DNA of 64,000 bases from Burkholderia sp. L27(2015) (lineage in GTDB: Bacteria; Pseudomonadota; Gammaproteobacteria; Burkholderiales; Burkholderiaceae): positions 1,364,404 through 1,428,403 of the forward strand of contig NZ_LMUX01000021.1 of NCBI RefSeq assembly GCF_009765705.1. Reading direction: 5' to 3'. A model generated the notes under the pieces. That model saw only the letters and a program-made list of their open reading frames with translations, searched no databases and was not told the origin of the DNA. The translations under genes and the position numbers were made by a program. Below are positions 1 through 64,000 of this stretch, in pieces. Numbering within the stretch: position 1 is the first letter of the stretch; every line of letters starts with the position of its first letter.

Positions 1-1138
1 CGATCGAGACCGGCACCGCCAGCAACGGGATCAACGAAGCACGCCAGGTCTGCAAGAAGATGATCACTACAACCACGACCAGCGCAATTGCTTCGATCAA
101 GGTGTGCACCACCGCTTCAATACTGGAGCGCACGAACTGCGTCGGGTCGTACACGATGCTGTAGTCGACGCCCGGCGGCATATCGGCCTTCAATTCCTTC
201 ATGGTCTGGCGCACATCGCTGGAAATCTGCAATGAGTTGGCGCCTGGCTGCTGATTGATAATGATGGCCACTGCGCGCTTATTGCTGAGCAAGGATCTCA
301 ATCCATATTCGGACGCTCCAAGCTCCACGCGCGCAACGTCGCCCAAGCGCGTTACAGCGCCATCGGGTCCCGTCTTCAACACGATGTCGGCGAATTCGGA
401 CTCGGTCTGCAAACGCCCTTGCGTATTGATGTTCAGTTGAATCGGTACGTTGGGGCTCATCGGTGATTCACCGATCACCCCTGCGGCCACCTGCACGTTC
501 TGCTCGCGAATCGCATTCGTGATATCGGTCGCGGTCATGTTGTGTTCGGCGACTTTGCGCGGGTCGAGCCAGACGCGCATCGAATAATCGCCCGAACCCC
601 AGAGCTGGGCTTCACCGACGCCCTGGATGCGCTCGATTCGCTCCTTGACGTTGATCAGCGCGTAGTTGCGCAGATAAGTCATGTCATAGCGGTTGTCCGG
701 CGAGATCAGGTGGACCACCATCGTGAGCGTCGGCGACGACTTGATCGTCGTCACACCCAGCAACTGCACGTCCTGCGGCAAACGCGGCAACGCTTGCGAG
801 ACACGGTTTTGCACCAGTTCCTGCGCTTTGTCCGGATCGACGCCCAGGCGGAACGTCACCGTCAAGGTCATGTTGCCGTCGCTGTTGGCTTGCGACTGCA
901 TATACAACATGCCTTCCACACCGTTGATCTGTTCCTCCAGCGGCGAGGCCACCGTTTCGGCGATCACCTTGGGGTTGGCGCCCGGGTACTGTGCGTGCAC
1001 GATCACCGAGGGCGGCACCACTTCCGGATACTCGGAAATCGGCAACTGGAACAGCGAGATGATGCCGGCCAGCAGAATCAAGACCGATAGCACGCCGGCA
1101 AAAATCGGCCGGTCGATAAAAAACTTTGAAATATTCAT
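1..1138 (-). CDS. RND multidrug efflux inner-membrane pump (MexF/CeoB/AcrB type), N-terminal 379 residues
   Basis: Inner-membrane proton-driven pump of the HAE1 family; the C-terminal part lies beyond the window start. The product starts MNISKFFIDRP with a first membrane helix at about residues 10-28, followed by the porter-domain sequence typical of AcrB (for example PGANPKVIAETVASPLEEQ at about 60-80). A second hydrophobic segment begins at about 340. The start is the only ATG that gives the conserved short cytoplasmic N-terminus. It lies 28 nt downstream of the adaptor gene on the same strand, so the two are one operon. The window does not show whether an outer-membrane channel gene follows. 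Family is certain; the exact orthologue (CeoB/BpeF/MexF/OqxB) is inferred from the neighbours. Confidence 0.95.
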   Translation of the reverse strand, partial: MNISKFFIDRPIFAGVLSVLILLAGIISLFQLPISEYPEVVPPSVIVHAQYPGANPKVIAETVASPLEEQINGVEGMLYMQSQANSDGNMTLTVTFRLGVDPDKAQELVQNRVSQALPRLPQDVQLLGVTTIKSSPTLTMVVHLISPDNRYDMTYLRNYALINVKERIERIQGVGEAQLWGSGDYSMRVWLDPRKVAEHNMTATDITNAIREQNVQVAAGVIGESPMSPNVPIQLNINTQGRLQTESEFADIVLKTGPDGAVTRLGDVARVELGASEYGLRSLLSNKRAVAIIINQQPGANSLQISSDVRQTMKELKADMPPGVDYSIVYDPTQFVRSSIEAVVHTLIEAIALVVVVVIIFLQTWRASLIPLLAVPVSI

Positions 1139-1166
1139 GAGAGTCTCGCTTTAACGCCTGAATCGA

Positions 1167-2351
1167 TCACGCGCCCTGTGCCGCTGAGTTTTCACCCGAC
1201 ATCGGCACCGGATTGGCCTTCACTTCGCTGCCCGGGCGTACCCGCTGCAAGCCGCTCACTACGATCTTCTCGCCAGGTTGCAAACCGGCCGTGATCACGC
1301 GCATACCGTCGAACATGTCGCCCAAAGTCACCTCGCGATAGCGCGCATGATTCTGCGCGTCGATCACCAGCACGAATTTCTTCGCCTGATCGGTGCCCAC
1401 CGCACGGTCATCGATCAACACAGCCGGATGCGGTGCACCACCGCCAACCTCGACGCGCGCGTACAGCCCCGGCACGAGCGCACCGTCGGTGTTCTCGAAC
1501 GTGGCGCGCACGCGTATCGTTCCCGAGCTGGTGTTGAGCACGTTGTCGACCGAGGAGATCTTGCCCTGGCGCGAGTAACCGGTCTCGTTGGCCAGCCCCA
1601 GGCGCACTGGCACTGCCGTTTTGTTGTCGTGGCTCAAATACTTCAGATAGGTTTGTTCGTCGACATCGAACGCTGCGTACATCGGCGACACCGATACCAG
1701 CGTGGTCAGCGGGGGCGAACTGATGCCGGGGGCGACCACGTTGCCCACCGTCATTTCGGCTCGCGACATACGTCCCGATACTGGTGCATTGATGCGCGTG
1801 TAGCCCAGGTTGACCTGCGCGTTCTCCAAGGCCGCCTCGGCCGCTTTTACGTTGGCTAACGCTGCGAGCGCATCGTTGGACTTCTGATCGAAGTCGCGCT
1901 TGGCGATCGCGTTGTCGGTAATCAGCTTTTGGGCACGCGCGAAATCGGTGGTGGCGAAACTGGCGCGCGCCTTGGCGGCCGCCACTTGTGCCGCGGCCTG
2001 ATCGGCGGCGGCGACATAAGGGCGTGGGTCGATCAGGAACAGTGGATCGCCCTTCTTCACCAACGCGCCGTCCTTGAAGTACACCGCCATGATGGTGCCG
2101 GGCACGAGCGGGCGGATATCCACGTGGTCAACCGCTTGCAGGCGACCCGAATAGCTTTGCCAATCGGTGATGTTCTTGGAGACGACAGTGGCCACGTCGA
2201 CCTCGGGCGCCGGCGGTGGCGCGTCGGCAGCGTGCGCGGTATCGAACCCAAACCCGTCCCCGCCGTCATGCAGCGCGACCAACGAACCGGCCCCGGCCAC
2301 GATCAGGATAGCCGCGAGCGCGACATAAATTTGTTTGCGTTTCAATAGCAT
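1167..2351 (-). CDS. RND efflux periplasmic adaptor (MFP), MexE/CeoA/OqxA type
   Basis: Membrane fusion protein of 394 residues linking the inner-membrane pump to an outer-membrane channel. It has an N-terminal membrane anchor (residues about 8-27), a lipoyl/hairpin region with GYTRINAPVSGRMSRAEMTVG at about 180-200, and a C-terminal membrane-proximal domain with GLQPGEKIVVSGLQRVRPG. It contains the LVPGTIMAVYFKDGALVKKGDPLF lipoyl half typical of the family. The ATG has AGGAA just upstream. It is cotranscribed with the pump downstream and probably the esterase-like gene upstream (28 nt gap), matching the llpE-ceoA-ceoB order known from Burkholderia cenocepacia. Confidence 0.95.
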   Translation of the reverse strand: MLLKRKQIYVALAAILIVAGAGSLVALHDGGDGFGFDTAHAADAPPPAPEVDVATVVSKNITDWQSYSGRLQAVDHVDIRPLVPGTIMAVYFKDGALVKKGDPLFLIDPRPYVAAADQAAAQVAAAKARASFATTDFARAQKLITDNAIAKRDFDQKSNDALAALANVKAAEAALENAQVNLGYTRINAPVSGRMSRAEMTVGNVVAPGISSPPLTTLVSVSPMYAAFDVDEQTYLKYLSHDNKTAVPVRLGLANETGYSRQGKISSVDNVLNTSSGTIRVRATFENTDGALVPGLYARVEVGGGAPHPAVLIDDRAVGTDQAKKFVLVIDAQNHARYREVTLGDMFDGMRVITAGLQPGEKIVVSGLQRVRPGSEVKANPVPMSGENSAAQGA

Positions 2352-2379
2352 GTCGGTATTCCTCTTGGAGATTTATTGT

Positions 2380-3177
2380 CTAGTGGGTTGGGGAGCCGGC
2401 CAGCCATCGCCGAAAAAACACGGCGACTTCGTCCAGTGCCGGTCGATGCGTGGCCAACGCCTGATGCGATACATCGCGGTAGCGGGTAATTTGGGTGGGC
2501 ACGCCTGCAGCGATCAAAGCCGCGGCGTATTGTTCCGCTTCGACATGCAGGATGTCGTGCTCGGCACTGGCGATCAGGCTGGGCGGCAGGCCGGCCAAGC
2601 GGCGCGATTCGATCGGCGCCGAATACGGGTGCATGCGCTGCGCGAGAGTCGGCAGATAGGCGCTATACCACCGCGCGCAATCGCTGAGCGTGACATCGGA
2701 ATCGAGCTTACAAGCGTCGCCCAGACGCGTCATGCTGGGGTCGAGCAGGGGAGCAAGCAGCGCTTGACTCGAGAACGCGAATTCACCGCGATCGCGAGAC
2801 ATGAGCGCCAGGCAGGCTGCGAGATTGCCACCCGCGTCGTCGCCGGTTACAGCGATGTGGCACGGCGATGCGCGATGTCCGGGGCTCTGGAAAAGCGCCC
2901 ATTTTGCGGCCAGATAGCCGTCTTCCAGCGCCGCCGGGAACGGGAAATCGGGCGCCAGAGAATAGCCGACCGAAACAACCCGCGCCTCAGTGTGCTCGGC
3001 CAGATATCGGGCCGCGGCATCGGCGTCGTTTACGCTGCCCGTGACAAAACCACCGCCATGAAAGTACAGCACGATCGGTGTGGTCGCGGCCGCCCGCACA
3101 GGGCGGTAGACGCGTAATGGGATCCGCTGCGCATAGCCGGCGATCCAGATGTCTTCTATGTCGAGCTTGGCGGCCAT
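2380..3177 (-). CDS. llpE: LlpE-like alpha/beta hydrolase (HSL family) with Asp at the nucleophile position
   Basis: Hormone-sensitive-lipase type alpha/beta hydrolase of 265 residues from this ATG; an in-frame TTG at 3264 would add 29 residues, but neither start has a clear Shine-Dalgarno. The oxyanion-hole motif HGGG is at residues 40-43, and Asp208 (SAEHDIL) and His238 (VSHQA) fit the rest of the triad. The nucleophile elbow reads GDDAGGN instead of GDSAGGN, so the expected Ser114 is Asp (codon GAC). Position directly before the efflux adaptor matches the lipase-like llpE gene of the ceo/bpeEF operons, whose product is reported as dispensable for resistance. Hydrolase fold is secure; activity is uncertain because of the substitution. 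Confidence 0.85.
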   Translation of the reverse strand: MAAKLDIEDIWIAGYAQRIPLRVYRPVRAAATTPIVLYFHGGGFVTGSVNDADAAARYLAEHTEARVVSVGYSLAPDFPFPAALEDGYLAAKWALFQSPGHRASPCHIAVTGDDAGGNLAACLALMSRDRGEFAFSSQALLAPLLDPSMTRLGDACKLDSDVTLSDCARWYSAYLPTLAQRMHPYSAPIESRRLAGLPPSLIASAEHDILHVEAEQYAAALIAAGVPTQITRYRDVSHQALATHRPALDEVAVFFRRWLAGSPTH

Positions 3178-3734
3178 GATCGGTGTGCTTTGAAGGGCTC
3201 GTGTGGGTTCAGCGCGCTGTTGGTGCGATAGGGCGTGGGAGATATCGGATGCGCGCCATTGCAAGGTGCGGCTTCGGCCGAGCGTCTACTACGGTAGGAG
3301 CGAATCACAGTAAGGCGTTAGTAAATCTTTGTTAATTAAACGGGCCCAGAAGACAACGCCCCAACTCGGCATCGCACGCGCTTTTCCAACGGCAGGGGGG
3401 AGCGTCGCCAGGCCAACGCCCGACTGATAGCTGGGCGGGAGGGCGAAGCGCTGTATGGGAGGTTAGCTAGCTTGTCGAGGCGGGCATCGCTCGACCAGGC
3501 GCGGTTGCATTGCTCGACTGGCCTGGAAGTAGGAACGTTTAAGCATGGCCGAATAATACGGTCGTCCATATTAAAAAGTCAAGATCGACGCACTGGCAGG
3601 AAGCTCGGCGTAAAAAAGGGAGGGGCGGCGGCGGTTGCGGTGTTTCGGCGGTAGTCGCCGCGGTACTCGCGGTAATAATGTGCGCTACTGGGGTTACTCG
3701 AGCAGTAATCGCACGCTACCGGCGCTAAAGCCGA
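3178..3734. other. Intergenic region upstream of the llpE-type efflux operon
   Basis: 557 bases without a convincing gene. It holds a minus-strand promoter/operator at 3553-3582 (listed separately) and a leader of roughly 280-370 nt before the esterase-like gene. A 26-codon frame starting at 3546 sits where the TetR start sits relative to the matching operator at 9.5 kb, but its product shows no TetR similarity. Short frames on both strands in this stretch have no recognisable domains. Confidence 0.5.
3553..3582 (-). promoter_or_regulatory. Sigma-70 promoter with TetR-type operator, efflux operon
   Basis: On the minus strand: -35 TTGACT (3582-3577), 18-nt spacer, -10 TATTAT (3558-3553). The spacer carries an imperfect palindrome (TAATACGGTCGTCCATATTA at 3554-3573; 16 of 20 positions symmetric). 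The same -35/18/-10 layout with the same TCGTCC-centred palindrome precedes the tetR gene at 9508-9537. The promoter reads towards the esterase-like, adaptor and pump genes. Repression by the TetR protein encoded at 8902-9498 is inferred. Confidence 0.7.
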
Positions 3735-4643
3735 TCAGTTTTCCTCGGTTTCCGGCGTATTTTTGGGAAACAGATGCTCCACTAGAAAGTCCACGAATAC
3801 CCGGACCTTGGGAGATAGATACCGGCTGGATGGCCATACGGCGCGGAACCAACCGGTGTGAACGATAAAGTCATCAAGCACCCGCACGAGCGTGCCTTCC
3901 GCGATCTGTTGTCGTATCGCGAAATCAGGGACGCAGGTAATGCCTAGCCCAAGCTCAGCCAAATGGATTAGCGGTTCCAAGGTACTTGCGGCCACCGTCG
4001 TCGGCAAATCGAGGTCCACCGACGTATCCGCCGTTAGCGGCCAGCGCTCGAGCTTGCCGATCGTCGGAAATTTGTGCCGCAAACACGCATGCTTTTTCAA
4101 GTCTTCGGGCGTAAGCGGGATTCCCGCACGCGCGAAGTAGTCGGGAGACCCCACCAGCGTATGGCTGAACTTCCCGAGCGTGCGCGCCATTAGCCGCGAA
4201 TCGCTGACTTCGCCGGTGCGCACCACCACGTCGAAGCCGTCGTCGATCACATTGACCATGCGGTCCGTGAAATCCAGATCGAGTTCGACGTCAGGATACG
4301 CCGCGATAAACCGGCTCAGGGTCGGCATCAACAGCATGCCCACCAGCGGCAGGCTCACCCGCAAGGTGCCGCTGGGCGCGCGCTTGATTTGCGCCAATTC
4401 CAGCTCGGCCGTTTCGATCTCGGCGAAGATCCGCCGGCAACTCTCGAGAAACAACGCACCTTCCTGCGTGAGCGCGATGCTGCGCGTGCTGCGATGAAAC
4501 AGACGCACGGCGAGCCGCTCTTCGAGGCGCGCGATCGCCTTGCCGATCGCCGAGGAGGAAACGCCAAGTTGGCGCCCCGCTTCGGTAAAGCTGCGCGCTT
4601 CAGCCGCGCGCACGAATACATTGAGCGCCCCTACGTTATCCAT
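3735..4643 (-). CDS. LysR-family transcriptional regulator
   Basis: LysR regulator of 302 residues with the N-terminal winged HTH (about residues 1-60, with GRQLGVSSSAIGKAIARLEERL) and a C-terminal effector-binding domain (about 90-290) of the AaeR/PecT-like subgroup. ATG 4643 was preferred over an upstream in-frame start because family members begin just before the helix LNVFVRAAEARSF. It is divergent from the MFS gene at 5029, the usual arrangement for a regulator and its target. The 13-bp tandem repeat lies between them. It is on the same strand as the efflux operon but separated by 557 bases that include a separate promoter. Confidence 0.9.
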   Translation of the reverse strand: MDNVGALNVFVRAAEARSFTEAGRQLGVSSSAIGKAIARLEERLAVRLFHRSTRSIALTQEGALFLESCRRIFAEIETAELELAQIKRAPSGTLRVSLPLVGMLLMPTLSRFIAAYPDVELDLDFTDRMVNVIDDGFDVVVRTGEVSDSRLMARTLGKFSHTLVGSPDYFARAGIPLTPEDLKKHACLRHKFPTIGKLERWPLTADTSVDLDLPTTVAASTLEPLIHLAELGLGITCVPDFAIRQQIAEGTLVRVLDDFIVHTGWFRAVWPSSRYLSPKVRVFVDFLVEHLFPKNTPETEEN

Positions 4644-4766
4644 AGCTCGTTCCCGAATCCATAGCTCGTCGCCGAAGATATCGGACTCCACCGTCCGATA
4701 TGTTTGGAACTATAGACTATTTATTCTTGGCGTATCAACTTCTATAGTCAGGGCGTTGACGGGGCT

Positions 4767-4925
4767 GTGACCCAAGGCCGTGACCCAAGGCTGTGACCCA
4801 AGGCCGTGACCCAAGGCCGTGACCCAAGGCCGTGACCCAAGGCCGTGACCCAGGACTGTGACCCAGGACTGTGACCCAGGACTGTGACCCAGGACTGTAA
4901 CCCGGGCTGCAACCCAGGCAGGACT
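4767..4925. repeat. 13-bp tandem repeat array between lysR and the MFS gene
   Basis: Ten 13-bp units run without gaps from 4767 to 4896: six of GTGACCCAAGGCC (one ending CT) followed by four of GTGACCCAGGACT. Two degenerate units (GTAACCCGGGCT and GCAACCCAGGCA...) extend to about 4925. The units form two homogeneous blocks, which suggests successive expansion by slippage. The array fills most of the space between two divergent genes, so copy number could alter promoter spacing or regulator binding. Confidence 0.95.
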
Positions 4926-5028
4926 CCATATCGGCCTGAACTTCGCCTCGTCTTATTCGGCATTTATCAGACACTTATTTGTCGTTGAGGTGCGATCGTC
5001 AAACCCGATCGTTTAACAGGAATGTGCA

Positions 5029-6249
5029 ATGAAATCGACTAGCTCTCCTCTCACTTCGAATGCGCCGCTGTACTGGCTCGCATTGGGTACCTTCGCGGTC
5101 GGCACCGAAGGCTTCATGATCGCCGGTTTGCTGCCGGGCATGGCCGCCGACCTCTCAGTCAGCGTTGCCGCGGCGGGGCAACTCGTCACGGTGTTCGCGT
5201 TTGCTTACGCGATCAGCTCGCCATTGCTGACTACGGCCACCGCCAGCATCAATCGCCGCAAGCTGATGATCATGGCGATGGCCTTATTCTCGCTGGCCAA
5301 TATGATTGCGTGGTCGGCGCACGGATACTGGTCGCTGATGGGCGCGCGCATCTTGCTCGCGTTCGCCGCCGGCGTGTACGTGCCTGGGGCCAATGCGCTG
5401 GCAGGTGCGTCGGCTGCGCCCGAGCGGCGCGGCGCGGCGCTGGCCATCGTCAACGGCGGGATCAGCATCGCCATCGTGTTCGGAGTCCCCTTGGGTGCGC
5501 TGGTCGGTGAACACCTGGGGTGGCGCATGACCTTTGCCGGTGTGGCCGCGCTGGCCGCGGTGGCGACGGTAGGCTTGCTGGTCGGCTTGCCGCGCAGCAT
5601 CGGCGAGGGTATCCCGACCGCCAGCCTGCGCGAGCGCATGAGCACCGCCGGCAAACCGGTGATTCTGCTGACCTTGCTGGTCACTACCCTGTGGGCTACG
5701 GGTGGATACACCATCTACACGTATCTCGCGCTGTTCATGGCCAGCGCTACGCACATCCACGGCGGGCAGATCGGCATCGTGCTGTTCATGTGGGGCGTGG
5801 CCGCAGCCATCGGCGTGACGATAGGCGGCAAGGCGATTGACCGGATCGGCTTTCGCGCGGTGATCGTGCCGTGTCTGGTAGTCACGATCGCGGCGTTCCT
5901 GAGCCTGTCTTCGAGCGCGCACTTCCTGTCCAAGTCACTTGCATTGGTGCCCATCTTGATTGCCGTCGCGGCATGGGGCAGCGCGCACTGGGCATTCTAT
6001 CCGGGGCAGCAAGCGGGGCTGATCCATACAGCGGGCCTGAAAGCTGCGTCCATCGTGCTCTCCCTGAACGCTTCGTTTATGTATCTCGGGTTTTCGCTTG
6101 GCGCAGCACTCGGCTCGCTGACTTTGACGTACAGCTCGCCGGCCGATCTGGGCTGGGTTGCGGCAGCGTGTGAAGTCGCGGCGTTGTCGCTGACCTTGAT
6201 GTTGGGCCGGCGTGCAACGGCGAATAGCACGGTAGCGGTGGGAGCTTGA
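5029..6249 (+). CDS. MFS transporter, DHA1 family (arabinose-efflux/AraJ-like)
   Basis: Twelve-helix major facilitator permease of 406 residues, typical of DHA1 drug or sugar efflux proteins. The N-terminus (LGTFAVGTEGFMIAGLLPGMA) is the classic AraJ/YdhP-type signature, and motif-rich helices follow throughout. AGGA lies upstream of the ATG. It is divergent from the LysR gene across the tandem repeat and is followed 110 nt later by an Old Yellow Enzyme gene, so efflux and reduction of an electrophile may be coregulated. Substrate is unknown. Confidence 0.92.
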   Translation: MKSTSSPLTSNAPLYWLALGTFAVGTEGFMIAGLLPGMAADLSVSVAAAGQLVTVFAFAYAISSPLLTTATASINRRKLMIMAMALFSLANMIAWSAHGYWSLMGARILLAFAAGVYVPGANALAGASAAPERRGAALAIVNGGISIAIVFGVPLGALVGEHLGWRMTFAGVAALAAVATVGLLVGLPRSIGEGIPTASLRERMSTAGKPVILLTLLVTTLWATGGYTIYTYLALFMASATHIHGGQIGIVLFMWGVAAAIGVTIGGKAIDRIGFRAVIVPCLVVTIAAFLSLSSSAHFLSKSLALVPILIAVAAWGSAHWAFYPGQQAGLIHTAGLKAASIVLSLNASFMYLGFSLGAALGSLTLTYSSPADLGWVAAACEVAALSLTLMLGRRATANSTVAVGA

Positions 6250-6359
6250 TCCCTTGATCTGCAACAACCCGACAACAACGACAGCAACACACGACGCAAA
6301 TACGAGCGGACGCGTTAAAGCGTATCCGGAAAGAAGCACACCACTTTATGAGGTAATCA

Positions 6360-7472
6360 ATGTCTGCATTGTTTTCACCCCTGAAAATCGGCCGGTACTC
6401 GCTGTCACACCGCGTGGTGCATGCGCCGATGACGCGCCTGCGCTCCGACGCGGACGATACCCCGAGTGAAATGATGACTGAGTATTATAGCCAGCGCGCA
6501 TCGGAAGGCGGTTTGATCATCACCGAGTCGTCGCATGTATTGCGCAGCGGTCGTGGCTATCTGGGCGGTCCCGGCATCTATGAAGATCGGCACATCGACG
6601 GATGGCGCAGGATCGCTGACGCGGTGCATGCCAAGGGCGCTCGCGTGTTCATGCAACTGGTGCACGACGGGCGTCAGTCTCATGTCGATATGACCGGTGG
6701 CACGGCGCCGGCAGCGCCCTCGGAAGTGTCGTTCGAAGGGCTCGCGCTGACCCATAACGGCTGGGTGCCGGTTTCGATGCATCGGGCAATCGATATCGAT
6801 GAAATCCAGGACATCGTCGCGGCGTTTCGCAAGGGCGCCGAGCGTGCCTTGGCGACCGGCGTTGACGGCGTCGAGCTGCATTCCGCCAACGGTTATCTGG
6901 TCGATACCTTCCTCCAGGACGGGACCAACAAACGCACCGACGCCTATGGCGGCTCGATCGAAAAGCGCGCGCGATTCATGCTCGAACTGACCGAGGCACT
7001 CGTATCCGTGTGGGGCGCTGATCGCGTCGGCGTACGGATATCTCCGAGCGGGAAGTGGGGGTCGATCTCCGACTCGAACCCGGAAGCCACATTTAGCTAT
7101 GTGGCCGAGAAGTTGAATGAGTTCGGTTTGGCCTATCTGCACATCATCGAACCTCGCGTGATGGGTGTCGAAACGCTGCACGAAAATCAGGCGCCGGTCG
7201 CCTCGGTTTTTCTGCGCAAGATATTCAAAGGGCCTATCATCGCCGCAGGCGGGTTCGACCGCGATGGTGCCGAAGCCATCATCAAAAAGGGCGATGCCGA
7301 TTTAGTCGCGTTCGGCCGTTTTTTTGCTTCGAATCCGGATTTGCCCGAGCGCCTGCAACGCAAGCTCCCGCTTGCGAGCTATGACCGTTCGGCGTTCTGG
7401 GGAGGCACCGAAATCGGTTATATCGACTACCCGTCCTACGAGCAGCAGAACGCCACATTGCTTGCAGTTTGA
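6360..7472 (+). CDS. Old Yellow Enzyme family flavin oxidoreductase (NemA-type alkene reductase)
   Basis: FMN-dependent ene-reductase of 370 residues, full length for the N-ethylmaleimide/xenobiotic reductase class. Seen: the N-terminal PLKIGRYSLSHRVVHAPMTRLR, VDGVELHSANGYLVDTFLQ at about 165-185, GVRISPSGKWG for substrate/FMN contacts and GRFFASNPDLPERLQ near the C-terminus. It reduces activated C=C bonds or nitro groups with NAD(P)H. GAGG precedes the ATG. It follows the MFS gene on the same strand. The preceding LysR or the nearby TetR could control it, but no TetR-type operator was found in front of it. Confidence 0.93.
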   Translation: MSALFSPLKIGRYSLSHRVVHAPMTRLRSDADDTPSEMMTEYYSQRASEGGLIITESSHVLRSGRGYLGGPGIYEDRHIDGWRRIADAVHAKGARVFMQLVHDGRQSHVDMTGGTAPAAPSEVSFEGLALTHNGWVPVSMHRAIDIDEIQDIVAAFRKGAERALATGVDGVELHSANGYLVDTFLQDGTNKRTDAYGGSIEKRARFMLELTEALVSVWGADRVGVRISPSGKWGSISDSNPEATFSYVAEKLNEFGLAYLHIIEPRVMGVETLHENQAPVASVFLRKIFKGPIIAAGGFDRDGAEAIIKKGDADLVAFGRFFASNPDLPERLQRKLPLASYDRSAFWGGTEIGYIDYPSYEQQNATLLAV

Positions 7473-7548
7473 TATTTTTATCGCGATGTAGACGTTAGGC
7501 ATACTAATTTTAACGCTGCCACCAGCCTGGAATAAATGCTCCCGATGT

Positions 7549-7686
7549 GTGACGCATGGGCACAGCGGCGTCGACTGGGTCGCCGTCGGCCTGATTACGG
7601 AAGCACGACAAGCCGAAGAAATCATCGCCAGCGGCCGTGCAGATCTAGTCGAGATTGCGCGCGCGATGCTTTACGATCCGCGCTGA
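7549..7686 (+). pseudogene. Remnant of a YqjM-like Old Yellow Enzyme, C-terminal end only
   Basis: An in-frame stretch ends AVGLITEARQAEEIIASGRA followed by DLVEIARAMLYDPR and a stop at 7684. This is the conserved C-terminal FMN-binding segment of YqjM-type ene-reductases, which normally continue with about 20 more residues and have more than 300 before it. No start or upstream domain is present. It is not a duplicate of the intact gene just upstream, whose C-terminus is of the NemA type, so it derives from a different OYE. It lies in the 314-base gap before the MCP-like gene. Confidence 0.8.
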
Positions 7687-7786
7687 ACACGCGTCGCGTG
7701 AGGTGAGTGAGGTAAAGACATTTTTATATTTTCGTATTTTGGCTGTCGTAATTTTCTGCTAGCGTGACGACATCTAAACCACGAGG

Positions 7787-8827
7787 ATGCCCTCGCCCCA
7801 CTTCATGACTAACGTATCCGAAATTGTTCAACTAACCAAGGAAGTCCATCGCATCGCTCGAGGCAAGGTGGCAGACATTAACGAAATCAACCGCGAATCG
7901 ACCTTCCTCGCGCTCAATGCGCTGATCGAAGCCGCGCACGCCGGCGATGCCGGTCGAGGTTTCGCGGTGGTTGCCGCCCAGATCAAAACCGTTTCAAGCC
8001 GAATCGGCCAATTAACGGAGGAGCTGAATAGCGAGCTGGTTGCCCTGGGCGATCGAATGATACGTCAGCTTGAACACCAGGACTCGCAGCGTCTGACTGA
8101 TCTCTCGCTGAACATGATCGATATCGTCGACCGCAATCTCTACGAGCGTTCGTGCGATGTGCGCTGGTGGGCGACCGATTCGGCCGTCGTCGATTGCGCC
8201 GGCGAGCCATCGCCGGAGACTGCCGCGCACGCGGCCAACCGGCTCGCGATCATCCTCGCAAACTACACGGTCTATCTCGATCTATGGGTCATCGGTCTGG
8301 ACGGGCAGGTGCTGGCCAACGGCCAACCCGGGCGCTACGACGTCGCTGGCAAGCAGAACGTCAAGACGCAAGCTTGGTTCAACGCCGCGATCAACACGGG
8401 CTCGGGAGCGGAATACGCAACGGGCGAAGTCGAGAGGTTCGCCGCGCTCGGCGATTCGGAAGTCGCGACCTATGCGACCGCCATTCGCGAAAATGGGCTG
8501 CAAGACGGACGCCCGATTGGTGTCCTCGCCGTGTTTTTCGACTGGGCGCCGCAGGCATTGTCCGTGGTGAAGAGCGTGCGTCTTTCGGAGGAGGAATGGT
8601 CGCGCACGCGCTGCATGCTTGTCGATGCGCGTTTTCGCGTGCTCGCGAGTTCCGACGACAAAGGCGCTCTTGAGGACACCATTGCGCTACGCACCGGCGA
8701 TCAGAAAGTCGGCCACTATCGGCTTGACGACGGCACCGTCATTGCATTCGCTCGAACGCCGGGCTACGAGACTTATCAGGGAATGGGCTGGTATGGCGTG
8801 ATCGAGCGCACGATGCCGCGGCCTTGA
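7787..8827 (+). CDS. Soluble MCP-like protein: short chemotaxis signalling hairpin followed by a Cache sensor
   Basis: 346 residues in inverted order. Residues about 10-90 hold the tip of a methyl-accepting signalling domain (ALNALIEAAHAGDAGRGFAV, compare the canonical [20 protein letters not shown]). Residues about 100-340 look like a dCache/PAS-like sensor with LDLWVIGLDGQVLANGQPGR and LVDARFRVLASSDD. No membrane helix, HAMP domain or long methylation helices are visible. It may act as a cytoplasmic chemoreceptor or as a sensor that has lost coupling. The first ATG overlaps GAGG; ATG 7805 is an alternative start. No chemotaxis genes are nearby. Confidence 0.8.
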   Translation: MPSPHFMTNVSEIVQLTKEVHRIARGKVADINEINRESTFLALNALIEAAHAGDAGRGFAVVAAQIKTVSSRIGQLTEELNSELVALGDRMIRQLEHQDSQRLTDLSLNMIDIVDRNLYERSCDVRWWATDSAVVDCAGEPSPETAAHAANRLAIILANYTVYLDLWVIGLDGQVLANGQPGRYDVAGKQNVKTQAWFNAAINTGSGAEYATGEVERFAALGDSEVATYATAIRENGLQDGRPIGVLAVFFDWAPQALSVVKSVRLSEEEWSRTRCMLVDARFRVLASSDDKGALEDTIALRTGDQKVGHYRLDDGTVIAFARTPGYETYQGMGWYGVIERTMPRP

Positions 8828-8901
8828 TTCGTTGCGAAGTTCAGCGAGAGGCTAGGTGAGACTTGACGAGCGGTTTGAATCTGTTCGAGGGGCGAGGCGC
8901 T

Positions 8902-9498
8902 TTAGTTCAGCACAGGCTGGCGCAAGACCATCGAGAAAAGCAGGCTCTTGAAGCCCTCGATGGGGGCCGCGTCACGCTGCGTTTTCGCTAGGAGAATCGC
9001 GCCCTGCATAGACGTCATGATGAATCGCGCGACTTTGTCGCAATCGGTGCTCGACGGCAGTTCACCGCGTTGCACCGCAGCTTGGAGGCAGTACGCGATG
9101 CATCTTTGCACCTCGGCAAATATTTCGACGAGGCGCAGCCGTATCGCTTCACTATGGTCGCTCGCTTCGACGGCGAAGTTGCCGAACAAACAGCCGTTTT
9201 TCGTATTGTTGAGGCTGATTTGCTCGATATTGGAGTCGAGGTACTGGCGTAGACGTTCGAGCGGGGAAAGTGCATCGTTGCACAGCGTCACGTGCATCAA
9301 TTCGCAGATTTTGGCGAAATGGATCTCGATGATCTCGAGGCCAAACGCTTCCTTCGAGGCGAAGTGGTTCGTGAACGACCCCTGCGGCACGCCTGCCGCT
9401 TGGACGATATCTCGCACGCTCGAACCGCCGAAGCCATGTTCATGAACGACCCGCAGGCCTTCGGTGAGTATCTTTGCGCGGTGGGAGGGTCTAGGCAT
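8902..9498 (-). CDS. TetR/AcrR-family transcriptional repressor
   Basis: 198 residues. The N-terminal HTH (about residues 8-50, RDIVQAAGVPQGSFTNHFAS) has the PQGSFTNHF recognition-helix form seen in repressors of electrophile-responsive genes. The C-terminal ligand domain carries a Cys at about 86 (NGCLFGNF), as in NemR/YcdC-like members. ATG 9498 is chosen because an upstream in-frame start would place the promoter and operator inside the gene. The operator at 9511-9526 implies autoregulation. The same operator precedes the efflux operon 6 kb away. Confidence 0.93.
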   Translation of the reverse strand: MPRPSHRAKILTEGLRVVHEHGFGGSSVRDIVQAAGVPQGSFTNHFASKEAFGLEIIEIHFAKICELMHVTLCNDALSPLERLRQYLDSNIEQISLNNTKNGCLFGNFAVEASDHSEAIRLRLVEIFAEVQRCIAYCLQAAVQRGELPSSTDCDKVARFIMTSMQGAILLAKTQRDAAPIEGFKSLLFSMVLRQPVLN

Positions 9499-9507
9499 GG
9501 TGTCCTT

Positions 9508-9537
9508 AATATACGTTCGTCCGTATTGGATTGTCAA
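9508..9537 (-). promoter_or_regulatory. tetR promoter and operator
   Basis: Minus-strand -35 TTGACA (9537-9532), 18-nt spacer and -10 TATATT (9513-9508). The palindrome ATACG-N6-CGTAT lies at 9511-9526 inside the promoter, so binding would block polymerase. It ends about 10 nt before the ATG at 9498. It matches the element at 3553-3582 in layout and in the TCGTCC core. Confidence 0.75.
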
Positions 9538-9614
9538 GACGGGGCATTGAGGGGGCGGATCATCAACGCGGGCCCGTCAGTGCTCGCGCCCCGTAAAGAC
9601 GAGTTGCAAAAGTC

Positions 9615-9666
9615 TTGACTGCGAGCGGCTATGGGCTAATATGTACATATCATGTGCATGTACATA
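9615..9666 (+). promoter_or_regulatory. Promoter and inverted-repeat operator of the RHH/coiled-coil pair
   Basis: -35 TTGACT (9615-9620), 16-nt spacer, -10 TAATAT (9637-9642). A perfect 9-bp inverted repeat TATGTACAT (9640-9648) / ATGTACATA (9658-9666) with a 9-nt spacer overlaps the -10 and the start of the transcript. This geometry suits binding by two ribbon-helix-helix dimers, so the first gene product probably represses its own operon. Confidence 0.75.
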
Positions 9667-9677
9667 GGAGCAAGATT

Positions 9678-9953
9678 ATGGCAGCCGCTACCGAAAGGAT
9701 AGTCGTGCAGGTTACACCGGTGCAAAAACAGGCCATCGCGCATACGGCCAAGCGTCTGGGCATGAATGTGAGCGAGTTGATGCGCCAGGCTGCACAGGGG
9801 TTTATCCCGTCGGAAGACGAGCAGGATCTTAACGCATTGATCGAACGCGTCAATGCCTCTTCGAAAGAGGCCAATGACGCACTCGACGACGCACTGTCAT
9901 TCGTGTCGGAATCGAACCGGCGCATCGCGACGCTGACCGAGGGCAGCCGGTAA
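9678..9953 (+). CDS. Small ribbon-helix-helix-like DNA-binding protein
   Basis: 91 residues. The N-terminus (TERIVVQVTPVQKQAIAHTA, then KRLGMNVSELMRQA) has the beta-strand/helix/helix pattern of RHH repressors, with an MNVSELMR second helix like MobC/CopG relatives. The C-terminal half (about 50-91) is an acidic helix rich in Asn, Ser and Asp. ATG 9678 has AGGAG at good spacing; an upstream start would run through the operator. It overlaps the next gene by one base (TAATG), so translation is coupled. Role unknown: possible antitoxin, mobilisation accessory protein or autorepressor. No relaxase or toxin is recognisable beside it. Confidence 0.75.
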   Translation: MAAATERIVVQVTPVQKQAIAHTAKRLGMNVSELMRQAAQGFIPSEDEQDLNALIERVNASSKEANDALDDALSFVSESNRRIATLTEGSR

Positions 9954-10144
9954 TGGGCGTCACAGACAAAGTGTGGGACGCGCTCACGACCGTCATCAAG
10001 ATGAACGATAAGGTCGTTTCGCTAGCCGGCACTGTGAAGGAGCAGCAAGCCAAGATCGAGGGCTTGACCGAGCGTGTGATCAGGCTCGAAGCCACCCTCG
10101 AATTGATGATGCGCGCCGGTGAAGTAAAAAAACTCAAGGGTTAG
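9953..10144 (+). CDS. Small coiled-coil protein of unknown function
   Basis: 63 residues, mostly a predicted alpha-helix with heptad spacing (VVSLAGTVKEQQAKIEGLTE, then RVIRLEATLELMM) and a Lys-rich C-terminus. It starts within the stop codon of the RHH gene, so the two are cotranscribed and coupled. Its size and charge do not match a known toxin family I can recognise. It may bind the acidic helix of its partner. It converges with the RidA gene, 13 nt away. Confidence 0.7.
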   Translation: MGVTDKVWDALTTVIKMNDKVVSLAGTVKEQQAKIEGLTERVIRLEATLELMMRAGEVKKLKG

Positions 10145-10157
10145 CGCTGAGGACCAA

Positions 10158-10514
10158 CTAAAGCGCTGCGGCGGTCACCGAAATTTCGACCAGCAAGTCC
10201 GATTGCGCGAGCTTGGACTCCACGGTCGCGCGAGTTGGCGCGCAGTCGGGCGCAACCCAGGCATCCCACACGGCGTTCATGCTGGCGAAGTCGGCGTCAA
10301 TGTCCTTGAGCCAGATCTGGGCGGTCAGCAGACGCGTTTTATCGATGCCGGCATCGGCCAAAAACCCGTCGATCTTGGCGAGCACTTGACGGGTCTGGCC
10401 CGCTGCGTCTTCGGTACGATCGGTCGCAGTCTGGCCGCCGATAAAGACCATGCCGTTGTACACCACCACTCGGCTCATGCGGGTGCTTGGGTGGATTCGT
10501 TTGATATCGCTCAT
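10158..10514 (-). CDS. RidA/YjgF/YER057c family enamine/imine deaminase
   Basis: 118 residues, standard length for the family. RidA proteins hydrolyse reactive enamine/imine intermediates to keto acids and ammonia. The Arg of the active site is in CAPTRATVESKLAQSDLLVE at about 95-115, and GQTA with QVLAKIDGFLADAGID are family-typical. It lies downstream of the flavin oxidase genes on the same strand (147-nt gap); those oxidases would release imines, so removal of the imine product is a natural role. It may be in the same transcript. Confidence 0.92.
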   Translation of the reverse strand: MSDIKRIHPSTRMSRVVVYNGMVFIGGQTATDRTEDAAGQTRQVLAKIDGFLADAGIDKTRLLTAQIWLKDIDADFASMNAVWDAWVAPDCAPTRATVESKLAQSDLLVEISVTAAAL

Positions 10515-10600
10515 GGTATTTCCAAGTAAAAAAACTACAGCAAAAAAATAAGGCGAGAGAGAGTCAGTCGAACTGATAGCTGCGGGAGCATGGCCCCGTA

Positions 10601-10638
10601 ACTCGACTCAATTCGACTCGACTCGAGCGTGACTCGAC
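10601..10638. repeat. Short ACTCG-rich direct repeats
   Basis: Five copies of ACTCG/ACTCGA lie within 38 bases between the RidA gene and the oxidase alpha subunit. The stretch can also pair with itself through CTCGAG. No clear terminator with a T-run is visible. Function unknown. Confidence 0.4.
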
Positions 10639-10661
10639 CCGAATCACGAGCGCGTCCTGCG

Positions 10662-12098
10662 CTATTTCGGAAACTCGGCGCGCGGCAGTACCGATCCATC
10701 AGGCGACGGTACGGCAATGGCCAATTCGCCCAAAGTAACTGGCTTGATCGGCGGCCGGATTCGATAATAGCCGACCTCAGGCACGGATTTGCCTTGGCTA
10801 TCGGCCAGCAATTCCGCAACCGTTGTGCCGCAAAAGCGCCCTTGGCAGGGCCCCATACCGCAGCGCGAAAACGACTTGGTCTGGTTCGGTCCGACACACC
10901 CCAGCTTGGCCATCGCTCGGATTTCACCGGCCGTCACTTCCTCGCAGCGACACACGATCGTGTCGTCGTCGGCGGGCCGCCGGAAACCATCAGCCGGCCG
11001 ATAAAGTGTATCAAGGAACGGCCGGATCGCATTGTGTCTGGCCAGCTCCGTGCGCAACGGGGAGGCGGTTGAATCGCGTGTTGCGGCATCGAGCTTACCG
11101 ATGCGGTGTGCCGCCTGCAGGGCGGCCAGCCGGCCCGACGGCTCGGCCGCCAACGCCCCGGCGATGCCCCCGCCATCGCCCGCCACGAAAATATCCGCAA
11201 CGCTGGTTTCCCCCCAACTGTCCAGTCGCGGACGCCAGCACAATTGCGCGTCGTCCCACACGTGATCGACGCCGATCGAGCGCGTGATCTGCGTATTCGG
11301 AATCACACCTTGATGCAGCAAGACCAGCGCAGTCTCGATGCGATTGACCTGCCCAGCCACGGTGTATTCGATCGCTGCAACTTGTTGCTCGCCGAGTATC
11401 CTAAGCGCCTCGACATGCTTGATATGCGTCACGCCCGCGCGTCGAATCGCGCGCAGCAACTGCCACCCTTTGGCCAGATACGAAGGCGAGCGCAACGCAC
11501 CGCCCACATGGCCCAATGCCGTTCGATAGCTGCCGCGCTCGGCCGTGTCGAGAATCGCACGGATGCCCACGCCGGCCCGAATCAATTGCCATGCGAACAG
11601 GTACAGCAGCGGGCCGCAACCGGCCAACACCATGGGCGCCTGCGGCACCATCGCGGACGCCTTCAAAAGCGTTTGCGCCGCGCCCACGCCCATCACGCCG
11701 GGCAAGGTCCAGCCCGGTACCGGGAACGGGCGCTCCTGTGCGCCGCCAGCCAGCACGATGGCACGCGCGGCGATTTGCAGCGTACCGCCTCCGGCGTCCT
11801 GGCGTGTCACGCTGACGCGTTTGTCCTGGCTGATCTGCCAGGCGAGCGTCTGCGGCCAATACGCGACGCTGCTGCGTTCGAAATCCTCGACCAACGCCCG
11901 ACCGCGTAGATAATCGGCGCCGAGCACGCTCGGATCGGCCAAGGGCGAATGGCTGACGCTGCGATAAATCTGGCCGCCCGGATAAGCGTTCTCGTCGAGC
12001 ACCAGCGTATCCAAGCCATGGCGTTGCGCTTCAAGGCCGGCCGCAATGCCAGCCGGGCCGGCACCGATCACCAACAAATCCAAATGCTTCACCGTCAT
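10662..12098 (-). CDS. FAD-dependent oxidase alpha subunit with C-terminal [2Fe-2S] domain (OoxA/HcnB-like)
   Basis: 478 residues. The N-terminal Rossmann motif GAGPAG at about 10-15 binds FAD, and AGGAQERPFPVPGWTLPG is typical of opine oxidase, hydrogen cyanide synthase HcnB and sarcosine-oxidase-like alpha chains. A BFD-like ferredoxin domain at about 383-423 contains CRCEE and SRCGMGPCQGRFC. Start: ATG 12098 with AAGGAG upstream, overlapping the stop of the small iron-sulfur gene by four bases. With the two neighbouring genes it forms a three-subunit dehydrogenase that oxidises an amine or secondary amino acid to imine and keto acid. The substrate is not revealed. Confidence 0.9.
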   Translation of the reverse strand: MTVKHLDLLVIGAGPAGIAAGLEAQRHGLDTLVLDENAYPGGQIYRSVSHSPLADPSVLGADYLRGRALVEDFERSSVAYWPQTLAWQISQDKRVSVTRQDAGGGTLQIAARAIVLAGGAQERPFPVPGWTLPGVMGVGAAQTLLKASAMVPQAPMVLAGCGPLLYLFAWQLIRAGVGIRAILDTAERGSYRTALGHVGGALRSPSYLAKGWQLLRAIRRAGVTHIKHVEALRILGEQQVAAIEYTVAGQVNRIETALVLLHQGVIPNTQITRSIGVDHVWDDAQLCWRPRLDSWGETSVADIFVAGDGGGIAGALAAEPSGRLAALQAAHRIGKLDAATRDSTASPLRTELARHNAIRPFLDTLYRPADGFRRPADDDTIVCRCEEVTAGEIRAMAKLGCVGPNQTKSFSRCGMGPCQGRFCGTTVAELLADSQGKSVPEVGYYRIRPPIKPVTLGELAIAVPSPDGSVLPRAEFPK

Positions 12099-12403
12099 GC
12101 GATGCTCCTTGCTCCGTGCATGCGGCGCACGCGCATGCCGTCCTGCACGGGCGTCATGCAGCCTTGCCGATTGGGCACGCCATCGATTTCCACCAGGCAG
12201 TCGAAGCACACCCCCATCATGCAGAACGGCGCGCGCTCGGCACCGCTCACTACCGTAGTGCGGCAAGCAAGCGGGCCGTTGGCCAGTAGCGCCGCAGCTA
12301 CGTTCAGGCCACGCGGAACCTGATAGGGCAAGCCGTCGATAAAAACACGCACGGTGCCGTTGGCCGCGCGCGGCAGCGTCTTAAACAGCGAATCGTTTTG
12401 CAT
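12095..12403 (-). CDS. Small [2Fe-2S] ferredoxin subunit of the amine/opine oxidase (HcnA-like)
   Basis: 102 residues with the ligand set Cys61-X4-Cys66-X2-Cys69 plus Cys82 (APFCMMGVCFDCLVEIDG) of HcnA/SoxA-type small iron-sulfur subunits. It transfers electrons from the flavin subunits. It overlaps both neighbours: its first codons lie within the end of the DadA-like beta-subunit gene (23-nt overlap), and its stop overlaps the alpha-subunit start. The three products are therefore made together. Confidence 0.92.
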   Translation of the reverse strand: MQNDSLFKTLPRAANGTVRVFIDGLPYQVPRGLNVAAALLANGPLACRTTVVSGAERAPFCMMGVCFDCLVEIDGVPNRQGCMTPVQDGMRVRRMHGARSIA

Positions 12404-13496
12404 AGAACGAGTCCAGAAGAGTAGGGCGATCTGCGCCGAGTATCCACGGCGCGATGGTTTCGCAATGAGCGGCGGCGAGCGTCACGCCGCTGTGACACGT
12501 AGCCAGGAACGCGCCGGGATACGCGGTCGATTCCTCATAGATCGGCAGGCCGTCTGGCGTCATCACGCGCAATGCGCCCCAGGCGCGCACCAGGCGCACG
12601 TTCTTGAGAATCGGAAATGGCGCGATGGCACGGCGCGCGATATCGCCGAGCACGTCCGGCGTGACGTTATCGTCGAAGCCCACGTCTTCGGCCGAGTCGC
12701 CCACCATGACCGAGCCTTCGACGGTTTGACGCACGTAAATGGTCGGATAAGCGAGGAAGGGCTGGACCCGCTCGGTCACCAGAATCTGTCCGCGCAAGGG
12801 CTTGACGGGTGCCGACAGTCCGACCATGGGGGCGAGCGTTCGATTGCCCAGGCCAGCCGCCAATACCACGCGACCGGCGTTCAGCGTGCTGTCGCCCACC
12901 GTCAAACGGAACGCCCCGCCGCTCGGGGTAATGTCGCTCACCCTCGCGTTGGGCGCATACTCGCCGCCGGCCTGTTCGTAAGCGGCAAACAAGGCGCGCA
13001 GCGTATAGAGCGGATTGACGTGCCCATCGTTGGGCGAATAAATGGCGCCCGCGACATCGGGGCCGATGGCAGGCAAGCGCTCGGCCAAGGCATTCCGATC
13101 CAGCACTTCATACTTCAAGCGCGGCTCCGCCTCGAACAAACCCTGCATCATGGCCGCTTTGGTCGCGAGCTCGCCGGGCTGCATGGCGATGTTGAAACCG
13201 CCGGGGCGCTCGAATGCGACCGATACGCCCGTGCGGGCTTCCAGATCGTCGGAGAAATCCTGCCAGGTATCGGCCGAATGCAATGACCAGCGCGCGTAGT
13301 TCGTACATTTCGTGCCCTTGCCCTGCACCCACACCAGACCGAAATTGCCACGCGCCGCGCGCAGCGAATTGTCTTCGCCATCGCAAACGATCACTTTCTG
13401 GCCACGCTTGGCGAGCCCGAAGGCGATCGCCATGCCGACCAAGCCGCCACCTACCACGGCGACATCGTAGTCGGACGTATCGAAGTTCTTCTGCAT
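12381..13496 (-). CDS. FAD-dependent oxidase beta subunit (OoxB/HcnC, DadA superfamily)
   Basis: 371 residues with an N-terminal GGGLVGMAIAFGLAKRG dinucleotide-binding motif at about 16-32 and the C-terminal GLPIYEESTAYPGAFLATCH, HSGVTLAAAH glycine/D-amino-acid oxidase signature. It is expected to carry the substrate-oxidising FAD of the heterotrimer. Its ATG directly follows the TAA of the permease gene (no gap). Its place inside the transporter operon shows that the imported compound is its likely substrate. Confidence 0.92.
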   Translation of the reverse strand: MQKNFDTSDYDVAVVGGGLVGMAIAFGLAKRGQKVIVCDGEDNSLRAARGNFGLVWVQGKGTKCTNYARWSLHSADTWQDFSDDLEARTGVSVAFERPGGFNIAMQPGELATKAAMMQGLFEAEPRLKYEVLDRNALAERLPAIGPDVAGAIYSPNDGHVNPLYTLRALFAAYEQAGGEYAPNARVSDITPSGGAFRLTVGDSTLNAGRVVLAAGLGNRTLAPMVGLSAPVKPLRGQILVTERVQPFLAYPTIYVRQTVEGSVMVGDSAEDVGFDDNVTPDVLGDIARRAIAPFPILKNVRLVRAWGALRVMTPDGLPIYEESTAYPGAFLATCHSGVTLAAAHCETIAPWILGADRPTLLDSFYAKRFAV

Positions 13497-14309
13497 TTAA
13501 TGGTTTCCTACCAACACTTTGTTAAGTCCGTAGATGCGGTCCAGCACCAGCATGGCCACCAGGGTTAGCGCGATAATCGCCGTGGACACGGCGGCCACCA
13601 TCGGATCCACCGTTTCAGCCATGCTCATGTAGATGCGCACCGGTAGCGTAATGGTGGCCGGCGCCGCCACGAAAATAGTGGCGGTCAATTCATCGAAGCT
13701 ATTGATGAAGGCCAGCACCCAGCCGCCGACAAAGCCCGGCACGATCATCGGCAAGGTGATGCGGCGAAAGGTGGTCCAGCGTCCCGCGCCCAGCGAGCGT
13801 GCCGCATGTTCCGCCTCGTCCGCTTGGCCCGCCTGATCCGCGAATCCGGCCATGATGAGGCGCAAGGCATACGGAAATATCAGCAACGCATGGCATGCCA
13901 CGAGGCTTGCGAACGAGCCACCCATATCGATCAGCGTGAATAACCTCAGGAACGCGATGCCCAGCACCACGGGGGGAATCATCAACGGCGAAAGCAGGAA
14001 CGCGTTGATGGCGTCGCGGCCTGGAAAACGGTAGCGCGCCAGGCCCATTGCTGCGGGCAGCGCGAGCGCCGAACTCAGCGTCGCCGAGCACACGCCGAGC
14101 AAGAGGCTGGTCTTGAACGCCGAGGTGAAATCGTCGTCGCCCCAGAGCGAGATGAACCAGCGCAGCGAAAAATGCCGCGTCGGAATCGACAGGAAATCGT
14201 TGGGCGTGAAGGCAACCAGGCACACCACGACCAGCGGCGCCAGGATGAATCCCATGAACAGCAGGTGGAAGAGCAGGGCGACTGCGCCGTTGCGATCGTT
14301 ATTTTTCAT
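13497..14309 (-). CDS. ABC transporter permease, PotC type
   Basis: About 270 residues with six hydrophobic helices and the EAA loop (DEAEHAARSLGAGRWTTFRR at about 170) of polyamine/opine-type importers. ATG 14309 has GGGGTG upstream; a GTG at 14318 overlapping the preceding stop is equally possible. It pairs with the permease encoded just upstream to make the membrane channel, powered by the PotA-like ATPase. Confidence 0.93.
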   Translation of the reverse strand: MKNNDRNGAVALLFHLLFMGFILAPLVVVCLVAFTPNDFLSIPTRHFSLRWFISLWGDDDFTSAFKTSLLLGVCSATLSSALALPAAMGLARYRFPGRDAINAFLLSPLMIPPVVLGIAFLRLFTLIDMGGSFASLVACHALLIFPYALRLIMAGFADQAGQADEAEHAARSLGAGRWTTFRRITLPMIVPGFVGGWVLAFINSFDELTATIFVAAPATITLPVRIYMSMAETVDPMVAAVSTAIIALTLVAMLVLDRIYGLNKVLVGNH

Positions 14310-14314
14310 CTTGA

Positions 14315-15181
14315 TCACCCCAGGCGCCGCGTAAAGCGTCTTTCCACCGCGCGGTTATAGCCGACGATAATCACGACGTTGATCAACAGCAGCACCATCG
14401 CGATCGCGGCGCCTAGCGGCCAATTGAGTGTGCCGAGGAATTCGTCGTACGCGGTGGTGGCCACCACTTTCAGGCGTCGCCCGCCGATCAGCGCCGGCGT
14501 GGCGAACGCGCTCGCGGTCAACGCGAACACGATCAGGCTGCCCGAGAGTATGCCGGGCGTGATTTGCGGCAGCACCACGCGCCACATCACCTTGAAGCGT
14601 CCGGCGCCCAGCGAGCGCGCGGCCTGGCTCACTGCGGGGTCGAGCCGCGTAAGCGAAGTCCATACCGACAGCACCATCAACGGCACGAGCACATGCACCA
14701 TCGCGATCGTCACGGCGCCGAACGTAAATATCATCTGCAGCGGATGATCGACGATGCCAAGCTTGAGCAACAGCGTGTTGATCAAGCCTTCGCGCCCGAG
14801 CAGGATAGACCAGCCCAGCGTGCGGACCACCACCGAGATCAGTAGGGGGCCCAGCACCATCACCAGGCACAGCGAGCGCCAGGGATCGCGCATGCGAAAC
14901 AGGAAATACGCTTCGGGCACGCCGATCAGCACGCACAGTATCGTCACCAGCAGCGACAGCACAAACGTGCGCAGGAAAATCGTGTAGTAGTACGGGTCGC
15001 TGAGCACGGCGGCGTAGTTACGCAGGGAGCGGCTATCGAGGATCCCGCCCAGATTCGCGTCGAACCCATGCAGGCTGAGCACGAACGTCAGCACCAGCGG
15101 CACCGCCAGCAGCAGGCCGAAAAAAAGCGTGGCCGGAGCGGTCAGCGACCAGCCGGCAGCGTTGGTGCGCGCGGTGCTCAT
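14315..15181 (-). CDS. ABC transporter permease, PotB type
   Basis: 288 residues with an N-terminal membrane helix (about 14-33), five further helices and the EAA loop SQAARSLGAGRFKVMWRVVL at about 195. It belongs to the spermidine/putrescine/mannopine importer family. It overlaps the ATPase gene by four bases, so translation is coupled. The heterodimer with the following permease forms the inner-membrane pore. Confidence 0.93.
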   Translation of the reverse strand: MSTARTNAAGWSLTAPATLFFGLLLAVPLVLTFVLSLHGFDANLGGILDSRSLRNYAAVLSDPYYYTIFLRTFVLSLLVTILCVLIGVPEAYFLFRMRDPWRSLCLVMVLGPLLISVVVRTLGWSILLGREGLINTLLLKLGIVDHPLQMIFTFGAVTIAMVHVLVPLMVLSVWTSLTRLDPAVSQAARSLGAGRFKVMWRVVLPQITPGILSGSLIVFALTASAFATPALIGGRRLKVVATTAYDEFLGTLNWPLGAAIAMVLLLINVVIIVGYNRAVERRFTRRLG

Positions 15182-16230
15182 GCGTCCTCCCGCACTGGGC
15201 GCAGCGCGTCGTCGGCCCAGTCGAGGCCCACCGCATCGCCCTCGGCAACGGCTTCGCGTCCGTCATTGGCGAGCAACACGCGCAGTGGGCCCAGGCCGGT
15301 GTCGACATTGAGCACCCAGTGGTCGCCATGGAAGGTGCGCTGTCCGACGCGGCCACACACGTGGCCCGTGCCCGCAGCGGTGAGGCGAATGCGCTCGGGC
15401 CGCAGTGAGAATATGGCGGCACCGGCGGTGGCCATCGCGGCCGGCAACGCGAAACACGTGCCATTGGCACTTAGCACAGGGCCGCCTGCGCGTAGTTCAA
15501 TTTGGCCCTCGACGAGGTTGGTCTGGCCGATGAAATGTGCCGCGAACGCTTGTTGCGGATCCTCATAGACGGCATGCGGTGTATCGATGCGTACGACGCC
15601 GCCACGGTTGAGCAACACCACGCGATCGCTGATGGCCAGCGCTTCGGCCTGATCGTGCGTGACCATCAAGGTGGTAGTGCCGACTTTGCGCTGGATCGCG
15701 CGCAGCTCGTCTTGCATCTCCTCGCGCAACTTGGCGTCCAGGTTCGATAGCGGTTCGTCGAGCAGCAACAACGGCGGTGCGATCACCAGCGCGCGCGCCA
15801 GTGCCACACGCTGACGCTGGCCGCCCGACAATTCGCGCGGATACCGCTTGGCATGCGGACCCAGGTGCACCAGCTCAAGCGCCTCGCGCACACGCCGTTC
15901 GCGCTCGCCGCTATCGACGCGGCGCATGTCCAGGCCGAACGCGATGTTCTGCGTGACTGTCATGTGCGGAAACAGCGCGTAGCTTTGAAACACAATACCC
16001 AGCCCACGTTTCTCCGGCGGAATCGGTGTGAGGTCGCGGCCCTCGAGCAGGATGCGGCCGTGGCTAGGCTCGACAAACCCGGCGATCATTTGCAATGTCG
16101 TCGTCTTGCCGCACCCCGATGGACCGAGCAAGGAAACGAACTCGCCTTGCTCGATCGACAAATCGATCGAGTCCACCGCGGTGGTATCGCCGAACCGCTT
16201 GCACAGATTTTCCAGGCGTAGATAGGTCAT
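15178..16230 (-). CDS. ABC transporter ATP-binding protein, PotA type
   Basis: 350 residues. Walker A GPSGCGKTTT at about 36-45, signature [15 protein letters not shown] at about 133, Walker [15 protein letters not shown] at about 155, and a C-terminal TOBE domain (about 270-340) as in PotA/FbpC/UgpC. It energises the two permeases. The gene follows the binding-protein gene after 55 nt. Confidence 0.94.
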   Translation of the reverse strand: MTYLRLENLCKRFGDTTAVDSIDLSIEQGEFVSLLGPSGCGKTTTLQMIAGFVEPSHGRILLEGRDLTPIPPEKRGLGIVFQSYALFPHMTVTQNIAFGLDMRRVDSGERERRVREALELVHLGPHAKRYPRELSGGQRQRVALARALVIAPPLLLLDEPLSNLDAKLREEMQDELRAIQRKVGTTTLMVTHDQAEALAISDRVVLLNRGGVVRIDTPHAVYEDPQQAFAAHFIGQTNLVEGQIELRAGGPVLSANGTCFALPAAMATAGAAIFSLRPERIRLTAAGTGHVCGRVGQRTFHGDHWVLNVDTGLGPLRVLLANDGREAVAEGDAVGLDWADDALRPVREDA

Positions 16231-16285
16231 AGTGCCAGTGCCATAGCGCGTGCGTAGAGTGTTACCGCCGAAGTTGCTCGGGGTG

Positions 16286-17353
16286 CTACTGCTCGATCTC
16301 GCGGTTCCAGCGCTGCGTCCAGTCCGCGCGCTTCGGGTTCACCACATCCCAGTCCACGCGGATGAGCTTGCCGATCACGTCCGGGCCCGGCACACGAGCT
16401 GCCACCTCAGGCGACAACTGGGTCTTGCGATTGGCTGGGGCCACGCCCTGGCTGTCGGCCAGCAGCGCTTGCACGGGCGGCGACAACACGTATTGCACGA
16501 ACTTCTGGGCGAGCGCCTCGTTAGCCGACTTGTCGACTACGCACACACCCATGCCCAGTGCCACGGCGCCTTCTTTCGGATAGACGAATTCGACCGGAAT
16601 GCCTTGTTGGCGCAGCGCCTGGACGCGGCCGTTGCCCCAAACCGCCAGCGCGATTTCATCGTCCTGGAACAGTTCGGCAATCTTGCCCGGCGACGGGTCG
16701 AACGACAGCACATTCGGCGCGATCGACTTTTCCATGACCTTGAAGCCCGGGTCGATGTTCGTGTCGCTGCCGCCGTTGATTTGCGCTTCGACCAGCAACG
16801 CGTGCAGGCCGTAGGTGTTCTTGATGCTAGGCATCACCATGCGCCCTTTGTACTTCGGGTCGGACAGATCTTTCCACGAGGTGGGCGGCGCCCAGCCTTT
16901 GGCTTTGAACAGGCGCGTGTTATAGGCGATGCCGGTGGCGATCAGCCCGACTGCCACGGCGTTATCGCTCTTGAAGCGGGCGATGTCGTAGAGATCCTTA
17001 TAGACCGGTGCATCGGCCAGCTTGCCGCAGAAACCCAATTGAATGGCCTGATACATCGGACCGTCGTCGAGGAAGGCCACGTCCATGCCGGCCTTGCCCT
17101 TTTGCGCTTGCAGCTTGGCGAGCGTGGTGGTGGAGTCGCCGGGCACGACCACGACTTTTGCGCCGCCATTGGCTTGCGAGAATGCGGGAATCACATCCTT
17201 CCTCAGCATCTGCTCGAACGAACCGCCATAGGCGCCGACGTAGAGCGTGGGCTCATCGGCGCTGGCCGCGCTCAGCGACAGGACCATCGCAGCGGCGGCC
17301 AGACCGAGCTTGCGTAGCGTGGGGAGCAACACCGTAGTGGGCAATACCGTCAT
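16286..17353 (-). CDS. ABC transporter periplasmic substrate-binding protein, PotD/opine type
   Basis: 355 residues. Start ATG 17353 has GGAG seven bases upstream and gives a normal Sec signal peptide (LGLAAAAMVLSLSAASADEP, cleavage near residue 33). The mature part is a class II periplasmic binding protein (TLYVGAYGGSFEQMLRKDVI, VVVPGDSTTTLAKLQAQKGK) of the spermidine/putrescine and mannopine group. It is the first gene of the operon running down to the oxidase genes and is divergent from the LysR gene at 17533. Confidence 0.93.
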   Translation of the reverse strand: MTVLPTTVLLPTLRKLGLAAAAMVLSLSAASADEPTLYVGAYGGSFEQMLRKDVIPAFSQANGGAKVVVVPGDSTTTLAKLQAQKGKAGMDVAFLDDGPMYQAIQLGFCGKLADAPVYKDLYDIARFKSDNAVAVGLIATGIAYNTRLFKAKGWAPPTSWKDLSDPKYKGRMVMPSIKNTYGLHALLVEAQINGGSDTNIDPGFKVMEKSIAPNVLSFDPSPGKIAELFQDDEIALAVWGNGRVQALRQQGIPVEFVYPKEGAVALGMGVCVVDKSANEALAQKFVQYVLSPPVQALLADSQGVAPANRKTQLSPEVAARVPGPDVIGKLIRVDWDVVNPKRADWTQRWNREIEQ

Positions 17354-17532
17354 CGTGATCTCCTTGTCGAGCAGTGTTATGAGTCGAAAACAGAAATTAT
17401 TCACGTCAATGCGGCGCATTATTGGTATGAGACGCAGGCTAATGAGCAGGATCGCTTTCACAAAAAAGCAAGTCAAATCAGATTTTTTGGGTCGTCTATA
17501 CGCAAACGTTATGGCTGGGTAAGATACCGTTT

Positions 17533-18441
17533 ATGAAGATTCGACAACTTGAGGCGTTTCGCGCGCTGATACTGCGCCAGACCGTGACCCGCGCTGCTCA
17601 GATGCTGCACGTTTCGCAGCCGGCCGTCACGCGTTTGATCAACGACCTGGAAAGCAGCGTAGGGTTTGCCCTATTCGAGCGTGCCAACGGCCGCTTGCAT
17701 CCGACGCCGGAAGGGCTGGTGTTGTTCGAGGAGGTGGAACGATCGTTCGCCGGTATGGACCGCATCGCTCAGACAGCTGAGCAGATCAAGTCGCTTCAAC
17801 GCGGGTCGCTGCATATCGCGGGGGCGCCGGCCATCGCGCTGGAGTTTCTGCCGCAGACGCTGACCGGCTTTATGCGCGAGCACCCCGGCATCAACAGCGC
17901 GCTGGTCATCCACAGTTCCAGCATCGTGATGGACCTGATCGTAGGGCGGCGTTGTGATGTGGGCTTTATCGCGCATCCGTTGACGCACCCGGCGGTGCAG
18001 ATCGAACTCGTACACAGCGCGTCGATGAAATGCATCCTGCCGCTGGGTCATCGCCTCGCCGAGCGCTCGACGATTACGCCGGAAGACCTGCGCGGCGAGT
18101 CGTTCATTTCATTTCCGAAGGAGTTCGATGTGCGCGTCAGCGTCGACAGGCTGTGCGCCGAGCGGCGCATCGATCGGGTCATGACGTCGGAGTCGCAACT
18201 GTCGCACGCAATATGCGTGCTCGTGCAGCACGGCGCGGGCATCGCGCTGATCGATCCGGTTACCGCCCACTATGCGGCTGGGCGAGTTCTGGTCAAACCG
18301 TTTGCGCCGGCCATCAGCTCGCAGTTCGCCGTCGTGCTGTCGAACCAGCACCCGCCGTCGCAACTCGCCCATGCGTTTGTCGCATACGCGAAGGCGCGCA
18401 TGGCTGAGATGTTTCCGGCAGACGATGGCGCGGCGGCGTGA
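17533..18441 (+). CDS. LysR-family regulator of the NocR/OccR (opine catabolism) type
   Basis: 302 residues; N-terminal HTH with MKIRQLEAFRALI and QMLHVSQPAVTRLINDLE, a form common to the octopine/nopaline regulators OccR and NocR. The effector domain follows (about 90-290). It is divergent from the binding-protein gene over 179 bp, so it very likely activates the oxidase/transporter operon when the substrate is present. Its relatedness supports an opine- or arginine-derived inducer, but that is only suggestive. Confidence 0.92.
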   Translation: MKIRQLEAFRALILRQTVTRAAQMLHVSQPAVTRLINDLESSVGFALFERANGRLHPTPEGLVLFEEVERSFAGMDRIAQTAEQIKSLQRGSLHIAGAPAIALEFLPQTLTGFMREHPGINSALVIHSSSIVMDLIVGRRCDVGFIAHPLTHPAVQIELVHSASMKCILPLGHRLAERSTITPEDLRGESFISFPKEFDVRVSVDRLCAERRIDRVMTSESQLSHAICVLVQHGAGIALIDPVTAHYAAGRVLVKPFAPAISSQFAVVLSNQHPPSQLAHAFVAYAKARMAEMFPADDGAAA

Positions 18442-18523
18442 CCGAATCCAAGCGCGCCTGATTGAGCGCGAGCATGAGCCCAAGCCCAAGCCCAAGCACG
18501 AACGCGAGCCGGTTCGCCGCGCT

Positions 18524-19162
18524 TTATGCGACCGCGCTTTTGAACGCGGGCCGTTCGGTGATTTTGCTATGCCAAGCCAGCAAGGACGGTAGCACGGGCG
18601 GCTGCGCAAGCACCTGCGGGTAGCCGTCGGCCAACCCTTTCCAGCGGTGTACGGCGAGGCCCACTGCGATATCCGCGACCGTGAGGTTCGGCCCCGTCAG
18701 ATAGGCTTGCCTGGACAGCAGCTCATCGACGAACGTCAGCAGCCGTGACGCCTCCTGGTGAGCCTTCTTGATGGCCTCGTAATTGCGCTGCGGCTCCGGG
18801 GTCCGGGTCAAGCCGAGGAAGGTCACGCGCAATGTCGTCCATAGGGTCGCCAATTGCCAGTCCATCCAGCGTTCGCAGTCGGCGCGGCCTTTCGGATCGG
18901 CTGGCAGCAAGATGCCGTCGCCACGGGTAGAGGCGATATAGCGAACGATGGCGTTGGATTCCCAGAGAACGAAATCGTCTTCAATCAGCGCAGGCACCAG
19001 ACCATTGAAATTGAGCTTCAGATATTCGGGCGTGTTGTTGACGCCGAAGTCAAGGCCCGCGTCGATACGTTCATAGTCGCGGCCTTCAATCAAATCGAGT
19101 TCGGCTAGGCACCATGTGACTTTCTGGACATTGATCGAACTGCGTCTGCCGTATATTTTCAT
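18524..19162 (-). CDS. Glutathione S-transferase
   Basis: 212 residues. N-terminal thioredoxin-like domain (about 1-80: MKIYGRRSSINVQKVTWCLAE and ALIEDDFVLWESNAIVRYIA, where Glu-Ser binds the glutathione gamma-glutamyl group) and an all-helical C-terminal domain with YLTGPNLTVADIAVGLAVHR. The Ser8/Ser9 pair is a candidate catalytic serine of a theta/beta-like class. It conjugates or reduces electrophiles with glutathione in the cytoplasm. It converges with the LysR gene and stands alone. Confidence 0.93.
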   Translation of the reverse strand: MKIYGRRSSINVQKVTWCLAELDLIEGRDYERIDAGLDFGVNNTPEYLKLNFNGLVPALIEDDFVLWESNAIVRYIASTRGDGILLPADPKGRADCERWMDWQLATLWTTLRVTFLGLTRTPEPQRNYEAIKKAHQEASRLLTFVDELLSRQAYLTGPNLTVADIAVGLAVHRWKGLADGYPQVLAQPPVLPSLLAWHSKITERPAFKSAVA

Positions 19163-19565
19163 GGGTGTTTTACGAGTGCTTAAGGAGTGTTTTGACGGGG
19201 GTAATGGATATTTATTAATCGGTAAAGCGGATTTAACACGAGGGACTCAACACAGCCGATTTAAAGCGGCGGATCCAGTCCGGTGGTTTTGGCACCACGG
19301 GATCAGCGCCGAATTTGGCGTCGCGCTGCAGCTATTGTCATTTTGCGAGATTATAACGTTCGGATATAGTACTAGCCGCGAAAATAATGCCTTGCGGGCC
19401 ACCCGATAGCCTTGCGGCGTCGGGAACATGCCATATCGTCATGCCGGAATCGGTTTTTGCCGCCATGGCTAGCTAAGCGGTTATTTGCACACAACGATTT
19501 AATGGTTTGGCTTTGTGTCCCGGCATCCGTATCATCCACCGTTGACCAATTTACCTCGCGCATCA
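19163..19565. other. Intergenic region between GST and MFS genes
   Basis: 403 bases between divergent genes with noticeably lower GC than the surroundings. A possible plus-strand promoter lies at 19343-19370 (TTGCGA, 16-nt spacer, TATAGT), leaving a leader of almost 200 nt before the MFS start. No conserved RNA element or gene was recognised. Confidence 0.4.
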
Positions 19566-21188
19566 ATGTCCAATACATTTCCTCCTCCGCCCGGCGAACC
19601 CCTGCCGCTCGAATCCCTCTCGCTCGACGAATCTTCTGGGCAAGAGGCAGGAACGCAAGAGTCAGGAGTGCAGGAGCCAGAAAATCAGGACGCCGCCAAC
19701 GAGCCGATTGTCATACGCCTGGCGCAAGATGTCTCCAGACTGGTGGACCGGGGTGCCGCGATTGGCGGCAATGCCAGGATCGTGATTGCGATCGCGTTGG
19801 GTGGCGTGTTCCTCGATGCTTACGACCTGACCTCGCTCGCCTACGGAATCAAGGATATCGCTCGGCAGTTTTCGCTCACGCCGGTGCAAACCGGTTTGGT
19901 GTCGTCGGCCATCGCGTTTGGCGCCGTGATCGGCGCCTTGTTCGGCGGATACCTGACCGATAAGATCGGCCGCTATCGCGTCTTTATGGCCGACATGCTG
20001 TTTTTCGTGGTTGCGGCCATTGCGGCCGGCCTGGCGCCCAACGCCTGGGTGCTCGGCGGGGCGCGTTTCATGATGGGTTTTGGCGTGGGGCTGGACCTCC
20101 CGGTGGCGATGGCGTTTCTCGCCGAATTCTCGCGTCGCAGCGGCAAGGGCAACAAGGCTGCCAGTGTCGCAGCATGGTGCCCTGCCTGGTATGCCGCGAC
20201 CAGTGGCTGCTATCTGCTGATCCTTGGGCTTTATGCGGTCTTGCCAGCCGCGGATCTGAGCTGGCTTTGGCGTGTCACGCTGGCGTTCGGCGCCGTACCT
20301 GCCTTGCTCATCATTGCGGTGCGTAGCCGCTATATCAGCGAATCGCCGGTGTGGGCGGCAAATCAAGGCGATCTCGATGGCGCGGCGCGCATCCTCAAGC
20401 GATCGTACGGGCTCGACGTCGTGGTGGAGCGCAACACCGATACCGATATCTACGGCAGGTCGGTCGGCATACCGCACAAAGCCTCGTTGCGCAGTTTCAA
20501 GGCCTTGTTCAGTACGACCTACCGCAGTCGGACCATCCTCGCGCTGGTGCTGGGTTGTGCCTCGTCGTTCGGCTATAACGCGATCGTGTTCGGCTTGCCG
20601 GTCATACTCAGCAGTTTTCTGCAGCAGGGTCCGTTGACGACGATCGTCGCGGCGCTGGTGCTGAATCTCGCGTTTGCGTTTATCGGCGGGCTGATCGGCG
20701 TTCGCACGGCACCGACCATAGGTGCATGGAAAATGACCACGCTGGGCGTGTCGCTGCAATTCGTCGCCCTGGTCGGTCTTGCACTGATCGGCCGGCCGAG
20801 TGGCACGGCGCTGATCGTCGGAGCGCTGTTGCTGCTTGCGCTCTATTTGTTTGCACAAGGCTTCGGCCCCGGTTCGCATACGATGACTTATGCGACGCTG
20901 AGCTATCCGACCTCGCTGCGCGGCGTTGGTGTAGGCTTCAACCAGACACTGGTGCGCGCCTCGTCGACCGTCTCGTTGTTCTTGTTTCCGGTGCTTGCGG
21001 CGGCGCTGGGTACTAAAGTGTTCTGGGTAATCGCGGCGGCGCCGTTGATCTCGTTGACGGCGTTGCTGCTGTTGCGATGGGAGCCTTCGGGATACGATAT
21101 CGATGCGGAAGACTACGCGCCCACCGGTGCGCCGATTGCGTCGCCGCGCGCGCTGGGCAGTCGGCAGGGCCCGCTTCCCACGAACTGA
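19566..21188 (+). CDS. MFS transporter, sugar/metabolite:H+ symporter family, with acidic N-terminal extension
   Basis: 540 residues from ATG 19566; an in-frame start at 19515 adds 17. Residues about 1-65 form an unusual Glu/Gln-rich extension (EAGTQESGVQEPENQDAANE) before the first membrane helix. Twelve helices follow, with the motif GGYLTDKIGRYRVF between helices 2 and 3 and FGVGLDLPVAMAFLAEF. Substrates of this family include sugars, aromatic acids and organic anions. It precedes the SDR and organosulfur genes on the same strand but has its own long upstream region. Confidence 0.9.
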   Translation: MSNTFPPPPGEPLPLESLSLDESSGQEAGTQESGVQEPENQDAANEPIVIRLAQDVSRLVDRGAAIGGNARIVIAIALGGVFLDAYDLTSLAYGIKDIARQFSLTPVQTGLVSSAIAFGAVIGALFGGYLTDKIGRYRVFMADMLFFVVAAIAAGLAPNAWVLGGARFMMGFGVGLDLPVAMAFLAEFSRRSGKGNKAASVAAWCPAWYAATSGCYLLILGLYAVLPAADLSWLWRVTLAFGAVPALLIIAVRSRYISESPVWAANQGDLDGAARILKRSYGLDVVVERNTDTDIYGRSVGIPHKASLRSFKALFSTTYRSRTILALVLGCASSFGYNAIVFGLPVILSSFLQQGPLTTIVAALVLNLAFAFIGGLIGVRTAPTIGAWKMTTLGVSLQFVALVGLALIGRPSGTALIVGALLLLALYLFAQGFGPGSHTMTYATLSYPTSLRGVGVGFNQTLVRASSTVSLFLFPVLAAALGTKVFWVIAAAPLISLTALLLLRWEPSGYDIDAEDYAPTGAPIASPRALGSRQGPLPTN

Positions 21189-21290
21189 GCAGCGAATTGA
21201 CCAGCGACCCGCAAGCACGGACTAAGCACGAACCGAAGGGCCGGCGCGCGGCGCTCCATGCATGCTAGGACAACGACGGGGATGACGACG

Positions 21291-22040
21291 ATGACGACCG
21301 AACTCAACACACAAGCACGTGAAGTGGCCTGGATAGCGGGCGTCGGCGCCAGCGCCGGCCTGGGCGCCGCATTGGCGCGCCGCTTTGCCGAAGGGGGTTT
21401 TCGGGTCGCGGTAACTGGACGCAGCCCTGAGCGGCTCGCGGCCATCGTCGAGGAAATTCGCGCGGCGGGGGGCGAGGCGCTTGCATTGCCGGGCGACGTT
21501 AGCGATGAGCACGCCGTTGCGGCATTGGCCTTGCGCATTGCCGAACTCGGCGTGCTGCGCGTGGGGATATTCAATGCGGCAAGCGGCACCCGCGCGCCAA
21601 CGCTGGAGCTGAGCGCCGACCAATTCGAACAAGCGTGGCGCACCAGTACGCTGGGCGGATTCGTGTTCGGCAAACAGGTGCTGGTTTCCCTATTGGCGAA
21701 TGGCGGCGGCACCTTGCTGTTCACCGGCGCGACGGCGTCGCTGCGCGGCCGTCCGCCGTTCGCAGCGTTTGCGGCTGCCAAGGCCGCGCTGCGCTCGCTG
21801 AGCCAGAGCTTCGCGCGCGAGTTCGGGCCGCAAGGTGTGCATGTCGCGCACGTGATCATCGACGGCGGCATCGACGGCGAGCGGCTACGCTTAGCATCCC
21901 CGCAACGGGTCGCCGAACGCGGCGCTGACGGCTTGCTGGACCCCGCGGCCATCGCCGAAGCTTATTGGCAAGTGCATAAGCAACCGCGCAGCGCGTGGTC
22001 GCAGGAGATCGATCTGCGGCCCTATAACGAAACGTTCTGA
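21291..22040 (+). CDS. SDR-family protein lacking the catalytic tyrosine
   Basis: 249 residues from ATG 21291 (GGGG upstream); in-frame ATGs at 21258 and 21282 are alternatives. Rossmann motif GVGASAGLGAALARRFAEGG at about 17-36. Around the active site the sequence reads TGATASLRGRPPFAAFAAAK: the YxxxK tyrosine position is Phe160, Lys164 is kept, and the usual catalytic serine is not in place. A subgroup of short-chain dehydrogenases shares this form, so catalysis is either altered or absent. It lies between the MFS and monooxygenase genes on the same strand. Confidence 0.85.
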   Translation: MTTELNTQAREVAWIAGVGASAGLGAALARRFAEGGFRVAVTGRSPERLAAIVEEIRAAGGEALALPGDVSDEHAVAALALRIAELGVLRVGIFNAASGTRAPTLELSADQFEQAWRTSTLGGFVFGKQVLVSLLANGGGTLLFTGATASLRGRPPFAAFAAAKAALRSLSQSFAREFGPQGVHVAHVIIDGGIDGERLRLASPQRVAERGADGLLDPAAIAEAYWQVHKQPRSAWSQEIDLRPYNETF

Positions 22041-22180
22041 ATGGCGGTTTCCTTCACGTCCGTAATACTCTTGTGCTTGAGCGGATAACGATTCCGAATC
22101 GATTCTGGTTACTCTGCTCGTCGGCGGAAATTGGCGTATCGTGAGTTTTGTTCAACACGACCGCCATCGAGCACAACGCC

Positions 22181-23509
22181 ATGACTAAAGCACGCCAACT
22201 GCGCCTCGGCGCCTTCATGCGCCCCGTCAGTCTGCATACTGGCGCGTGGCGCTACCCGGGCGCCTACCCGGACGCCAACTTCAACTTCGCGCACCTGAAG
22301 CGCTTTGCGCAGACGCTCGAACGCGGCCGGTTCGACGCCTTCTTCATGGCCGACCACCTCGCCGTACTCAACATGCCGGTCGACGCGCTGAAGCGCAGCC
22401 ACACGGTGACGTCTTTCGAGCCGCTGACATTATTGTCGGCGCTGGCCGCCGTCACGGAACACCTGGGATTGATCGGCACCGGCTCCACCACGTTCGAGGA
22501 GCCGTATCACCTGGCACGTCGGTTTGCCTCGCTCGATCACATCAGTGGCGGGCGTGCAGGTTGGAATTTGGTGACCACGTCAAATCCCGACGCTGCATTG
22601 AATTTCGGCTTGGACGAGCACGTCGAGCATGGCGAGCGCTATCACCGCGGCCGCGAGTTCTTCGACGTGGTCACCGGCCTCTGGGATAGTTGGTCGGACG
22701 ATGCCTTCGTGCGCAATGTCGAAACCGGGATCTTTGTCGACCCAGAGAAAATGCACGTACTTGGGCACAAGGGCGAACATCTGTCGGTGCGTGGACCGCT
22801 GAACATCGCGCGACCGGTTCAAGGCTGGCCCCTCGTCGTGCAGGCGGGATCATCCGAAGCGGGGCGGCAGCTCGCAGCGGAAACAGCGGATGCCGTATTC
22901 ACCATGCAGCGCACGCTGGCTGACGGTCAACGTTTTTATGCCGATGTGAAAGGTCGGATGGAGGCGGTGGGCCGTCACCGAGACCACCTCAAGATTTTGC
23001 CGGGCGCGTTCGTCGTGGTGGGCGACACGCTGGAAGAAGCGCGGGAAAAGCGCGCGCTGCTCGACAGCTTCGTGCACTACGACAGCGGCATCGCGTCGCT
23101 ATCGATCGCGCTGGGGCATGACGTTTCGAGCTTCGATCCCGATGGTCCGCTACCTGACATTCCAGAGACCAATGACAGCAAGAGCACGCGACAACGCATG
23201 CTCGATATGGCGCGAGAGGAGAATTTGACGATCCGCCAACTGGCCCAGCGCGTGGGCGGGTTCTCGGGCTTCCAGTTGGTCGGGACGCCTGCGACGATAG
23301 CCGACGAGATGCAAGCATGGTTGGTGGGCGAGGCGTGCGACGGGTTTAACGTCATGTTTCCGTATCTGCCTGGCGGCCTCGACGATTTCGTCGACAAGGT
23401 CGTGCCGGAGCTGCAGCGTCGCGGGATATTCCGGCGCGAATACGAAGGCGCCACGCTGCGCGAGAACCTCGGACTACCACGGCCGGAAAATCGTTTCTTC
23501 AAAGCATGA
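22181..23509 (+). CDS. FMNH2-dependent monooxygenase, NtaA/SnaA/DszA (SoxA) family
   Basis: 442 residues of the bacterial luciferase superfamily. ATG 22181 is used because the upstream alternative is a TTG. Typical blocks: LGAFMRPVSLHTGAWRYPGA at the N-terminus, FFMADHLAVLNMP, LDHISGGRAGWNLVTTSNP at about 135, VQAGSSEAGRQLAAETADAV at about 225 and the C-terminal TLRENLGLPRPENR. Members oxidise nitrilotriacetate, dibenzothiophene sulfone or related C-N/C-S compounds with FMNH2 from a separate reductase. Position upstream of ssuADCB suggests a sulfur-containing substrate here. It is paralogous to the enzyme at 34810. Confidence 0.92.
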   Translation: MTKARQLRLGAFMRPVSLHTGAWRYPGAYPDANFNFAHLKRFAQTLERGRFDAFFMADHLAVLNMPVDALKRSHTVTSFEPLTLLSALAAVTEHLGLIGTGSTTFEEPYHLARRFASLDHISGGRAGWNLVTTSNPDAALNFGLDEHVEHGERYHRGREFFDVVTGLWDSWSDDAFVRNVETGIFVDPEKMHVLGHKGEHLSVRGPLNIARPVQGWPLVVQAGSSEAGRQLAAETADAVFTMQRTLADGQRFYADVKGRMEAVGRHRDHLKILPGAFVVVGDTLEEAREKRALLDSFVHYDSGIASLSIALGHDVSSFDPDGPLPDIPETNDSKSTRQRMLDMAREENLTIRQLAQRVGGFSGFQLVGTPATIADEMQAWLVGEACDGFNVMFPYLPGGLDDFVDKVVPELQRRGIFRREYEGATLRENLGLPRPENRFFKA

Positions 23510-23789
23510 CCTCGGAGCGTAACGGCTAGGCATGAAGCGGACGGGCCCGGGTGTCGCATCGCGGGCTCGGTAGCTGCTGCTCGAACGCGCGCATTGCGCA
23601 TGGAACCGCACGTTAGGCACGGAACCGAACGCCTTATATAAAAATCGCCTTAGCATTCCTGAAACAATCCGTTCCCTTCTCTTGCGACGATCGTTAGTCT
23701 TCCAATGAGTTATTTCTCTCGCTGACTACCTGTGGGCATAGTCACAGGTAAAGCTCGGCGCGCCCCAAAATAAATCGTTGGAGTTACAT

Positions 23790-24779
23790 ATGTCGAAGCA
23801 AAGAGCGCCGCGCGCGTTGGGCGGCTGGATCCGTGCATTGCTTGCAGTGAGCGCGGTCATGCTGTTGGGCACCGCAACGTCGTCGGCCTTGGCCGACGTG
23901 AACACCCACGAGATTCGCATCGGCTACCAAAAAGCTGCGAGCGATTTGGTGCTGTTGAAGGCGCACGGTACCCTGGAGAAGCGCCTGAGTGCGCAAGGCG
24001 TTACGGTCAAGTGGATCGAATTTCCGGCCGGCCCGCAACTGCTGGAAGGTCTGAATGTCGGTTCGATCGATTTCGGCTACGTGGGCGAGGCGCCCCCCGT
24101 GTTCGCTCTGGCCGGCGGCACCGATTTCGTCTATACGGCTTATGAAGTTCCGACCCCGCAAGCCGAAGGCATACTTGTCCCGCAGGATTCGCCCATCCAT
24201 ACGATCGCCGACCTCAAGGGCAAGAAAATTGCCTTCAACAAGGGCTCCGACGTGAACTGGTTGGTAGTCAGCGTGCTCAAGAAAGCCGGCCTTAACTATA
24301 CCGACATCCAACCCATTTACCTGGCGCCGGCCGACGCACGTGCCGCATTCCAGAAGGGCGCGGTCGACGCATGGGCCATCTGGGATCCGTTCCAGGCTGC
24401 GGCGCAGCAGCAAACGGGAGCCCGGCAACTGGCCAACGGCGTTGGCGTGGTGAACCACTATCAATATTTTCTGACGGCCCGCGCCTACGCACAAAAGCAA
24501 CCCGAGGTGCTTAAGACTGTCATCGCCGAGGTCGGGCGCGAAGGTCAGGACATCCGCGCCGACTACAAGAAAGCCGCGGCCGAGCTTGCACCGATTCAAG
24601 GGCTCTCGCCGGACATCATCGAAACGAGCCTGCAACACTATGCACACGTTTTCAAACCGATCGACGCGACCGCGCTCAACGATCAGCAGAAAATTGCCGA
24701 TGCGTTTTACGATCTCAAGCTGATTCCGACGAAACTGAATGTGCATGACGCCGTGTTGAACAAGGTCGGAGTACAGTAA
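23790..24779 (+). CDS. ssuA: Aliphatic sulfonate ABC transporter substrate-binding protein SsuA
   Basis: 329 residues; ATG 23790 has GGAG six bases upstream. Signal peptide (residues about 1-34, [20 protein letters not shown]), then the SsuA/TauA-type fold with [40 protein letters not shown] and [20 protein letters not shown]. It captures sulfonates in the periplasm. The stop overlaps the ssuD start (TAATG). Confidence 0.94.
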
Positions 24780-25951
24780 TGAATGTCTTTTGGTTTATCC
24801 CCACGCATGGCGACAGCCGCTATCTGGGTACAGCGCAAGGCGGCCGCCGGGTCAGCTACGACTACTTGAAGCAAGTGGCAGTGGCGGCCGATACTTTGGG
24901 GTACGACGGTGTGCTGCTACCGACCGGGCGCTCGTGCGAAGACGCATGGGTTACGGCGTCCAGCTTGATCGGCGTCACCCAGCGGCTCAAGTTTCTGGTC
25001 GCCGTGCGTCCGGGGCTCACGGCACCGAGTCTTGCGGCCCGCATGGCTGCAACGTTCGACCGGTTGTCCGGTGGCCGTTTGTTGGTCAATGTGGTCACAG
25101 GCGGCGATCCTGTCGAATTGGATGGCGATGGGCTGTTCGAAACGCACACCGAGCGTTATGAAATTACCGACGAATTCCTTCGAATTTGGCGCGGTGTGCT
25201 GGCGGCATCGCACGATAGCGAAGACCTCAGCTTTACGGGCGATCACCTCACGGTGAAAGGCGCCAAAGTGCTCTACCCGCCTGTGCAGAAGCCGTATCCG
25301 CCGCTTTACTTCGGTGGTTCGTCGCCGGCTGCCCATGATCTGGCGGCTGAGCAGGTCGACGTCTATCTCACCTGGGGCGAGCCGCCTGCGGCGGTCGCGG
25401 AAAAAATTGCGGACATGCGGCGCCGTGCCGCCGAACGCGGACGCACCCTGCGCTTCGGGATCCGCTTGCATGTGATCGTGCGCGAAACCGAGCCCCTTGC
25501 ATGGCAAGCCGCCGACGATTTGCTCAGCAAACTCGATGTCGACACGATCAAGGCCGCGCAAACCAAATTCGCCAAGATGGATTCGGAAGGGCAACGCCGC
25601 ATGAGTGCGCTGCATGGCGGGGACACGTCGAAGTCTCGGGCCAAGCTTGAGGTCAGTCCCAATCTGTGGGCCGGCGTTGGTCTGGTGCGCGGCGGTGCGG
25701 GTACCGCGCTGGTCGGCGATGGTGCGACAGTGGCGGCTCGCATGAAGGAATACGCCGACCTCGGTATCGACACGTTCATCCTCTCCGGTTATCCGCATCT
25801 GGAAGAGTCGTATCGGGTGGCCGAGCTGGTGTTTCCGCATTTGCCGCGGCCTCAGCAGGAAAGCTTGCCGGGCTTTTCGCTGTCCGGCCCCTTTGGGGAA
25901 ATCGTGGCCAATCACATCGTCCCTTCGGCTGCGGCCGCGTCGGCCGGCTGA
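24779..25951 (+). CDS. ssuD: FMNH2-dependent alkanesulfonate monooxygenase SsuD
   Basis: 390 residues, luciferase-like. It releases sulfite from alkanesulfonates using FMNH2 and O2, giving an aldehyde. Conserved blocks: [40 protein letters not shown] (Cys near residue 54 of the active site), [20 protein letters not shown] and [20 protein letters not shown] with the active-site Arg. One-base overlap with ssuA and four bases before ssuC. The flavin reductase SsuE is not adjacent; the reductase at 38701 is a possible supplier, unproven. Confidence 0.95.
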
Positions 25952-25954
25952 ACC

Positions 25955-26743
25955 ATGGCGTCCGCACTCTCTACACGCATCAATTGGCTTAGACGGATAT
26001 TCCCGTGGATACCGACGTTGGTGCTCATCGCGGTTTGGCAGTTGGCATCCAGTCGCGGCTGGATGTCGAACCGGATTCTTCCGGCCCCGCTCGGGGTCGC
26101 CAAGGCGTTCTGGACGCTGACGCTTTCGGGGGATATTTGGGCGAACGTCAAGGTCAGTTCATTGCGCGCCTTGGCGGGTTTCGTCATCGGCGGTGGTCTG
26201 GGTTTGGGCTTCGGCTTGCTGACCGGTTCGTTCAAGACCATGGAAACGCTGTTCGACACCACGCTGCAGATGGTGCGCAACATTCCGCCGCTCGCCTTGA
26301 TCCCGCTCGTCATTCTCTGGTTCGGCATCGACGAGAGCGCCAAGGTGTTCCTGGTGTCGGTCGGCGTATTTTTCCCTTTGTACTTGAACACGTTTCACGG
26401 CATACGCTCCGTCGATCGAGGGCTGCTGGAAATGGCGCGCAGCTATGGGCTCTCGGGCTGGCCGCTATACCGCGACGTGATACTGCCCGGTGCTTTGCCG
26501 TCGATCCTGGTGGGCGTGCGTTTCTCGTTGGGATTGATGTGGGTGATTCTGATTGTGGCCGAGACCATCTCCGCGCAGTCCGGGATAGGCTACATGACGA
26601 TGAATGCGCGCGAGTTCTTGCAGACCGATGTCATGCTGGTCGGCATTTTGCTGTACGCCGTGCTGGGCAAGTTGGCGGACCTGTTGGCGAATGGCCTGTC
26701 GCGGTACTGGCTGCGCTGGCACCCCAGTTACCAGGCTAACTAA
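25955..26743 (+). CDS. ssuC: Aliphatic sulfonate ABC transporter permease SsuC
   Basis: 262 residues, six membrane helices, with EMARSYGLSGWPLYRDVILP as the EAA loop and VRNIPPLALIPLVILWFGID typical of the SsuC/TauC permeases. It forms the inner-membrane channel with SsuB. It lies three bases after ssuD and touches ssuB (stop then ATG). Confidence 0.94.
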   Translation: MASALSTRINWLRRIFPWIPTLVLIAVWQLASSRGWMSNRILPAPLGVAKAFWTLTLSGDIWANVKVSSLRALAGFVIGGGLGLGFGLLTGSFKTMETLFDTTLQMVRNIPPLALIPLVILWFGIDESAKVFLVSVGVFFPLYLNTFHGIRSVDRGLLEMARSYGLSGWPLYRDVILPGALPSILVGVRFSLGLMWVILIVAETISAQSGIGYMTMNAREFLQTDVMLVGILLYAVLGKLADLLANGLSRYWLRWHPSYQAN

Positions 26744-27655
26744 ATGAAACAGCAGGGGATGATCATGCAACACGCTGGTCTGGAACGTGACGTTGTCTCG
26801 GCGACGGTTCGACGCGCATCGCTTGTCGAGCAGCCGCGGCAATCGGGCATTGCGGTGCAACTGCGCGGGGTCGGCAAGGCATACGGTGAGAAAACCATCC
26901 TGAACGCAATCGACTTGACGATTCCGCCGGGCGAGTTGGTTGCGATCGTCGGGCGCAGCGGGAGTGGCAAAAGCACCTTGCTTCGTCTGCTGGCCGGATT
27001 GGATAAGGTAAGCGGCGGGACTGTCGCTTATGACGGGGTTTCGAGCGCCGCTTCTGATAAGGGCATCCGAGAGGATGTGCGCGTGATGTTTCAGGACTCG
27101 CGTTTACTGCCCTGGAAAAAGGTGCTGGCCAATGTCGCGTTGGGCTTGCCCAGGAGTCGGCATCAGGAGGCGCGCGGCGTGCTGGAGCAGGTTGGTCTCG
27201 CCGATCGTGCCGACGATTGGCCCGCCCATTTGTCGGGAGGACAACGACAACGTGTGGCGCTGGCGCGCGCGCTCGTGCATAAGCCCCGGCTGCTGCTGCT
27301 CGACGAACCCTTGGGCGCGTTGGACGCCCTGACGCGGATCGAAATGCACGCGCTGATTGAGCGCATATGGCGTGCCAATGGCTTTACGGCGCTGCTGGTC
27401 ACGCACGACCCTGCCGAGGCCATCGCGCTTGCCGATCGCGTATTGCTGGTCGAGGACGGTGCGATAGCCATGGATTTGCGGGTGGATTTACCGCGACCGC
27501 GTGCATTGGGTTCGGCTGCGTTCGCGGCGCTTCAAGATCGTTTGTTGCGACGTCTGCTTCAATCCGACCCTGCGGCCCCTGTCGCAGAACCCGCTCAAGA
27601 TCTGGGCGATATTTCGCTGCAACGCACGGTAAGCGAGGTTCGATGGGCGATTTAG
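26744..27655 (+). CDS. ssuB: Aliphatic sulfonate ABC transporter ATP-binding protein SsuB
   Basis: 303 residues. Walker [21 protein letters not shown] at about 70-80, [20 protein letters not shown], Walker [24 protein letters not shown] 26765 with AGGGG upstream is an alternative start. It ends with a C-terminal tail of about 50 residues longer than most SsuB proteins. It is the last gene of the ssuADCB unit. Confidence 0.93.
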
Positions 27656-27818
27656 AGGATCCTGACAGTTCACGGCGCCGGATCGCGCAGGGCCGTGTGC
27701 TGGGAGGCAGAGCTCTATTTTCCGTATCGATCTATCGATAGCGGATTTTCTTCGTTGCCTGGCAATTCGTACGTGGCTACCGTTAACGATTCCGCAATCG
27801 GGCAGGGCAGTACAGCGT

Positions 27819-28760
27819 ATGAACCAATCAACCGTTTTGACCAGGCCGGACCTGGATTCGGGCCTCTCCTCAGTTAAGCAGGCGTCGGTAAACGCATCGG
27901 ACGCATCGAACACACTAGAGATCCGCGCGTTCGACGCGCCGCTAGGCGCCGAGGTGCTGGGGCTGGATTTGTCGCGCCCGCTCTCCGATAGCGATTTCGC
28001 GCAGCTGCATCGCGCTCACCTCGACCACCACGTGCTGGTGTTCCGGGATCAACGCATCACGCCCGAACAGCAAGTGACGTTCAGCCGCCGCTTCGGCCCG
28101 CTCCAGATCCACGTGCTCAGGCAATTCCAACTTGCCGGCCATCCGGAGGTTCTGGTCGTGTCGAACATCAAGGAAAATGGGCAGCCGCTGGGCTTGGGCG
28201 ATGCAGGGCATTTCTGGCATTCGGACCTTTCATACAAGGAAACGCCGAGCTTGGGGTCGCTGCTGCACGCGCAGGAACTGCCGTCCGAAGGCGGCGACAC
28301 GTTGTTCTCCAACATGCATCTGCTGTGGGATACCTTGCCCGCAGAGTTGCGTCGCGCAGTCGTTGGCCGCCGCGCCGAGCACACCTACCTGGCGAAATAT
28401 GCGGAACTGCAGCGGCGCAGCCCGTGGCGGCCGAACCTGACCGCCGAGCAAGTCGCCGAAGTCAAGCCGGTGATCCACCCGGTGATACGCACTCATCCGG
28501 AGACAGGCCGCAAAGCGCTGTTCGTCAGCGAGCACTTCACCACGCGCATCCTCGACATCCCCGAAGACGAAAGCCGTGCGCTGCTCGATGCACTGTTCGA
28601 ACACGTTGCCCGGCCGGCCAACATCTATCGCCATGTCTGGCGCGAGCACGACATGGTGTTCTGGGACAACCGTTCGGTGCAGCATCTGGCTAGCGGTTGC
28701 CCGGACCATTTGCGCCGCAAGCTCTTTCGCACGACCATCGAAGGCGACGTGCCGTTCTAA
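27819..28760 (+). CDS. TauD/TfdA-family 2-oxoglutarate-dependent dioxygenase
   Basis: 313 residues. Iron ligands His134 and Asp136 (GHFWHSDLSYKETPS) and the distal His at about 289 (WDNRSVQHLASG), plus the 2-oxoglutarate Arg in RRKLFRTTIEG. Related enzymes hydroxylate taurine, sulfate esters or phenoxyacids, releasing sulfite or the acid. It follows ssuB after 163 nt on the same strand, so the block has two independent desulfonation chemistries. An N-terminal tail of about 30 residues precedes the fold. Confidence 0.92.
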   Translation: MNQSTVLTRPDLDSGLSSVKQASVNASDASNTLEIRAFDAPLGAEVLGLDLSRPLSDSDFAQLHRAHLDHHVLVFRDQRITPEQQVTFSRRFGPLQIHVLRQFQLAGHPEVLVVSNIKENGQPLGLGDAGHFWHSDLSYKETPSLGSLLHAQELPSEGGDTLFSNMHLLWDTLPAELRRAVVGRRAEHTYLAKYAELQRRSPWRPNLTAEQVAEVKPVIHPVIRTHPETGRKALFVSEHFTTRILDIPEDESRALLDALFEHVARPANIYRHVWREHDMVFWDNRSVQHLASGCPDHLRRKLFRTTIEGDVPF

Positions 28761-28844
28761 AGCATCTGCCGACGTGGCACGCTGCGGGTTTGCCGATTGT
28801 CGAGCGCGACTACGAACACATCTGCGCACGGTGAGTATGAACTG

Positions 28845-29519
28845 TCAGCTTGGGAGTTGATCGAGGTAACGAATAATCAGCCCGGCCGCATGTTCAAAGG
28901 TCGGGCTGTAGTTGATTCGCTGAATACTGTTGAATTGCGTGATGAAGTTGTCGCTCGGTGAGCGCAGATGTTCCAAAAATGCGTCAAGGTGCCGACGCAT
29001 AAATGGAATCGCATCAATCAAGGCATCTGGTTCGCGTTCAATGACCATTGCCAGATCAAACACGTCCCGGGCCGTCGCGATGGCTCCGCGGTGATACATC
29101 TTCTTGGCAACGATCTCAGCTGCTGTTTCGACGCGAACCTCGCGGCCGCATAGTTCCCATAGCTCATAGGCCCTGTCACCAGACAGCAGGTTTGGCGATG
29201 CCACGAAGTCGATCTCCCCTTCCTCGAGGATGAGCTTTACGAAATTGGCAGCTTCGATATATTGCGAGTTACATATCTCCTCGGCGACGGCACTAAGGCG
29301 CGGGCTCACGTAGTTCAGGCTTTGCGGATCTGGAACGAAGATATCGATGTCTTTGCTGAACCGATGCTGATAGCGAAGCATCAGTACCGTTCCCCCGCCG
29401 AAAGTAAAGAACGGGTTGGCGACGCCGCCGTGCTTTGATATTTCGTCAGTCAGCGCGAGCGCATGGGGAAGTAATTGTTGCCACAGCCCCGGCACCGGAT
29501 CTATTTTCTTCAAACCCAA
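28845..29519 (-). CDS. AbiEii/AbiGii-type nucleotidyltransferase toxin
   Basis: 224 residues from TTG 29519, which has GGAGG five bases upstream; an ATG at 29573 lacks a ribosome site. The DUF1814-like nucleotidyltransferase core shows FGGGTVLMLRYQHRFSKDID (GGG at about 41-43, Asp58 and Asp60 as metal ligands). Toxins of this type transfer nucleotides to tRNA or other acceptors and cause abortive infection or growth arrest. The start lies inside the 3' end of the XRE antitoxin gene, so translation is coupled. It converges with the TauD-type gene. Confidence 0.85.
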   Translation of the reverse strand: MGLKKIDPVPGLWQQLLPHALALTDEISKHGGVANPFFTFGGGTVLMLRYQHRFSKDIDIFVPDPQSLNYVSPRLSAVAEEICNSQYIEAANFVKLILEEGEIDFVASPNLLSGDRAYELWELCGREVRVETAAEIVAKKMYHRGAIATARDVFDLAMVIEREPDALIDAIPFMRRHLDAFLEHLRSPSDNFITQFNSIQRINYSPTFEHAAGLIIRYLDQLPS

Positions 29520-30001
29520 AACGTCCTCCGGCTGTCTGAATGGGTTTTTGCGAGCATGGCGACATTGCGCCATATATCGGTCGGTGCCTTGTGCTCTAGC
29601 GCCGCAACTTCTTCGACAGCCATGATGACCAAGCTGACCGGCGCCTCGTCCAGCAGGTGCCCAATATGTGCCTCATACCCGCTCGGCGCGTATCCTGTTG
29701 CTAAGGCCTGTTCCAGCATGCCCTCGGTCAATTCACCGGCGTAGCTGACGCTGGACGTTTTTGCTGCCATCCATAGTCCACGTTTGCGCTGTCTTGCCGC
29801 AAGCGACAGAGTATCGAAGCTGAGCCCCAAGACGTCCAGCAGCCTCGCGACTCGCTCGAATCCTAAGTCTTTTAGCGAGCCGGTTTCAAGGCTTTGGACC
29901 GTTTGGCGCGATAGATTGGCGAGCCGGGCAAGGCGTACTTGAGTGAGGCCGAGCGCTTCCCGGCGCTCGTGCACGTGCTTGCCCAAAGTCAAGATGTTCA
30001 T
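29510..30001 (-). CDS. XRE-family antitoxin of the AbiEii-type toxin
   Basis: 163 residues. ATG 30001 has AAGGAGG at eight bases; upstream in-frame starts would run through the operator. An N-terminal XRE helix-turn-helix (about 5-60, LGLTQVRLARLANLSRQTVQ) and a C-terminal region (about 80-163) with LTEGMLEQALATGYAPSGYE. It should bind the inverted repeat at 30042-30064 and neutralise the downstream toxin. Its gene overlaps the toxin by ten bases with the TTG start. The pair differs from classical abiEi by having an XRE rather than a winged-helix antitoxin. Confidence 0.88.
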   Translation of the reverse strand: MNILTLGKHVHERREALGLTQVRLARLANLSRQTVQSLETGSLKDLGFERVARLLDVLGLSFDTLSLAARQRKRGLWMAAKTSSVSYAGELTEGMLEQALATGYAPSGYEAHIGHLLDEAPVSLVIMAVEEVAALEHKAPTDIWRNVAMLAKTHSDSRRTFWV

Positions 30002-30032
30002 CAGATCGGCCTCCTTTGCGCCAGTATAGCCC

Positions 30033-30064
30033 ATGAGAATGCCTAAAATATTAGACATTTTAGG
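30033..30064 (-). promoter_or_regulatory. Promoter and operator of the toxin-antitoxin operon
   Basis: Perfect 8-bp inverted repeat CCTAAAAT (30042-30049) / ATTTTAGG (30057-30064) with a 7-nt spacer. On the minus strand a -10 TATACT lies at 30038-30033, so the repeat covers the -35 zone. It is placed for autorepression by the XRE protein starting at 30001. Confidence 0.7.
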
Positions 30065-30098
30065 GCAACCATGAAGGTAACGCCCAGGCAGAGAATCG

Positions 30099-30734
30099 CT
30101 ATCCAGCGATCACCAGTGCCGATCCTGTAGCCACGAGGGTTCCACACCACAACCATTCGAAGTTGATCCAGCCGTGCCGAAGAACGCCTAGCCCGAGTAC
30201 TTCATAGGCCAGGAGCGCGGCCAAAGCTGTCGTCGCAGTGCAGACTGCCGTATGTATTGTGACAAACGATATGATGAACAGTAGCGTGGTGTTACTGCCA
30301 ACTGCGGTGGTGCATATGGGTAGCAAGGCTGGCACGAGCATCAAGCCTGCTCCATGCATCGTCGCCATTCCCGCTGACCACAACGTAAGTCCGAAAAACC
30401 CGACGGTCATGCCGACTCGCACACGATGACGGTGCCCATATTTCAGGTGATAGATGGCCCAGGCAATCATGACTGCGCCGAGAATCTCGTGAATTCGCAT
30501 TCTCGGCTCCCAAACGTTCAGAGCTGCAGCCGACGAGGCGATGAGAAGAATGGAGGCCGCATGTCCAATAGCAAGAGGCGGTAAAGCAGCAAACAGAAAA
30601 GTTCGGCTGCCTCGTTGCATAGCTAATGCAGTAGCGAACAACCAGCCCATGGCTGGATTGATCCCGTGAAAGATTCCACTCGCGACGATCACCGTCCATG
30701 TCATCGGGGAGTTGGCATCAAGCAGCGTATGCAT
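30099..30734 (-). CDS. Polytopic membrane protein of unknown function
   Basis: 211 residues with about six hydrophobic segments (about 10-35, 45-70, 80-95, 105-140, 145-175, 185-210). A conserved-looking N-terminal motif, IFHGINPAMGWLFATALAMQ, places a His next to the first helix; another His (GHAAS) lies in the second, and MHGAG in the fourth. Such His-containing helices recall metal permeases, but I do not recognise the family. It follows the methanethiol oxidase gene on the same strand with a 15-nt gap, so they are probably one operon. Confidence 0.75.
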   Translation of the reverse strand: MHTLLDANSPMTWTVIVASGIFHGINPAMGWLFATALAMQRGSRTFLFAALPPLAIGHAASILLIASSAAALNVWEPRMRIHEILGAVMIAWAIYHLKYGHRHRVRVGMTVGFFGLTLWSAGMATMHGAGLMLVPALLPICTTAVGSNTTLLFIISFVTIHTAVCTATTALAALLAYEVLGLGVLRHGWINFEWLWCGTLVATGSALVIAG

Positions 30735-30749
30735 GCTGTGTAGGCCGGC

Positions 30750-32144
30750 TTAAGGGTAGCAATACGAGTCGGAGGAGCAATCGCCGCCCTCAAGACGAAT
30801 CTGATGCGGCCGATGCGTTTGCGGCCATTCGACGAAGAAGCGCTCGTCGAATGCCAGTCCGCCGTCGGGGCCCGCATCGAGCTTTACCATCCATCCATTG
30901 ATACCGTCCGGATAGAACTGTTCATCGATTGCGCCATAGAGTGAGTTGGTGAAATAAACGCGCTTGCCGTCGCGACTGACTTCCACCATTTGCGGGCCGC
31001 CGTTCAGGCTACGGTCACCCGCTTGCGGATGCGCCGCGCGAGCGGCGATGCCGCCGATCCGTACACAGCCCGTGAGTTTGGGAGTGTTCGGGTCCGACAC
31101 ATCGTATTGCCGTAGATCACCTGTTCCCCAGCAAGCCACGTAGAGAAAACGGTCATCCAACGATAACGCGATATCGGTCACGAGCGGTGGCACGACACCA
31201 AACCCCTTGAGCAAGGGAGGTAACAAGTCGGGGTCGGTCGGCTCCGCCGGAATCTCGATGATTTTTCGCGCTGCCCACGCGTCGCCGTCGCGGTACCACA
31301 TCCAGATCGACGAGGACAGGTCGTTGAGATTGATGACCGAATTGACGAAGCCGTAAGCCCGGGTGGGATTGTGCGCAGGCCGCAATTCAAAGACCAGTTG
31401 GTTTTCACTGCCGAAATCGAGGACTTGTTTATGCCGGCGCGTATGCAGATCCCAGAAGTGAAGCCTGTGGCCATACTTTCCGCCCAGCAGTACCTCCGGG
31501 ACTAAACCATTCTCGAACGTTGCCGGCAGCCCCCACTCGCTTGTCACCATGGCGTCGTAGCCGAGGTGCCACCACCCATCGTAAGCCAGCTCTTGCGGGC
31601 CGCGTTCGATTTCCCATTGACCGAGGATGTCGAACGTCTCGGGGTTCATCAGGAAAATGCCTCCAGGCGCCTCCCCGTCCGCGTTCGCGAGGGCAACGAC
31701 GTAGATGCCTTCAGGGCCGCAATGAATGGTGTGTGGACGCGTATAGCCGGCTCTATCGGCAACTTCCTTGGGCTCGAGTACGCGCACGATGCTGGGCCGG
31801 CGCGGGTCGGGCTTGGTGTCGAGTATATGAATACGTGACGAACGTAAGCCGGGCACGACGAGGTAACGTCTTTCCATATGAGCATGCGGTGCATTTGGAC
31901 AAAGACACGAACTGCATGCATTCCAGCCGAAGTGATGCAGTTCGTCACCGACGTTTGGCATTGCGATTCGGTTGACGATACTTCCGTACCCGGGCGATGC
32001 AGGATCTAGATCGATAACATCGATGGAATCAGGGACTTGTCGCGATGGATCGAAACTCGCGACATAGGCCAGCGTCTCTTTGGCGGCGCTGCCCGCCATA
32101 CGGGCGGAGGGATAGAACGTGGGATCAGGTTTCCAGGTGGACAT
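30750..32144 (-). CDS. Selenium-binding protein 56 family / methanethiol oxidase (MtoX-like)
   Basis: 464 residues, full length for SBP56. These beta-propeller copper enzymes oxidise methanethiol to formaldehyde, hydrogen sulfide and hydrogen peroxide. Seen: DELHHFGWNACSSCLC at about 67-82 (His-His and the Cys cluster), RPHTIHCGPEGIYV at about 135 and the C-terminal HQIRLEGGDCSSDSYCYP. No signal peptide is evident. ATG 32144 has GGAG upstream. It lies near the sulfonate genes, suggesting a shared organosulfur theme. Confidence 0.93.
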   Translation of the reverse strand: MSTWKPDPTFYPSARMAGSAAKETLAYVASFDPSRQVPDSIDVIDLDPASPGYGSIVNRIAMPNVGDELHHFGWNACSSCLCPNAPHAHMERRYLVVPGLRSSRIHILDTKPDPRRPSIVRVLEPKEVADRAGYTRPHTIHCGPEGIYVVALANADGEAPGGIFLMNPETFDILGQWEIERGPQELAYDGWWHLGYDAMVTSEWGLPATFENGLVPEVLLGGKYGHRLHFWDLHTRRHKQVLDFGSENQLVFELRPAHNPTRAYGFVNSVINLNDLSSSIWMWYRDGDAWAARKIIEIPAEPTDPDLLPPLLKGFGVVPPLVTDIALSLDDRFLYVACWGTGDLRQYDVSDPNTPKLTGCVRIGGIAARAAHPQAGDRSLNGGPQMVEVSRDGKRVYFTNSLYGAIDEQFYPDGINGWMVKLDAGPDGGLAFDERFFVEWPQTHRPHQIRLEGGDCSSDSYCYP

Positions 32145-32503
32145 GGATCTTTCTCCAGTTTGCTGGTGATTCTTCTACCCAAGAGGAAGCGGGTGTAGCT
32201 ATCTTAGAGTCGCGTTCGCATGCCTGCAATGATCTTCTTTCCCTGGGCCATACACGGGGTCACTTCTTCGGCCCATGTCTCGACCGAACTGGCGCCACAC
32301 AGTTAACCTGACCCCTTTGCATATGTAAAGACTATGCATTGAATGGGAAAACAATGCTTCCACCTTTAATTTGACTTGTTAAATTGCCGTGATGGAAGGC
32401 TAGTTAGCAGGTGCAAAACATAAGAGTCGGCATTCGAAAGTCGGGTCTACTTAGCGTAGGTGGGTAGTGATATGACATTTTCTTTTCGTGCGGGAGCTTC
32501 GCC
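32145..32503. other. Intergenic region between the SBP56 gene and the ABC/monooxygenase operon
   Basis: 359 bases between divergent genes. A dyad AATTTGACTTGTTAAATT is at 32368-32385 (listed separately). GGGGTCA and TGACCCC occur in opposite orientation about 60 bases apart (near 32250 and 32310), too weak to call insertion-sequence ends. No gene is visible. Confidence 0.4.
32368..32385 (+). promoter_or_regulatory. Candidate operator dyad upstream of the NtaA-like operon
   Basis: Imperfect palindrome AATTTGACTTGTTAAATT with AATTT/AAATT arms, about 120 bases before the first gene. TTGACT within it could also be a -35 element, but no good -10 follows. The regulator is unknown. Confidence 0.35.
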
Positions 32504-33613
32504 ATGTATGGACTGGTGAGTGTAGCCGACGGGGCACAGTCTCTGCCTGCTCAGGTATTGACGCTCAAAATGCGCACCGAGGGGCTATCGAAAAATTACG
32601 GTAGCACGGTGGCTCTGCATCCGATCGATCTTGAGGTAAAAGCCGGTGAACTCCTAACGCTGCTCGGGCCTTCCGGCTCGGGCAAGACCACGCTGCTGCA
32701 GATCATCTGTGGACTGGTTGAACCGACCACGGGCAAGCTGTTCATCGATTCGCAGGATCGCACCAAGGCCCTTGTGCATGAACGCGACATCGGTGTGGTG
32801 TTCCAGAACTACGCGCTCTTTGCGCATCTGAACGTCTACGAGAACATCGCATTTCCGCTGCAGATGCGGCGCCTCGCCGGCAGCGACATCAAGCGCCGCG
32901 TCATGCGCGCGCTGGAGATGGTGCGACTCGAGACGTTCGCCGAACGCTTTCCACGCGAGCTGTCAGGCGGCCAGCAGCAGCGGGTCGCGCTCGCGCGCTG
33001 CCTGGTGTACGAACCGTCACTGCTGTTGATGGACGAATCGCTGTCCGCACTCGATCGCAAGCTTCGTGAAGACATGCAGGTGGAAATCAAACGCATCCAT
33101 CGCGAAACGGGCACCACCATCATCTTCGTTACGCACGATCAGGAAGAAGCGCTCGCGCTCTCCGATCGCGTATGCCTGATGAACGCGGGACGTATAGAAC
33201 AGATCGGCACGCCCCAGGCTATCTACGAAACACCGCGCTCGTCCTTTGTCGCCGACTTCATCGGCGTCTCCAACAAATTGAGCGGCAAGCCAGGCCGCGA
33301 CGGCTGGCTCGTCACCGCCGACGGCAACGTCCCGCTGCCCGGTGATAGCGCATCACGCGCAGCGGCCAATGCACCGCAGGCGATGATCATCGTGCGCCCC
33401 GAACACATCCGCATCGACGAGGCCAATGAGGGCTACGTGCGCGGTCGGATCGTCGAAAGCATCTACGGCGGTTCGCAGACACGCTTGCTCGTGCAATTGC
33501 AAAGCGGTGCCGTTCTGACGGTCAGGCAAATGGCCGGGACCGGTTCCCGGTCGATCGGCGACGTCATCTCGCTGCGCTGGCAAGCGGAACACTCGCTTTT
33601 GCTCGATCACTAG
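32504..33613 (+). CDS. ABC transporter ATP-binding protein, PotA type (second system)
   Basis: 369 residues. GGGAG precedes the ATG. Walker A GPSGSGKTTLLQIICGLVEP at about 56, LSGGQQQRVALARCLVYEPS, Walker B LLLMDESLSALDRKLREDMQ (DES in place of the usual DEP), C-terminal TOBE domain. First gene of a tight operon that continues with binding protein, monooxygenase and fused permease, so the imported compound is likely the monooxygenase substrate. Confidence 0.94.
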   Translation: MYGLVSVADGAQSLPAQVLTLKMRTEGLSKNYGSTVALHPIDLEVKAGELLTLLGPSGSGKTTLLQIICGLVEPTTGKLFIDSQDRTKALVHERDIGVVFQNYALFAHLNVYENIAFPLQMRRLAGSDIKRRVMRALEMVRLETFAERFPRELSGGQQQRVALARCLVYEPSLLLMDESLSALDRKLREDMQVEIKRIHRETGTTIIFVTHDQEEALALSDRVCLMNAGRIEQIGTPQAIYETPRSSFVADFIGVSNKLSGKPGRDGWLVTADGNVPLPGDSASRAAANAPQAMIIVRPEHIRIDEANEGYVRGRIVESIYGGSQTRLLVQLQSGAVLTVRQMAGTGSRSIGDVISLRWQAEHSLLLDH

Positions 33614-33682
33614 GCATTGCGCCGAGCGTGCTTGCAGCAGTGGTACTTAACCAACGCAACATCCTGTAACCCCATCGGAGCA

Positions 33683-34759
33683 ATGAGAGTGAGCGCTATC
33701 ATCAAGACCAGTCGCAGGCAGTTCATCAAGACCACGGGCGCCGCCGGCTTGGCGCTCGGTTTCCCAACCATCTGGACGCAGCGCGCGAACGCGGCTGAAC
33801 CGCTGACGGTCGCGGACAACGGCGGCGCGCTCGGCCCCATCATGCGCACCGCGTTCTACGACCCGTTCGAGAAGGAAACGGGCATCAGCATCGTCAACGT
33901 CGCGCACGAGTCCGACCCGGTGACGCAATTCAAGCTATCGGTGGATTCAGGCTCGCACATCTGGGACCTGGCGATGGTAACGCCAGACAACGTGCTGCGT
34001 CTCACCGATCAGAAGAACTATCTCGCCCCGCTCGATATCGCTTCAAGCGACGGCAAGGGCATCCTCCCCGGCATGCTGACCAGCAACTGGTTTGGTTTTT
34101 CCATCTACGGCGTGGTGATGGCGTATCGCACGGACAAGTTTCCCAAGGTGGCACCCGCCAGTTGGCAAGACTACTGGGACCTCAACAAATTCCCGGGCCG
34201 CCGGGCCCTGTTTCGCCAGCCGATTGGTCTGCTCGAAAACGCGCTGCTCGCCGATGGCGTAGCACCGAAGGATATCTACCCGATCAACGTAGACCGCGCG
34301 CTGAAATCGCTCGACAAGGTCCATTCATCCATCAACGTCTGGTGGGCCAACGGCGCACAGAACACTCAACTGCTGCAAAGCGGCGAAGTCGACTTGTCGG
34401 ACACGTGGAACGCCCGCGCGCTCGCCGCAATCTCTGCGGGTGCGCCGGTCAAGATCGTCTGGGAAGGCACTTACAACGTAGACGGCTGGTCGATCCCGAT
34501 CGGCACGCCGCGCTTGAAGCAAGCCCAGCAGTTCGTGCGCTTTTGTATGCGGGCCGACCGCCAGGCCCAGTATTCGAGTCTGGTTGCAAATGGTCCGAGC
34601 AACAACGACGCGTACAAGCTGATCGATGCGAAGCGCGCCGAGTTGTTGCCCACCTACCCGAAGAATTTTGAACGTCTGACCCGCCGCGACACGGCGTGGT
34701 GGGGCAAAAACTTCGACTCGGTCAACGAGAGATTCCAGGAATGGCTGCTGAATACGTAA
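33683..34759 (+). CDS. ABC transporter substrate-binding protein, PotD type, with Tat signal
   Basis: 358 residues. The N-terminus SRRQFIKTTGAAGLALG is a twin-arginine signal, with cleavage likely after RANAA (about residue 38). The mature protein is a class II binding protein of the spermidine/putrescine group (LTVADNGGALGPIMRTAFYD). Tat export implies folding before export, perhaps around a metal or tightly bound ligand. A GTG at 33689 is an alternative start with better Shine-Dalgarno spacing. Gene order ATPase, binding protein, monooxygenase, permease is intermixed with catabolism. Confidence 0.92.
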   Translation: MRVSAIIKTSRRQFIKTTGAAGLALGFPTIWTQRANAAEPLTVADNGGALGPIMRTAFYDPFEKETGISIVNVAHESDPVTQFKLSVDSGSHIWDLAMVTPDNVLRLTDQKNYLAPLDIASSDGKGILPGMLTSNWFGFSIYGVVMAYRTDKFPKVAPASWQDYWDLNKFPGRRALFRQPIGLLENALLADGVAPKDIYPINVDRALKSLDKVHSSINVWWANGAQNTQLLQSGEVDLSDTWNARALAAISAGAPVKIVWEGTYNVDGWSIPIGTPRLKQAQQFVRFCMRADRQAQYSSLVANGPSNNDAYKLIDAKRAELLPTYPKNFERLTRRDTAWWGKNFDSVNERFQEWLLNT

Positions 34760-34809
34760 GCAACGCACGTAAGCAAACCCCCTGACTTACCCCAAGGAGA
34801 CTGCGCATC

Positions 34810-36150
34810 ATGGCTGACCAACACATGGCCCTCGGCGTGCTCGTGCATGCCACGGGCTCTCATCCGGCATCGTGGCTGCAATCGGAGGCACCCCGCGATG
34901 CGTCGACCAACATCGACTACTATCGCCGTCTCGCTACGCTCGCCGAAACGGGTCTGCTGGATTTGTTCTTCATCGCCGATACGCCCGCCGCGCGCACCGA
35001 GAAACTCAACGTCTACACGCGCTATCCGCTGTTCATGAATTGCTTCGAGCCGATCACGCTGCTCTCGGCGCTATCGGGATCGACGACGCACATCGGCTTG
35101 GGCGCGACGGCTTCGACGAGTTTCTACGAGCCGTATAATCTGGCGCGCCAGTTTGCGTCGCTCGATCACCTGTCGCACGGACGTGCCGGATGGAACGTGG
35201 TGACGTCCGCGAACGACTACGCGGCGAGAAACTTCGGGCTCGACAAGCTGCCGCCGCATGACCAGCGTTACGAACGGGCGAGGGAATTCTTCGACGTCGT
35301 ATCGAAGCTCTGGGATACCTGGGAGGACGACGCGTTTGTCGGCGACAAGGCGCAGTGTAAGGTCTTCGAGCCGGAGAAGTTCCACACCACGGATCACCAG
35401 GGCAAGTTCTTCACCGTATACGGCGGCCTCAACATCAAGCGCGCGCCGCAGGGCCGGCCTGTGATCATCCAGGCGGGATCGTCGGAAGACGGCAAGTCGT
35501 TCGCCGCCGAAACGGCCGAAGTGGTGTTCTCCTCCGACCCGACACTTGAGAAGTCGCAGCGCTTCTATGCCGATCTCAAGGGTCGCATGCCTGCGTTTGG
35601 GCGCGCGCCGGAGGAAATGAAGGTCCTGGCGGGATTGTCGGTCATGGTGGGCAGCAGCGAGGCCGAAGCGCAAGACAAGTATCGCGAGTTGCAGAGCCTG
35701 ATACACCCGGACGTCGGCCGCATGCGTCTTGGCGCGGACCTGGAACTCGACCTCACGAACTTCCCGCTCGACGAACCGATCCCCGAGCACATGATTCCGC
35801 AGAAGGCCAACCTGCATCAGGCCTACTTCAACCAGATCGCGACCATGATCCGCGAACAGAAGCTGACGCTGCGGCAGCTTTACTCAAGCTATGAACGCGG
35901 CAAGGTGACCTTGTGCGGCACGCCCGAGCAGATCGTGGATCATATGGAGGAATGGATCGACACCCGGGCCGCGGACGGTTTCATGCTGGCCTTTCATGTG
36001 CTGCCGAACGATATGACCGACTTCGTCAAACTCGTCATTCCCGAATTGCAGCGGCGGGGGCGTTTTCGCAAGGAGTACAGCGGCCAGACACTGCGCGAGA
36101 ATCTCGGCCTGGCGAGGCCGACGAACCGTCACGCCCGGGATTCGCGATGA
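34810..36150 (+). CDS. FMNH2-dependent monooxygenase, NtaA/EmoA/SnaA family
   Basis: 446 residues of the nitrilotriacetate/EDTA monooxygenase group. AAGGAG lies upstream. N-terminal ALGVLVHATGSHPASWLQSE, LDHLSHGRAGWNVVTSANDY at about 118, VIIQAGSSEDGKSFAAETAE at about 218 and TLRENLGLARPTNRHARDSR at the end. Such enzymes cleave C-N bonds of aminopolycarboxylates to give glyoxylate, using FMNH2. A flavin reductase gene four genes downstream (38701) is the obvious partner, as NtaB/EmoB is for NtaA/EmoA. The stop overlaps the fused permease start. Confidence 0.92.
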   Translation: MADQHMALGVLVHATGSHPASWLQSEAPRDASTNIDYYRRLATLAETGLLDLFFIADTPAARTEKLNVYTRYPLFMNCFEPITLLSALSGSTTHIGLGATASTSFYEPYNLARQFASLDHLSHGRAGWNVVTSANDYAARNFGLDKLPPHDQRYERAREFFDVVSKLWDTWEDDAFVGDKAQCKVFEPEKFHTTDHQGKFFTVYGGLNIKRAPQGRPVIIQAGSSEDGKSFAAETAEVVFSSDPTLEKSQRFYADLKGRMPAFGRAPEEMKVLAGLSVMVGSSEAEAQDKYRELQSLIHPDVGRMRLGADLELDLTNFPLDEPIPEHMIPQKANLHQAYFNQIATMIREQKLTLRQLYSSYERGKVTLCGTPEQIVDHMEEWIDTRAADGFMLAFHVLPNDMTDFVKLVIPELQRRGRFRKEYSGQTLRENLGLARPTNRHARDSR

Positions 36151-37931
36151 ATGCATCGGTGGTGAGTACTGGCGAAACGCCATCGCGATCCCGCGGAATT
36201 ACGCTTGGGCCGCTTTGGCTGACGTTGCCGGGCGTGCTGTTCCTGCTCGCGTTTCTCGTCTATCCATCGCTCAGGCTGCTCTCGCTATCCGTGATTCAAA
36301 ACGGCACGGGCGCATTCTCCCTGTCGGCGTTCGCGCGGTTCTTCGGCCCCAGCGTCTATCGGCAGGTGCTACAAACCACCTTTTCGATTGCCCTGCAAAC
36401 CACGGGCTACTGTCTTGTGTTCGGCTATCCGCTCGCTTACTGGTTGTCCGGCCTGCCCAAACGCCGGCAACAAGCGGTAGCCCTGCTAGTGCTGCTGGCG
36501 TTCTGGACCAGCACGCTCGTCAAGAGTTTCGCGTGGCTCGTCCTGCTTGGACGCAACGGCTTCGTGGCGGACGTCATGCACGCCCTGGGCTTTTCCGGTG
36601 GCGACCGGCTGCTCTTCAATCGCCCAGTCGTGATCTTCGCGATCAGCCATACCCTGTTGCCCCTTGCCGTGGTAACGATGTTGCCGGTGATGAACCAGAT
36701 CGACCGGCGCATGTCGTTGGCCGCCGCCACGCTCGGCGGCGACCGCGCGCAGGTTTTCTGGCGGATCTTCTTCGTCTCGTCGATGCGTGGTGTTGCCGCA
36801 GCAGGCCTGCTGGTGTTTATCGGCGCGCTTGGCTTCTTTATCACGCCCACGCTACTCGGCAGCCCGCACGAGATGATGTTGGGGCAATTGATCATCGTCC
36901 AGATCAACGAATTGCAGAACTGGCAGCTGGGAAGTGCGCTGTCGGTGGTACTGGTGAGCACGGCGCTCGTGAGCTGCTTTATCTACAACTTGATCTTCGG
37001 CATGTCCTCGCTCGCCGACGATCGTCACGCAGTGCGTTCATCGCATCACCGTCATCTGCGGCGCTTCGGCAATCGAATCGTCAATGGTCTTGGCCTCGTG
37101 TTCTCGCATGTGCTCGGTGTCTACGATCGTCATGTGCGGCCAGTCACGCGTGTGAGCCCGCTCGCCGTGTATTCGTGCGCGGTGATTTTCGTGCTCCTCT
37201 TTCCCATCGTCGCGATCGTACCGATGGCGTTTACGGCTGACACCTTCCTTTCGTTCCCGCCCAAAGGCTTCAGCTTGCGCTGGTTCGAAGCCTACTTCGA
37301 ATCGCCGCTATGGATAGGCGCGACAGTGCGGTCGTTCGGCATCGGGCTGGTGACCGCACTCGTCACGACTGCAATCACGACGCTAGCAGCGCTCGGCATC
37401 GTACGCTCGAAGACACGCGCAACGGGCGCGCTCTTCTTGCTGTTTCTCCTGCCGATGATCATCCCGTCCATCATCACCGCAGTCGCCCTGTTCTTTCTGT
37501 GTGCGCACATCTCGCTCGTCGCGACCAACCTAGGCATCATCATCGGACACGTGTTGATCGCCATGCCCATTGTGTTCGTGATCCTACTCACGACGTTCAA
37601 AGGCCACGATTGGGCGCTCGATCATGCGGCCGGCACACTAGGCGCGAATCGCCTGCAAGTGCTGCGGCGCATTACTCTGCCGTCGATTAGGAACGGACTG
37701 GTCGCGGGGTTCGTGATCGGCTTCCTAACGTCGTTCGAGGAGTTGACGGTGGCATTGTTCATCGGCGGCGGCATCAAGACGACACTTCCCAAGCAACTCT
37801 GGGACGACATCCTGCTGCAGGTCAATCCAACCCTCGCGGCGGCGTCGACGGTCATGCTGGTCGTGGTCACCATACTGTTTCTCGTGCTTCAGCACGTGCA
37901 TCCGCGTGGCAAGAGCGCCGCGGCGGCATGA
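36147..37931 (+). CDS. Fused ABC transporter permease (PotB-PotC in one chain)
   Basis: 594 residues from ATG 36147, which overlaps the monooxygenase stop (ATGA). The N-terminal half (about 20-290) is a PotB-type permease with the EAA loop LAAATLGGDRAQVFWRIFFV; the C-terminal half (about 335-590) is PotC-type with LDHAAGTLGANRLQVLRRIT. A His/Arg-rich linker (RHAVRSSHHRHLRRFG) at about 290-310 joins them. One chain therefore replaces the usual heterodimer, as in FbpB/ThiP-type transporters. No frameshift or internal stop is present. Confidence 0.92.
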   Translation: MNASVVSTGETPSRSRGITLGPLWLTLPGVLFLLAFLVYPSLRLLSLSVIQNGTGAFSLSAFARFFGPSVYRQVLQTTFSIALQTTGYCLVFGYPLAYWLSGLPKRRQQAVALLVLLAFWTSTLVKSFAWLVLLGRNGFVADVMHALGFSGGDRLLFNRPVVIFAISHTLLPLAVVTMLPVMNQIDRRMSLAAATLGGDRAQVFWRIFFVSSMRGVAAAGLLVFIGALGFFITPTLLGSPHEMMLGQLIIVQINELQNWQLGSALSVVLVSTALVSCFIYNLIFGMSSLADDRHAVRSSHHRHLRRFGNRIVNGLGLVFSHVLGVYDRHVRPVTRVSPLAVYSCAVIFVLLFPIVAIVPMAFTADTFLSFPPKGFSLRWFEAYFESPLWIGATVRSFGIGLVTALVTTAITTLAALGIVRSKTRATGALFLLFLLPMIIPSIITAVALFFLCAHISLVATNLGIIIGHVLIAMPIVFVILLTTFKGHDWALDHAAGTLGANRLQVLRRITLPSIRNGLVAGFVIGFLTSFEELTVALFIGGGIKTTLPKQLWDDILLQVNPTLAAASTVMLVVVTILFLVLQHVHPRGKSAAAA

Positions 37932-37985
37932 CATTCCATGCACGGGAAGCCCTCCAATCACTTCAACGTAGAGAGTTTTTGTTAA

Positions 37986-38711
37986 ATGGATGAACATCAG
38001 CTTCGAATCGATCTCGCGGCCGCATTTCGCTGTTTTGCACGCCTGGGAATGCACGAGGCGGTCGCCAATCATTTCAGTGCGGCAGTGTCGGCCGATGGTC
38101 GAAAATTCCTGATGAATCGCAAGTGGCAGCACTTTTCGCAGATCAAGGCGAGTGACCTGCTGCTCCTCGATGCCGACGACGGCGAAGAGCTGGCCGGGCA
38201 CACCGACGTTGACCCCACCGCATGGGCGATTCACGGACAAATTCACCGGCGTGCACCGCACGTGAGGGTCGCGCTGCATCTGCATCCGGTCTATGCAACG
38301 GCCATTGCTTGTTTGAAGGATCCGCAGATCAAGCCGATCGAGCAGAATACCGCGCGCTACTTCAATCGGGTCGCGCTCGACACCGCGTTCGGTGGCATGG
38401 CGGATACCGCGGCCGAGGGCGCGCGTCTGGTCGAAGCGCTCGGCGACAAGTCGCGCCTGATGATGTGCAATCACGGTGTCCTGGTGACCGCATCGACCGT
38501 GGGCGAAGCGTTCGACGACATGTACACGCTTGAGCGCGCTTGCCAGATCCTCACGTTGGCCTATTCAACGGGACAGCCCTTGAATCTCCTCTCTACCGAA
38601 GTGGCCGAGAAGACGGCGCGCGACTGGGAAGGCATCGTGGATTTTTCGATGGCGCACTTCGAGGAGATGAAACGGATTCTCGATAAGGAAGAGCCTTCTT
38701 ATGCTGACTGA
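37986..38711 (+). CDS. Class II aldolase/adducin family protein
   Basis: 241 residues. Zinc-binding His pair in VALHLHPVYATA (about 97-99) and the third His in MCNHGVLVTA (about 162), as in L-fuculose phosphate aldolase and related enzymes. NHFSAAVSADGRKFLMNRKW at about 29-48 is the phosphate/substrate region in a divergent form. Members include sugar-phosphate aldolases, decarboxylases and dehydratases; many work on small hydroxyacids. It overlaps the flavin reductase gene by 11 nt. Its step in this pathway is unknown. Confidence 0.9.
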   Translation: MDEHQLRIDLAAAFRCFARLGMHEAVANHFSAAVSADGRKFLMNRKWQHFSQIKASDLLLLDADDGEELAGHTDVDPTAWAIHGQIHRRAPHVRVALHLHPVYATAIACLKDPQIKPIEQNTARYFNRVALDTAFGGMADTAAEGARLVEALGDKSRLMMCNHGVLVTASTVGEAFDDMYTLERACQILTLAYSTGQPLNLLSTEVAEKTARDWEGIVDFSMAHFEEMKRILDKEEPSYAD

Positions 38712-39207
38712 CATGAACACGAAGGAAGTATCGCTGGGCGCGTTTCGCGACGCGATGGCGCAATTGGGGGCGGCAGTCCACGTCGTCACGACGGATGGCG
38801 AAGGTGGCCGCGCGGGCTTCACGGCGTCGGCCGTCTGCAGCGTAACGGATACACCGCCCAGCGTTCTCGTTTGCATCAACAGGACTTCGTCCGCTTACGC
38901 CGCGATGAAGGCGAACGGTGTTCTCTGCATCAATACACTGAGCGCGGAGCAGCATGAGATATCGAGCGCCTTTTCTAGCAAGCAGCCGATGGCCGCACGC
39001 TTTGAGCACGGCGAATGGCTAGCGCGCAACGGTCGGCCGCCGCTTCTGGCTGGGGCGATCGTCTCGATCGATTGCAAGGTGGTCAGCCAGGTGCCGGTCG
39101 GGACGCACGACATTCTCGTTTGCGAAGTCAGCGAGATTCAGGCCAATACGCGCTCGGGAATTCTGATTTACTATGACCGCAAATATCACCGGATCATTCG
39201 GGACTGA
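38701..39207 (+). CDS. Flavin reductase, HpaC/NtaB/RutF family
   Basis: 168 residues with the FMN-binding domain pattern GAFRDAMAQLGAAVHVVTTD, GRAGFTASAVCSVTDTPPSV and VCEVSEIQANTRSGILIYYD. It reduces FMN or FAD with NAD(P)H and passes it to monooxygenases. Its place in the same operon as the NtaA-like enzyme argues that it is the partner. A second ATG (38713) is near; the first overlaps the aldolase gene and was chosen for coupling. Confidence 0.92.
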   Translation: MLTDMNTKEVSLGAFRDAMAQLGAAVHVVTTDGEGGRAGFTASAVCSVTDTPPSVLVCINRTSSAYAAMKANGVLCINTLSAEQHEISSAFSSKQPMAARFEHGEWLARNGRPPLLAGAIVSIDCKVVSQVPVGTHDILVCEVSEIQANTRSGILIYYDRKYHRIIRD

Positions 39208-39283
39208 GCGCACTTTGTACTCAAGCGCTCACTCATGTCACTCATGTCACTCAACCGATTTTGATCCAAAGAGTGCAAAGAAA

Positions 39284-40267
39284 ATGTCAAACCGGCCTTT
39301 GAGCATATATGTCGAGAACTACACGACTGACGAGCATCGCGCCATTGCCAAGGAACAAGTCGAAGCCTGCTTGCGCGACGTTGATGCGCCGCTGAACATT
39401 ACAATGGGTTGGCATGCGACGCCGGATGTGAAAGCCTTGGCGATCTCGGATTTTATCGTGGCGCCCCGTTTCAACACCGCGGCCATTTTGCAGCATGCGC
39501 GCAATCTGAAACTCGTTCATTGCATCAATGCCGGCGTCGAGCGCTACATGCCTCTGGATTGGTTGCCGGTGGGCGCCGTGCTCACGAATAGCCGTGGCAT
39601 TCATGCAGTGAAAGCGCGAGAGTATGCGTTGATGTCTCTGCTCATGCTCAATACGCGCATGCCAGTCTTGGCGGATGCAAAGCGTGCGCGCATATGGAAA
39701 CCCGAATTTACGACGCCAATTCTCGGCAAGACCGTGGTTGTCGTTGGCACCGGCGGCATCGGTGGCGCGATCGCGGGTGCTGCAAAGAGCTTGCAAATGC
39801 GCGTGATCGGGGTCAACAGGTCAGGAAACGAGCATAGCGATTTTGATGAAGTCGTCGCCCAAGAGCGTTTGGAGGAGGTATTGCCGTATGCCGATTTCGT
39901 CGCCCTTGCTTGCCCATTGACGATTGCGACGCGGAACCTCTTTTCTGAAGATCGGCTTGCTTTGCTCAAGCAGGGCGCTGGGATCCTGAATATGGCCAGA
40001 GGCGGCGTCATCGACACTGCCGCATTGATTCGGATGCTCGAGGAGAAGCGGCTGTCGGGCGCTGTCGCCGATGTGTTCGATCAGGAGCCGCTTCCCGAAT
40101 CTTCTCCTGTCTGGGACGCTCCACACCTCATCGTCACGCCACACATTTCCTGTGACTCTCCTGTGGGTTACGTCGACGCCGGGCTGGCTATATTCGGCTC
40201 AAACGTCAGGAGCTTGTTGGCGGGCCGTGAGGTCACAAACCGTGTGGATCCTGATCTGCAATATTAG
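39284..40267 (+). CDS. D-2-hydroxyacid dehydrogenase
   Basis: 327 residues from ATG 39284. NAD-binding motif GTGGIGGAIAGAAKSLQ at about 150, catalytic Arg in LNMARGGVIDTAALI, Glu in ADVFDQEPLPESSPVW and His in VTPHISCDSPVGY. The family interconverts 2-ketoacids and D-2-hydroxyacids (glyoxylate, hydroxypyruvate, pyruvate). Glyoxylate would be the product of NtaA-type cleavage, so reduction of glyoxylate to glycolate is a reasonable guess. A small direct repeat (CACTCATGT) precedes the gene. Confidence 0.92.
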   Translation: MSNRPLSIYVENYTTDEHRAIAKEQVEACLRDVDAPLNITMGWHATPDVKALAISDFIVAPRFNTAAILQHARNLKLVHCINAGVERYMPLDWLPVGAVLTNSRGIHAVKAREYALMSLLMLNTRMPVLADAKRARIWKPEFTTPILGKTVVVVGTGGIGGAIAGAAKSLQMRVIGVNRSGNEHSDFDEVVAQERLEEVLPYADFVALACPLTIATRNLFSEDRLALLKQGAGILNMARGGVIDTAALIRMLEEKRLSGAVADVFDQEPLPESSPVWDAPHLIVTPHISCDSPVGYVDAGLAIFGSNVRSLLAGREVTNRVDPDLQY

Positions 40268-40306
40268 CGGGGGGCATACGTCGGGGCAGCGCGGTGCTTC
40301 CAGCGT

Positions 40307-41953
40307 CTATCGAGCTGATGGCGTCGACGCCGCGGCCGTGCTCGCGCGACCATAAGCACGACCGGCGAGCATCCACACACCCAACGCCGCGCACGCTGCG
40401 ACTATCCCCGCGATACACAGCGCCGACGCGAAACCGCTGGCAAAACTCTCGCGTGCTACCGCCAGGACCGCCGCGCGCAGATCCTGCGGAATACTGCTCA
40501 CCGCTTGCGCCGCGTCGCCCGCCAAGACCCTGGACATGAAATCGGGGTCGACATGTTCATGCACCCCCGGCATAGAGAGCAAGCTAGGCTCGAGCGTAGT
40601 GCGGGTACGCGCGGCAAGCGCTGCGCCAAGCACGCCAACCGACATCACGATCGCAGTGAAGCGGGTCGTTGTGCTGATACCCGAGGCCATCCCTGTGCGG
40701 TGCGCAGGCACGCATGCCATGATGGCCTTTTGAGTATCGCCGTTGAGCACGCCGGCACCCAGGCCGGTCACACAAGTGGCGAACGCGATCAGCACAAAAC
40801 GCGCATCCTGCGCCACGAACGCCGTCAACAGATTGCCGACCGCAATCAAGGCGAGTCCGAGCACCAGCAGCGCAGTGCTGGAGAAACGCTGCGAGAGCAC
40901 CGCGCCCAGGCGCGGCCCCAGGATCATGCAGATGGCGAAAGGCAGCATGCCGACACCGGCGGCGATGGCGGAAAATCCGAACGCGTTCTGCAAATAAAGC
41001 GGCAGGAACGTCATCATCACCTGCGCGCATGCTGCGTAGCCGAACATCGCCAGCACGGCAGCCACGAAACGACGTTGCTTGAATAACGACAGGTCGATCA
41101 TGGCGTGCGCGCGAACGCGCTCCAACGACAGGAACGCGATCAACAGAACCACACTGGCGGCGAATCGCGCGGCCGTCGCCCAACTGGTCCAGCCATCCGA
41201 TTGGGTGCCGATCAGCGCCCAAATGCCAATTGCCAGCGCGAGTCCAAACAAGGTACTGCCGGCTACATCGGTCGGTCCCGCATGCGGATTGCGAGACTCG
41301 CGTATCGAGTAGTGCACGGCTACGACCAGCGCAATGCACACTGGCAGATTCAGCAGGAAGATCCACCGCCAGCCCAGCCATTGCGTGATCACGCCGCCAA
41401 TCAAAGGTGCAATCGTGGTGGCGAGGCCCATGCACATGCCCCAGATAGCCCAGGCGCGAGCGCGCGGCGCGCCCTCGTGGAACGTGTTGGCGATTACGGC
41501 GAGCGCGGACGTGAGCAGCAGTGCCGCACCCACGCCTTTCACCGCACGCGAAATATTCAAGAACAACACGGACGGTGCGATAGCGCAGCCCAGCGAAGCC
41601 AGAAAGAACACGGCGAGCCCGAGCAGCAGCATTTTCTTGCGACCGAGCCGATCGGCCAGGCCGCCGGCCGGCAGCAGGCAGGACGCAAACGCCACCATGT
41701 AGGCGCTCACCACCCATTCGACGTCGGCAAAGCTGGCATGAAACGAACGGGCAATCGAAGGTAGCGAAACGGCGACGACATTCGTGTCGAGGATGATCAG
41801 TGCGCACGTGGCCGAGGCCGTCGCCAGGACAAAGTTTGCGGCGCTGCGGCTCAGTGGGGTCGGCGGCGTCGGCGCGTGGGCATCGGCGTCGGCGTTAGCT
41901 TCGGCGTTGGCTTCGGTATGAGGCGGCCGTTCGATCGACGTGTCGTGCTGCAT
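40307..41953 (-). CDS. MFS transporter, DHA2 family (EmrB/QacA-type, 14 helices)
   Basis: 548 residues from ATG 41953 with GGGAG upstream; a TTG at 41968 is rejected. A long hydrophilic N-terminus (TEANAEANADADAHAPTPPT) is followed by 14 membrane segments. LDTNVVAVSLPSIARSFHAS at about 54 is the usual DHA2 start of helix 1, and WRWIFLLNLPVCIALVVAVH is conserved. It exports toxic or amphiphilic compounds. It is divergent from the LysR gene at 42078. Confidence 0.93.
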   Translation of the reverse strand: MQHDTSIERPPHTEANAEANADADAHAPTPPTPLSRSAANFVLATASATCALIILDTNVVAVSLPSIARSFHASFADVEWVVSAYMVAFASCLLPAGGLADRLGRKKMLLLGLAVFFLASLGCAIAPSVLFLNISRAVKGVGAALLLTSALAVIANTFHEGAPRARAWAIWGMCMGLATTIAPLIGGVITQWLGWRWIFLLNLPVCIALVVAVHYSIRESRNPHAGPTDVAGSTLFGLALAIGIWALIGTQSDGWTSWATAARFAASVVLLIAFLSLERVRAHAMIDLSLFKQRRFVAAVLAMFGYAACAQVMMTFLPLYLQNAFGFSAIAAGVGMLPFAICMILGPRLGAVLSQRFSSTALLVLGLALIAVGNLLTAFVAQDARFVLIAFATCVTGLGAGVLNGDTQKAIMACVPAHRTGMASGISTTTRFTAIVMSVGVLGAALAARTRTTLEPSLLSMPGVHEHVDPDFMSRVLAGDAAQAVSSIPQDLRAAVLAVARESFASGFASALCIAGIVAACAALGVWMLAGRAYGRASTAAASTPSAR

Positions 41954-42077
41954 GCTTGTCTCCCGCAAATATTCAGGTCCATCTTGGGTTGATGCTCAGG
42001 TAAACCATGATAACGTCTCACCTATATGTCCGTCATTGACATAGAATCACTAAATAATTAGCTTTTTTGTCAATACC

Positions 42078-42971
42078 ATGCCGACGCTGGAACTTCGTCA
42101 CATGCGCTGTTTCATCAGCGTTGCCAAGCACTTGCACTTCTCGCGAGCGGCCGAGGAATTGGGCATCGCGGCGCCGTCGTTGACCAAATTGATCCAGCAA
42201 GCGGAGCAGCTTCTCGGTGTGCGCCTGTTTCTTCGGACCAAGCGCACGGTCGCATTGACGGCGGCGGGCAGCGCCTATCTCGCCGAGGTGCTCACGGCGT
42301 TCGAACATTTGTCGCGTGGCGAAGAGCTGGCTGTGCTGGCCGAGCGGGGCGAACTGGGCAGGATCGAGGTGGGCTTTATTTCGTCGGCGGCGTACGCCGG
42401 GGTGCTGCAGCATACGATCCGCGGCTTCAAGAAGAGCCATCCGCGCATTGAAATCGGCATCCACGAAGTTGTGATGGAGCGCATCACGTCGATGCTGATC
42501 GACGGGCAGTTGGACGTTGCCTACTTGCGCCCGCCGATGCACTACCCGGAGAGCATTCGAGCCATCACGGTCTATCGGGACACGTTTATCGCCGCGATAC
42601 CCGCCGATTCGAAGCTCGCCGCGTTGCAAGAAGTGTCGCCGTCGCAACTGCGCGACCAGACGTTTGTGGTGCCGGAGCAAGAGTTCGGCACCTTCGAAGT
42701 GGCTCGCCGGGGCCGCTTTGTACCGACGGTCACGGCTCGACCCGGGCCGTTGTCTGCCGTGCTGGCGCACGTTTCATTGGGCGGGGATGTAGCCATCGTG
42801 CCCCGCACGCTGGCCTTGTGCGTAACGTTGCCGGGCGTCGAATTTCGGCCCATCACCGGCAAACCGGTGTCCTCGGAAGTGGCGATGGCCTATCGCCGGC
42901 ACGAGCGCGCGGCTGCCGTCCAGGCGTTCCAGCGCTATGTGATGCGCCTTGTGGCACAGTCCCCTGACTGA
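42078..42971 (+). CDS. LysR-family transcriptional regulator
   Basis: 297 residues; N-terminal HTH (MPTLELRHMRCFISVAKHLH, GIAAPSLTKLIQQAEQLLGV) and effector domain. The subgroup is that of BenM/CatM/CbbR-like activators. It is divergent from the DHA2 transporter over about 120 bp, so it likely controls it. The following ribA is on the same strand about 100 bp downstream. Confidence 0.92.
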   Translation: MPTLELRHMRCFISVAKHLHFSRAAEELGIAAPSLTKLIQQAEQLLGVRLFLRTKRTVALTAAGSAYLAEVLTAFEHLSRGEELAVLAERGELGRIEVGFISSAAYAGVLQHTIRGFKKSHPRIEIGIHEVVMERITSMLIDGQLDVAYLRPPMHYPESIRAITVYRDTFIAAIPADSKLAALQEVSPSQLRDQTFVVPEQEFGTFEVARRGRFVPTVTARPGPLSAVLAHVSLGGDVAIVPRTLALCVTLPGVEFRPITGKPVSSEVAMAYRRHERAAAVQAFQRYVMRLVAQSPD

Positions 42972-43074
42972 GCGCGGGGCCACGGGCGGTGCGGTTCTCA
43001 AATTTGCTCTATAGTGATCGAAGCATTCCGCTTACTTTCTTTATCCCGTCTCGAGCGGGAATCTGCTTATAAAT

Positions 43075-43722
43075 ATGACTACGTCTTGCGATCCGTCGAA
43101 TGAGGACGGCAATACCACCGGCGAGTGCGTTGTTCTGCAAGCTGTTGCCACGTTGCCCACCAAATATGGGGCATTCACGGCTCATGTGTTTCGCGTGGTC
43201 GACGGCGGCGCCGAACACCTCGCGCTGGTAATGGGCGATGTTGCCGACCAGAAGTCGGTCCTCACCCGTTTGCACTCCGAATGCCTGACCGGGGATGTGC
43301 TCGGTTCATACCGTTGCGACTGCGGCGAACAGTTGGATCTCGCGCTACGTTATATCGCTGCGGAAGGTCGCGGTGTGCTGCTGTACTTGCGTGGCCATGA
43401 GGGGCGCGGCATAGGGCTGAGCAACAAGATCCTCGCCTACGCGCTTCAAGAGCAAGGCCGCGACACGGTGGAAGCCAATCTCGACCTGGGCCTGCCGGAC
43501 GATTCGCGCGAATACGATTCCGCGGCGGCGATCTTGCGCATGCTCAAGGTCACCTCCGTGCGGCTGATGAGCAACAACCCAGCGAAGTTCGGCACCCTCG
43601 CCAAACATGGCATTCCGGTGTGCGAACGGGTTGCCCTCGTGATCCCGATGCGCGAAGAAAACGAGCGCTATGTGCTCACCAAACGAGCCAAGTTCGGGCA
43701 TTACGTGGACGAGAACGACTAA
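43075..43722 (+). CDS. ribA: GTP cyclohydrolase II
   Basis: 215 residues. Zinc ligands Cys70, Cys81 and Cys83 ([20 protein letters not shown]), the catalytic loop [20 protein letters not shown], and [20 protein letters not shown] at the C-terminus. It opens the imidazole ring of GTP as the first step of riboflavin synthesis. It stands outside any rib operon, has no visible FMN riboswitch, and starts with an Asn/Thr-rich tail. It may be a second copy that raises flavin supply for the flavoenzymes around it; this is an inference. Confidence 0.94.
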
Positions 43723-43764
43723 GGCTCTCATCTCGCGGCATTTTGCACTGTAAGCTCGGTCGAT

Positions 43765-43777
43765 ATAGTCATACAAT
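43765..43777 (+). promoter_or_regulatory. GntR-type operator, site A (upstream of gntR)
   Basis: ATAGTCATACAAT, 36 bases before the regulator start. It shares the ATAGTCAT core with four sites near the dehydratase genes and fits the T-GT-N-AC-A pattern of FadR-subfamily operators. Autoregulation is inferred. Confidence 0.65.
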
Positions 43778-43812
43778 ATAGACCAAGTTAACCTGTCAAT
43801 TGCCCGCGAATA

Positions 43813-44541
43813 ATGAACTATCGCCATCCGCATCAAGGCAAGAGCATGCACAGCCGCATCGTGCAGGATCTTGGTATCGACATCGTCAGCGGCAAGTTAG
43901 CGCCGGGCGAACGGCTGCCTGCCGAGGCGGGTTTATGCGCAACCTATGGCGTAAGCCGTCCCGTGCTGCGGGAAGCGACGCGCGTGCTGGTCGCGAAAGG
44001 GCTGGTCATCTCCAAGCCGCGCGTGGGCAGCATCGTGCGCCCGCGCGTCGACTGGCATATGCTCGATCCCGATGTGCTCTACTGGACCATGAGCCAGGTT
44101 CCGGAGCACGATTTTTTCCGCTCGGTGCTGACGGTGCGCCGCATCATCGAACCGGCGGCGGCAGCGCTTGCCGCGAGCTTGGCCACGGACGACGACGTGC
44201 GCCGCATCGAGACGGCATATCGGAAAATGGAAAGCGCCGCTACACCGGAGGCGCTGCTGGAGCCCGACTTGCAGTTCCATCGCGAGATCATGGCCGCGAC
44301 ACATAACGATCTACTCGCGTATATCGGCAACATGATGTCGCTCGCGCTGTCGGAGTCGATCAAGCTGACTAACAGCCATCCCAATGCGCACGCGCTGTCG
44401 CTGCCTCGTCACAAGGCTATCCTGACCGCGATTCAGAGCCGCGATCCGCTCGGCGCGCGCCAGGCCAGCCTGGTTCAACTGGAAAGCGCACGCGCCGACG
44501 CGGACAGTCTTCGCGAGCTGACCATGTCCGCTGAGCCGTAA
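43813..44541 (+). CDS. GntR-family regulator, FadR subfamily (DgoR-like)
   Basis: 242 residues. Winged HTH at about 10-75 (LAPGERLPAEAGLCATYGVS, RPVLREATRVLVAKGLVISK) and a helical FCD ligand domain (about 100-240). A second ATG at 43846 with AAGG is possible, but the longer start fits the HQGKSMHSRIV leader common to relatives. Encoded beside the sugar-acid genes, with similar operators upstream of itself and of both divergent dehydratase genes, it probably represses them and responds to a keto-deoxy sugar acid. Confidence 0.9.
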   Translation: MNYRHPHQGKSMHSRIVQDLGIDIVSGKLAPGERLPAEAGLCATYGVSRPVLREATRVLVAKGLVISKPRVGSIVRPRVDWHMLDPDVLYWTMSQVPEHDFFRSVLTVRRIIEPAAAALAASLATDDDVRRIETAYRKMESAATPEALLEPDLQFHREIMAATHNDLLAYIGNMMSLALSESIKLTNSHPNAHALSLPRHKAILTAIQSRDPLGARQASLVQLESARADADSLRELTMSAEP

Positions 44542-44550
44542 GAGCTGTAG

Positions 44551-44578
44551 GTGGAGCGCTCCGTAGCGCAGGCTCCAC
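44551..44578. terminator. Hairpin between convergent gntR and dehydratase genes
   Basis: GTGGAGC (44551-44557) pairs with GCTCCAC (44572-44578), and a nested GCGCT/AGCGC hairpin with a CCGT loop lies within. It sits 10-12 bases from both stops, so it could end transcription in either direction, although no T-run follows. Confidence 0.5.
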
Positions 44579-44589
44579 GTTCTATCGCG

Positions 44590-46332
44590 TCAATGCGAGT
44601 GGCTGGGGACTTCCGAGCCGCGGCAACCGACGAGAAAATCAAAGTCGCACCCTTGATCCGCCTGCAGCACATGCTCGACATACAGCTTGCGGTAACCGCT
44701 GGAGTCGGCGGCCAGGGGCCGTTGGTTCTCGGCCCAGTCGGCCAGCCGGGCCTTTAGCTCCGCGTCGGGAATATCGAGCTGCAGGCGACCGGCCAGCGCA
44801 TCGAGCTCGATCCAGTCGCCGTCCCGTACTACGGCCAGCGGGCCTCCGGCGCGGGCTTCCGGTGCGACGTGCAACACCACCGTGCCGTATGCCGTGCCGC
44901 TCATCCGAGCGTCCGACACGCGCACCATATCCGTTACGCCCTGCGCAAGCAGCTTGGGTGGCAAACCCATGTTGCCGACTTCGGCCATGCCAGGGTAGCC
45001 CTTCGGACCGCAATTTTTCAACACCATTACTGAGTCCGCCGTGACCTCCAGATCGGGATCGACGATACGCGCCTTGTAGTGCTCCAGGTTTTCGAACACG
45101 ACGGCCTGACCACGGTGGCGCAACAATGCCGGCGTGGCCGCCGACGGCTTGATCACCGCACCACTCGGCGCAAGATTACCTCGCACTACGCATAGGCCGC
45201 CGTCGTCGATCAAGGGATGGGCGAGCGGACGTATCACTTCGTCGTTATAAATCGGCGCCTCGCGGTTGTTGTCCCAGAGCGACTGGCCGTTGACCGTGAG
45301 CGCTTGCGGATGAGGGAGCAGACCCGCTTCACCCAGGCGGCGCAGCACGGCCGGCAAGCCGCCCGCATAATAAAATTCCTCCATCAGGAAGCGGCCCGAA
45401 GGCTGCAGGTCGACCAGCGTTGGCGTGCCGCGACCCACGCGAGTCCAGTCGTCGAGTTCCAGCTCGACACCGATACGCCCGGCGATCGCCTTCAGGTGTA
45501 TCGCCGCATTGGTCGAGCCGCCGATCGCGGCATTGACGCGGATCGCGTTCTCGAATGCCGCGCGCGTCAAAATTTTCGAGAGCTTGAGGTCCTCGTGGGC
45601 CATCTGCACGATGCGCATCCCGGACATATGGGCGAGCACATAGCGGCGTGCATCGACTGCGGGAATCGCGGCGTTATGCGGCAAGGTCACGCCCAGTGCT
45701 TCGGCCATGCAGGCCATGGTCGAAGCGGTACCCATGGTGTTGCAGGTGCCGGCCGAGCGCGACATGCCGGACTCCGCCGACATGAACTCGTGCACGCTGA
45801 TCTTGCCCGCCTTTACTTCTTCGCTCAGCCGCCAGACCGCCGTGCCGGAGCCGATGTCGAGGCCGCGATGTTTGCCGTTAAGCATCGGGCCGCCGCTGAC
45901 GACGATTGCAGGTACGTCGCAACTGGCGGCACCCATCAACAGTGCCGGGGTGGTTTTGTCGCAGCCGACCAGTAGCACGACGGCGTCGATCGGATTGCCG
46001 CGTATCGATTCCTCTACATCCATGCTGGCAAGGTTGCGCGTGAACATCGCGGTCGGGCGCAGGTTCGACTCGCCGTTGGAGAAGACCGGGAATTCGACCG
46101 GAAAGCCGCCCGCTTCGAGCACGCCGCGCTTCACATGGTCGGCCAGCTTGCGAAAGTGTGCGTTGCAGGGCGTGAGCTCAGACCATGTGTTGCAGATACC
46201 GATGATGGGCTTGCCTTCGAACTCATGGTCCGGAATGCCCTGGTTTTTCATCCAGCTTCGGTGCATGAAGCCATTCTTGTCGGCCGTGCCGAACCATTGC
46301 GCCGAGCGCAGTTTGGAAGTGCTTTGTGTCAT
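44590..46332 (-). CDS. IlvD/Edd-family dehydratase, probably L-arabonate dehydratase
   Basis: 580 residues. Iron-sulfur ligands Cys56 (SELTPCNAHF), Cys124 (LVGCDKTTPALL) and Cys197 (SRSAGTCNTMG) match the arrangement of the L-arabinonate and D-xylonate dehydratases. It dehydrates L-arabonate (and possibly D-fuconate or D-galactonate) to the 2-keto-3-deoxy acid. It is divergent from the KDA dehydratase gene, and three operator-like sites lie between them and a fourth within the leader. Amino-acid synthesis (IlvD proper) is less likely given the neighbours. Confidence 0.9.
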   Translation of the reverse strand: MTQSTSKLRSAQWFGTADKNGFMHRSWMKNQGIPDHEFEGKPIIGICNTWSELTPCNAHFRKLADHVKRGVLEAGGFPVEFPVFSNGESNLRPTAMFTRNLASMDVEESIRGNPIDAVVLLVGCDKTTPALLMGAASCDVPAIVVSGGPMLNGKHRGLDIGSGTAVWRLSEEVKAGKISVHEFMSAESGMSRSAGTCNTMGTASTMACMAEALGVTLPHNAAIPAVDARRYVLAHMSGMRIVQMAHEDLKLSKILTRAAFENAIRVNAAIGGSTNAAIHLKAIAGRIGVELELDDWTRVGRGTPTLVDLQPSGRFLMEEFYYAGGLPAVLRRLGEAGLLPHPQALTVNGQSLWDNNREAPIYNDEVIRPLAHPLIDDGGLCVVRGNLAPSGAVIKPSAATPALLRHRGQAVVFENLEHYKARIVDPDLEVTADSVMVLKNCGPKGYPGMAEVGNMGLPPKLLAQGVTDMVRVSDARMSGTAYGTVVLHVAPEARAGGPLAVVRDGDWIELDALAGRLQLDIPDAELKARLADWAENQRPLAADSSGYRKLYVEHVLQADQGCDFDFLVGCRGSEVPSHSH

Positions 46333-46358
46333 CTTGTTCCGTTCAGATCTAGCGTTTA

Positions 46359-46371
46359 ATAGTCATGCTAT
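46359..46371 (+). promoter_or_regulatory. GntR-type operator, site B
   Basis: ATAGTCATGCTAT with ATAG/CTAT arms, 27 bases upstream of the dehydratase ATG (minus strand). Same core as site A. Confidence 0.6.
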
Positions 46372-46521
46372 GTGGGTTTCTCGCGCTGCCGACGCTGCGG
46401 TGTTAGTCAGACTTTTTTTACGATCCATTACAGCGTGCACGCGGATGAATTCGCAAACTGCCCGATGGCACAGACTTTCAAAGGAAATTGAAGGCAAGTT
46501 AATCAGCGCGGGCACTCATTA

Positions 46522-46534
46522 ATAACATGACTAT
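46522..46534 (-). promoter_or_regulatory. GntR-type operator, site C
   Basis: On the minus strand ATAGTCATGTTAT, differing from site B at one position. It lies in the middle of the divergent region. Confidence 0.6.
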
Positions 46535-46586
46535 TTATACGTGGAATACGGGGAAACCACTATTCTTCGCCCTATACACACCGAAT

Positions 46587-46599
46587 ATAGTTTGACTAT
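46587..46599 (-). promoter_or_regulatory. GntR-type operator, site E
   Basis: ATAGTCAAACTAT on the minus strand (plus strand ATAGTTTGACTAT), with perfect ATAG/CTAT arms, 32 bases before the KDA dehydratase start. Confidence 0.6.
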
Positions 46600-46603
46600 T
46601 GAA

Positions 46604-46616
46604 TTTGTCATACAAA
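46604..46616 (+). promoter_or_regulatory. GntR-type operator, site D
   Basis: TTTGTCATACAAA, nearly symmetric and close to the general FadR-family TTGTCATACAA form; 15 bases before the ATG at 46631, where binding would block initiation. Confidence 0.6.
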
Positions 46617-46630
46617 AGGAACGCACTGCA

Positions 46631-48498
<1,868 letters not shown>

Positions 48499-48581
48499 GC
48501 GTTTCATCGAGTTTCCCTAACGGGTCCAACTCACGCGTTATATAAAACAGGTCGATAACGGCCATATCAAGGAGACGACAA

Positions 48582-49586
48582 ATGAACAACAAGCTTCGAC
48601 GCCTTACCCTTTCCACCATCGCCAGTGCACTGCTGGCCGTGCCGTTCATGGCACAGATTTCGGCACACGCCGCCGAACCGTTGAAAGTCGGCTTTCTGGT
48701 GAAGATGCCTGAGCAGGCATGGTTCATCAACGAGGAAAAGGGCGCGACCGCCCTGGGGCAGAAGGAAGGGTTTTCGGTTGTGAATATCGGCACGCCCGAC
48801 GGCGAGAAGGTGCTTTCGGCAATCGATAACCTCGGCGCTCAAGGTGCCAAAGGCTTCGTGATCTGCGCACCCGACGTGCGTCTCGGACCGGCTATCCAGG
48901 CTCGTGCGAAGCGCTATGGCATGAAGTTCGTCACGGTCGACGACCAGTTGGTCGATTCCAGTGGCAAACCGCTGGCCAATGTGCCGCACCTGGGGATGTC
49001 CGCGTACAAGATCGGCAACCAAGTGGGTCAGTCGATTGCCGACGAGATGAAACGTCGTGGCTGGAATCCGGATGAAGTGGGCGCGCTGCAAATCACCGAC
49101 TACGAACTGCCGACTGCCAAGCTGCGTACCGACGGTGCGACCGCCACGCTTTTGGCCAACGGTTTCAAAAAGGACAACGTCTTTAACGCGCCGCAGAAGA
49201 CCACGGACGACGAAGGTGGCTTCAATGCCGTGTCGCCGGTTCTTTCGCAACACCCCAACATCAAGAAATGGGTGATCTACGCGCTCAATGAAGAAAGCGT
49301 GCTCGGCGCCGTGCGCGCCACGGAACAGTTGCATATTGCCGCGCAGGACGTGATCGGCGTGGGTATCAACGGCGCCGGTGAAGCCTTCGCCGAGTTCCAG
49401 AAAAAAGAGCCGACTGGTTTCTACGGCACCATCGCGGTGAGCTCGACCAACCACGGCAAGCAGAGCACCGAAAATCTCGTCGACTGGATCAGGGATGGCA
49501 AGCAGCCACCCGCCGATACGCAAACCACGGGCAAGCTGATGGTGCGCAGCAACTGGGTGGAACTGCGCCAGGAACTCGGTATTTGA
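48582..49586 (+). CDS. araF: L-arabinose ABC transporter substrate-binding protein
   Basis: 334 residues. Sec signal peptide (about 1-27, ending QISAHAAEP), then AraF-like blocks: [55 protein letters not shown] and [20 protein letters not shown]. It binds L-arabinose (and possibly D-galactose). AAGGAG lies upstream. Confidence 0.93.
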
Positions 49587-49590
49587 TGGC

Positions 49591-51153
49591 ATGAGCGAGA
49601 CGAACGCGATGAACCTCACAAGTGGAACCGAGGTGTCCGACGCCGCGCAGGCGCATGACACTGCCGCCGATGCGTATCTGCAACTCGACGCCATCTCGGT
49701 GCGCTTCCCCGGCGTTCTCGCGCTCGATAGCGTCTCGTTCGGTGTGCGGCGCGGCGAGGTTCATGGGCTGATGGGCGAAAACGGCGCCGGCAAATCGACG
49801 CTGCTCAAAGTGCTGTCCGGCGTGAACCAAGCCGAATCGGGGTCGTTGCTGCTCAAAGGGGTCGCACAGAAATTCGCGACCACCAAAGCGGCGATCGAAG
49901 CGGGTATCGCGATCATCTATCAGGAACTGCATTTGGTGCCTGAGTTGACGGTGGCGGAAAACCTGATGCTCGGGCAGCTGCCGAACCGCTTCGGCTTGCT
50001 CGACGAGAAAGCCATGGTGGCCCGCGCGATCGAAACACTGGACCGGCTTGGCGAAAAGATCGACCCCGCCACGCAAGTCAAGAATCTGTCGCTAGGGCAG
50101 CGGCAAATGATCGAGATCGGCAAGGCGTTGATGCGCGACGCACGCGTGATCGCCTTTGATGAGCCGACCAGCTCGCTGTCGTCGCGCGAAGCCGAGCAGT
50201 TGTTCAAGATCATTCGCGCGTTGCAGGCGCAAGGCCGCGCCATTATCTACGTGACGCACAGGATGGACGAGGTGTACGAGTTGTGCGATCGCGTTACGGT
50301 ATTTCGTGACGGGCGCTGTATCAAGACCTTCGAGTCGGTCGACAATCTCGGACGCGACGAGCTGATCAGTTGCATGGTGGGGCGATCGATTGCCGATGTG
50401 TACGGCTATCGCCCCCGCGAGATCGGCGCAACGCAGCTTGAAGTCAAGGCGTTGATGGGACCGGGCTTGTCTGCGCCGGTTTCGTTCAGCGCCAGGAGGG
50501 GCGAGATCGTAGGCTTCTTCGGCCTGGTGGGCGCGGGGCGCTCCGAATTGATGAAGCTGATCTACGGTGCGGTGCAGCCTAGTAGCGGGCAAGTGGAGCT
50601 CAACGGCGTTCCGGTCAGCTTTGCCACGCCGCGCGATGCCGTGCGCGCGGGGGTTGCATTGTGCCCTGAGGACCGCAAGCGGGAAGGGATAGTCGCGATC
50701 GCTTCGGTTGCCGACAACCTGAACATCAGCGCCAGGCGACACTTCAGTCTCGCGGGTTTCGTGCTGAACGCGCGCCGTGAGCGCGAGTTGGCGAGCGACT
50801 ATATCGACAAGCTTTCGATCAAGACGCGCAACGCCGAAACGCCGATAGGCACGCTCTCGGGAGGCAACCAGCAGAAGGTCATCTTGTCGCGCTGGCTTGC
50901 CGAGTGCATCGACGTGTTCTTGATGGACGAACCGACGCGCGGCATCGACGTTGGCGCGCGAGCGGAGATATATGGGTTGCTGTATGACCTGGCCGAGGCG
51001 GGCCGCACGATCATCGTGGTGTCTAGCGATCTCTCCGAGGTCATAGGTGTGGCCGATCGCGTGCTGGTGATGAAAGAAGGGCGCCTGGTTGGCGACCTGC
51101 CGAAGGCGCAGGCCACGCCGGATCAGTTAATCAAGCTGGCGCTGCCGCATTGA
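49591..51153 (+). CDS. araG: L-arabinose ABC transporter ATP-binding protein
   Basis: 520 residues with two ABC domains, as in AraG/RbsA/XylG. First Walker [21 protein letters not shown] at about 67; [20 protein letters not shown]; second domain with [13 protein letters not shown] and [20 protein letters not shown]. It follows araF after four bases and powers uptake together with the permease. Confidence 0.94.
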
Positions 51154-51220
51154 GTAGCCGAGCGAATGAGCGAGCGCAACCGGGTGCCGATAGGCACACG
51201 AATGGATGAAGAAAGAGATT

Positions 51221-52243
51221 ATGCAAAAACTTAGCACGCCGTCGGCCAACGAGCCGACCACCCCCAACGCCGGAGCACGTCGCGCGGATGCACGCGGACG
51301 CGCCGCGCGGACTTGGGAACTGATCAACAAGTCGGGCATCGTGGTGGTGTTCCTGATCCTGTTCGTGGCACTCTCGCTGAGCGTGCCGGAGTTCCTCAGT
51401 ACGCGCAATATTCAAGGCCTGCTGCTTTCAGTCACGCTGATCGGATCGATTTCGGTGACCATGATGTTCGTGCTGGCGTTGGGGGAAGTCGACCTGTCGG
51501 TTGCCTCGATTGTGGCGTTTGCGGGGGTCGTCGCGTCCACCGTGATCACGTCGACGCATAGTGTGGTGCTTGGTGTTACGGCCGGTGTGCTTGCGGGCGG
51601 CGCGGTCGGATTGGTCAACGGTGTGCTGATCGCTCGCTTCAAGGTCAACTCGCTGATCGTTACGCTGGCAATGATGGAGGTGGTGCGGGGCCTCGCTTAT
51701 ATCACCTCGAACGGCGACGCAGTGATGATTTCGGAGGAACGCTTCTTCGATCTCGGCGGCGGGTCGTTTCTGGGCATCAGCTTCCCGATCTGGTCGAACA
51801 TCGTTGGCTTTGTCGTGTTCGGCTTCCTGCTCAAGAAAACCATATTCGGCAAGAACGTGCTCGCGGTGGGCGGGAATGGTGAAGCGGCGCTACTTGCGGG
51901 CTTGCCGGTCACGCGCATCAAGATCACCGTGTTTGTGCTGCAGGGGCTGGTCACAGGCTTTGCCGGTGTGATGCTGGCTTCGCGCATGAGCCTTGGCGAC
52001 CCGAAGACTTCGGTTGGCCTGGAGCTCGGCGTGATCAGTGCGTGTGTGCTCGGAGGCGTGTCGTTGACCGGTGGCGTTGCGACCATATCGGGCGTGCTCG
52101 TCGGTGTGCTGCTGATGGGCTCGGTGCAAGACGCGATGAGCCTCGTCAATGTGCCGACGTTCTATCAGTATCTGATCCGGGGCGGCATTCTGTTGCTTGC
52201 TGTTTTGTTCGACCAATTCCGTCGCAGCAAGCGCGTGCACTAA
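51221..52243 (+). CDS. araH: L-arabinose ABC transporter permease
   Basis: 340 residues, about ten hydrophobic helices; LALGEVDLSVASIVAFAGVV and VGGNGEAALLAGLPVTRIKI are typical of AraH/RbsC permeases. ATG 51206 upstream gives five more residues. It ends the araFGH set. Confidence 0.93.
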   Translation: MQKLSTPSANEPTTPNAGARRADARGRAARTWELINKSGIVVVFLILFVALSLSVPEFLSTRNIQGLLLSVTLIGSISVTMMFVLALGEVDLSVASIVAFAGVVASTVITSTHSVVLGVTAGVLAGGAVGLVNGVLIARFKVNSLIVTLAMMEVVRGLAYITSNGDAVMISEERFFDLGGGSFLGISFPIWSNIVGFVVFGFLLKKTIFGKNVLAVGGNGEAALLAGLPVTRIKITVFVLQGLVTGFAGVMLASRMSLGDPKTSVGLELGVISACVLGGVSLTGGVATISGVLVGVLLMGSVQDAMSLVNVPTFYQYLIRGGILLLAVLFDQFRRSKRVH

Positions 52244-52308
52244 CTCATCGGACGCAAATATCCGACGCAAATTCGACTGATGCAAATCTATTTAAAGCCA
52301 CTACACGC

Positions 52309-53307
52309 ATGAACATCTTGACTATCGATACGGGCACGACCAACACACGGGTGACCGTGTGGCGCGGCAATGCGCCGCTCGGCCACGCGAGTCGCGAGAT
52401 CGGCGTGCGCGATACCGCGATCACTGGCACCACCGCCCGTTTGATCGCCGGGATTCGCGATGCCATGCAGGCGGCTGTGGCGGAAGTCGGTCTCACGTTG
52501 AACGCGATGGATTGCGTCCTAGCTTCCGGCATGATTACCTCCAACCTTGGTCTGCACGAGTTACCTCATCTCGTCGCCCCGGCTGGCCGGGAAGCCCTTG
52601 CGCAAGGCATGGCGCGAGTATCGATTGCCGACGTATGTCCGCAAGACATCTGGTTTGTGCCCGGAGTGCGTAACCCGGTGGAAGATGTGGGATTGCACAA
52701 TTGCGAAGCGATGGACATGATGCGCGGCGAGGAGACCGAGGCGATCGCGTTGATCGATCGTCTGGCATTGCGCGAACCTGCGGTCATCATGCTACCCGGC
52801 TCGCACTCGAAATTCGTTCATGTGGATGGCGCGCAGCGCATCGCCGGTTGCATCACGACGATTGCCGGAGAGTTGCTCGATGTCATCACGCACAACACCC
52901 TGTTGACCGATACCCTGAGCGGGGAATTTGCCGATACGCTAGCCCCGGATATGCTGCTCGCCGGCGCACGGTCCGCCGCGCGGGTGGGTCTCGCGCGTGC
53001 GTGCTTTACGGTCCGGATTCTGGATCGGTTCACGAGTCACGATCGCAACGCTCGTGCCAATTATCTATTGGGCGCCGTGCTCGGTTCCGATCTCGTCACG
53101 TTAAAAAATAGTAGTGCTATTCATATAAACGCGAACACAAAGTTCGTGATCGCCGGAAAACCGTTGTTGCGCGAAGCATTGGCCATTCTGGCACGGGCAG
53201 ACGAATTCTTTTCCGGCTCGGTCACCGTCACGTCGGACGAGCAGCAGGCCGATCTGGCAGGGTTTGGCGCGATGTGCATTGCGAAAGCGCGCGGATTGAT
53301 CCAGTAG
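52309..53307 (+). CDS. dgoK: 2-dehydro-3-deoxygalactonokinase
   Basis: 332 residues. N-terminal phosphate-binding motif TIDTGTTNTRVTVWRG; PGSHSKFVHVDGAQRIAGCI at about 165 and TIAGELLDVITHNTLLTDTL are DgoK signatures. It phosphorylates 2-keto-3-deoxygalactonate at C6 with ATP. ATG 52309 replaces an upstream in-frame start that would overlap araH. Confidence 0.94.
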   Translation: MNILTIDTGTTNTRVTVWRGNAPLGHASREIGVRDTAITGTTARLIAGIRDAMQAAVAEVGLTLNAMDCVLASGMITSNLGLHELPHLVAPAGREALAQGMARVSIADVCPQDIWFVPGVRNPVEDVGLHNCEAMDMMRGEETEAIALIDRLALREPAVIMLPGSHSKFVHVDGAQRIAGCITTIAGELLDVITHNTLLTDTLSGEFADTLAPDMLLAGARSAARVGLARACFTVRILDRFTSHDRNARANYLLGAVLGSDLVTLKNSSAIHINANTKFVIAGKPLLREALAILARADEFFSGSVTVTSDEQQADLAGFGAMCIAKARGLIQ

Positions 53308-53418
53308 AAGGAATACGTAGCGGACGGACCTCCTTTGTTGTCGTTGCCGTCGGGAATTTAAAGAGTTCATTTTGGTGCGCTGCCCGTAAGCGGGCGTAGC
53401 GGACCTCAGGGAAAACGA

Positions 53419-54282
53419 ATGGTATCGGTGCAACCACTGCTGAAGCGGCGTCATGATTTGAGCGAGTGCATCGTTTGGGACGATGTGCTCGGCGTATTGT
53501 GGTGGACCGACATTTTCGCGGCGACCTTATGGCAGTACGATCCCGTGCGCAACTGCGAGCGCAGTTGGGTCTTGCCGTCGGCCTTGGGTTCCTTCGCCTT
53601 GACCACCACGCCGGGAGTGCTGCTGCTGGGGCTGCGCAAGGAGCTAGCGCGCTTTGACACGAATCACGACAAACTCGAAGTACGGGTACCCGTCGAACCG
53701 GACCTTGCGCAGACTCGCATCAACGACGGCCGTTGCGACCGCGCCGGCAATTTCATCTTCGGCACCACCAACGATGGCGCACTTCATGTGCCCGGTGCTT
53801 TCTACCGCTACACGCCGCAAGGCCAATTAAGCCGGCTCGATTTACCTTCGGTGGCGATTGCCAACAGTCTATGTTTCAGCCCGGACGGCGGCACGCTCTA
53901 CTACGCCGACTCGCCCGCACGACGCATCATGGCATGCGACTACGACTCGGCGAATGGCCAGGTGCGGCGCTCGCGTGTGTTTGTCGAAGTCGAACACGGC
54001 GTGCCCGACGGTTCGTGCGTGGATGCCGAGGGCTACCTGTGGAATGCGGTATGGGGTGCGAGCCGCGTGATGCGTTACGCGCCGGATGGTCGCACCGACA
54101 GAATTTTGGATTTGCCGGCCCGGCAGCCGAGCTGCGTTGCCTTCGGTGGCGCGGCATTCGATACCTTGTATGTCACATCCGCACGTCGCGACATGCCGGA
54201 CGATGAGCAAGACTCGGGGCTGGTCTACAGCGTGACCGGGCTCGGGGTGCGCGGTCTTCGGGAGTGCCGCTTCGATGCTTAA
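53419..54282 (+). CDS. SMP-30/gluconolaconase-family sugar lactonase (L-arabino/D-galactonolactonase)
   Basis: 287 residues, six-bladed propeller. Metal ligands: Glu at about 16 (HDLSECIVWDD), Asn in RINDGRCDRAGNFIFGTTND at about 98 and Asp in VPDGSCVDAEGYLWNAVWGA at about 190. It hydrolyses the lactone made by the sugar dehydrogenase. AGGGA precedes the ATG. It overlaps the epimerase gene by eight bases. Confidence 0.92.
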   Translation: MVSVQPLLKRRHDLSECIVWDDVLGVLWWTDIFAATLWQYDPVRNCERSWVLPSALGSFALTTTPGVLLLGLRKELARFDTNHDKLEVRVPVEPDLAQTRINDGRCDRAGNFIFGTTNDGALHVPGAFYRYTPQGQLSRLDLPSVAIANSLCFSPDGGTLYYADSPARRIMACDYDSANGQVRRSRVFVEVEHGVPDGSCVDAEGYLWNAVWGASRVMRYAPDGRTDRILDLPARQPSCVAFGGAAFDTLYVTSARRDMPDDEQDSGLVYSVTGLGVRGLRECRFDA

Positions 54283-55201
54283 AAAATCCACACCCATGCC
54301 CAGCCCCGCATGCAGCCCCATATCCAGACTCATCCTCGCCAATGACCGTTTGCGCGCCGAGATCGTTCCGGAGCTGGGCGGCGCGTTGGCGCGTCTCGAT
54401 GCGCTCAGTGCCGATGGAGCGCAACCCTTGCTGCGCGCCCACGCGGCAGACGCCGGTGAGCACGATCCCAATCTTCTGGCCTGCTATCCGCTGGTGCCCT
54501 GGTCGAATCGTATCGGCGGTGGCCAATTCGTGTTCGACGGGCGTACCGTGGAAGTCCCGCGTACCTGCGCCGCCGAAACGCTGCCGATCCATGGACATGG
54601 CTGGCGAGCACCGTGGCAACTCATAGAACAAGATCAAGACCTTGTGTCGCTGTCGTACTCGCATGAGGACGGGAAGCCGTATCGTTACCGCGCACAGCTC
54701 GACTACCGGCTGACCGGTGAACAACTGACGGTCACGCTTGCGCTCCAGAATCTGGGCGCGACGCTCCCGTTCGGGATGGGCCTGCACCCATTTTTCCCAC
54801 GCAACTCGCGCACGCGTCTTTACGCACCCGCACAGTATTGGTGGGAATCCGGTCCGGATCATCTGCCCGTCGCTCAAGCCTCGTTACCCATCGCAGTCGA
54901 TTTTGCTACGTTGCGCGGCATGCCCGACGGTGTCGACCATGCGTTTGGCGGATGGGCGGGTCTTGCGCGCATCGACGGCGGCCCGTTCACCCCTTCGGTG
55001 ACGCTCGAGTCCGATACCGATCATTACGTGCTTTACACGCCGGCAGGGCAGTCGTTTTTTTGTTTCGAGCCCGTCGATCACCCCATCAACGCATGCAATC
55101 TCCCCGGAGAAGCTACGCAACATGGGTTGACGGTGTTGAGCGAAGGCGAAACGCTGACGCGTAATTTTCGCTTCGTCGTATCAGCTCGGGGTGCGCAATG
55201 A
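54275..55201 (+). CDS. Aldose 1-epimerase (galactose mutarotase) family
   Basis: 308 residues. PLVPWSNRIGGGQFVFDGRT at about 67 with the conserved Arg, LPIHGHGWRAPWQLIEQDQD with the His (about 106-108) and FGMGLHPFFPRNSRTRLYAP with the second His. It interconverts the alpha and beta anomers so the dehydrogenase receives its preferred form. The stop overlaps the SDR start (ATGA). Confidence 0.92.
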   Translation: MLKKSTPMPSPACSPISRLILANDRLRAEIVPELGGALARLDALSADGAQPLLRAHAADAGEHDPNLLACYPLVPWSNRIGGGQFVFDGRTVEVPRTCAAETLPIHGHGWRAPWQLIEQDQDLVSLSYSHEDGKPYRYRAQLDYRLTGEQLTVTLALQNLGATLPFGMGLHPFFPRNSRTRLYAPAQYWWESGPDHLPVAQASLPIAVDFATLRGMPDGVDHAFGGWAGLARIDGGPFTPSVTLESDTDHYVLYTPAGQSFFCFEPVDHPINACNLPGEATQHGLTVLSEGETLTRNFRFVVSARGAQ

Positions 55202-55965
55202 GACTCGCGGGCAAGGTCGCTGTGATCACGGGCGCGGCCCAAGGCATAGGCGCGGCGACCGCGCGTCTGTTCGCCGAGCAGGGCGCATGCGTTGTGATCA
55301 ACGATAGCCAATGCGACGAGCGAGCCTACGCGCTGCAGGCCGAAATCGGTGCCGATCGCGCGTTGTGTTTCGAGGCTGACGTCAGCAACCGGGCGGCGGT
55401 CGGTCAACTGATAGCCGCCACGCTGGAGCGATTCGGCGCACTCGACGTTCTGATCAACAACGCCGGCGTCAACGTGTTCGGCGATCCGCTCACGCTTTCC
55501 GCGACGGACTGGCGGCGTTGCATGGACGTCGACCTCGATGGCGCGTGGCATTGCTGCCAGGCCGCGCTGCCGGAGATGTTGGCGCGCGGTGCCGGAAGCA
55601 TCGTCAATATCGCGTCGGTGCATGGACACAAGATTATTCCCGGCGCGTTTCCCTATCCCGTAGCCAAGCACGGCGTGATTGGCCTGACGCGCGCATTGGG
55701 TATCCAGTATGCGGCGCACGGGATACGCGTGAATTCGATCTCGCCGGGCCTGATTCTCACACCGTCCGCCGAAGCCCATTTTTTGCGCGATGCCGACCCT
55801 GATGGTGAACGACGTCGGCAAGCCGATTTGCTGCCGTGCAAACGTATAGGCGAACCCATCGAAGTGGCCTACACGGCCTTGTTCCTGGCCAGCGATGAAG
55901 CACGCTTCATCAACGCCACCGACATTTTGATCGACGGCGGTCGATCGCAGCTTTACCACGAATAA
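55198..55965 (+). CDS. SDR-family sugar dehydrogenase, probably D-galactose/L-fucose type
   Basis: 255 residues, classical SDR. GAAQGIGAATARLFAEQGA at about 12, LINNAGVNVFGDPLTLSATD at about 85 and the catalytic FPYPVAKHGVIGLTRALGIQ (Tyr and Lys spaced YxxxK) at about 151-160. The sequence resembles rhizobial galactose dehydrogenases. It may provide a second route for D-galactose oxidation alongside the Gfo/Idh/MocA enzyme. NAD-dependent by the Asp in NDSQCDE. Confidence 0.9.
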   Translation: MRLAGKVAVITGAAQGIGAATARLFAEQGACVVINDSQCDERAYALQAEIGADRALCFEADVSNRAAVGQLIAATLERFGALDVLINNAGVNVFGDPLTLSATDWRRCMDVDLDGAWHCCQAALPEMLARGAGSIVNIASVHGHKIIPGAFPYPVAKHGVIGLTRALGIQYAAHGIRVNSISPGLILTPSAEAHFLRDADPDGERRRQADLLPCKRIGEPIEVAYTALFLASDEARFINATDILIDGGRSQLYHE

Positions 55966-55974
55966 AGGACTTCC

Positions 55975-56592
55975 ATGACTTGGCCGACCCGCTTGCCGCT
56001 CATCGCTATTTTGCGTGGCATCACGCCTGACGAAGTGATTGCCCATGTCGCCAAGTTAATCGAGGTTGGCTTCGACGCGATCGAGGTGCCGCTCAATTCG
56101 CCCAATAGCCTGGTCAGCATTGAACGCCTGGTGCGCGAGTTCGGTACGCAGGCGTGCATCGGCGCCGGAACGGTGCTCGACGTCGAAGCGGTGGATAAGC
56201 TGGCGGCGCTGCGATGCCGTTTGATCGTAACCCCGAACACCGACCCCGCGGTGGTTAGGCGTGCGCGCGGACACGACATGCTGTGCGCTATTGGGTGCGC
56301 CACGCCCAGCGAGGCGTTTGCCGCCATCCGCGCGGGTGCGCAAGCCATCAAGGTTTTTCCCGCGGGTATTTTTGGCCCCGCCTATATCCGTGCACTCAAG
56401 GCCGTCCTGCCGCCCGATTTGCCGGTGTTCGCCGTGGGTGGCGTCACGCCGGGCACCTTGGCCGATTATCTCGCGGCGGGATGTATAGGCGCCGGGCTCG
56501 GCGGCGACTTATACCAGCCCGGCCAACCGGTATCGCGTACCGAGCAACAAGCGCAGGCATTCGTCGATGCGTATCGTCAAACAGTAAGGTAA
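55975..56592 (+). CDS. dgoA: 2-dehydro-3-deoxy-6-phosphogalactonate aldolase
   Basis: 205 residues. Arg14 (LIAILRGITPDE), Glu37 (FDAIEVPLNSP) and Schiff-base Lys126 (AQAIKVFPAGIFGPAYIRAL) agree with the residues of E. coli KDPGal aldolase. It splits the phosphorylated keto-deoxy acid to pyruvate and glyceraldehyde-3-phosphate. AAGGA precedes the ATG. Confidence 0.95.
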   Translation: MTWPTRLPLIAILRGITPDEVIAHVAKLIEVGFDAIEVPLNSPNSLVSIERLVREFGTQACIGAGTVLDVEAVDKLAALRCRLIVTPNTDPAVVRRARGHDMLCAIGCATPSEAFAAIRAGAQAIKVFPAGIFGPAYIRALKAVLPPDLPVFAVGGVTPGTLADYLAAGCIGAGLGGDLYQPGQPVSRTEQQAQAFVDAYRQTVR

Positions 56593-56768
56593 AGCAGTAG
56601 TGCTAATGCGGTAGGGCTCATGCAGTAAAGGTAAGGCAGTAAAGGCGTGAGGGCTTTCGGCGGCTCATAAGGTCGCTCTCGCAAAGTTGCAGTCAAAAAA
56701 CGCTTGGGAAGGACGTCAACAAGGCGGCCGTTAGTTATTCGTTTATTCGGAATCATGGCAAGGACAGG

Positions 56769-57917
56769 ATGAAAATCACCCAAATCACAACGTATCGTCT
56801 GCCGCCGCGCTGGGCATTCGTGAAAATCGAAACAGATGAAGGCATCACAGGCTGGGGAGAAGCGGTGATCGAAGGGCGTGCCCGCACCGTCGAGGCGGCA
56901 GTGCTGGAGTGCGCACAGGATCTGATCGGCAAGGACCCGAGTCGAATCAACGACCTGTGGCAGATGCTGTACCGCGCGGGCTTTTACCGCGGCGGCGCGA
57001 TTTTGATGAGCGCCATTGCCGGCATCGACCAGGCCTTGTGGGACATCAAGGGCAAGGCGCTGGGCGTGCCCGTGTACCAGTTGCTGGGCGGCTTGGTGCG
57101 TGACCGGATGAAAACCTACAGTTGGGTGGGGGGCGACAGGCCCGCGGATATCATTCGCGATATTCGCGCTCGGGTCGAGCTGGGTTTTGACACCTTCAAG
57201 CTCAACGGTTGCGAAGAAATGGGCATGATCGATTCGAGCCGTACCGTTGATGCCGCCGTCGCCAAAGTTGCAGAAATCCGCGCAGCGTTCGGCGACCAGA
57301 TCGAGTTCGGCCTCGACTTTCACGGCCGCGTGTCCGCGCCCATGGCAAAGGTACTGATCAAGGAGCTGGAGCCGTATCGTCCGCTGTTTATCGAGGAGCC
57401 GGTGCTACCGGAGCAGTCGGAGCACTATGCGCGGCTCGCGGCACAAACGCATATCCCGCTTGCCGCGGGCGAGCGCATGTACAGCCGCTTTGAATTCAAG
57501 CGCGTACTGGAAGCGGGTGGACTCGCGATACTGCAGCCTGATGTGTCACATGCCGGCGGCATTACCGAGTGCGTAAAGATTGCGGCGATGGCCGAAACGT
57601 ATGACGTGGCGCTGGCGCCGCATTGCCCGCTGGGACCCCTTGCGCTGGCTGCGTGTCTGCATGTGGATTTCGTCTCCTGGAATGCCTTTATCCAGGAACA
57701 AAGCATGGGCATCCACTACAACCAAGGCGGCGAGGTGCTGGACTATGTGTTGAACAAGGAAGATTTTGCGCTGGACGGTGGTTATATCGCGCCGTTCACC
57801 AAGCCAGGACTAGGCGTCGAAATCGACGAAGCACTCGTTATCGAGCGCAGCCGCAACGCACCCGACTGGCGCAACCCCTTGTGGCGACATCGCGATGGCA
57901 GTGTGGCGGAGTGGTAG
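56769..57917 (+). CDS. dgoD: D-galactonate dehydratase
   Basis: 382 residues of the mandelate racemase/enolase group. Metal and acid/base residues Asp183, His185 (GLDFHGRVS), Glu209 ([11 protein letters not shown]), Glu235 (PLAAGERMY) and His285 (LAPHCPLGP) fit the numbering of E. coli DgoD. It converts D-galactonate to 2-keto-3-deoxygalactonate. AAGGA precedes the ATG. The 176-bp gap before it has short GCAGTAAAGG repeats. Confidence 0.95.
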
Positions 57918-58134
57918 AAGAGCGGTAGAGGCGAGCGTATAGAGGCTCCATCGGCCGGCTTCTACTCGATATCGCAGGACCAGGCGAAGCAACGCCGCCT
58001 TTTGCGTAACACGAAATTTCGTAACACGTAGTTCAGGACAACCAGGAGGGAAGTATTAAACCAATTAACCGATACAGAATCAATAAATAAGTATACCTAA
58101 ATAAATAAATTAAAATTAAGGAATGGAGAAGACG

Positions 58135-59214
58135 ATGAAGAAGACTCTACTCGCAGCGGCGCTGATGAGTGCGGGCGCCTGCGCATACGCGCAGAGCAGC
58201 GTTACGCTTTACGGGCGGCTGGACAACGGCATCGAGTACATGTCGGGTGTGCCCACCGGTCCCACAACGGCGCAATCGCGGCTTCGCGTCGAAAGCGGGG
58301 ATTGGGGCACCAGCCTGTTCGGGATGAAAGGCGTCGAGGACATCGGCGGGGGCACCAAAGTGACGTTCCACTTGGAGGATGGGCTAAACACCGTGAACGG
58401 CGCGAGCGCCGGACCGGCTGGCACCGCCTTCAGCCGGTACGCCGACGTCGGTGTTACCAACGACACCTACGGTACGCTGTTGTTGGGCAAGGAGCTTTGG
58501 ATATCGAACATGGATTGGGATTTCGATCCACTGGGCCAGTCGAACTGGTCGTCCGCCTCGCTGGTGGGAGGGCGTAACTGGGTCGGCTCGCAAAACGGCA
58601 TCACCTATGAGACGCCTACGGTGGGTGGCTTTAACGCGGTAGGGGTGTATGGGCTAAGCAACTCAACGGACTTCAACGGCAACACCACGCCGGGTACGCA
58701 GAATGGGCGACGTGCGGGTTTTGCTGCGACCTATACCTCGGTGCTGTTTCAAGTGCGTGGGATTTACGACGAAATCCGCGACAGCACGGGCGGTTTCACC
58801 GATGTGTACGCGTCTTCGCGCGAATACTTCGCGGGCTTGAACGTGTTTCTCGGGCCCGTCACGTTGCAAGCGGCCTATCAAGGTTCGCATGCACCGCAGG
58901 CTGCGGCGGGTGCACCGTCGACTACCAACCTCGAGTGGGGAGGTGCGACTTATCGGATCAATCCTGAGGTGGCGTTGATTGCGGCGGTCTACCATGTGAA
59001 CGCGAACAACGGCGGCGGGTCGGCCACCATGTACACGCTTTCGGGTACGTACAGTTTATCCAAGCGTACCTTGATTGCCCTGGAGGCCGCGACTTTGCAC
59101 AATAGCAAGAACGGTGCTTTCGGGCTGAACGCGAACGAGCCGGGTACCGGCGACGCGCCACTGGCCGGCCATGGTCAGTCGGGCGTGTTCGTGGACTTGC
59201 AGCACGAGTTCTAG
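58135..59214 (+). CDS. Gram-negative general porin (OmpC-like, Burkholderia type)
   Basis: 359 residues. ATG 58135 has GGAG six bases upstream. Signal peptide MKKTLLAAALMSAGACAYAQ, then SSVTLYGRLDNGIEYMSGVP, GTKVTFHLEDGLNTVNGASA, and a C-terminal beta-strand ending in Phe (FVDLQHEF) for BAM recognition. It lets small sugars cross the outer membrane. Its location at the end of the arabinose/galactose block suggests sugar entry. Confidence 0.93.
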   Translation: MKKTLLAAALMSAGACAYAQSSVTLYGRLDNGIEYMSGVPTGPTTAQSRLRVESGDWGTSLFGMKGVEDIGGGTKVTFHLEDGLNTVNGASAGPAGTAFSRYADVGVTNDTYGTLLLGKELWISNMDWDFDPLGQSNWSSASLVGGRNWVGSQNGITYETPTVGGFNAVGVYGLSNSTDFNGNTTPGTQNGRRAGFAATYTSVLFQVRGIYDEIRDSTGGFTDVYASSREYFAGLNVFLGPVTLQAAYQGSHAPQAAAGAPSTTNLEWGGATYRINPEVALIAAVYHVNANNGGGSATMYTLSGTYSLSKRTLIALEAATLHNSKNGAFGLNANEPGTGDAPLAGHGQSGVFVDLQHEF

Positions 59215-59220
59215 TACGAC

Positions 59221-59310
59221 AGCTCCGGGTCTTGAGTTCCGCGTCCAGGGCTCCGCGGCTAGAACTCTGAGTCTAAAGCTCCGGGTCTAGCGCTTCGGGT
59301 CCAGAGCCTT
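59221..59310. repeat. Imperfect GCTCCGGGTCT repeats after the porin
   Basis: About five degenerate copies of a 10-12 base word (CTCCGGGTCT, TTCCGCGTCC, CTTCGGGTCC and similar) between the porin and the DinB gene. No gene or clear terminator. Confidence 0.4.
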
Positions 59311-59384
59311 TTCTCTACGGGTGGGTTCCCGCCGTCATGCTTCAATCGACTGACGGGAAATCCAGCACCGTCTGTGCGAGCGTC

Positions 59385-59897
59385 TTAGCGCACTGAATTG
59401 TCCAGACTGACCATAAAGACGGGGAGATCGGTCGTAGGCGGCTTGGCCGGCACCTGGAAAAACATCTCAGCGACCCAGCCTCGGTGATAGCTTGCATGGT
59501 TGACCAAATGCAGGAATATCGCGCCGCGCGACATGACCGCTTGCTCGCCCGATATAAATTTGAACGGTACGGCTTCGTCCAATGTGAGGTCGGACTGCTT
59601 CGCGCTCCAGTCGATGACCCAGTCGTTCATGGTCTGCTGCGCTTGCCACAGATCAGCCAGTTTGGGATGAAGCACAAGGTTGCGTGCGGTGTAGCCATGG
59701 TCGCGCCCCTCGAGATGCGCTTGCCAGATGCGATCGACCACGTAATTGTGGTTGAGGGTGCCCACCATCGTTTTGAACAGCGTCTGCCGCGGTCGATCCC
59801 ATTCGACTTCGGGTAGATTCGCAACAGCGTCGAACATCAGTCGGTCGGCCCACGCTTTGTACTGGGAAAGCATGACAGCGGTGCGTGTATTGATCAT
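59385..59897 (-). CDS. DinB-family protein
   Basis: 170 residues from ATG 59897; longer starts exist. Metal-binding His triad: TLNHNYVVDRIW at about 48 and LHLVNHASYHRGWVAEMFFQ at about 130-140, in the four-helix DinB/MST fold. Members act as bacillithiol/mycothiol-type transferases or stress proteins, but the function of most is unknown. It stands alone and converges with the porin. Confidence 0.88.
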   Translation of the reverse strand: MINTRTAVMLSQYKAWADRLMFDAVANLPEVEWDRPRQTLFKTMVGTLNHNYVVDRIWQAHLEGRDHGYTARNLVLHPKLADLWQAQQTMNDWVIDWSAKQSDLTLDEAVPFKFISGEQAVMSRGAIFLHLVNHASYHRGWVAEMFFQVPAKPPTTDLPVFMVSLDNSVR

Positions 59898-60172
59898 CTT
59901 GTGTATCGCCGGTTGATAAAGGTTAAGTGGTGCACGCAGCACCGCTGGTTAGCTGGTCGCTTGGATAACGGTGCCTTTTCGACAAATTCCGTGCGGTTTC
60001 GAAAGAACCGAAAAGCCGCGGCGCTTATAATTTTTTGCACTTTGCTTGAGCGATCGATCGCGTTTTAATTAGCGAATACGGCTCACCGTGGTCGAATCTG
60101 CCTACATAGCTTACGTGGTTTCCAATCCCGCCGCCGGGTCCTGCCGGGCGGCCGAGCGCCGAGGAGCAACAC

Positions 60173-60652
60173 ATGTCTTCCGATCAAGAAGTCCTACCGC
60201 CGCTGCCGCCCTTCACGCGCGAGACCGCGATCCAGAAGGTTCGCCTGGCCGAAGATGGCTGGAACACGCGCGATCCGGCAAGGGTTGCACGTGCCTATTC
60301 GCTCGATACGAAGTGGCGTAATCGGGCGGAATTTGCGAACAACCGCGACGAGGCACGCGCGTTCCTGGAACGCAAATGGAAAAGAGAACTGGACTATCGC
60401 TTGATCAAGGAGTTGTGGGCGTTCGAGGGCAACCGCATCGCCGTGCGCTTCGCCTACGAAAGCCATGACGATTCCGGTAACTGGTCTCGATCCTACGGCA
60501 ACGAGAACTGGGAGTTCGGCCCGGATGGACTGATGCATCATCGCTATGCGAGCATCAACGACCTGCCGATCAAGGAGGCCGATCGCAAATTTCATTGGCC
60601 GCTGGGCCGCCGACCCGACGATCACCCGGGGCTCAGCGAACTGGGGTTGTGA
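60173..60652 (+). CDS. DUF1348 (NTF2-like) family protein
   Basis: 159 residues. AGGAG lies six bases before the [43 protein letters not shown] and [20 protein letters not shown] are the conserved blocks of the family, a SnoaL/NTF2-like fold of unknown role. It ends 24 bases before the convergent GGDEF-EAL gene. Confidence 0.92.
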
Positions 60653-60676
60653 TCACGCTTGTGATCAGACTTGCCT

Positions 60677-62818
60677 TCAAGAAATCGGCCGCGCGTCAAA
60701 GATCTTGTCGAGGGGTATCGGACGGTGCCGCAAAAAGCCCTGCGCATAGTCGATCCCCATTTCGCGCAGTAACGATTCGACGGCCTCGGTCTCGACAAAT
60801 TCGGCTACGGTTTTCTTACCCGTTATCTTCGCAACGTCACGGATGCACCGTACCGTAGCTTGATCGACCAAGTCGACCACCAGATCCCGAACGAATTGTC
60901 CATCGATTTTCAGGTAATCGACGGGCAGGCTCTTGAGGTAGCCGAACGACGAGGCGCCACTACCGAAGTCGTCGAGCGCGAAGCGAACGCCGAATTTCCG
61001 CATGGACTCAAAGAAGCAGATCGCGTCGCTCAAGTTGGTGATGGCCGCGGTTTCAGTGATCTCAAAGCATAGCTTTTGATGATCGAATGCGATGGTTTCC
61101 ATCAACTCCATCACGTAGCGATGGAAATCACGGTCGCCGATCGACTGGCCTGACAGGTTGATCGCTACGGTGCCGACATGTGGGAGCGTCGCCCTGTGCT
61201 CGGCCATCCACTCGAATACCTCATGCACGACCCAGCGATCGATACGTGTAGCCATATGAAAACGCTCAGCGGAGGGCAGGAACGCACCGGGCGAAATCAG
61301 CGTTCCATCATCGTTGATCAGTCGTAGCAAGATCTCGACGTGCAGGCCACCGTTTTCATCGCCCAATGGCGTGATCTGCTGCCAGTGCAGGGCGAACTGC
61401 CCTTTGTCCAACGCTTGTTCAAGCCGGTAAACCCATTGCATGTCTTGGCGATGGGCCTCGATCATCTCATCGGCCGCAAAGTAGGTATGCACGCGGTTTC
61501 GCCCGGCTGCCTTGGCGGCATAACATGCGCTGTCGGCCGCTTGCAAGATACTCGCCGTGGTCGGCCACCCCGCGTCCACCGGGACCAGCCCTATACTTGC
61601 ACCGATATGGAAACGCTGGTTTCCGTGTTGAAACCGTACTGCATCGATTCCCTGACAGATCGTCTGCGCGATGTCTTGTGCCGTCTTAAAAGAGCAGTTT
61701 TCGAGGATCAGGCCAAACTCATCGCCGCCTAAGCGGGCGAAGGCATCACCCTTGCGCACGAATCGCCTGATGATGCCGACCACCTGCTTGAGCACTTGGT
61801 CCCCAGCAGCATGCCCAGCCGCATCATTGACCAGACTGAATCGGTCAAGATCGATGTACATCAATGCGTATTGCGCCTCTCCTCTGTGAGCGGCGGTCAA
61901 CGTCAGTTGCAAGCACCGCTCGAATTCGTCGCGATTGAGAAGCCCCGTGAGCGTGTCATGCGTTGCCCGGTACTTCATTTCGTCGTTCAGGCGACGTTGT
62001 TCGGAGACGTCGCGCACGACCAACACCACGCCTAGCGTCTGGCCGGCAACATTCTTGATCGGTCCCGCGGACCCTTCAATATAATATTCTTGGCAATCGC
62101 GGCTGATCAATATCGTGTGATCGGCCAAGCTGACGAAACGCTCCTCGGATAGGGAAACGTTCACCGGACTATCGACCGGCAATCGGCTCACGTCCATGAC
62201 GATGTGCAATATCGTTTCAGACGGCCGCCCCCGAGCATAGCCATTCGTCCAGCCGGTGAGTCGTTCAGCGACGGGATTAAGGTACTCGACTCGACCTCGC
62301 GCATCCGTGGTGATGACGCCATCACCAATGGAATGAAGCGTCACACGCAATCGCTCATGCTGCGCGGCGAGTTCGCGTTGCATGCGCTTGCGTTCGGTCA
62401 CGTCCACCATCACCGTCAGTGAGTGCAAAGGCAAATCGCCGGTATCGCGTTGGATCACGGACGACACCATCATGTCGATGAGAGTCCCGTCCTTGCGCAT
62501 GGCCTGGTATTCGATACCGTGACATTGGCCAGTTCGGAAAAGCTCAGGGATGACCGTCTCAGTGGCATAGGCACGCGATGCCGGCGTCAAAAAATCTACA
62601 ACCAAACGGCCGACCACCTCGTCACGCGCATAGCCGAGCGTTCTTAGCCAGACATCGCTCACGTGTACCAAGCGCCCTTGTGCATCAATCGAATGGAGCA
62701 TGGCCGGCGTGGCTTTAAAAAGCATCCGGTAGCGTTGCTCACTCACTGCCTTTGTTTGTTTTACCAACGATAACTGTTGTTCGTTCAACAGGGATGGATC
62801 CTGGTCTTTCGTCTGCAT
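60677..62818 (-). CDS. PAS-PAS-GGDEF-EAL cyclic-di-GMP protein
   Basis: 713 residues from ATG 62818; an upstream TTG is rejected. Two PAS domains (about 25-150 and 150-275), GGDEF (about 290-450, RLGGDEFGLILENC) and EAL (about 460-705, with EILLRL, AINLSGQSIGDRDFHRYVME, CFEITETAA, DDFGSGASSFGYLK and KTVAEFVETEA). GGDEF and the main EAL metal/catalytic residues are intact, so both synthesis and breakdown of c-di-GMP are possible. No membrane helix is seen; a cytoplasmic sensor that tunes motility or biofilm. It is divergent from a SpoIIE-type gene. Confidence 0.93.
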   Translation of the reverse strand: MQTKDQDPSLLNEQQLSLVKQTKAVSEQRYRMLFKATPAMLHSIDAQGRLVHVSDVWLRTLGYARDEVVGRLVVDFLTPASRAYATETVIPELFRTGQCHGIEYQAMRKDGTLIDMMVSSVIQRDTGDLPLHSLTVMVDVTERKRMQRELAAQHERLRVTLHSIGDGVITTDARGRVEYLNPVAERLTGWTNGYARGRPSETILHIVMDVSRLPVDSPVNVSLSEERFVSLADHTILISRDCQEYYIEGSAGPIKNVAGQTLGVVLVVRDVSEQRRLNDEMKYRATHDTLTGLLNRDEFERCLQLTLTAAHRGEAQYALMYIDLDRFSLVNDAAGHAAGDQVLKQVVGIIRRFVRKGDAFARLGGDEFGLILENCSFKTAQDIAQTICQGIDAVRFQHGNQRFHIGASIGLVPVDAGWPTTASILQAADSACYAAKAAGRNRVHTYFAADEMIEAHRQDMQWVYRLEQALDKGQFALHWQQITPLGDENGGLHVEILLRLINDDGTLISPGAFLPSAERFHMATRIDRWVVHEVFEWMAEHRATLPHVGTVAINLSGQSIGDRDFHRYVMELMETIAFDHQKLCFEITETAAITNLSDAICFFESMRKFGVRFALDDFGSGASSFGYLKSLPVDYLKIDGQFVRDLVVDLVDQATVRCIRDVAKITGKKTVAEFVETEAVESLLREMGIDYAQGFLRHRPIPLDKIFDARPIS

Positions 62819-63232
62819 GTATCGGGGGGGGCGGTTCTGTATAAATATGTGCCGCGCTTCGGTCCATGATCGGGTGGGCAATCTATTTATGCATTGCCGT
62901 TACTGCACCGACGCACAGCAGAAGCGGGCGCTTCGCACCCAGGCCTTCGAGGCGAGGGAAAGCGTGACAGGCACTCCGATGTTATAGCGCCTTTCTGAAT
63001 AGATTAGTCATCCTTAAGTACTTCGCATTCATCCACGCGTCGGACGACAAATTGGCAATAGCCCTATTCCATCGGAATCGTCGTAATAATTGAGAACAAT
63101 TCTTGCTCTATCTAATATAAATTCCATATAAATTTCGAGTGTAATGTGGCCAACTAGCGAACCGGTTATAAGCGATCCACGTTTTCTTGACAATTGAATG
63201 AAGAGGCATTAGCGTGCTGCTTTCTTTCTTCA
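62819..63232. other. Intergenic region between GGDEF-EAL and SpoIIE genes
   Basis: 414 bases between divergent genes. A plus-strand promoter lies at 63090-63118 (listed separately). A stretch of eight G residues at about 62823-62830 precedes the GGDEF-EAL start on the minus strand and could be slippage-prone. No gene recognised. Confidence 0.5.
63090..63118 (+). promoter_or_regulatory. Sigma-70 promoter of the SpoIIE-type phosphatase gene
   Basis: TTGAGA (63090-63095), 17-nt spacer, TAATAT (63113-63118), in an AT-rich stretch; about 110 bases before the predicted start. Confidence 0.55.
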
Positions 63233-64000
63233 ATGACAAGCCTCGCCATGCATTCAGCGCTTTCGCAGTTTCGTCGCCCCCGCATTGACGGTGGCCCACG
63301 ATGCGCTGGCGACTTGTCGAGAAAAGTCGCGGCCATCGACGCGGCCGATTCCAACTCGTTAGTAATGGAAACTTTCTACTCGCGGCCCGACACGGTCAGC
63401 CTGGCTGTGATTGAAGGCGATCGGCCCATCGGCTTAATTAACCGCGATATTTTCCTGTCGCAAATGAGCAAGCGGTTCCACCGCGAGCTTTATGACAAGA
63501 AGACCTGTATCGCGTTCATGGACAAAGAGCCACTCATCGTCGACGCCGACATGAGCATCGAAGAGCTGACATTCAAGATCGTAGAAGTGGGTGAAAAAGC
63601 GCTGATTGATGGATTCATCGTAACGCGGGCAGGCCGATTTGCCGGCATCGGCAGCGGCTTGAAGTTGCTGGGTACCGTGGCCGAAATTCAGGCGCAAAGG
63701 AATCGCCAGCTCATGCAGAGCATCGAATATGCCAGCGTGATCCAGCGAGCCATGCTGCGCGCCTCGCGCGAGGCGCTGTCGACGACGCTGCCCGCCGCTG
63801 CGCTGGTATGGGAACCGCGCGACGTGGTCGGTGGCGACTTCTATCATTTCGCAGCGCTTTCCGATGGATGGTTCGGCGCTGTAGCCGACTGCACCGGACA
63901 CGGGGTGCCTGGCGCTTTCATGACGCTGCTTGCATCGTCGTCGTTGTCGCAGGCGCTTGAGTTGATCGGCCCGCGCGATCCGGCCGCGCTGCTTGCGGCA
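63233..64000 (+). CDS. SpoIIE-family PP2C phosphatase with N-terminal CBS-like domain, partial
   Basis: At least 256 residues; the gene continues past the window end. ATGs at 63233 and 63248 are both possible. An N-terminal CBS-like region (about 30-150, SLAVIEGDRPIGLINRDIF and FIVTRAGRFAGIGSGLKLL) leads through a coiled coil (AEIQAQRNRQLMQSIEYASV) to a PP2C-like phosphatase domain with VWEPRDVVGGDFYHF and ADCTGHGVPGAFMTLL. Related proteins dephosphorylate anti-sigma antagonists of the SiaC/SpoIIAA type. It probably starts a partner-switching cluster beside the c-di-GMP enzyme. Confidence 0.85.
   Translation, partial: MTSLAMHSALSQFRRPRIDGGPRCAGDLSRKVAAIDAADSNSLVMETFYSRPDTVSLAVIEGDRPIGLINRDIFLSQMSKRFHRELYDKKTCIAFMDKEPLIVDADMSIEELTFKIVEVGEKALIDGFIVTRAGRFAGIGSGLKLLGTVAEIQAQRNRQLMQSIEYASVIQRAMLRASREALSTTLPAAALVWEPRDVVGGDFYHFAALSDGWFGAVADCTGHGVPGAFMTLLASSSLSQALELIGPRDPAALLAA

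Follow-up and report, generated by a model that had tools for sequence, protein, structure and literature searches.

An operon with a Pot-type importer and an FMN monooxygenase probably feeds imidazole-4-acetate catabolism under a predicted HinK-type operator

In our judgement, the operon described here is probably controlled by HinK and feeds the catabolism of imidazole-4-acetate (ImAA). Its link to the ImAA pathway has good comparative support at the sequence level, and from this context we infer the substrate and each individual reaction. An imidazole compound is a likelier substrate than a synthetic chelator, because the operon adjoins imidazole-acetate or histidine genes in relatives and the same predicted regulator site is present here.

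ORF calls placed seven co-directional genes on the + strand, at positions 32504-40267 of the window (the whole 64-kb stretch of DNA analysed) from a Caballeronia-like genome. Profile searches bore out every family that a preliminary description had named for them (Table 1). Together they make up one unit: an importer of the polyamine type, an FMN monooxygenase of the NtaA family with its reductase, a protein with the class II aldolase fold, and a 2-hydroxyacid dehydrogenase.

Table 1. Genes of the operon and the predicted operator in its promoter
Feature	Position	Strand	Profile or remark
Predicted HinK-type LysR box, GCATATGTAAAGACTATGC	32319..32337	.	PWM; operon promoter
ABC importer ATPase, PotA-like with TOBE domain	32504..33613	+	PF00005, PF08402
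Periplasmic binding protein, Tat-exported, PotD / agropine-binding-like	33683..34759	+	PF13416
FMN-dependent monooxygenase, NtaA/DmoA family	34810..36150	+	TIGR03860
Fused ABC permease, PotB-like and PotC-like halves	36147..37931	+	one ORF
Class II aldolase-fold protein (ALD), PRK07490 group	37986..38711	+	NF005689
Flavin reductase, RutF/HpaC type	38701..39207	+	PF01613
D-2-hydroxyacid dehydrogenase, probably closing the operon	39284..40267	+	PF02826 2e-48

Judged from its profile scores, the importer is of the Pot type and should work like one, yet it is not a polyamine equivalog, since the best NCBIfam match of the ATPase (PRK09452 PotA, 357.6 bits) lies under the cut-off of 482 and the binding protein reaches 45 bits against the PotD equivalog, whose cut-off is 582. 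The binding protein, whose start by inspection is most likely the ATG at 33683, carries the Tat signal MRVSAIIKTSRRQFIK (TIGR01409 24.6 bits, over the cut-off of 16.7), in agreement with the export first proposed for it. Its matches in the PDB were 4i1d (1e-54) and the agropine-binding protein 6hly (5e-46). The permease is a single polypeptide of 594 aa, with residues 32-280 PotB-like and 342-584 PotC-like, and homologues of about 600 aa are present in relatives.

The genes had been described as mostly overlapping or closely spaced. This held for the permease ATG, which overlaps the monooxygenase stop as ATGA, and for the aldolase and reductase genes, which share 11 bp (38701-38711). The dehydrogenase probably starts at the ATG at 39284 rather than at 39173 and thus does not overlap the reductase gene. 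The gene order from the ATPase to the flavin reductase is kept in Caballeronia, Cupriavidus, Pantoea, and an Enterobacteriaceae MAG, which argues that the block is not a product of chance. The dehydrogenase is the weakest member of the operon, as it is missing at this position in the closest relative, C. sordidicola (L007). The flavin reductase scored 220.5 bits against RutF, under the cut-off of 254.75, and likely supplies FMNH2 to the monooxygenase.

The imidazole connection emerged from the neighbourhoods of related monooxygenases. Clade A was defined as the loci with a monooxygenase of at least 53% identity, and neighbours were counted within 10 kb. By this count hin or hut genes lay near 26 of 54 clade-A loci, and hin, hut, or ALD genes near 34 of the 54, in comparison with none of 22 more distant loci (Fisher 7.6e-8). 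The linked genes are those of ImAA degradation, hinK and hinF/L/H/G, except at three of the 26 loci, where hut rather than hin genes account for the link; monooxygenase copies adjoin hutH/hutU/hutI in L152, L035, and L036. The loci come from alpha-, beta-, and gammaproteobacteria and from an actinobacterial MAG. The order of the partners, FMO-RidA-DUF1028-M20 with a LysR gene, matches hinFLHG and hinK of the published description, in which HinF is an FAD-monooxygenase (EC 1.14.13.5), HinL an enamine deaminase, HinH an amidase, HinG an enzyme of EC 3.5.1.8, and HinK a sensor of ImAA (PMC6467879, PMC8231116). From family, gene order, and literature annotation, we infer that the FMO-RidA-DUF1028-M20 set is HinFLHG. 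One locus, L153, further holds a class-III aminotransferase, an amino-acid permease, and an aldehyde dehydrogenase, as in hinDAC.

Counted genome-wide, DUF1028 proteins of the HinH type were found in 22 of 24 clade-A genomes and in 3 of 17 others (Fisher 1.9e-6). HinF co-occurred only moderately (12/33 versus 1/17 genomes, p=0.038). An HpaB and flavin-reductase pair takes the place of the missing HinF in C. sordidicola, C. mineralivorans, and Gluconacetobacter, and HinF was for this reason rejected as a strict requirement. 

The same neighbourhoods could also mean that the operon degrades an unrelated nitrogen compound and was merely recruited under a HinK-like regulator, the hin surroundings being a catabolic island. 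We regard this as rather unlikely. It would fit the 28 of 54 clade-A loci without nearby hin or hut genes, and the other transporters seen in Ancylobacter and in some Acetobacteraceae loci. However, the link is seen repeatedly, across many gene arrangements and two phyla, and the RidA-DUF1028 pair stays the same while the oxygenase next to it differs; the hut genes at three loci likewise indicate imidazoles.

No hin gene lies within the operon of the window, and in the nearest relatives the hin genes likewise lie away from the operon, except in Ca. B. verschuerenii, where neither HinF nor DUF1028 was found. In this genome we found hinK-hinF-hinL-hinH on a different contig, with a Rieske oxygenase and another Pot importer next to them. 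This second locus yielded no convincing HinG; an M20 homologue sits in an arginase-family cluster. Partners of the CntA/GbcA/Stc2-like Rieske and TauD/PhyH types suggested hercynine (betaine) as the sole substrate. Against this, the Rieske/TauD/PhyH oxygenases may substitute for HinF.

The two loci appear to be joined by a predicted operator, which the operon promoter has in common with the hinK/hinF promoter of the same genome. A PWM learned only from the hinK/hinF promoters of six other loci gave its top score across the whole window to the box in the operon promoter, which has 1 mismatch to GCATAG-N7-CTATGC. Near-matches numbered 15 genome-wide; the 3 of them located in promoters were all at the operon and the hinK/hinF locus. 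In the homologous Pot-operon promoters of L007, L008/L105, L009, and L011, the box is each locus's only exact ATAG-N7-CTAT. The evidence lies in placement and not in count, because the pattern occurs 195 times genome-wide versus 258 times for a reversed-pattern control, that is, without excess, and the 2 matches in the window at up to 2 mismatches are at chance level. A search for a strict T-N11-A palindrome gave nothing useful. HinK would be the protein that binds the box.

The preliminary description had set the cluster in an NTA/EDTA frame. A chelator reading would have the operon break down synthetic aminopolycarboxylates (NTA, EDTA, EDDS, iminodisuccinate) by NtaA-type N-dealkylation, with the dehydrogenase handling glyoxylate. 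The enzyme does belong to the NtaA/DmoA family (TIGR03860 537.2 bits, cut-off 279.7), and a B. pseudomallei protein that is 'NtaA' by annotation only (3sdo) scored 357 bits. In the PDB comparison, however, it was not closest to EmoA or NtaA of chelate degraders: CmoJ scored equally (359 bits) and the EDTA monooxygenase EmoA (5dqp) far lower (246 bits). Like the NtaA/EmoA chelator operons, the cluster encodes an ABC importer and a flavin reductase alongside an FMN monooxygenase of this family. It differs from them in its EmoA-distant sequence, its Pot-type importer, and its conserved partners, which are hin and hut imidazole/histidine genes and not chelate genes; the operon is also common among plant-associated and acetic acid bacteria. 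The earlier remark that the cluster is unlike the known NTA/EDTA sets was correct, and the chelator reading, very improbable on these grounds, was rejected on neighbour genes and sequence distance; the promoter also carries the predicted HinK-type box. The glyoxylate role of the dehydrogenase found no support. An N-substituted amino acid is a possible substrate. Current annotations call this monooxygenase clade 'nitrilotriacetate monooxygenase'.

CmoJ/YtnJ of Bacillus is the nearest solved structure to the monooxygenase (about 42% identity), but its cysteine-salvage partner genes are absent here. With BdsA also among the nearest structures, the operon might instead salvage organosulfur compounds (S-alkyl-cysteine, a sulfone, or methylated sulfur) in the manner of CmoJ, BdsA, or DmoA. 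A sulfonate cluster (SsuA, SsuD, SsuC, SsuB, TauD, and a second NtaA-type enzyme; 22148-28760) does lie 4 kb upstream. A block of − strand genes (28845-32144) lies between it and the operon, the NtaA-type enzyme it encodes does not belong to the clade of the operon monooxygenase, and acetyltransferase or sulfur genes were not seen recurring with monooxygenases of the operon type. We therefore treat the sulfonate cluster as a separate unit and sulfur salvage as highly unlikely.

The 'aldolase' was correctly assigned by fold, and the Glu that serves catalysis in true class II aldolases is missing from it. ALD scored 393.9 bits against NF005689 (cut-off 260), and its metal ligands His98/His100/His163 are invariant among aligned homologues. 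The position of FucA Glu73, which together with three metal His defines the FucA-type enzyme, is Ala79 in ALD, Thr in 1 of 16 aligned homologues, and never Glu. The structure model (pLDDT 90.4) was nearest in the PDB to 3ocr, TqaM, NovR, and pyruvic oxime dioxygenase (POD), with a Foldseek query TM of about 0.76-0.87 to the last three. These three are Fe(II) oxygenases (PMC5216522, PMC11841055), and the TqaM structure was solved with D-3-phenyllactate. They share with ALD the class II aldolase fold, a three-His metal site, and the lack of Glu at the FucA position, although identity to ALD is about 22-27%. The model thus suggests that ALD is probably a non-haem iron oxygenase and not an aldolase. 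That ALD is instead a true aldolase, splitting a hydroxylated intermediate by retro-aldol cleavage, is improbable and would alter this one step only: the family name (PF00596) and the retained metal triad speak for it, and the missing Glu and the oxygenase nature of the nearest characterised folds against it. A pyruvic-oxime or nitrification role was rejected, as the fold is shared but the sequence is nearer to TqaM/NovR/3ocr and nitrification partners are absent.

For the ImAA feeder arm we propose the following order of events. The Pot-type importer would take up an imidazole compound derived from histidine, with imidazole-lactate or an N-substituted histidine as the likeliest candidates. 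The monooxygenase, using FMNH2 from the RutF-like reductase, would cleave a C-N bond oxidatively to give histidine or imidazole-pyruvate, and the dehydrogenase would interconvert imidazole-lactate and imidazole-pyruvate; in homologous clusters the 2-hydroxyacid enzyme comes from one or another of several unrelated families (PF02826, LldD-like, Ldh_2). ALD, as an Fe(II) oxygenase, would convert imidazole-pyruvate to ImAA by oxidative decarboxylation, and HinF, HinL, and HinH, whose genes lie with hinK on the other contig, would carry ImAA towards aspartate. More tentatively, and with clearly less confidence than in the feeder arm itself, this may amount to an undescribed route from N-substituted histidines or imidazole-lactate to ImAA through an LLM N-dealkylase and an ALD decarboxylase, all under HinK; in relatives, an HpaB-type two-component imidazole-acetate monooxygenase may replace HinF. 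Searches of the open-licence literature on the operon, on DUF1028, and on an imidazole-pyruvate route brought up no earlier description.

The closest known system is the hin pathway of Pseudomonas (hinDAC, hinFLHG, hinK). By family and gene order, it has the same downstream FAD-monooxygenase, Rid protein, DUF1028 protein, M20 hydrolase, and LysR-type regulator, which as a hin-like module lie on another contig in this genome and adjoin the operon in relatives. Upstream of ImAA, Pseudomonas uses an aminotransferase, an aldehyde dehydrogenase, and a permease, whereas the arm here joins the Pot ABC importer to an LLM monooxygenase, the protein with the aldolase fold, and the 2-hydroxyacid dehydrogenase. 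The results warn against calling this monooxygenase clade 'nitrilotriacetate monooxygenase'. If the proposal is true, it would give a biochemical role to several widespread orphan genes, namely the NtaA-family clade, the PRK07490 'aldolases', the DUF1028 partners, and orphan Pot importers. It predicts two distant loci under one operator and one inducer, and imidazole-4-acetate would be a hub with inputs beyond histamine.

All seven genes named in the preliminary description were matched on the plus strand, and its view of them as a real operon was borne out. The monooxygenase stop and permease start share ATGA, the aldolase and reductase genes overlap by 11 bp, and 39284 is the likelier dehydrogenase start. 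The genome (6.4 Mb) is Caballeronia-like, and the nearest named locus is that of C. sordidicola (L007; monooxygenase, 94% to that of the window). The order ATPase-binding protein-monooxygenase-permease-aldolase-reductase is repeated across Caballeronia, Cupriavidus and Pantoea as well as in one MAG of the Enterobacteriaceae; Herbaspirillum, Pseudomonas, Salipiger and further taxa carry variants of it.

Features of the window and of compared loci
Feature	Position	Strand	Remark
Sulfonate-utilisation cluster	22148-28760	+	Separate from operon
Second NtaA/DmoA-family monooxygenase	22148-23509	+	Member of sulfonate cluster
AbiEii-type nucleotidyltransferase and overlapping HTH gene	28845-30058	-	Between the two monooxygenase clusters
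SBP56 family protein	30750-32144	-	Divergent to operon
Predicted operator	32319-32337
Seven-gene operon	32504-40267	+
Permease of operon			One fused protein, PotB-like half and PotC-like half
Monooxygenase locus inside a hut cluster (HutH, HutU, HutG, HutI, HutF)	L152 1968-18394
HpaB and flavin reductase replacing HinF-like FAD-monooxygenase by RidA-DUF1028(-M20)	L191 8080-14841; L192-L196
HisJ-type ABC importer, arginase-family protein, RidA and M20 hydrolase cluster	L197 5984-14789		Own genome, C21

The sulfonate cluster also encodes an SsuA-like binding protein, SsuD and SsuC (each over cut-off), an SsuB-like ATPase and a TauD dioxygenase. The AbiEii-type/HTH pair is likely a type IV toxin-antitoxin. 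The SBP56 protein scored 637 bits for its family; as the methanethiol oxidase MtoX it fell far under the cut-off (98 against 650), and is not MtoX by that test.

Clustering of neighbouring ORFs revealed recurring companions of the operon, among them genes for 2-hydroxyacid enzymes and for either a Rieske oxygenase or HpaB. The others encode a LysR regulator, an FAD-monooxygenase (FMO) and proteins of the Rid, DUF1028 and M20 hydrolase families. In the literature, hinFLHG and hinK are described with the order FMO-RidA-DUF1028-M20 plus a LysR gene; HinF (EC 1.14.13.5), HinL (enamine deaminase), HinH (amidase) and HinG (EC 3.5.1.8) convert imidazole-4-acetate, the signal sensed by HinK, to aspartate (PMC8231116, PMC6467879). 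On families, gene order and annotation, we assign the companions that fit this layout as putative hinFLHG and hinK. In some genomes (L153) the module is joined by a class-III aminotransferase, an amino-acid permease and an aldehyde dehydrogenase, the make-up of hinDAC. The HpaB pair takes the FMO's place in C. sordidicola, C. mineralivorans, Gluconacetobacter and Ancylobacter, which suggests a non-orthologous imidazole-acetate monooxygenase.

In a monooxygenase tree of 78 rows, the window enzyme falls in a clade of 57 (support 99), apart from the other 21, which include the window's second NtaA-type enzyme. Hin or hut genes were present at 26 of the 54 scored loci of this clade (at least 53% identity) and at none of 22 others; counting the operon's class II aldolase-fold protein (ALD) as well, the figures were 34/54 and 0/22 (Fisher, 7.6e-8), locus counts being inflated by near relatives. 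In a tree-based test used alongside, the locus label required 17 changes, a number that 1-2 of 500 shuffles reached (shuffled mean, 22.6). Histidine genes adjoin the monooxygenase at three loci (L152, L035 and L036). At L152, HutH, HutU and HutI exceed curated cut-offs, and the cluster also holds two tandem monooxygenases, a Rieske oxygenase, and CoA-transferase-like and acyl-CoA dehydrogenase-like genes. Genome-wide, DUF1028 occurred in 22 of 24 clade genomes tested versus 3 of 17 others; the link was weaker for HinF (12/33 versus 1/17) because the HpaB pair stands in for the FMO in some genomes. Genome search detected neither in Ca. B. verschuerenii, though the operon is present. Taken as a whole, the operon is probably tied to the imidazole (hin) pathway. 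The preliminary description was right to doubt a chelator substrate but missed this link.

The window operon itself contains no hin genes; this and the Ca. B. verschuerenii result weigh most against the link. FMO and DUF1028 searches of the same genome each found one place, on one contig. There (L140), permeases, a binding protein, an ATPase, a Rieske oxygenase (nearest PDB entry, carnitine monooxygenase CntA) and LysR lie on one strand, and FMO, RidA and DUF1028 on the other; the Rieske and LysR proteins share 78% and 82% identity, respectively, with their counterparts at the second C. sordidicola locus. Within this genome, the best match to HinG-like proteins (54%) was the M20 hydrolase of L197, whose context looks guanidino-related.

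Gibbs sampling on the hinK/hinF promoter regions at six loci, with the window left out, yielded a palindromic 19-mer. Its top score among 127,964 window positions lies 167 bp upstream of the operon's first gene. The corresponding Pot-operon promoter holds the top match in L011, L012 and L008, a near-top one in L007 and L009, and the sole exact match to the core ATAG-N7-CTAT in L007, L008/L105, L009 and L011. Among 15 genomic sites with at most one mismatch, those in promoters precede the window operon, hinK/hinF, which had been part of the training set, and the Rieske operon, which had not; the remaining inspected sites are intragenic or fall between the genes of a single operon. The total shows no excess over a reversed-pattern control, and the evidence for the predicted operator is therefore its placement.

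ALD passes the cut-off of PRK07490, a rare group (hits above cut-off in 8/200 family and 36/399 phylum genomes). It retains His98, His100 and His163, with Ala79 at the FucA catalytic Glu position (residue roles from PMC5216522). Its structure model (pLDDT 90.4) is nearest to 3ocr, TqaM, NovR and pyruvic oxime dioxygenase (POD), a non-haem iron enzyme (PMC5216522, PMC11841055); structure titles so describe TqaM, NovR and POD. TqaM was solved with D-3-phenyllactate.

We regard each reaction of the following route as tentative, at rather below an even chance. The NtaA, EmoA, CmoJ and BdsA family carries out oxidative C-N or C-S cleavage, and the simplest imidazole substrate for the monooxygenase would be an N-substituted histidine, which it may cleave oxidatively. 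The 2-hydroxyacid enzymes of homologous clusters (PF02826 dehydrogenases, LldD-like or Ldh_2) fit a 2-hydroxyacid/2-oxoacid step, which might convert imidazole-lactate to imidazole-pyruvate. Imidazole-acetate is histidine without its carboxyl and with the alpha carbon oxidised; therefore, oxidative decarboxylation of imidazole-pyruvate to imidazole-acetate would join histidine to the hin substrate.
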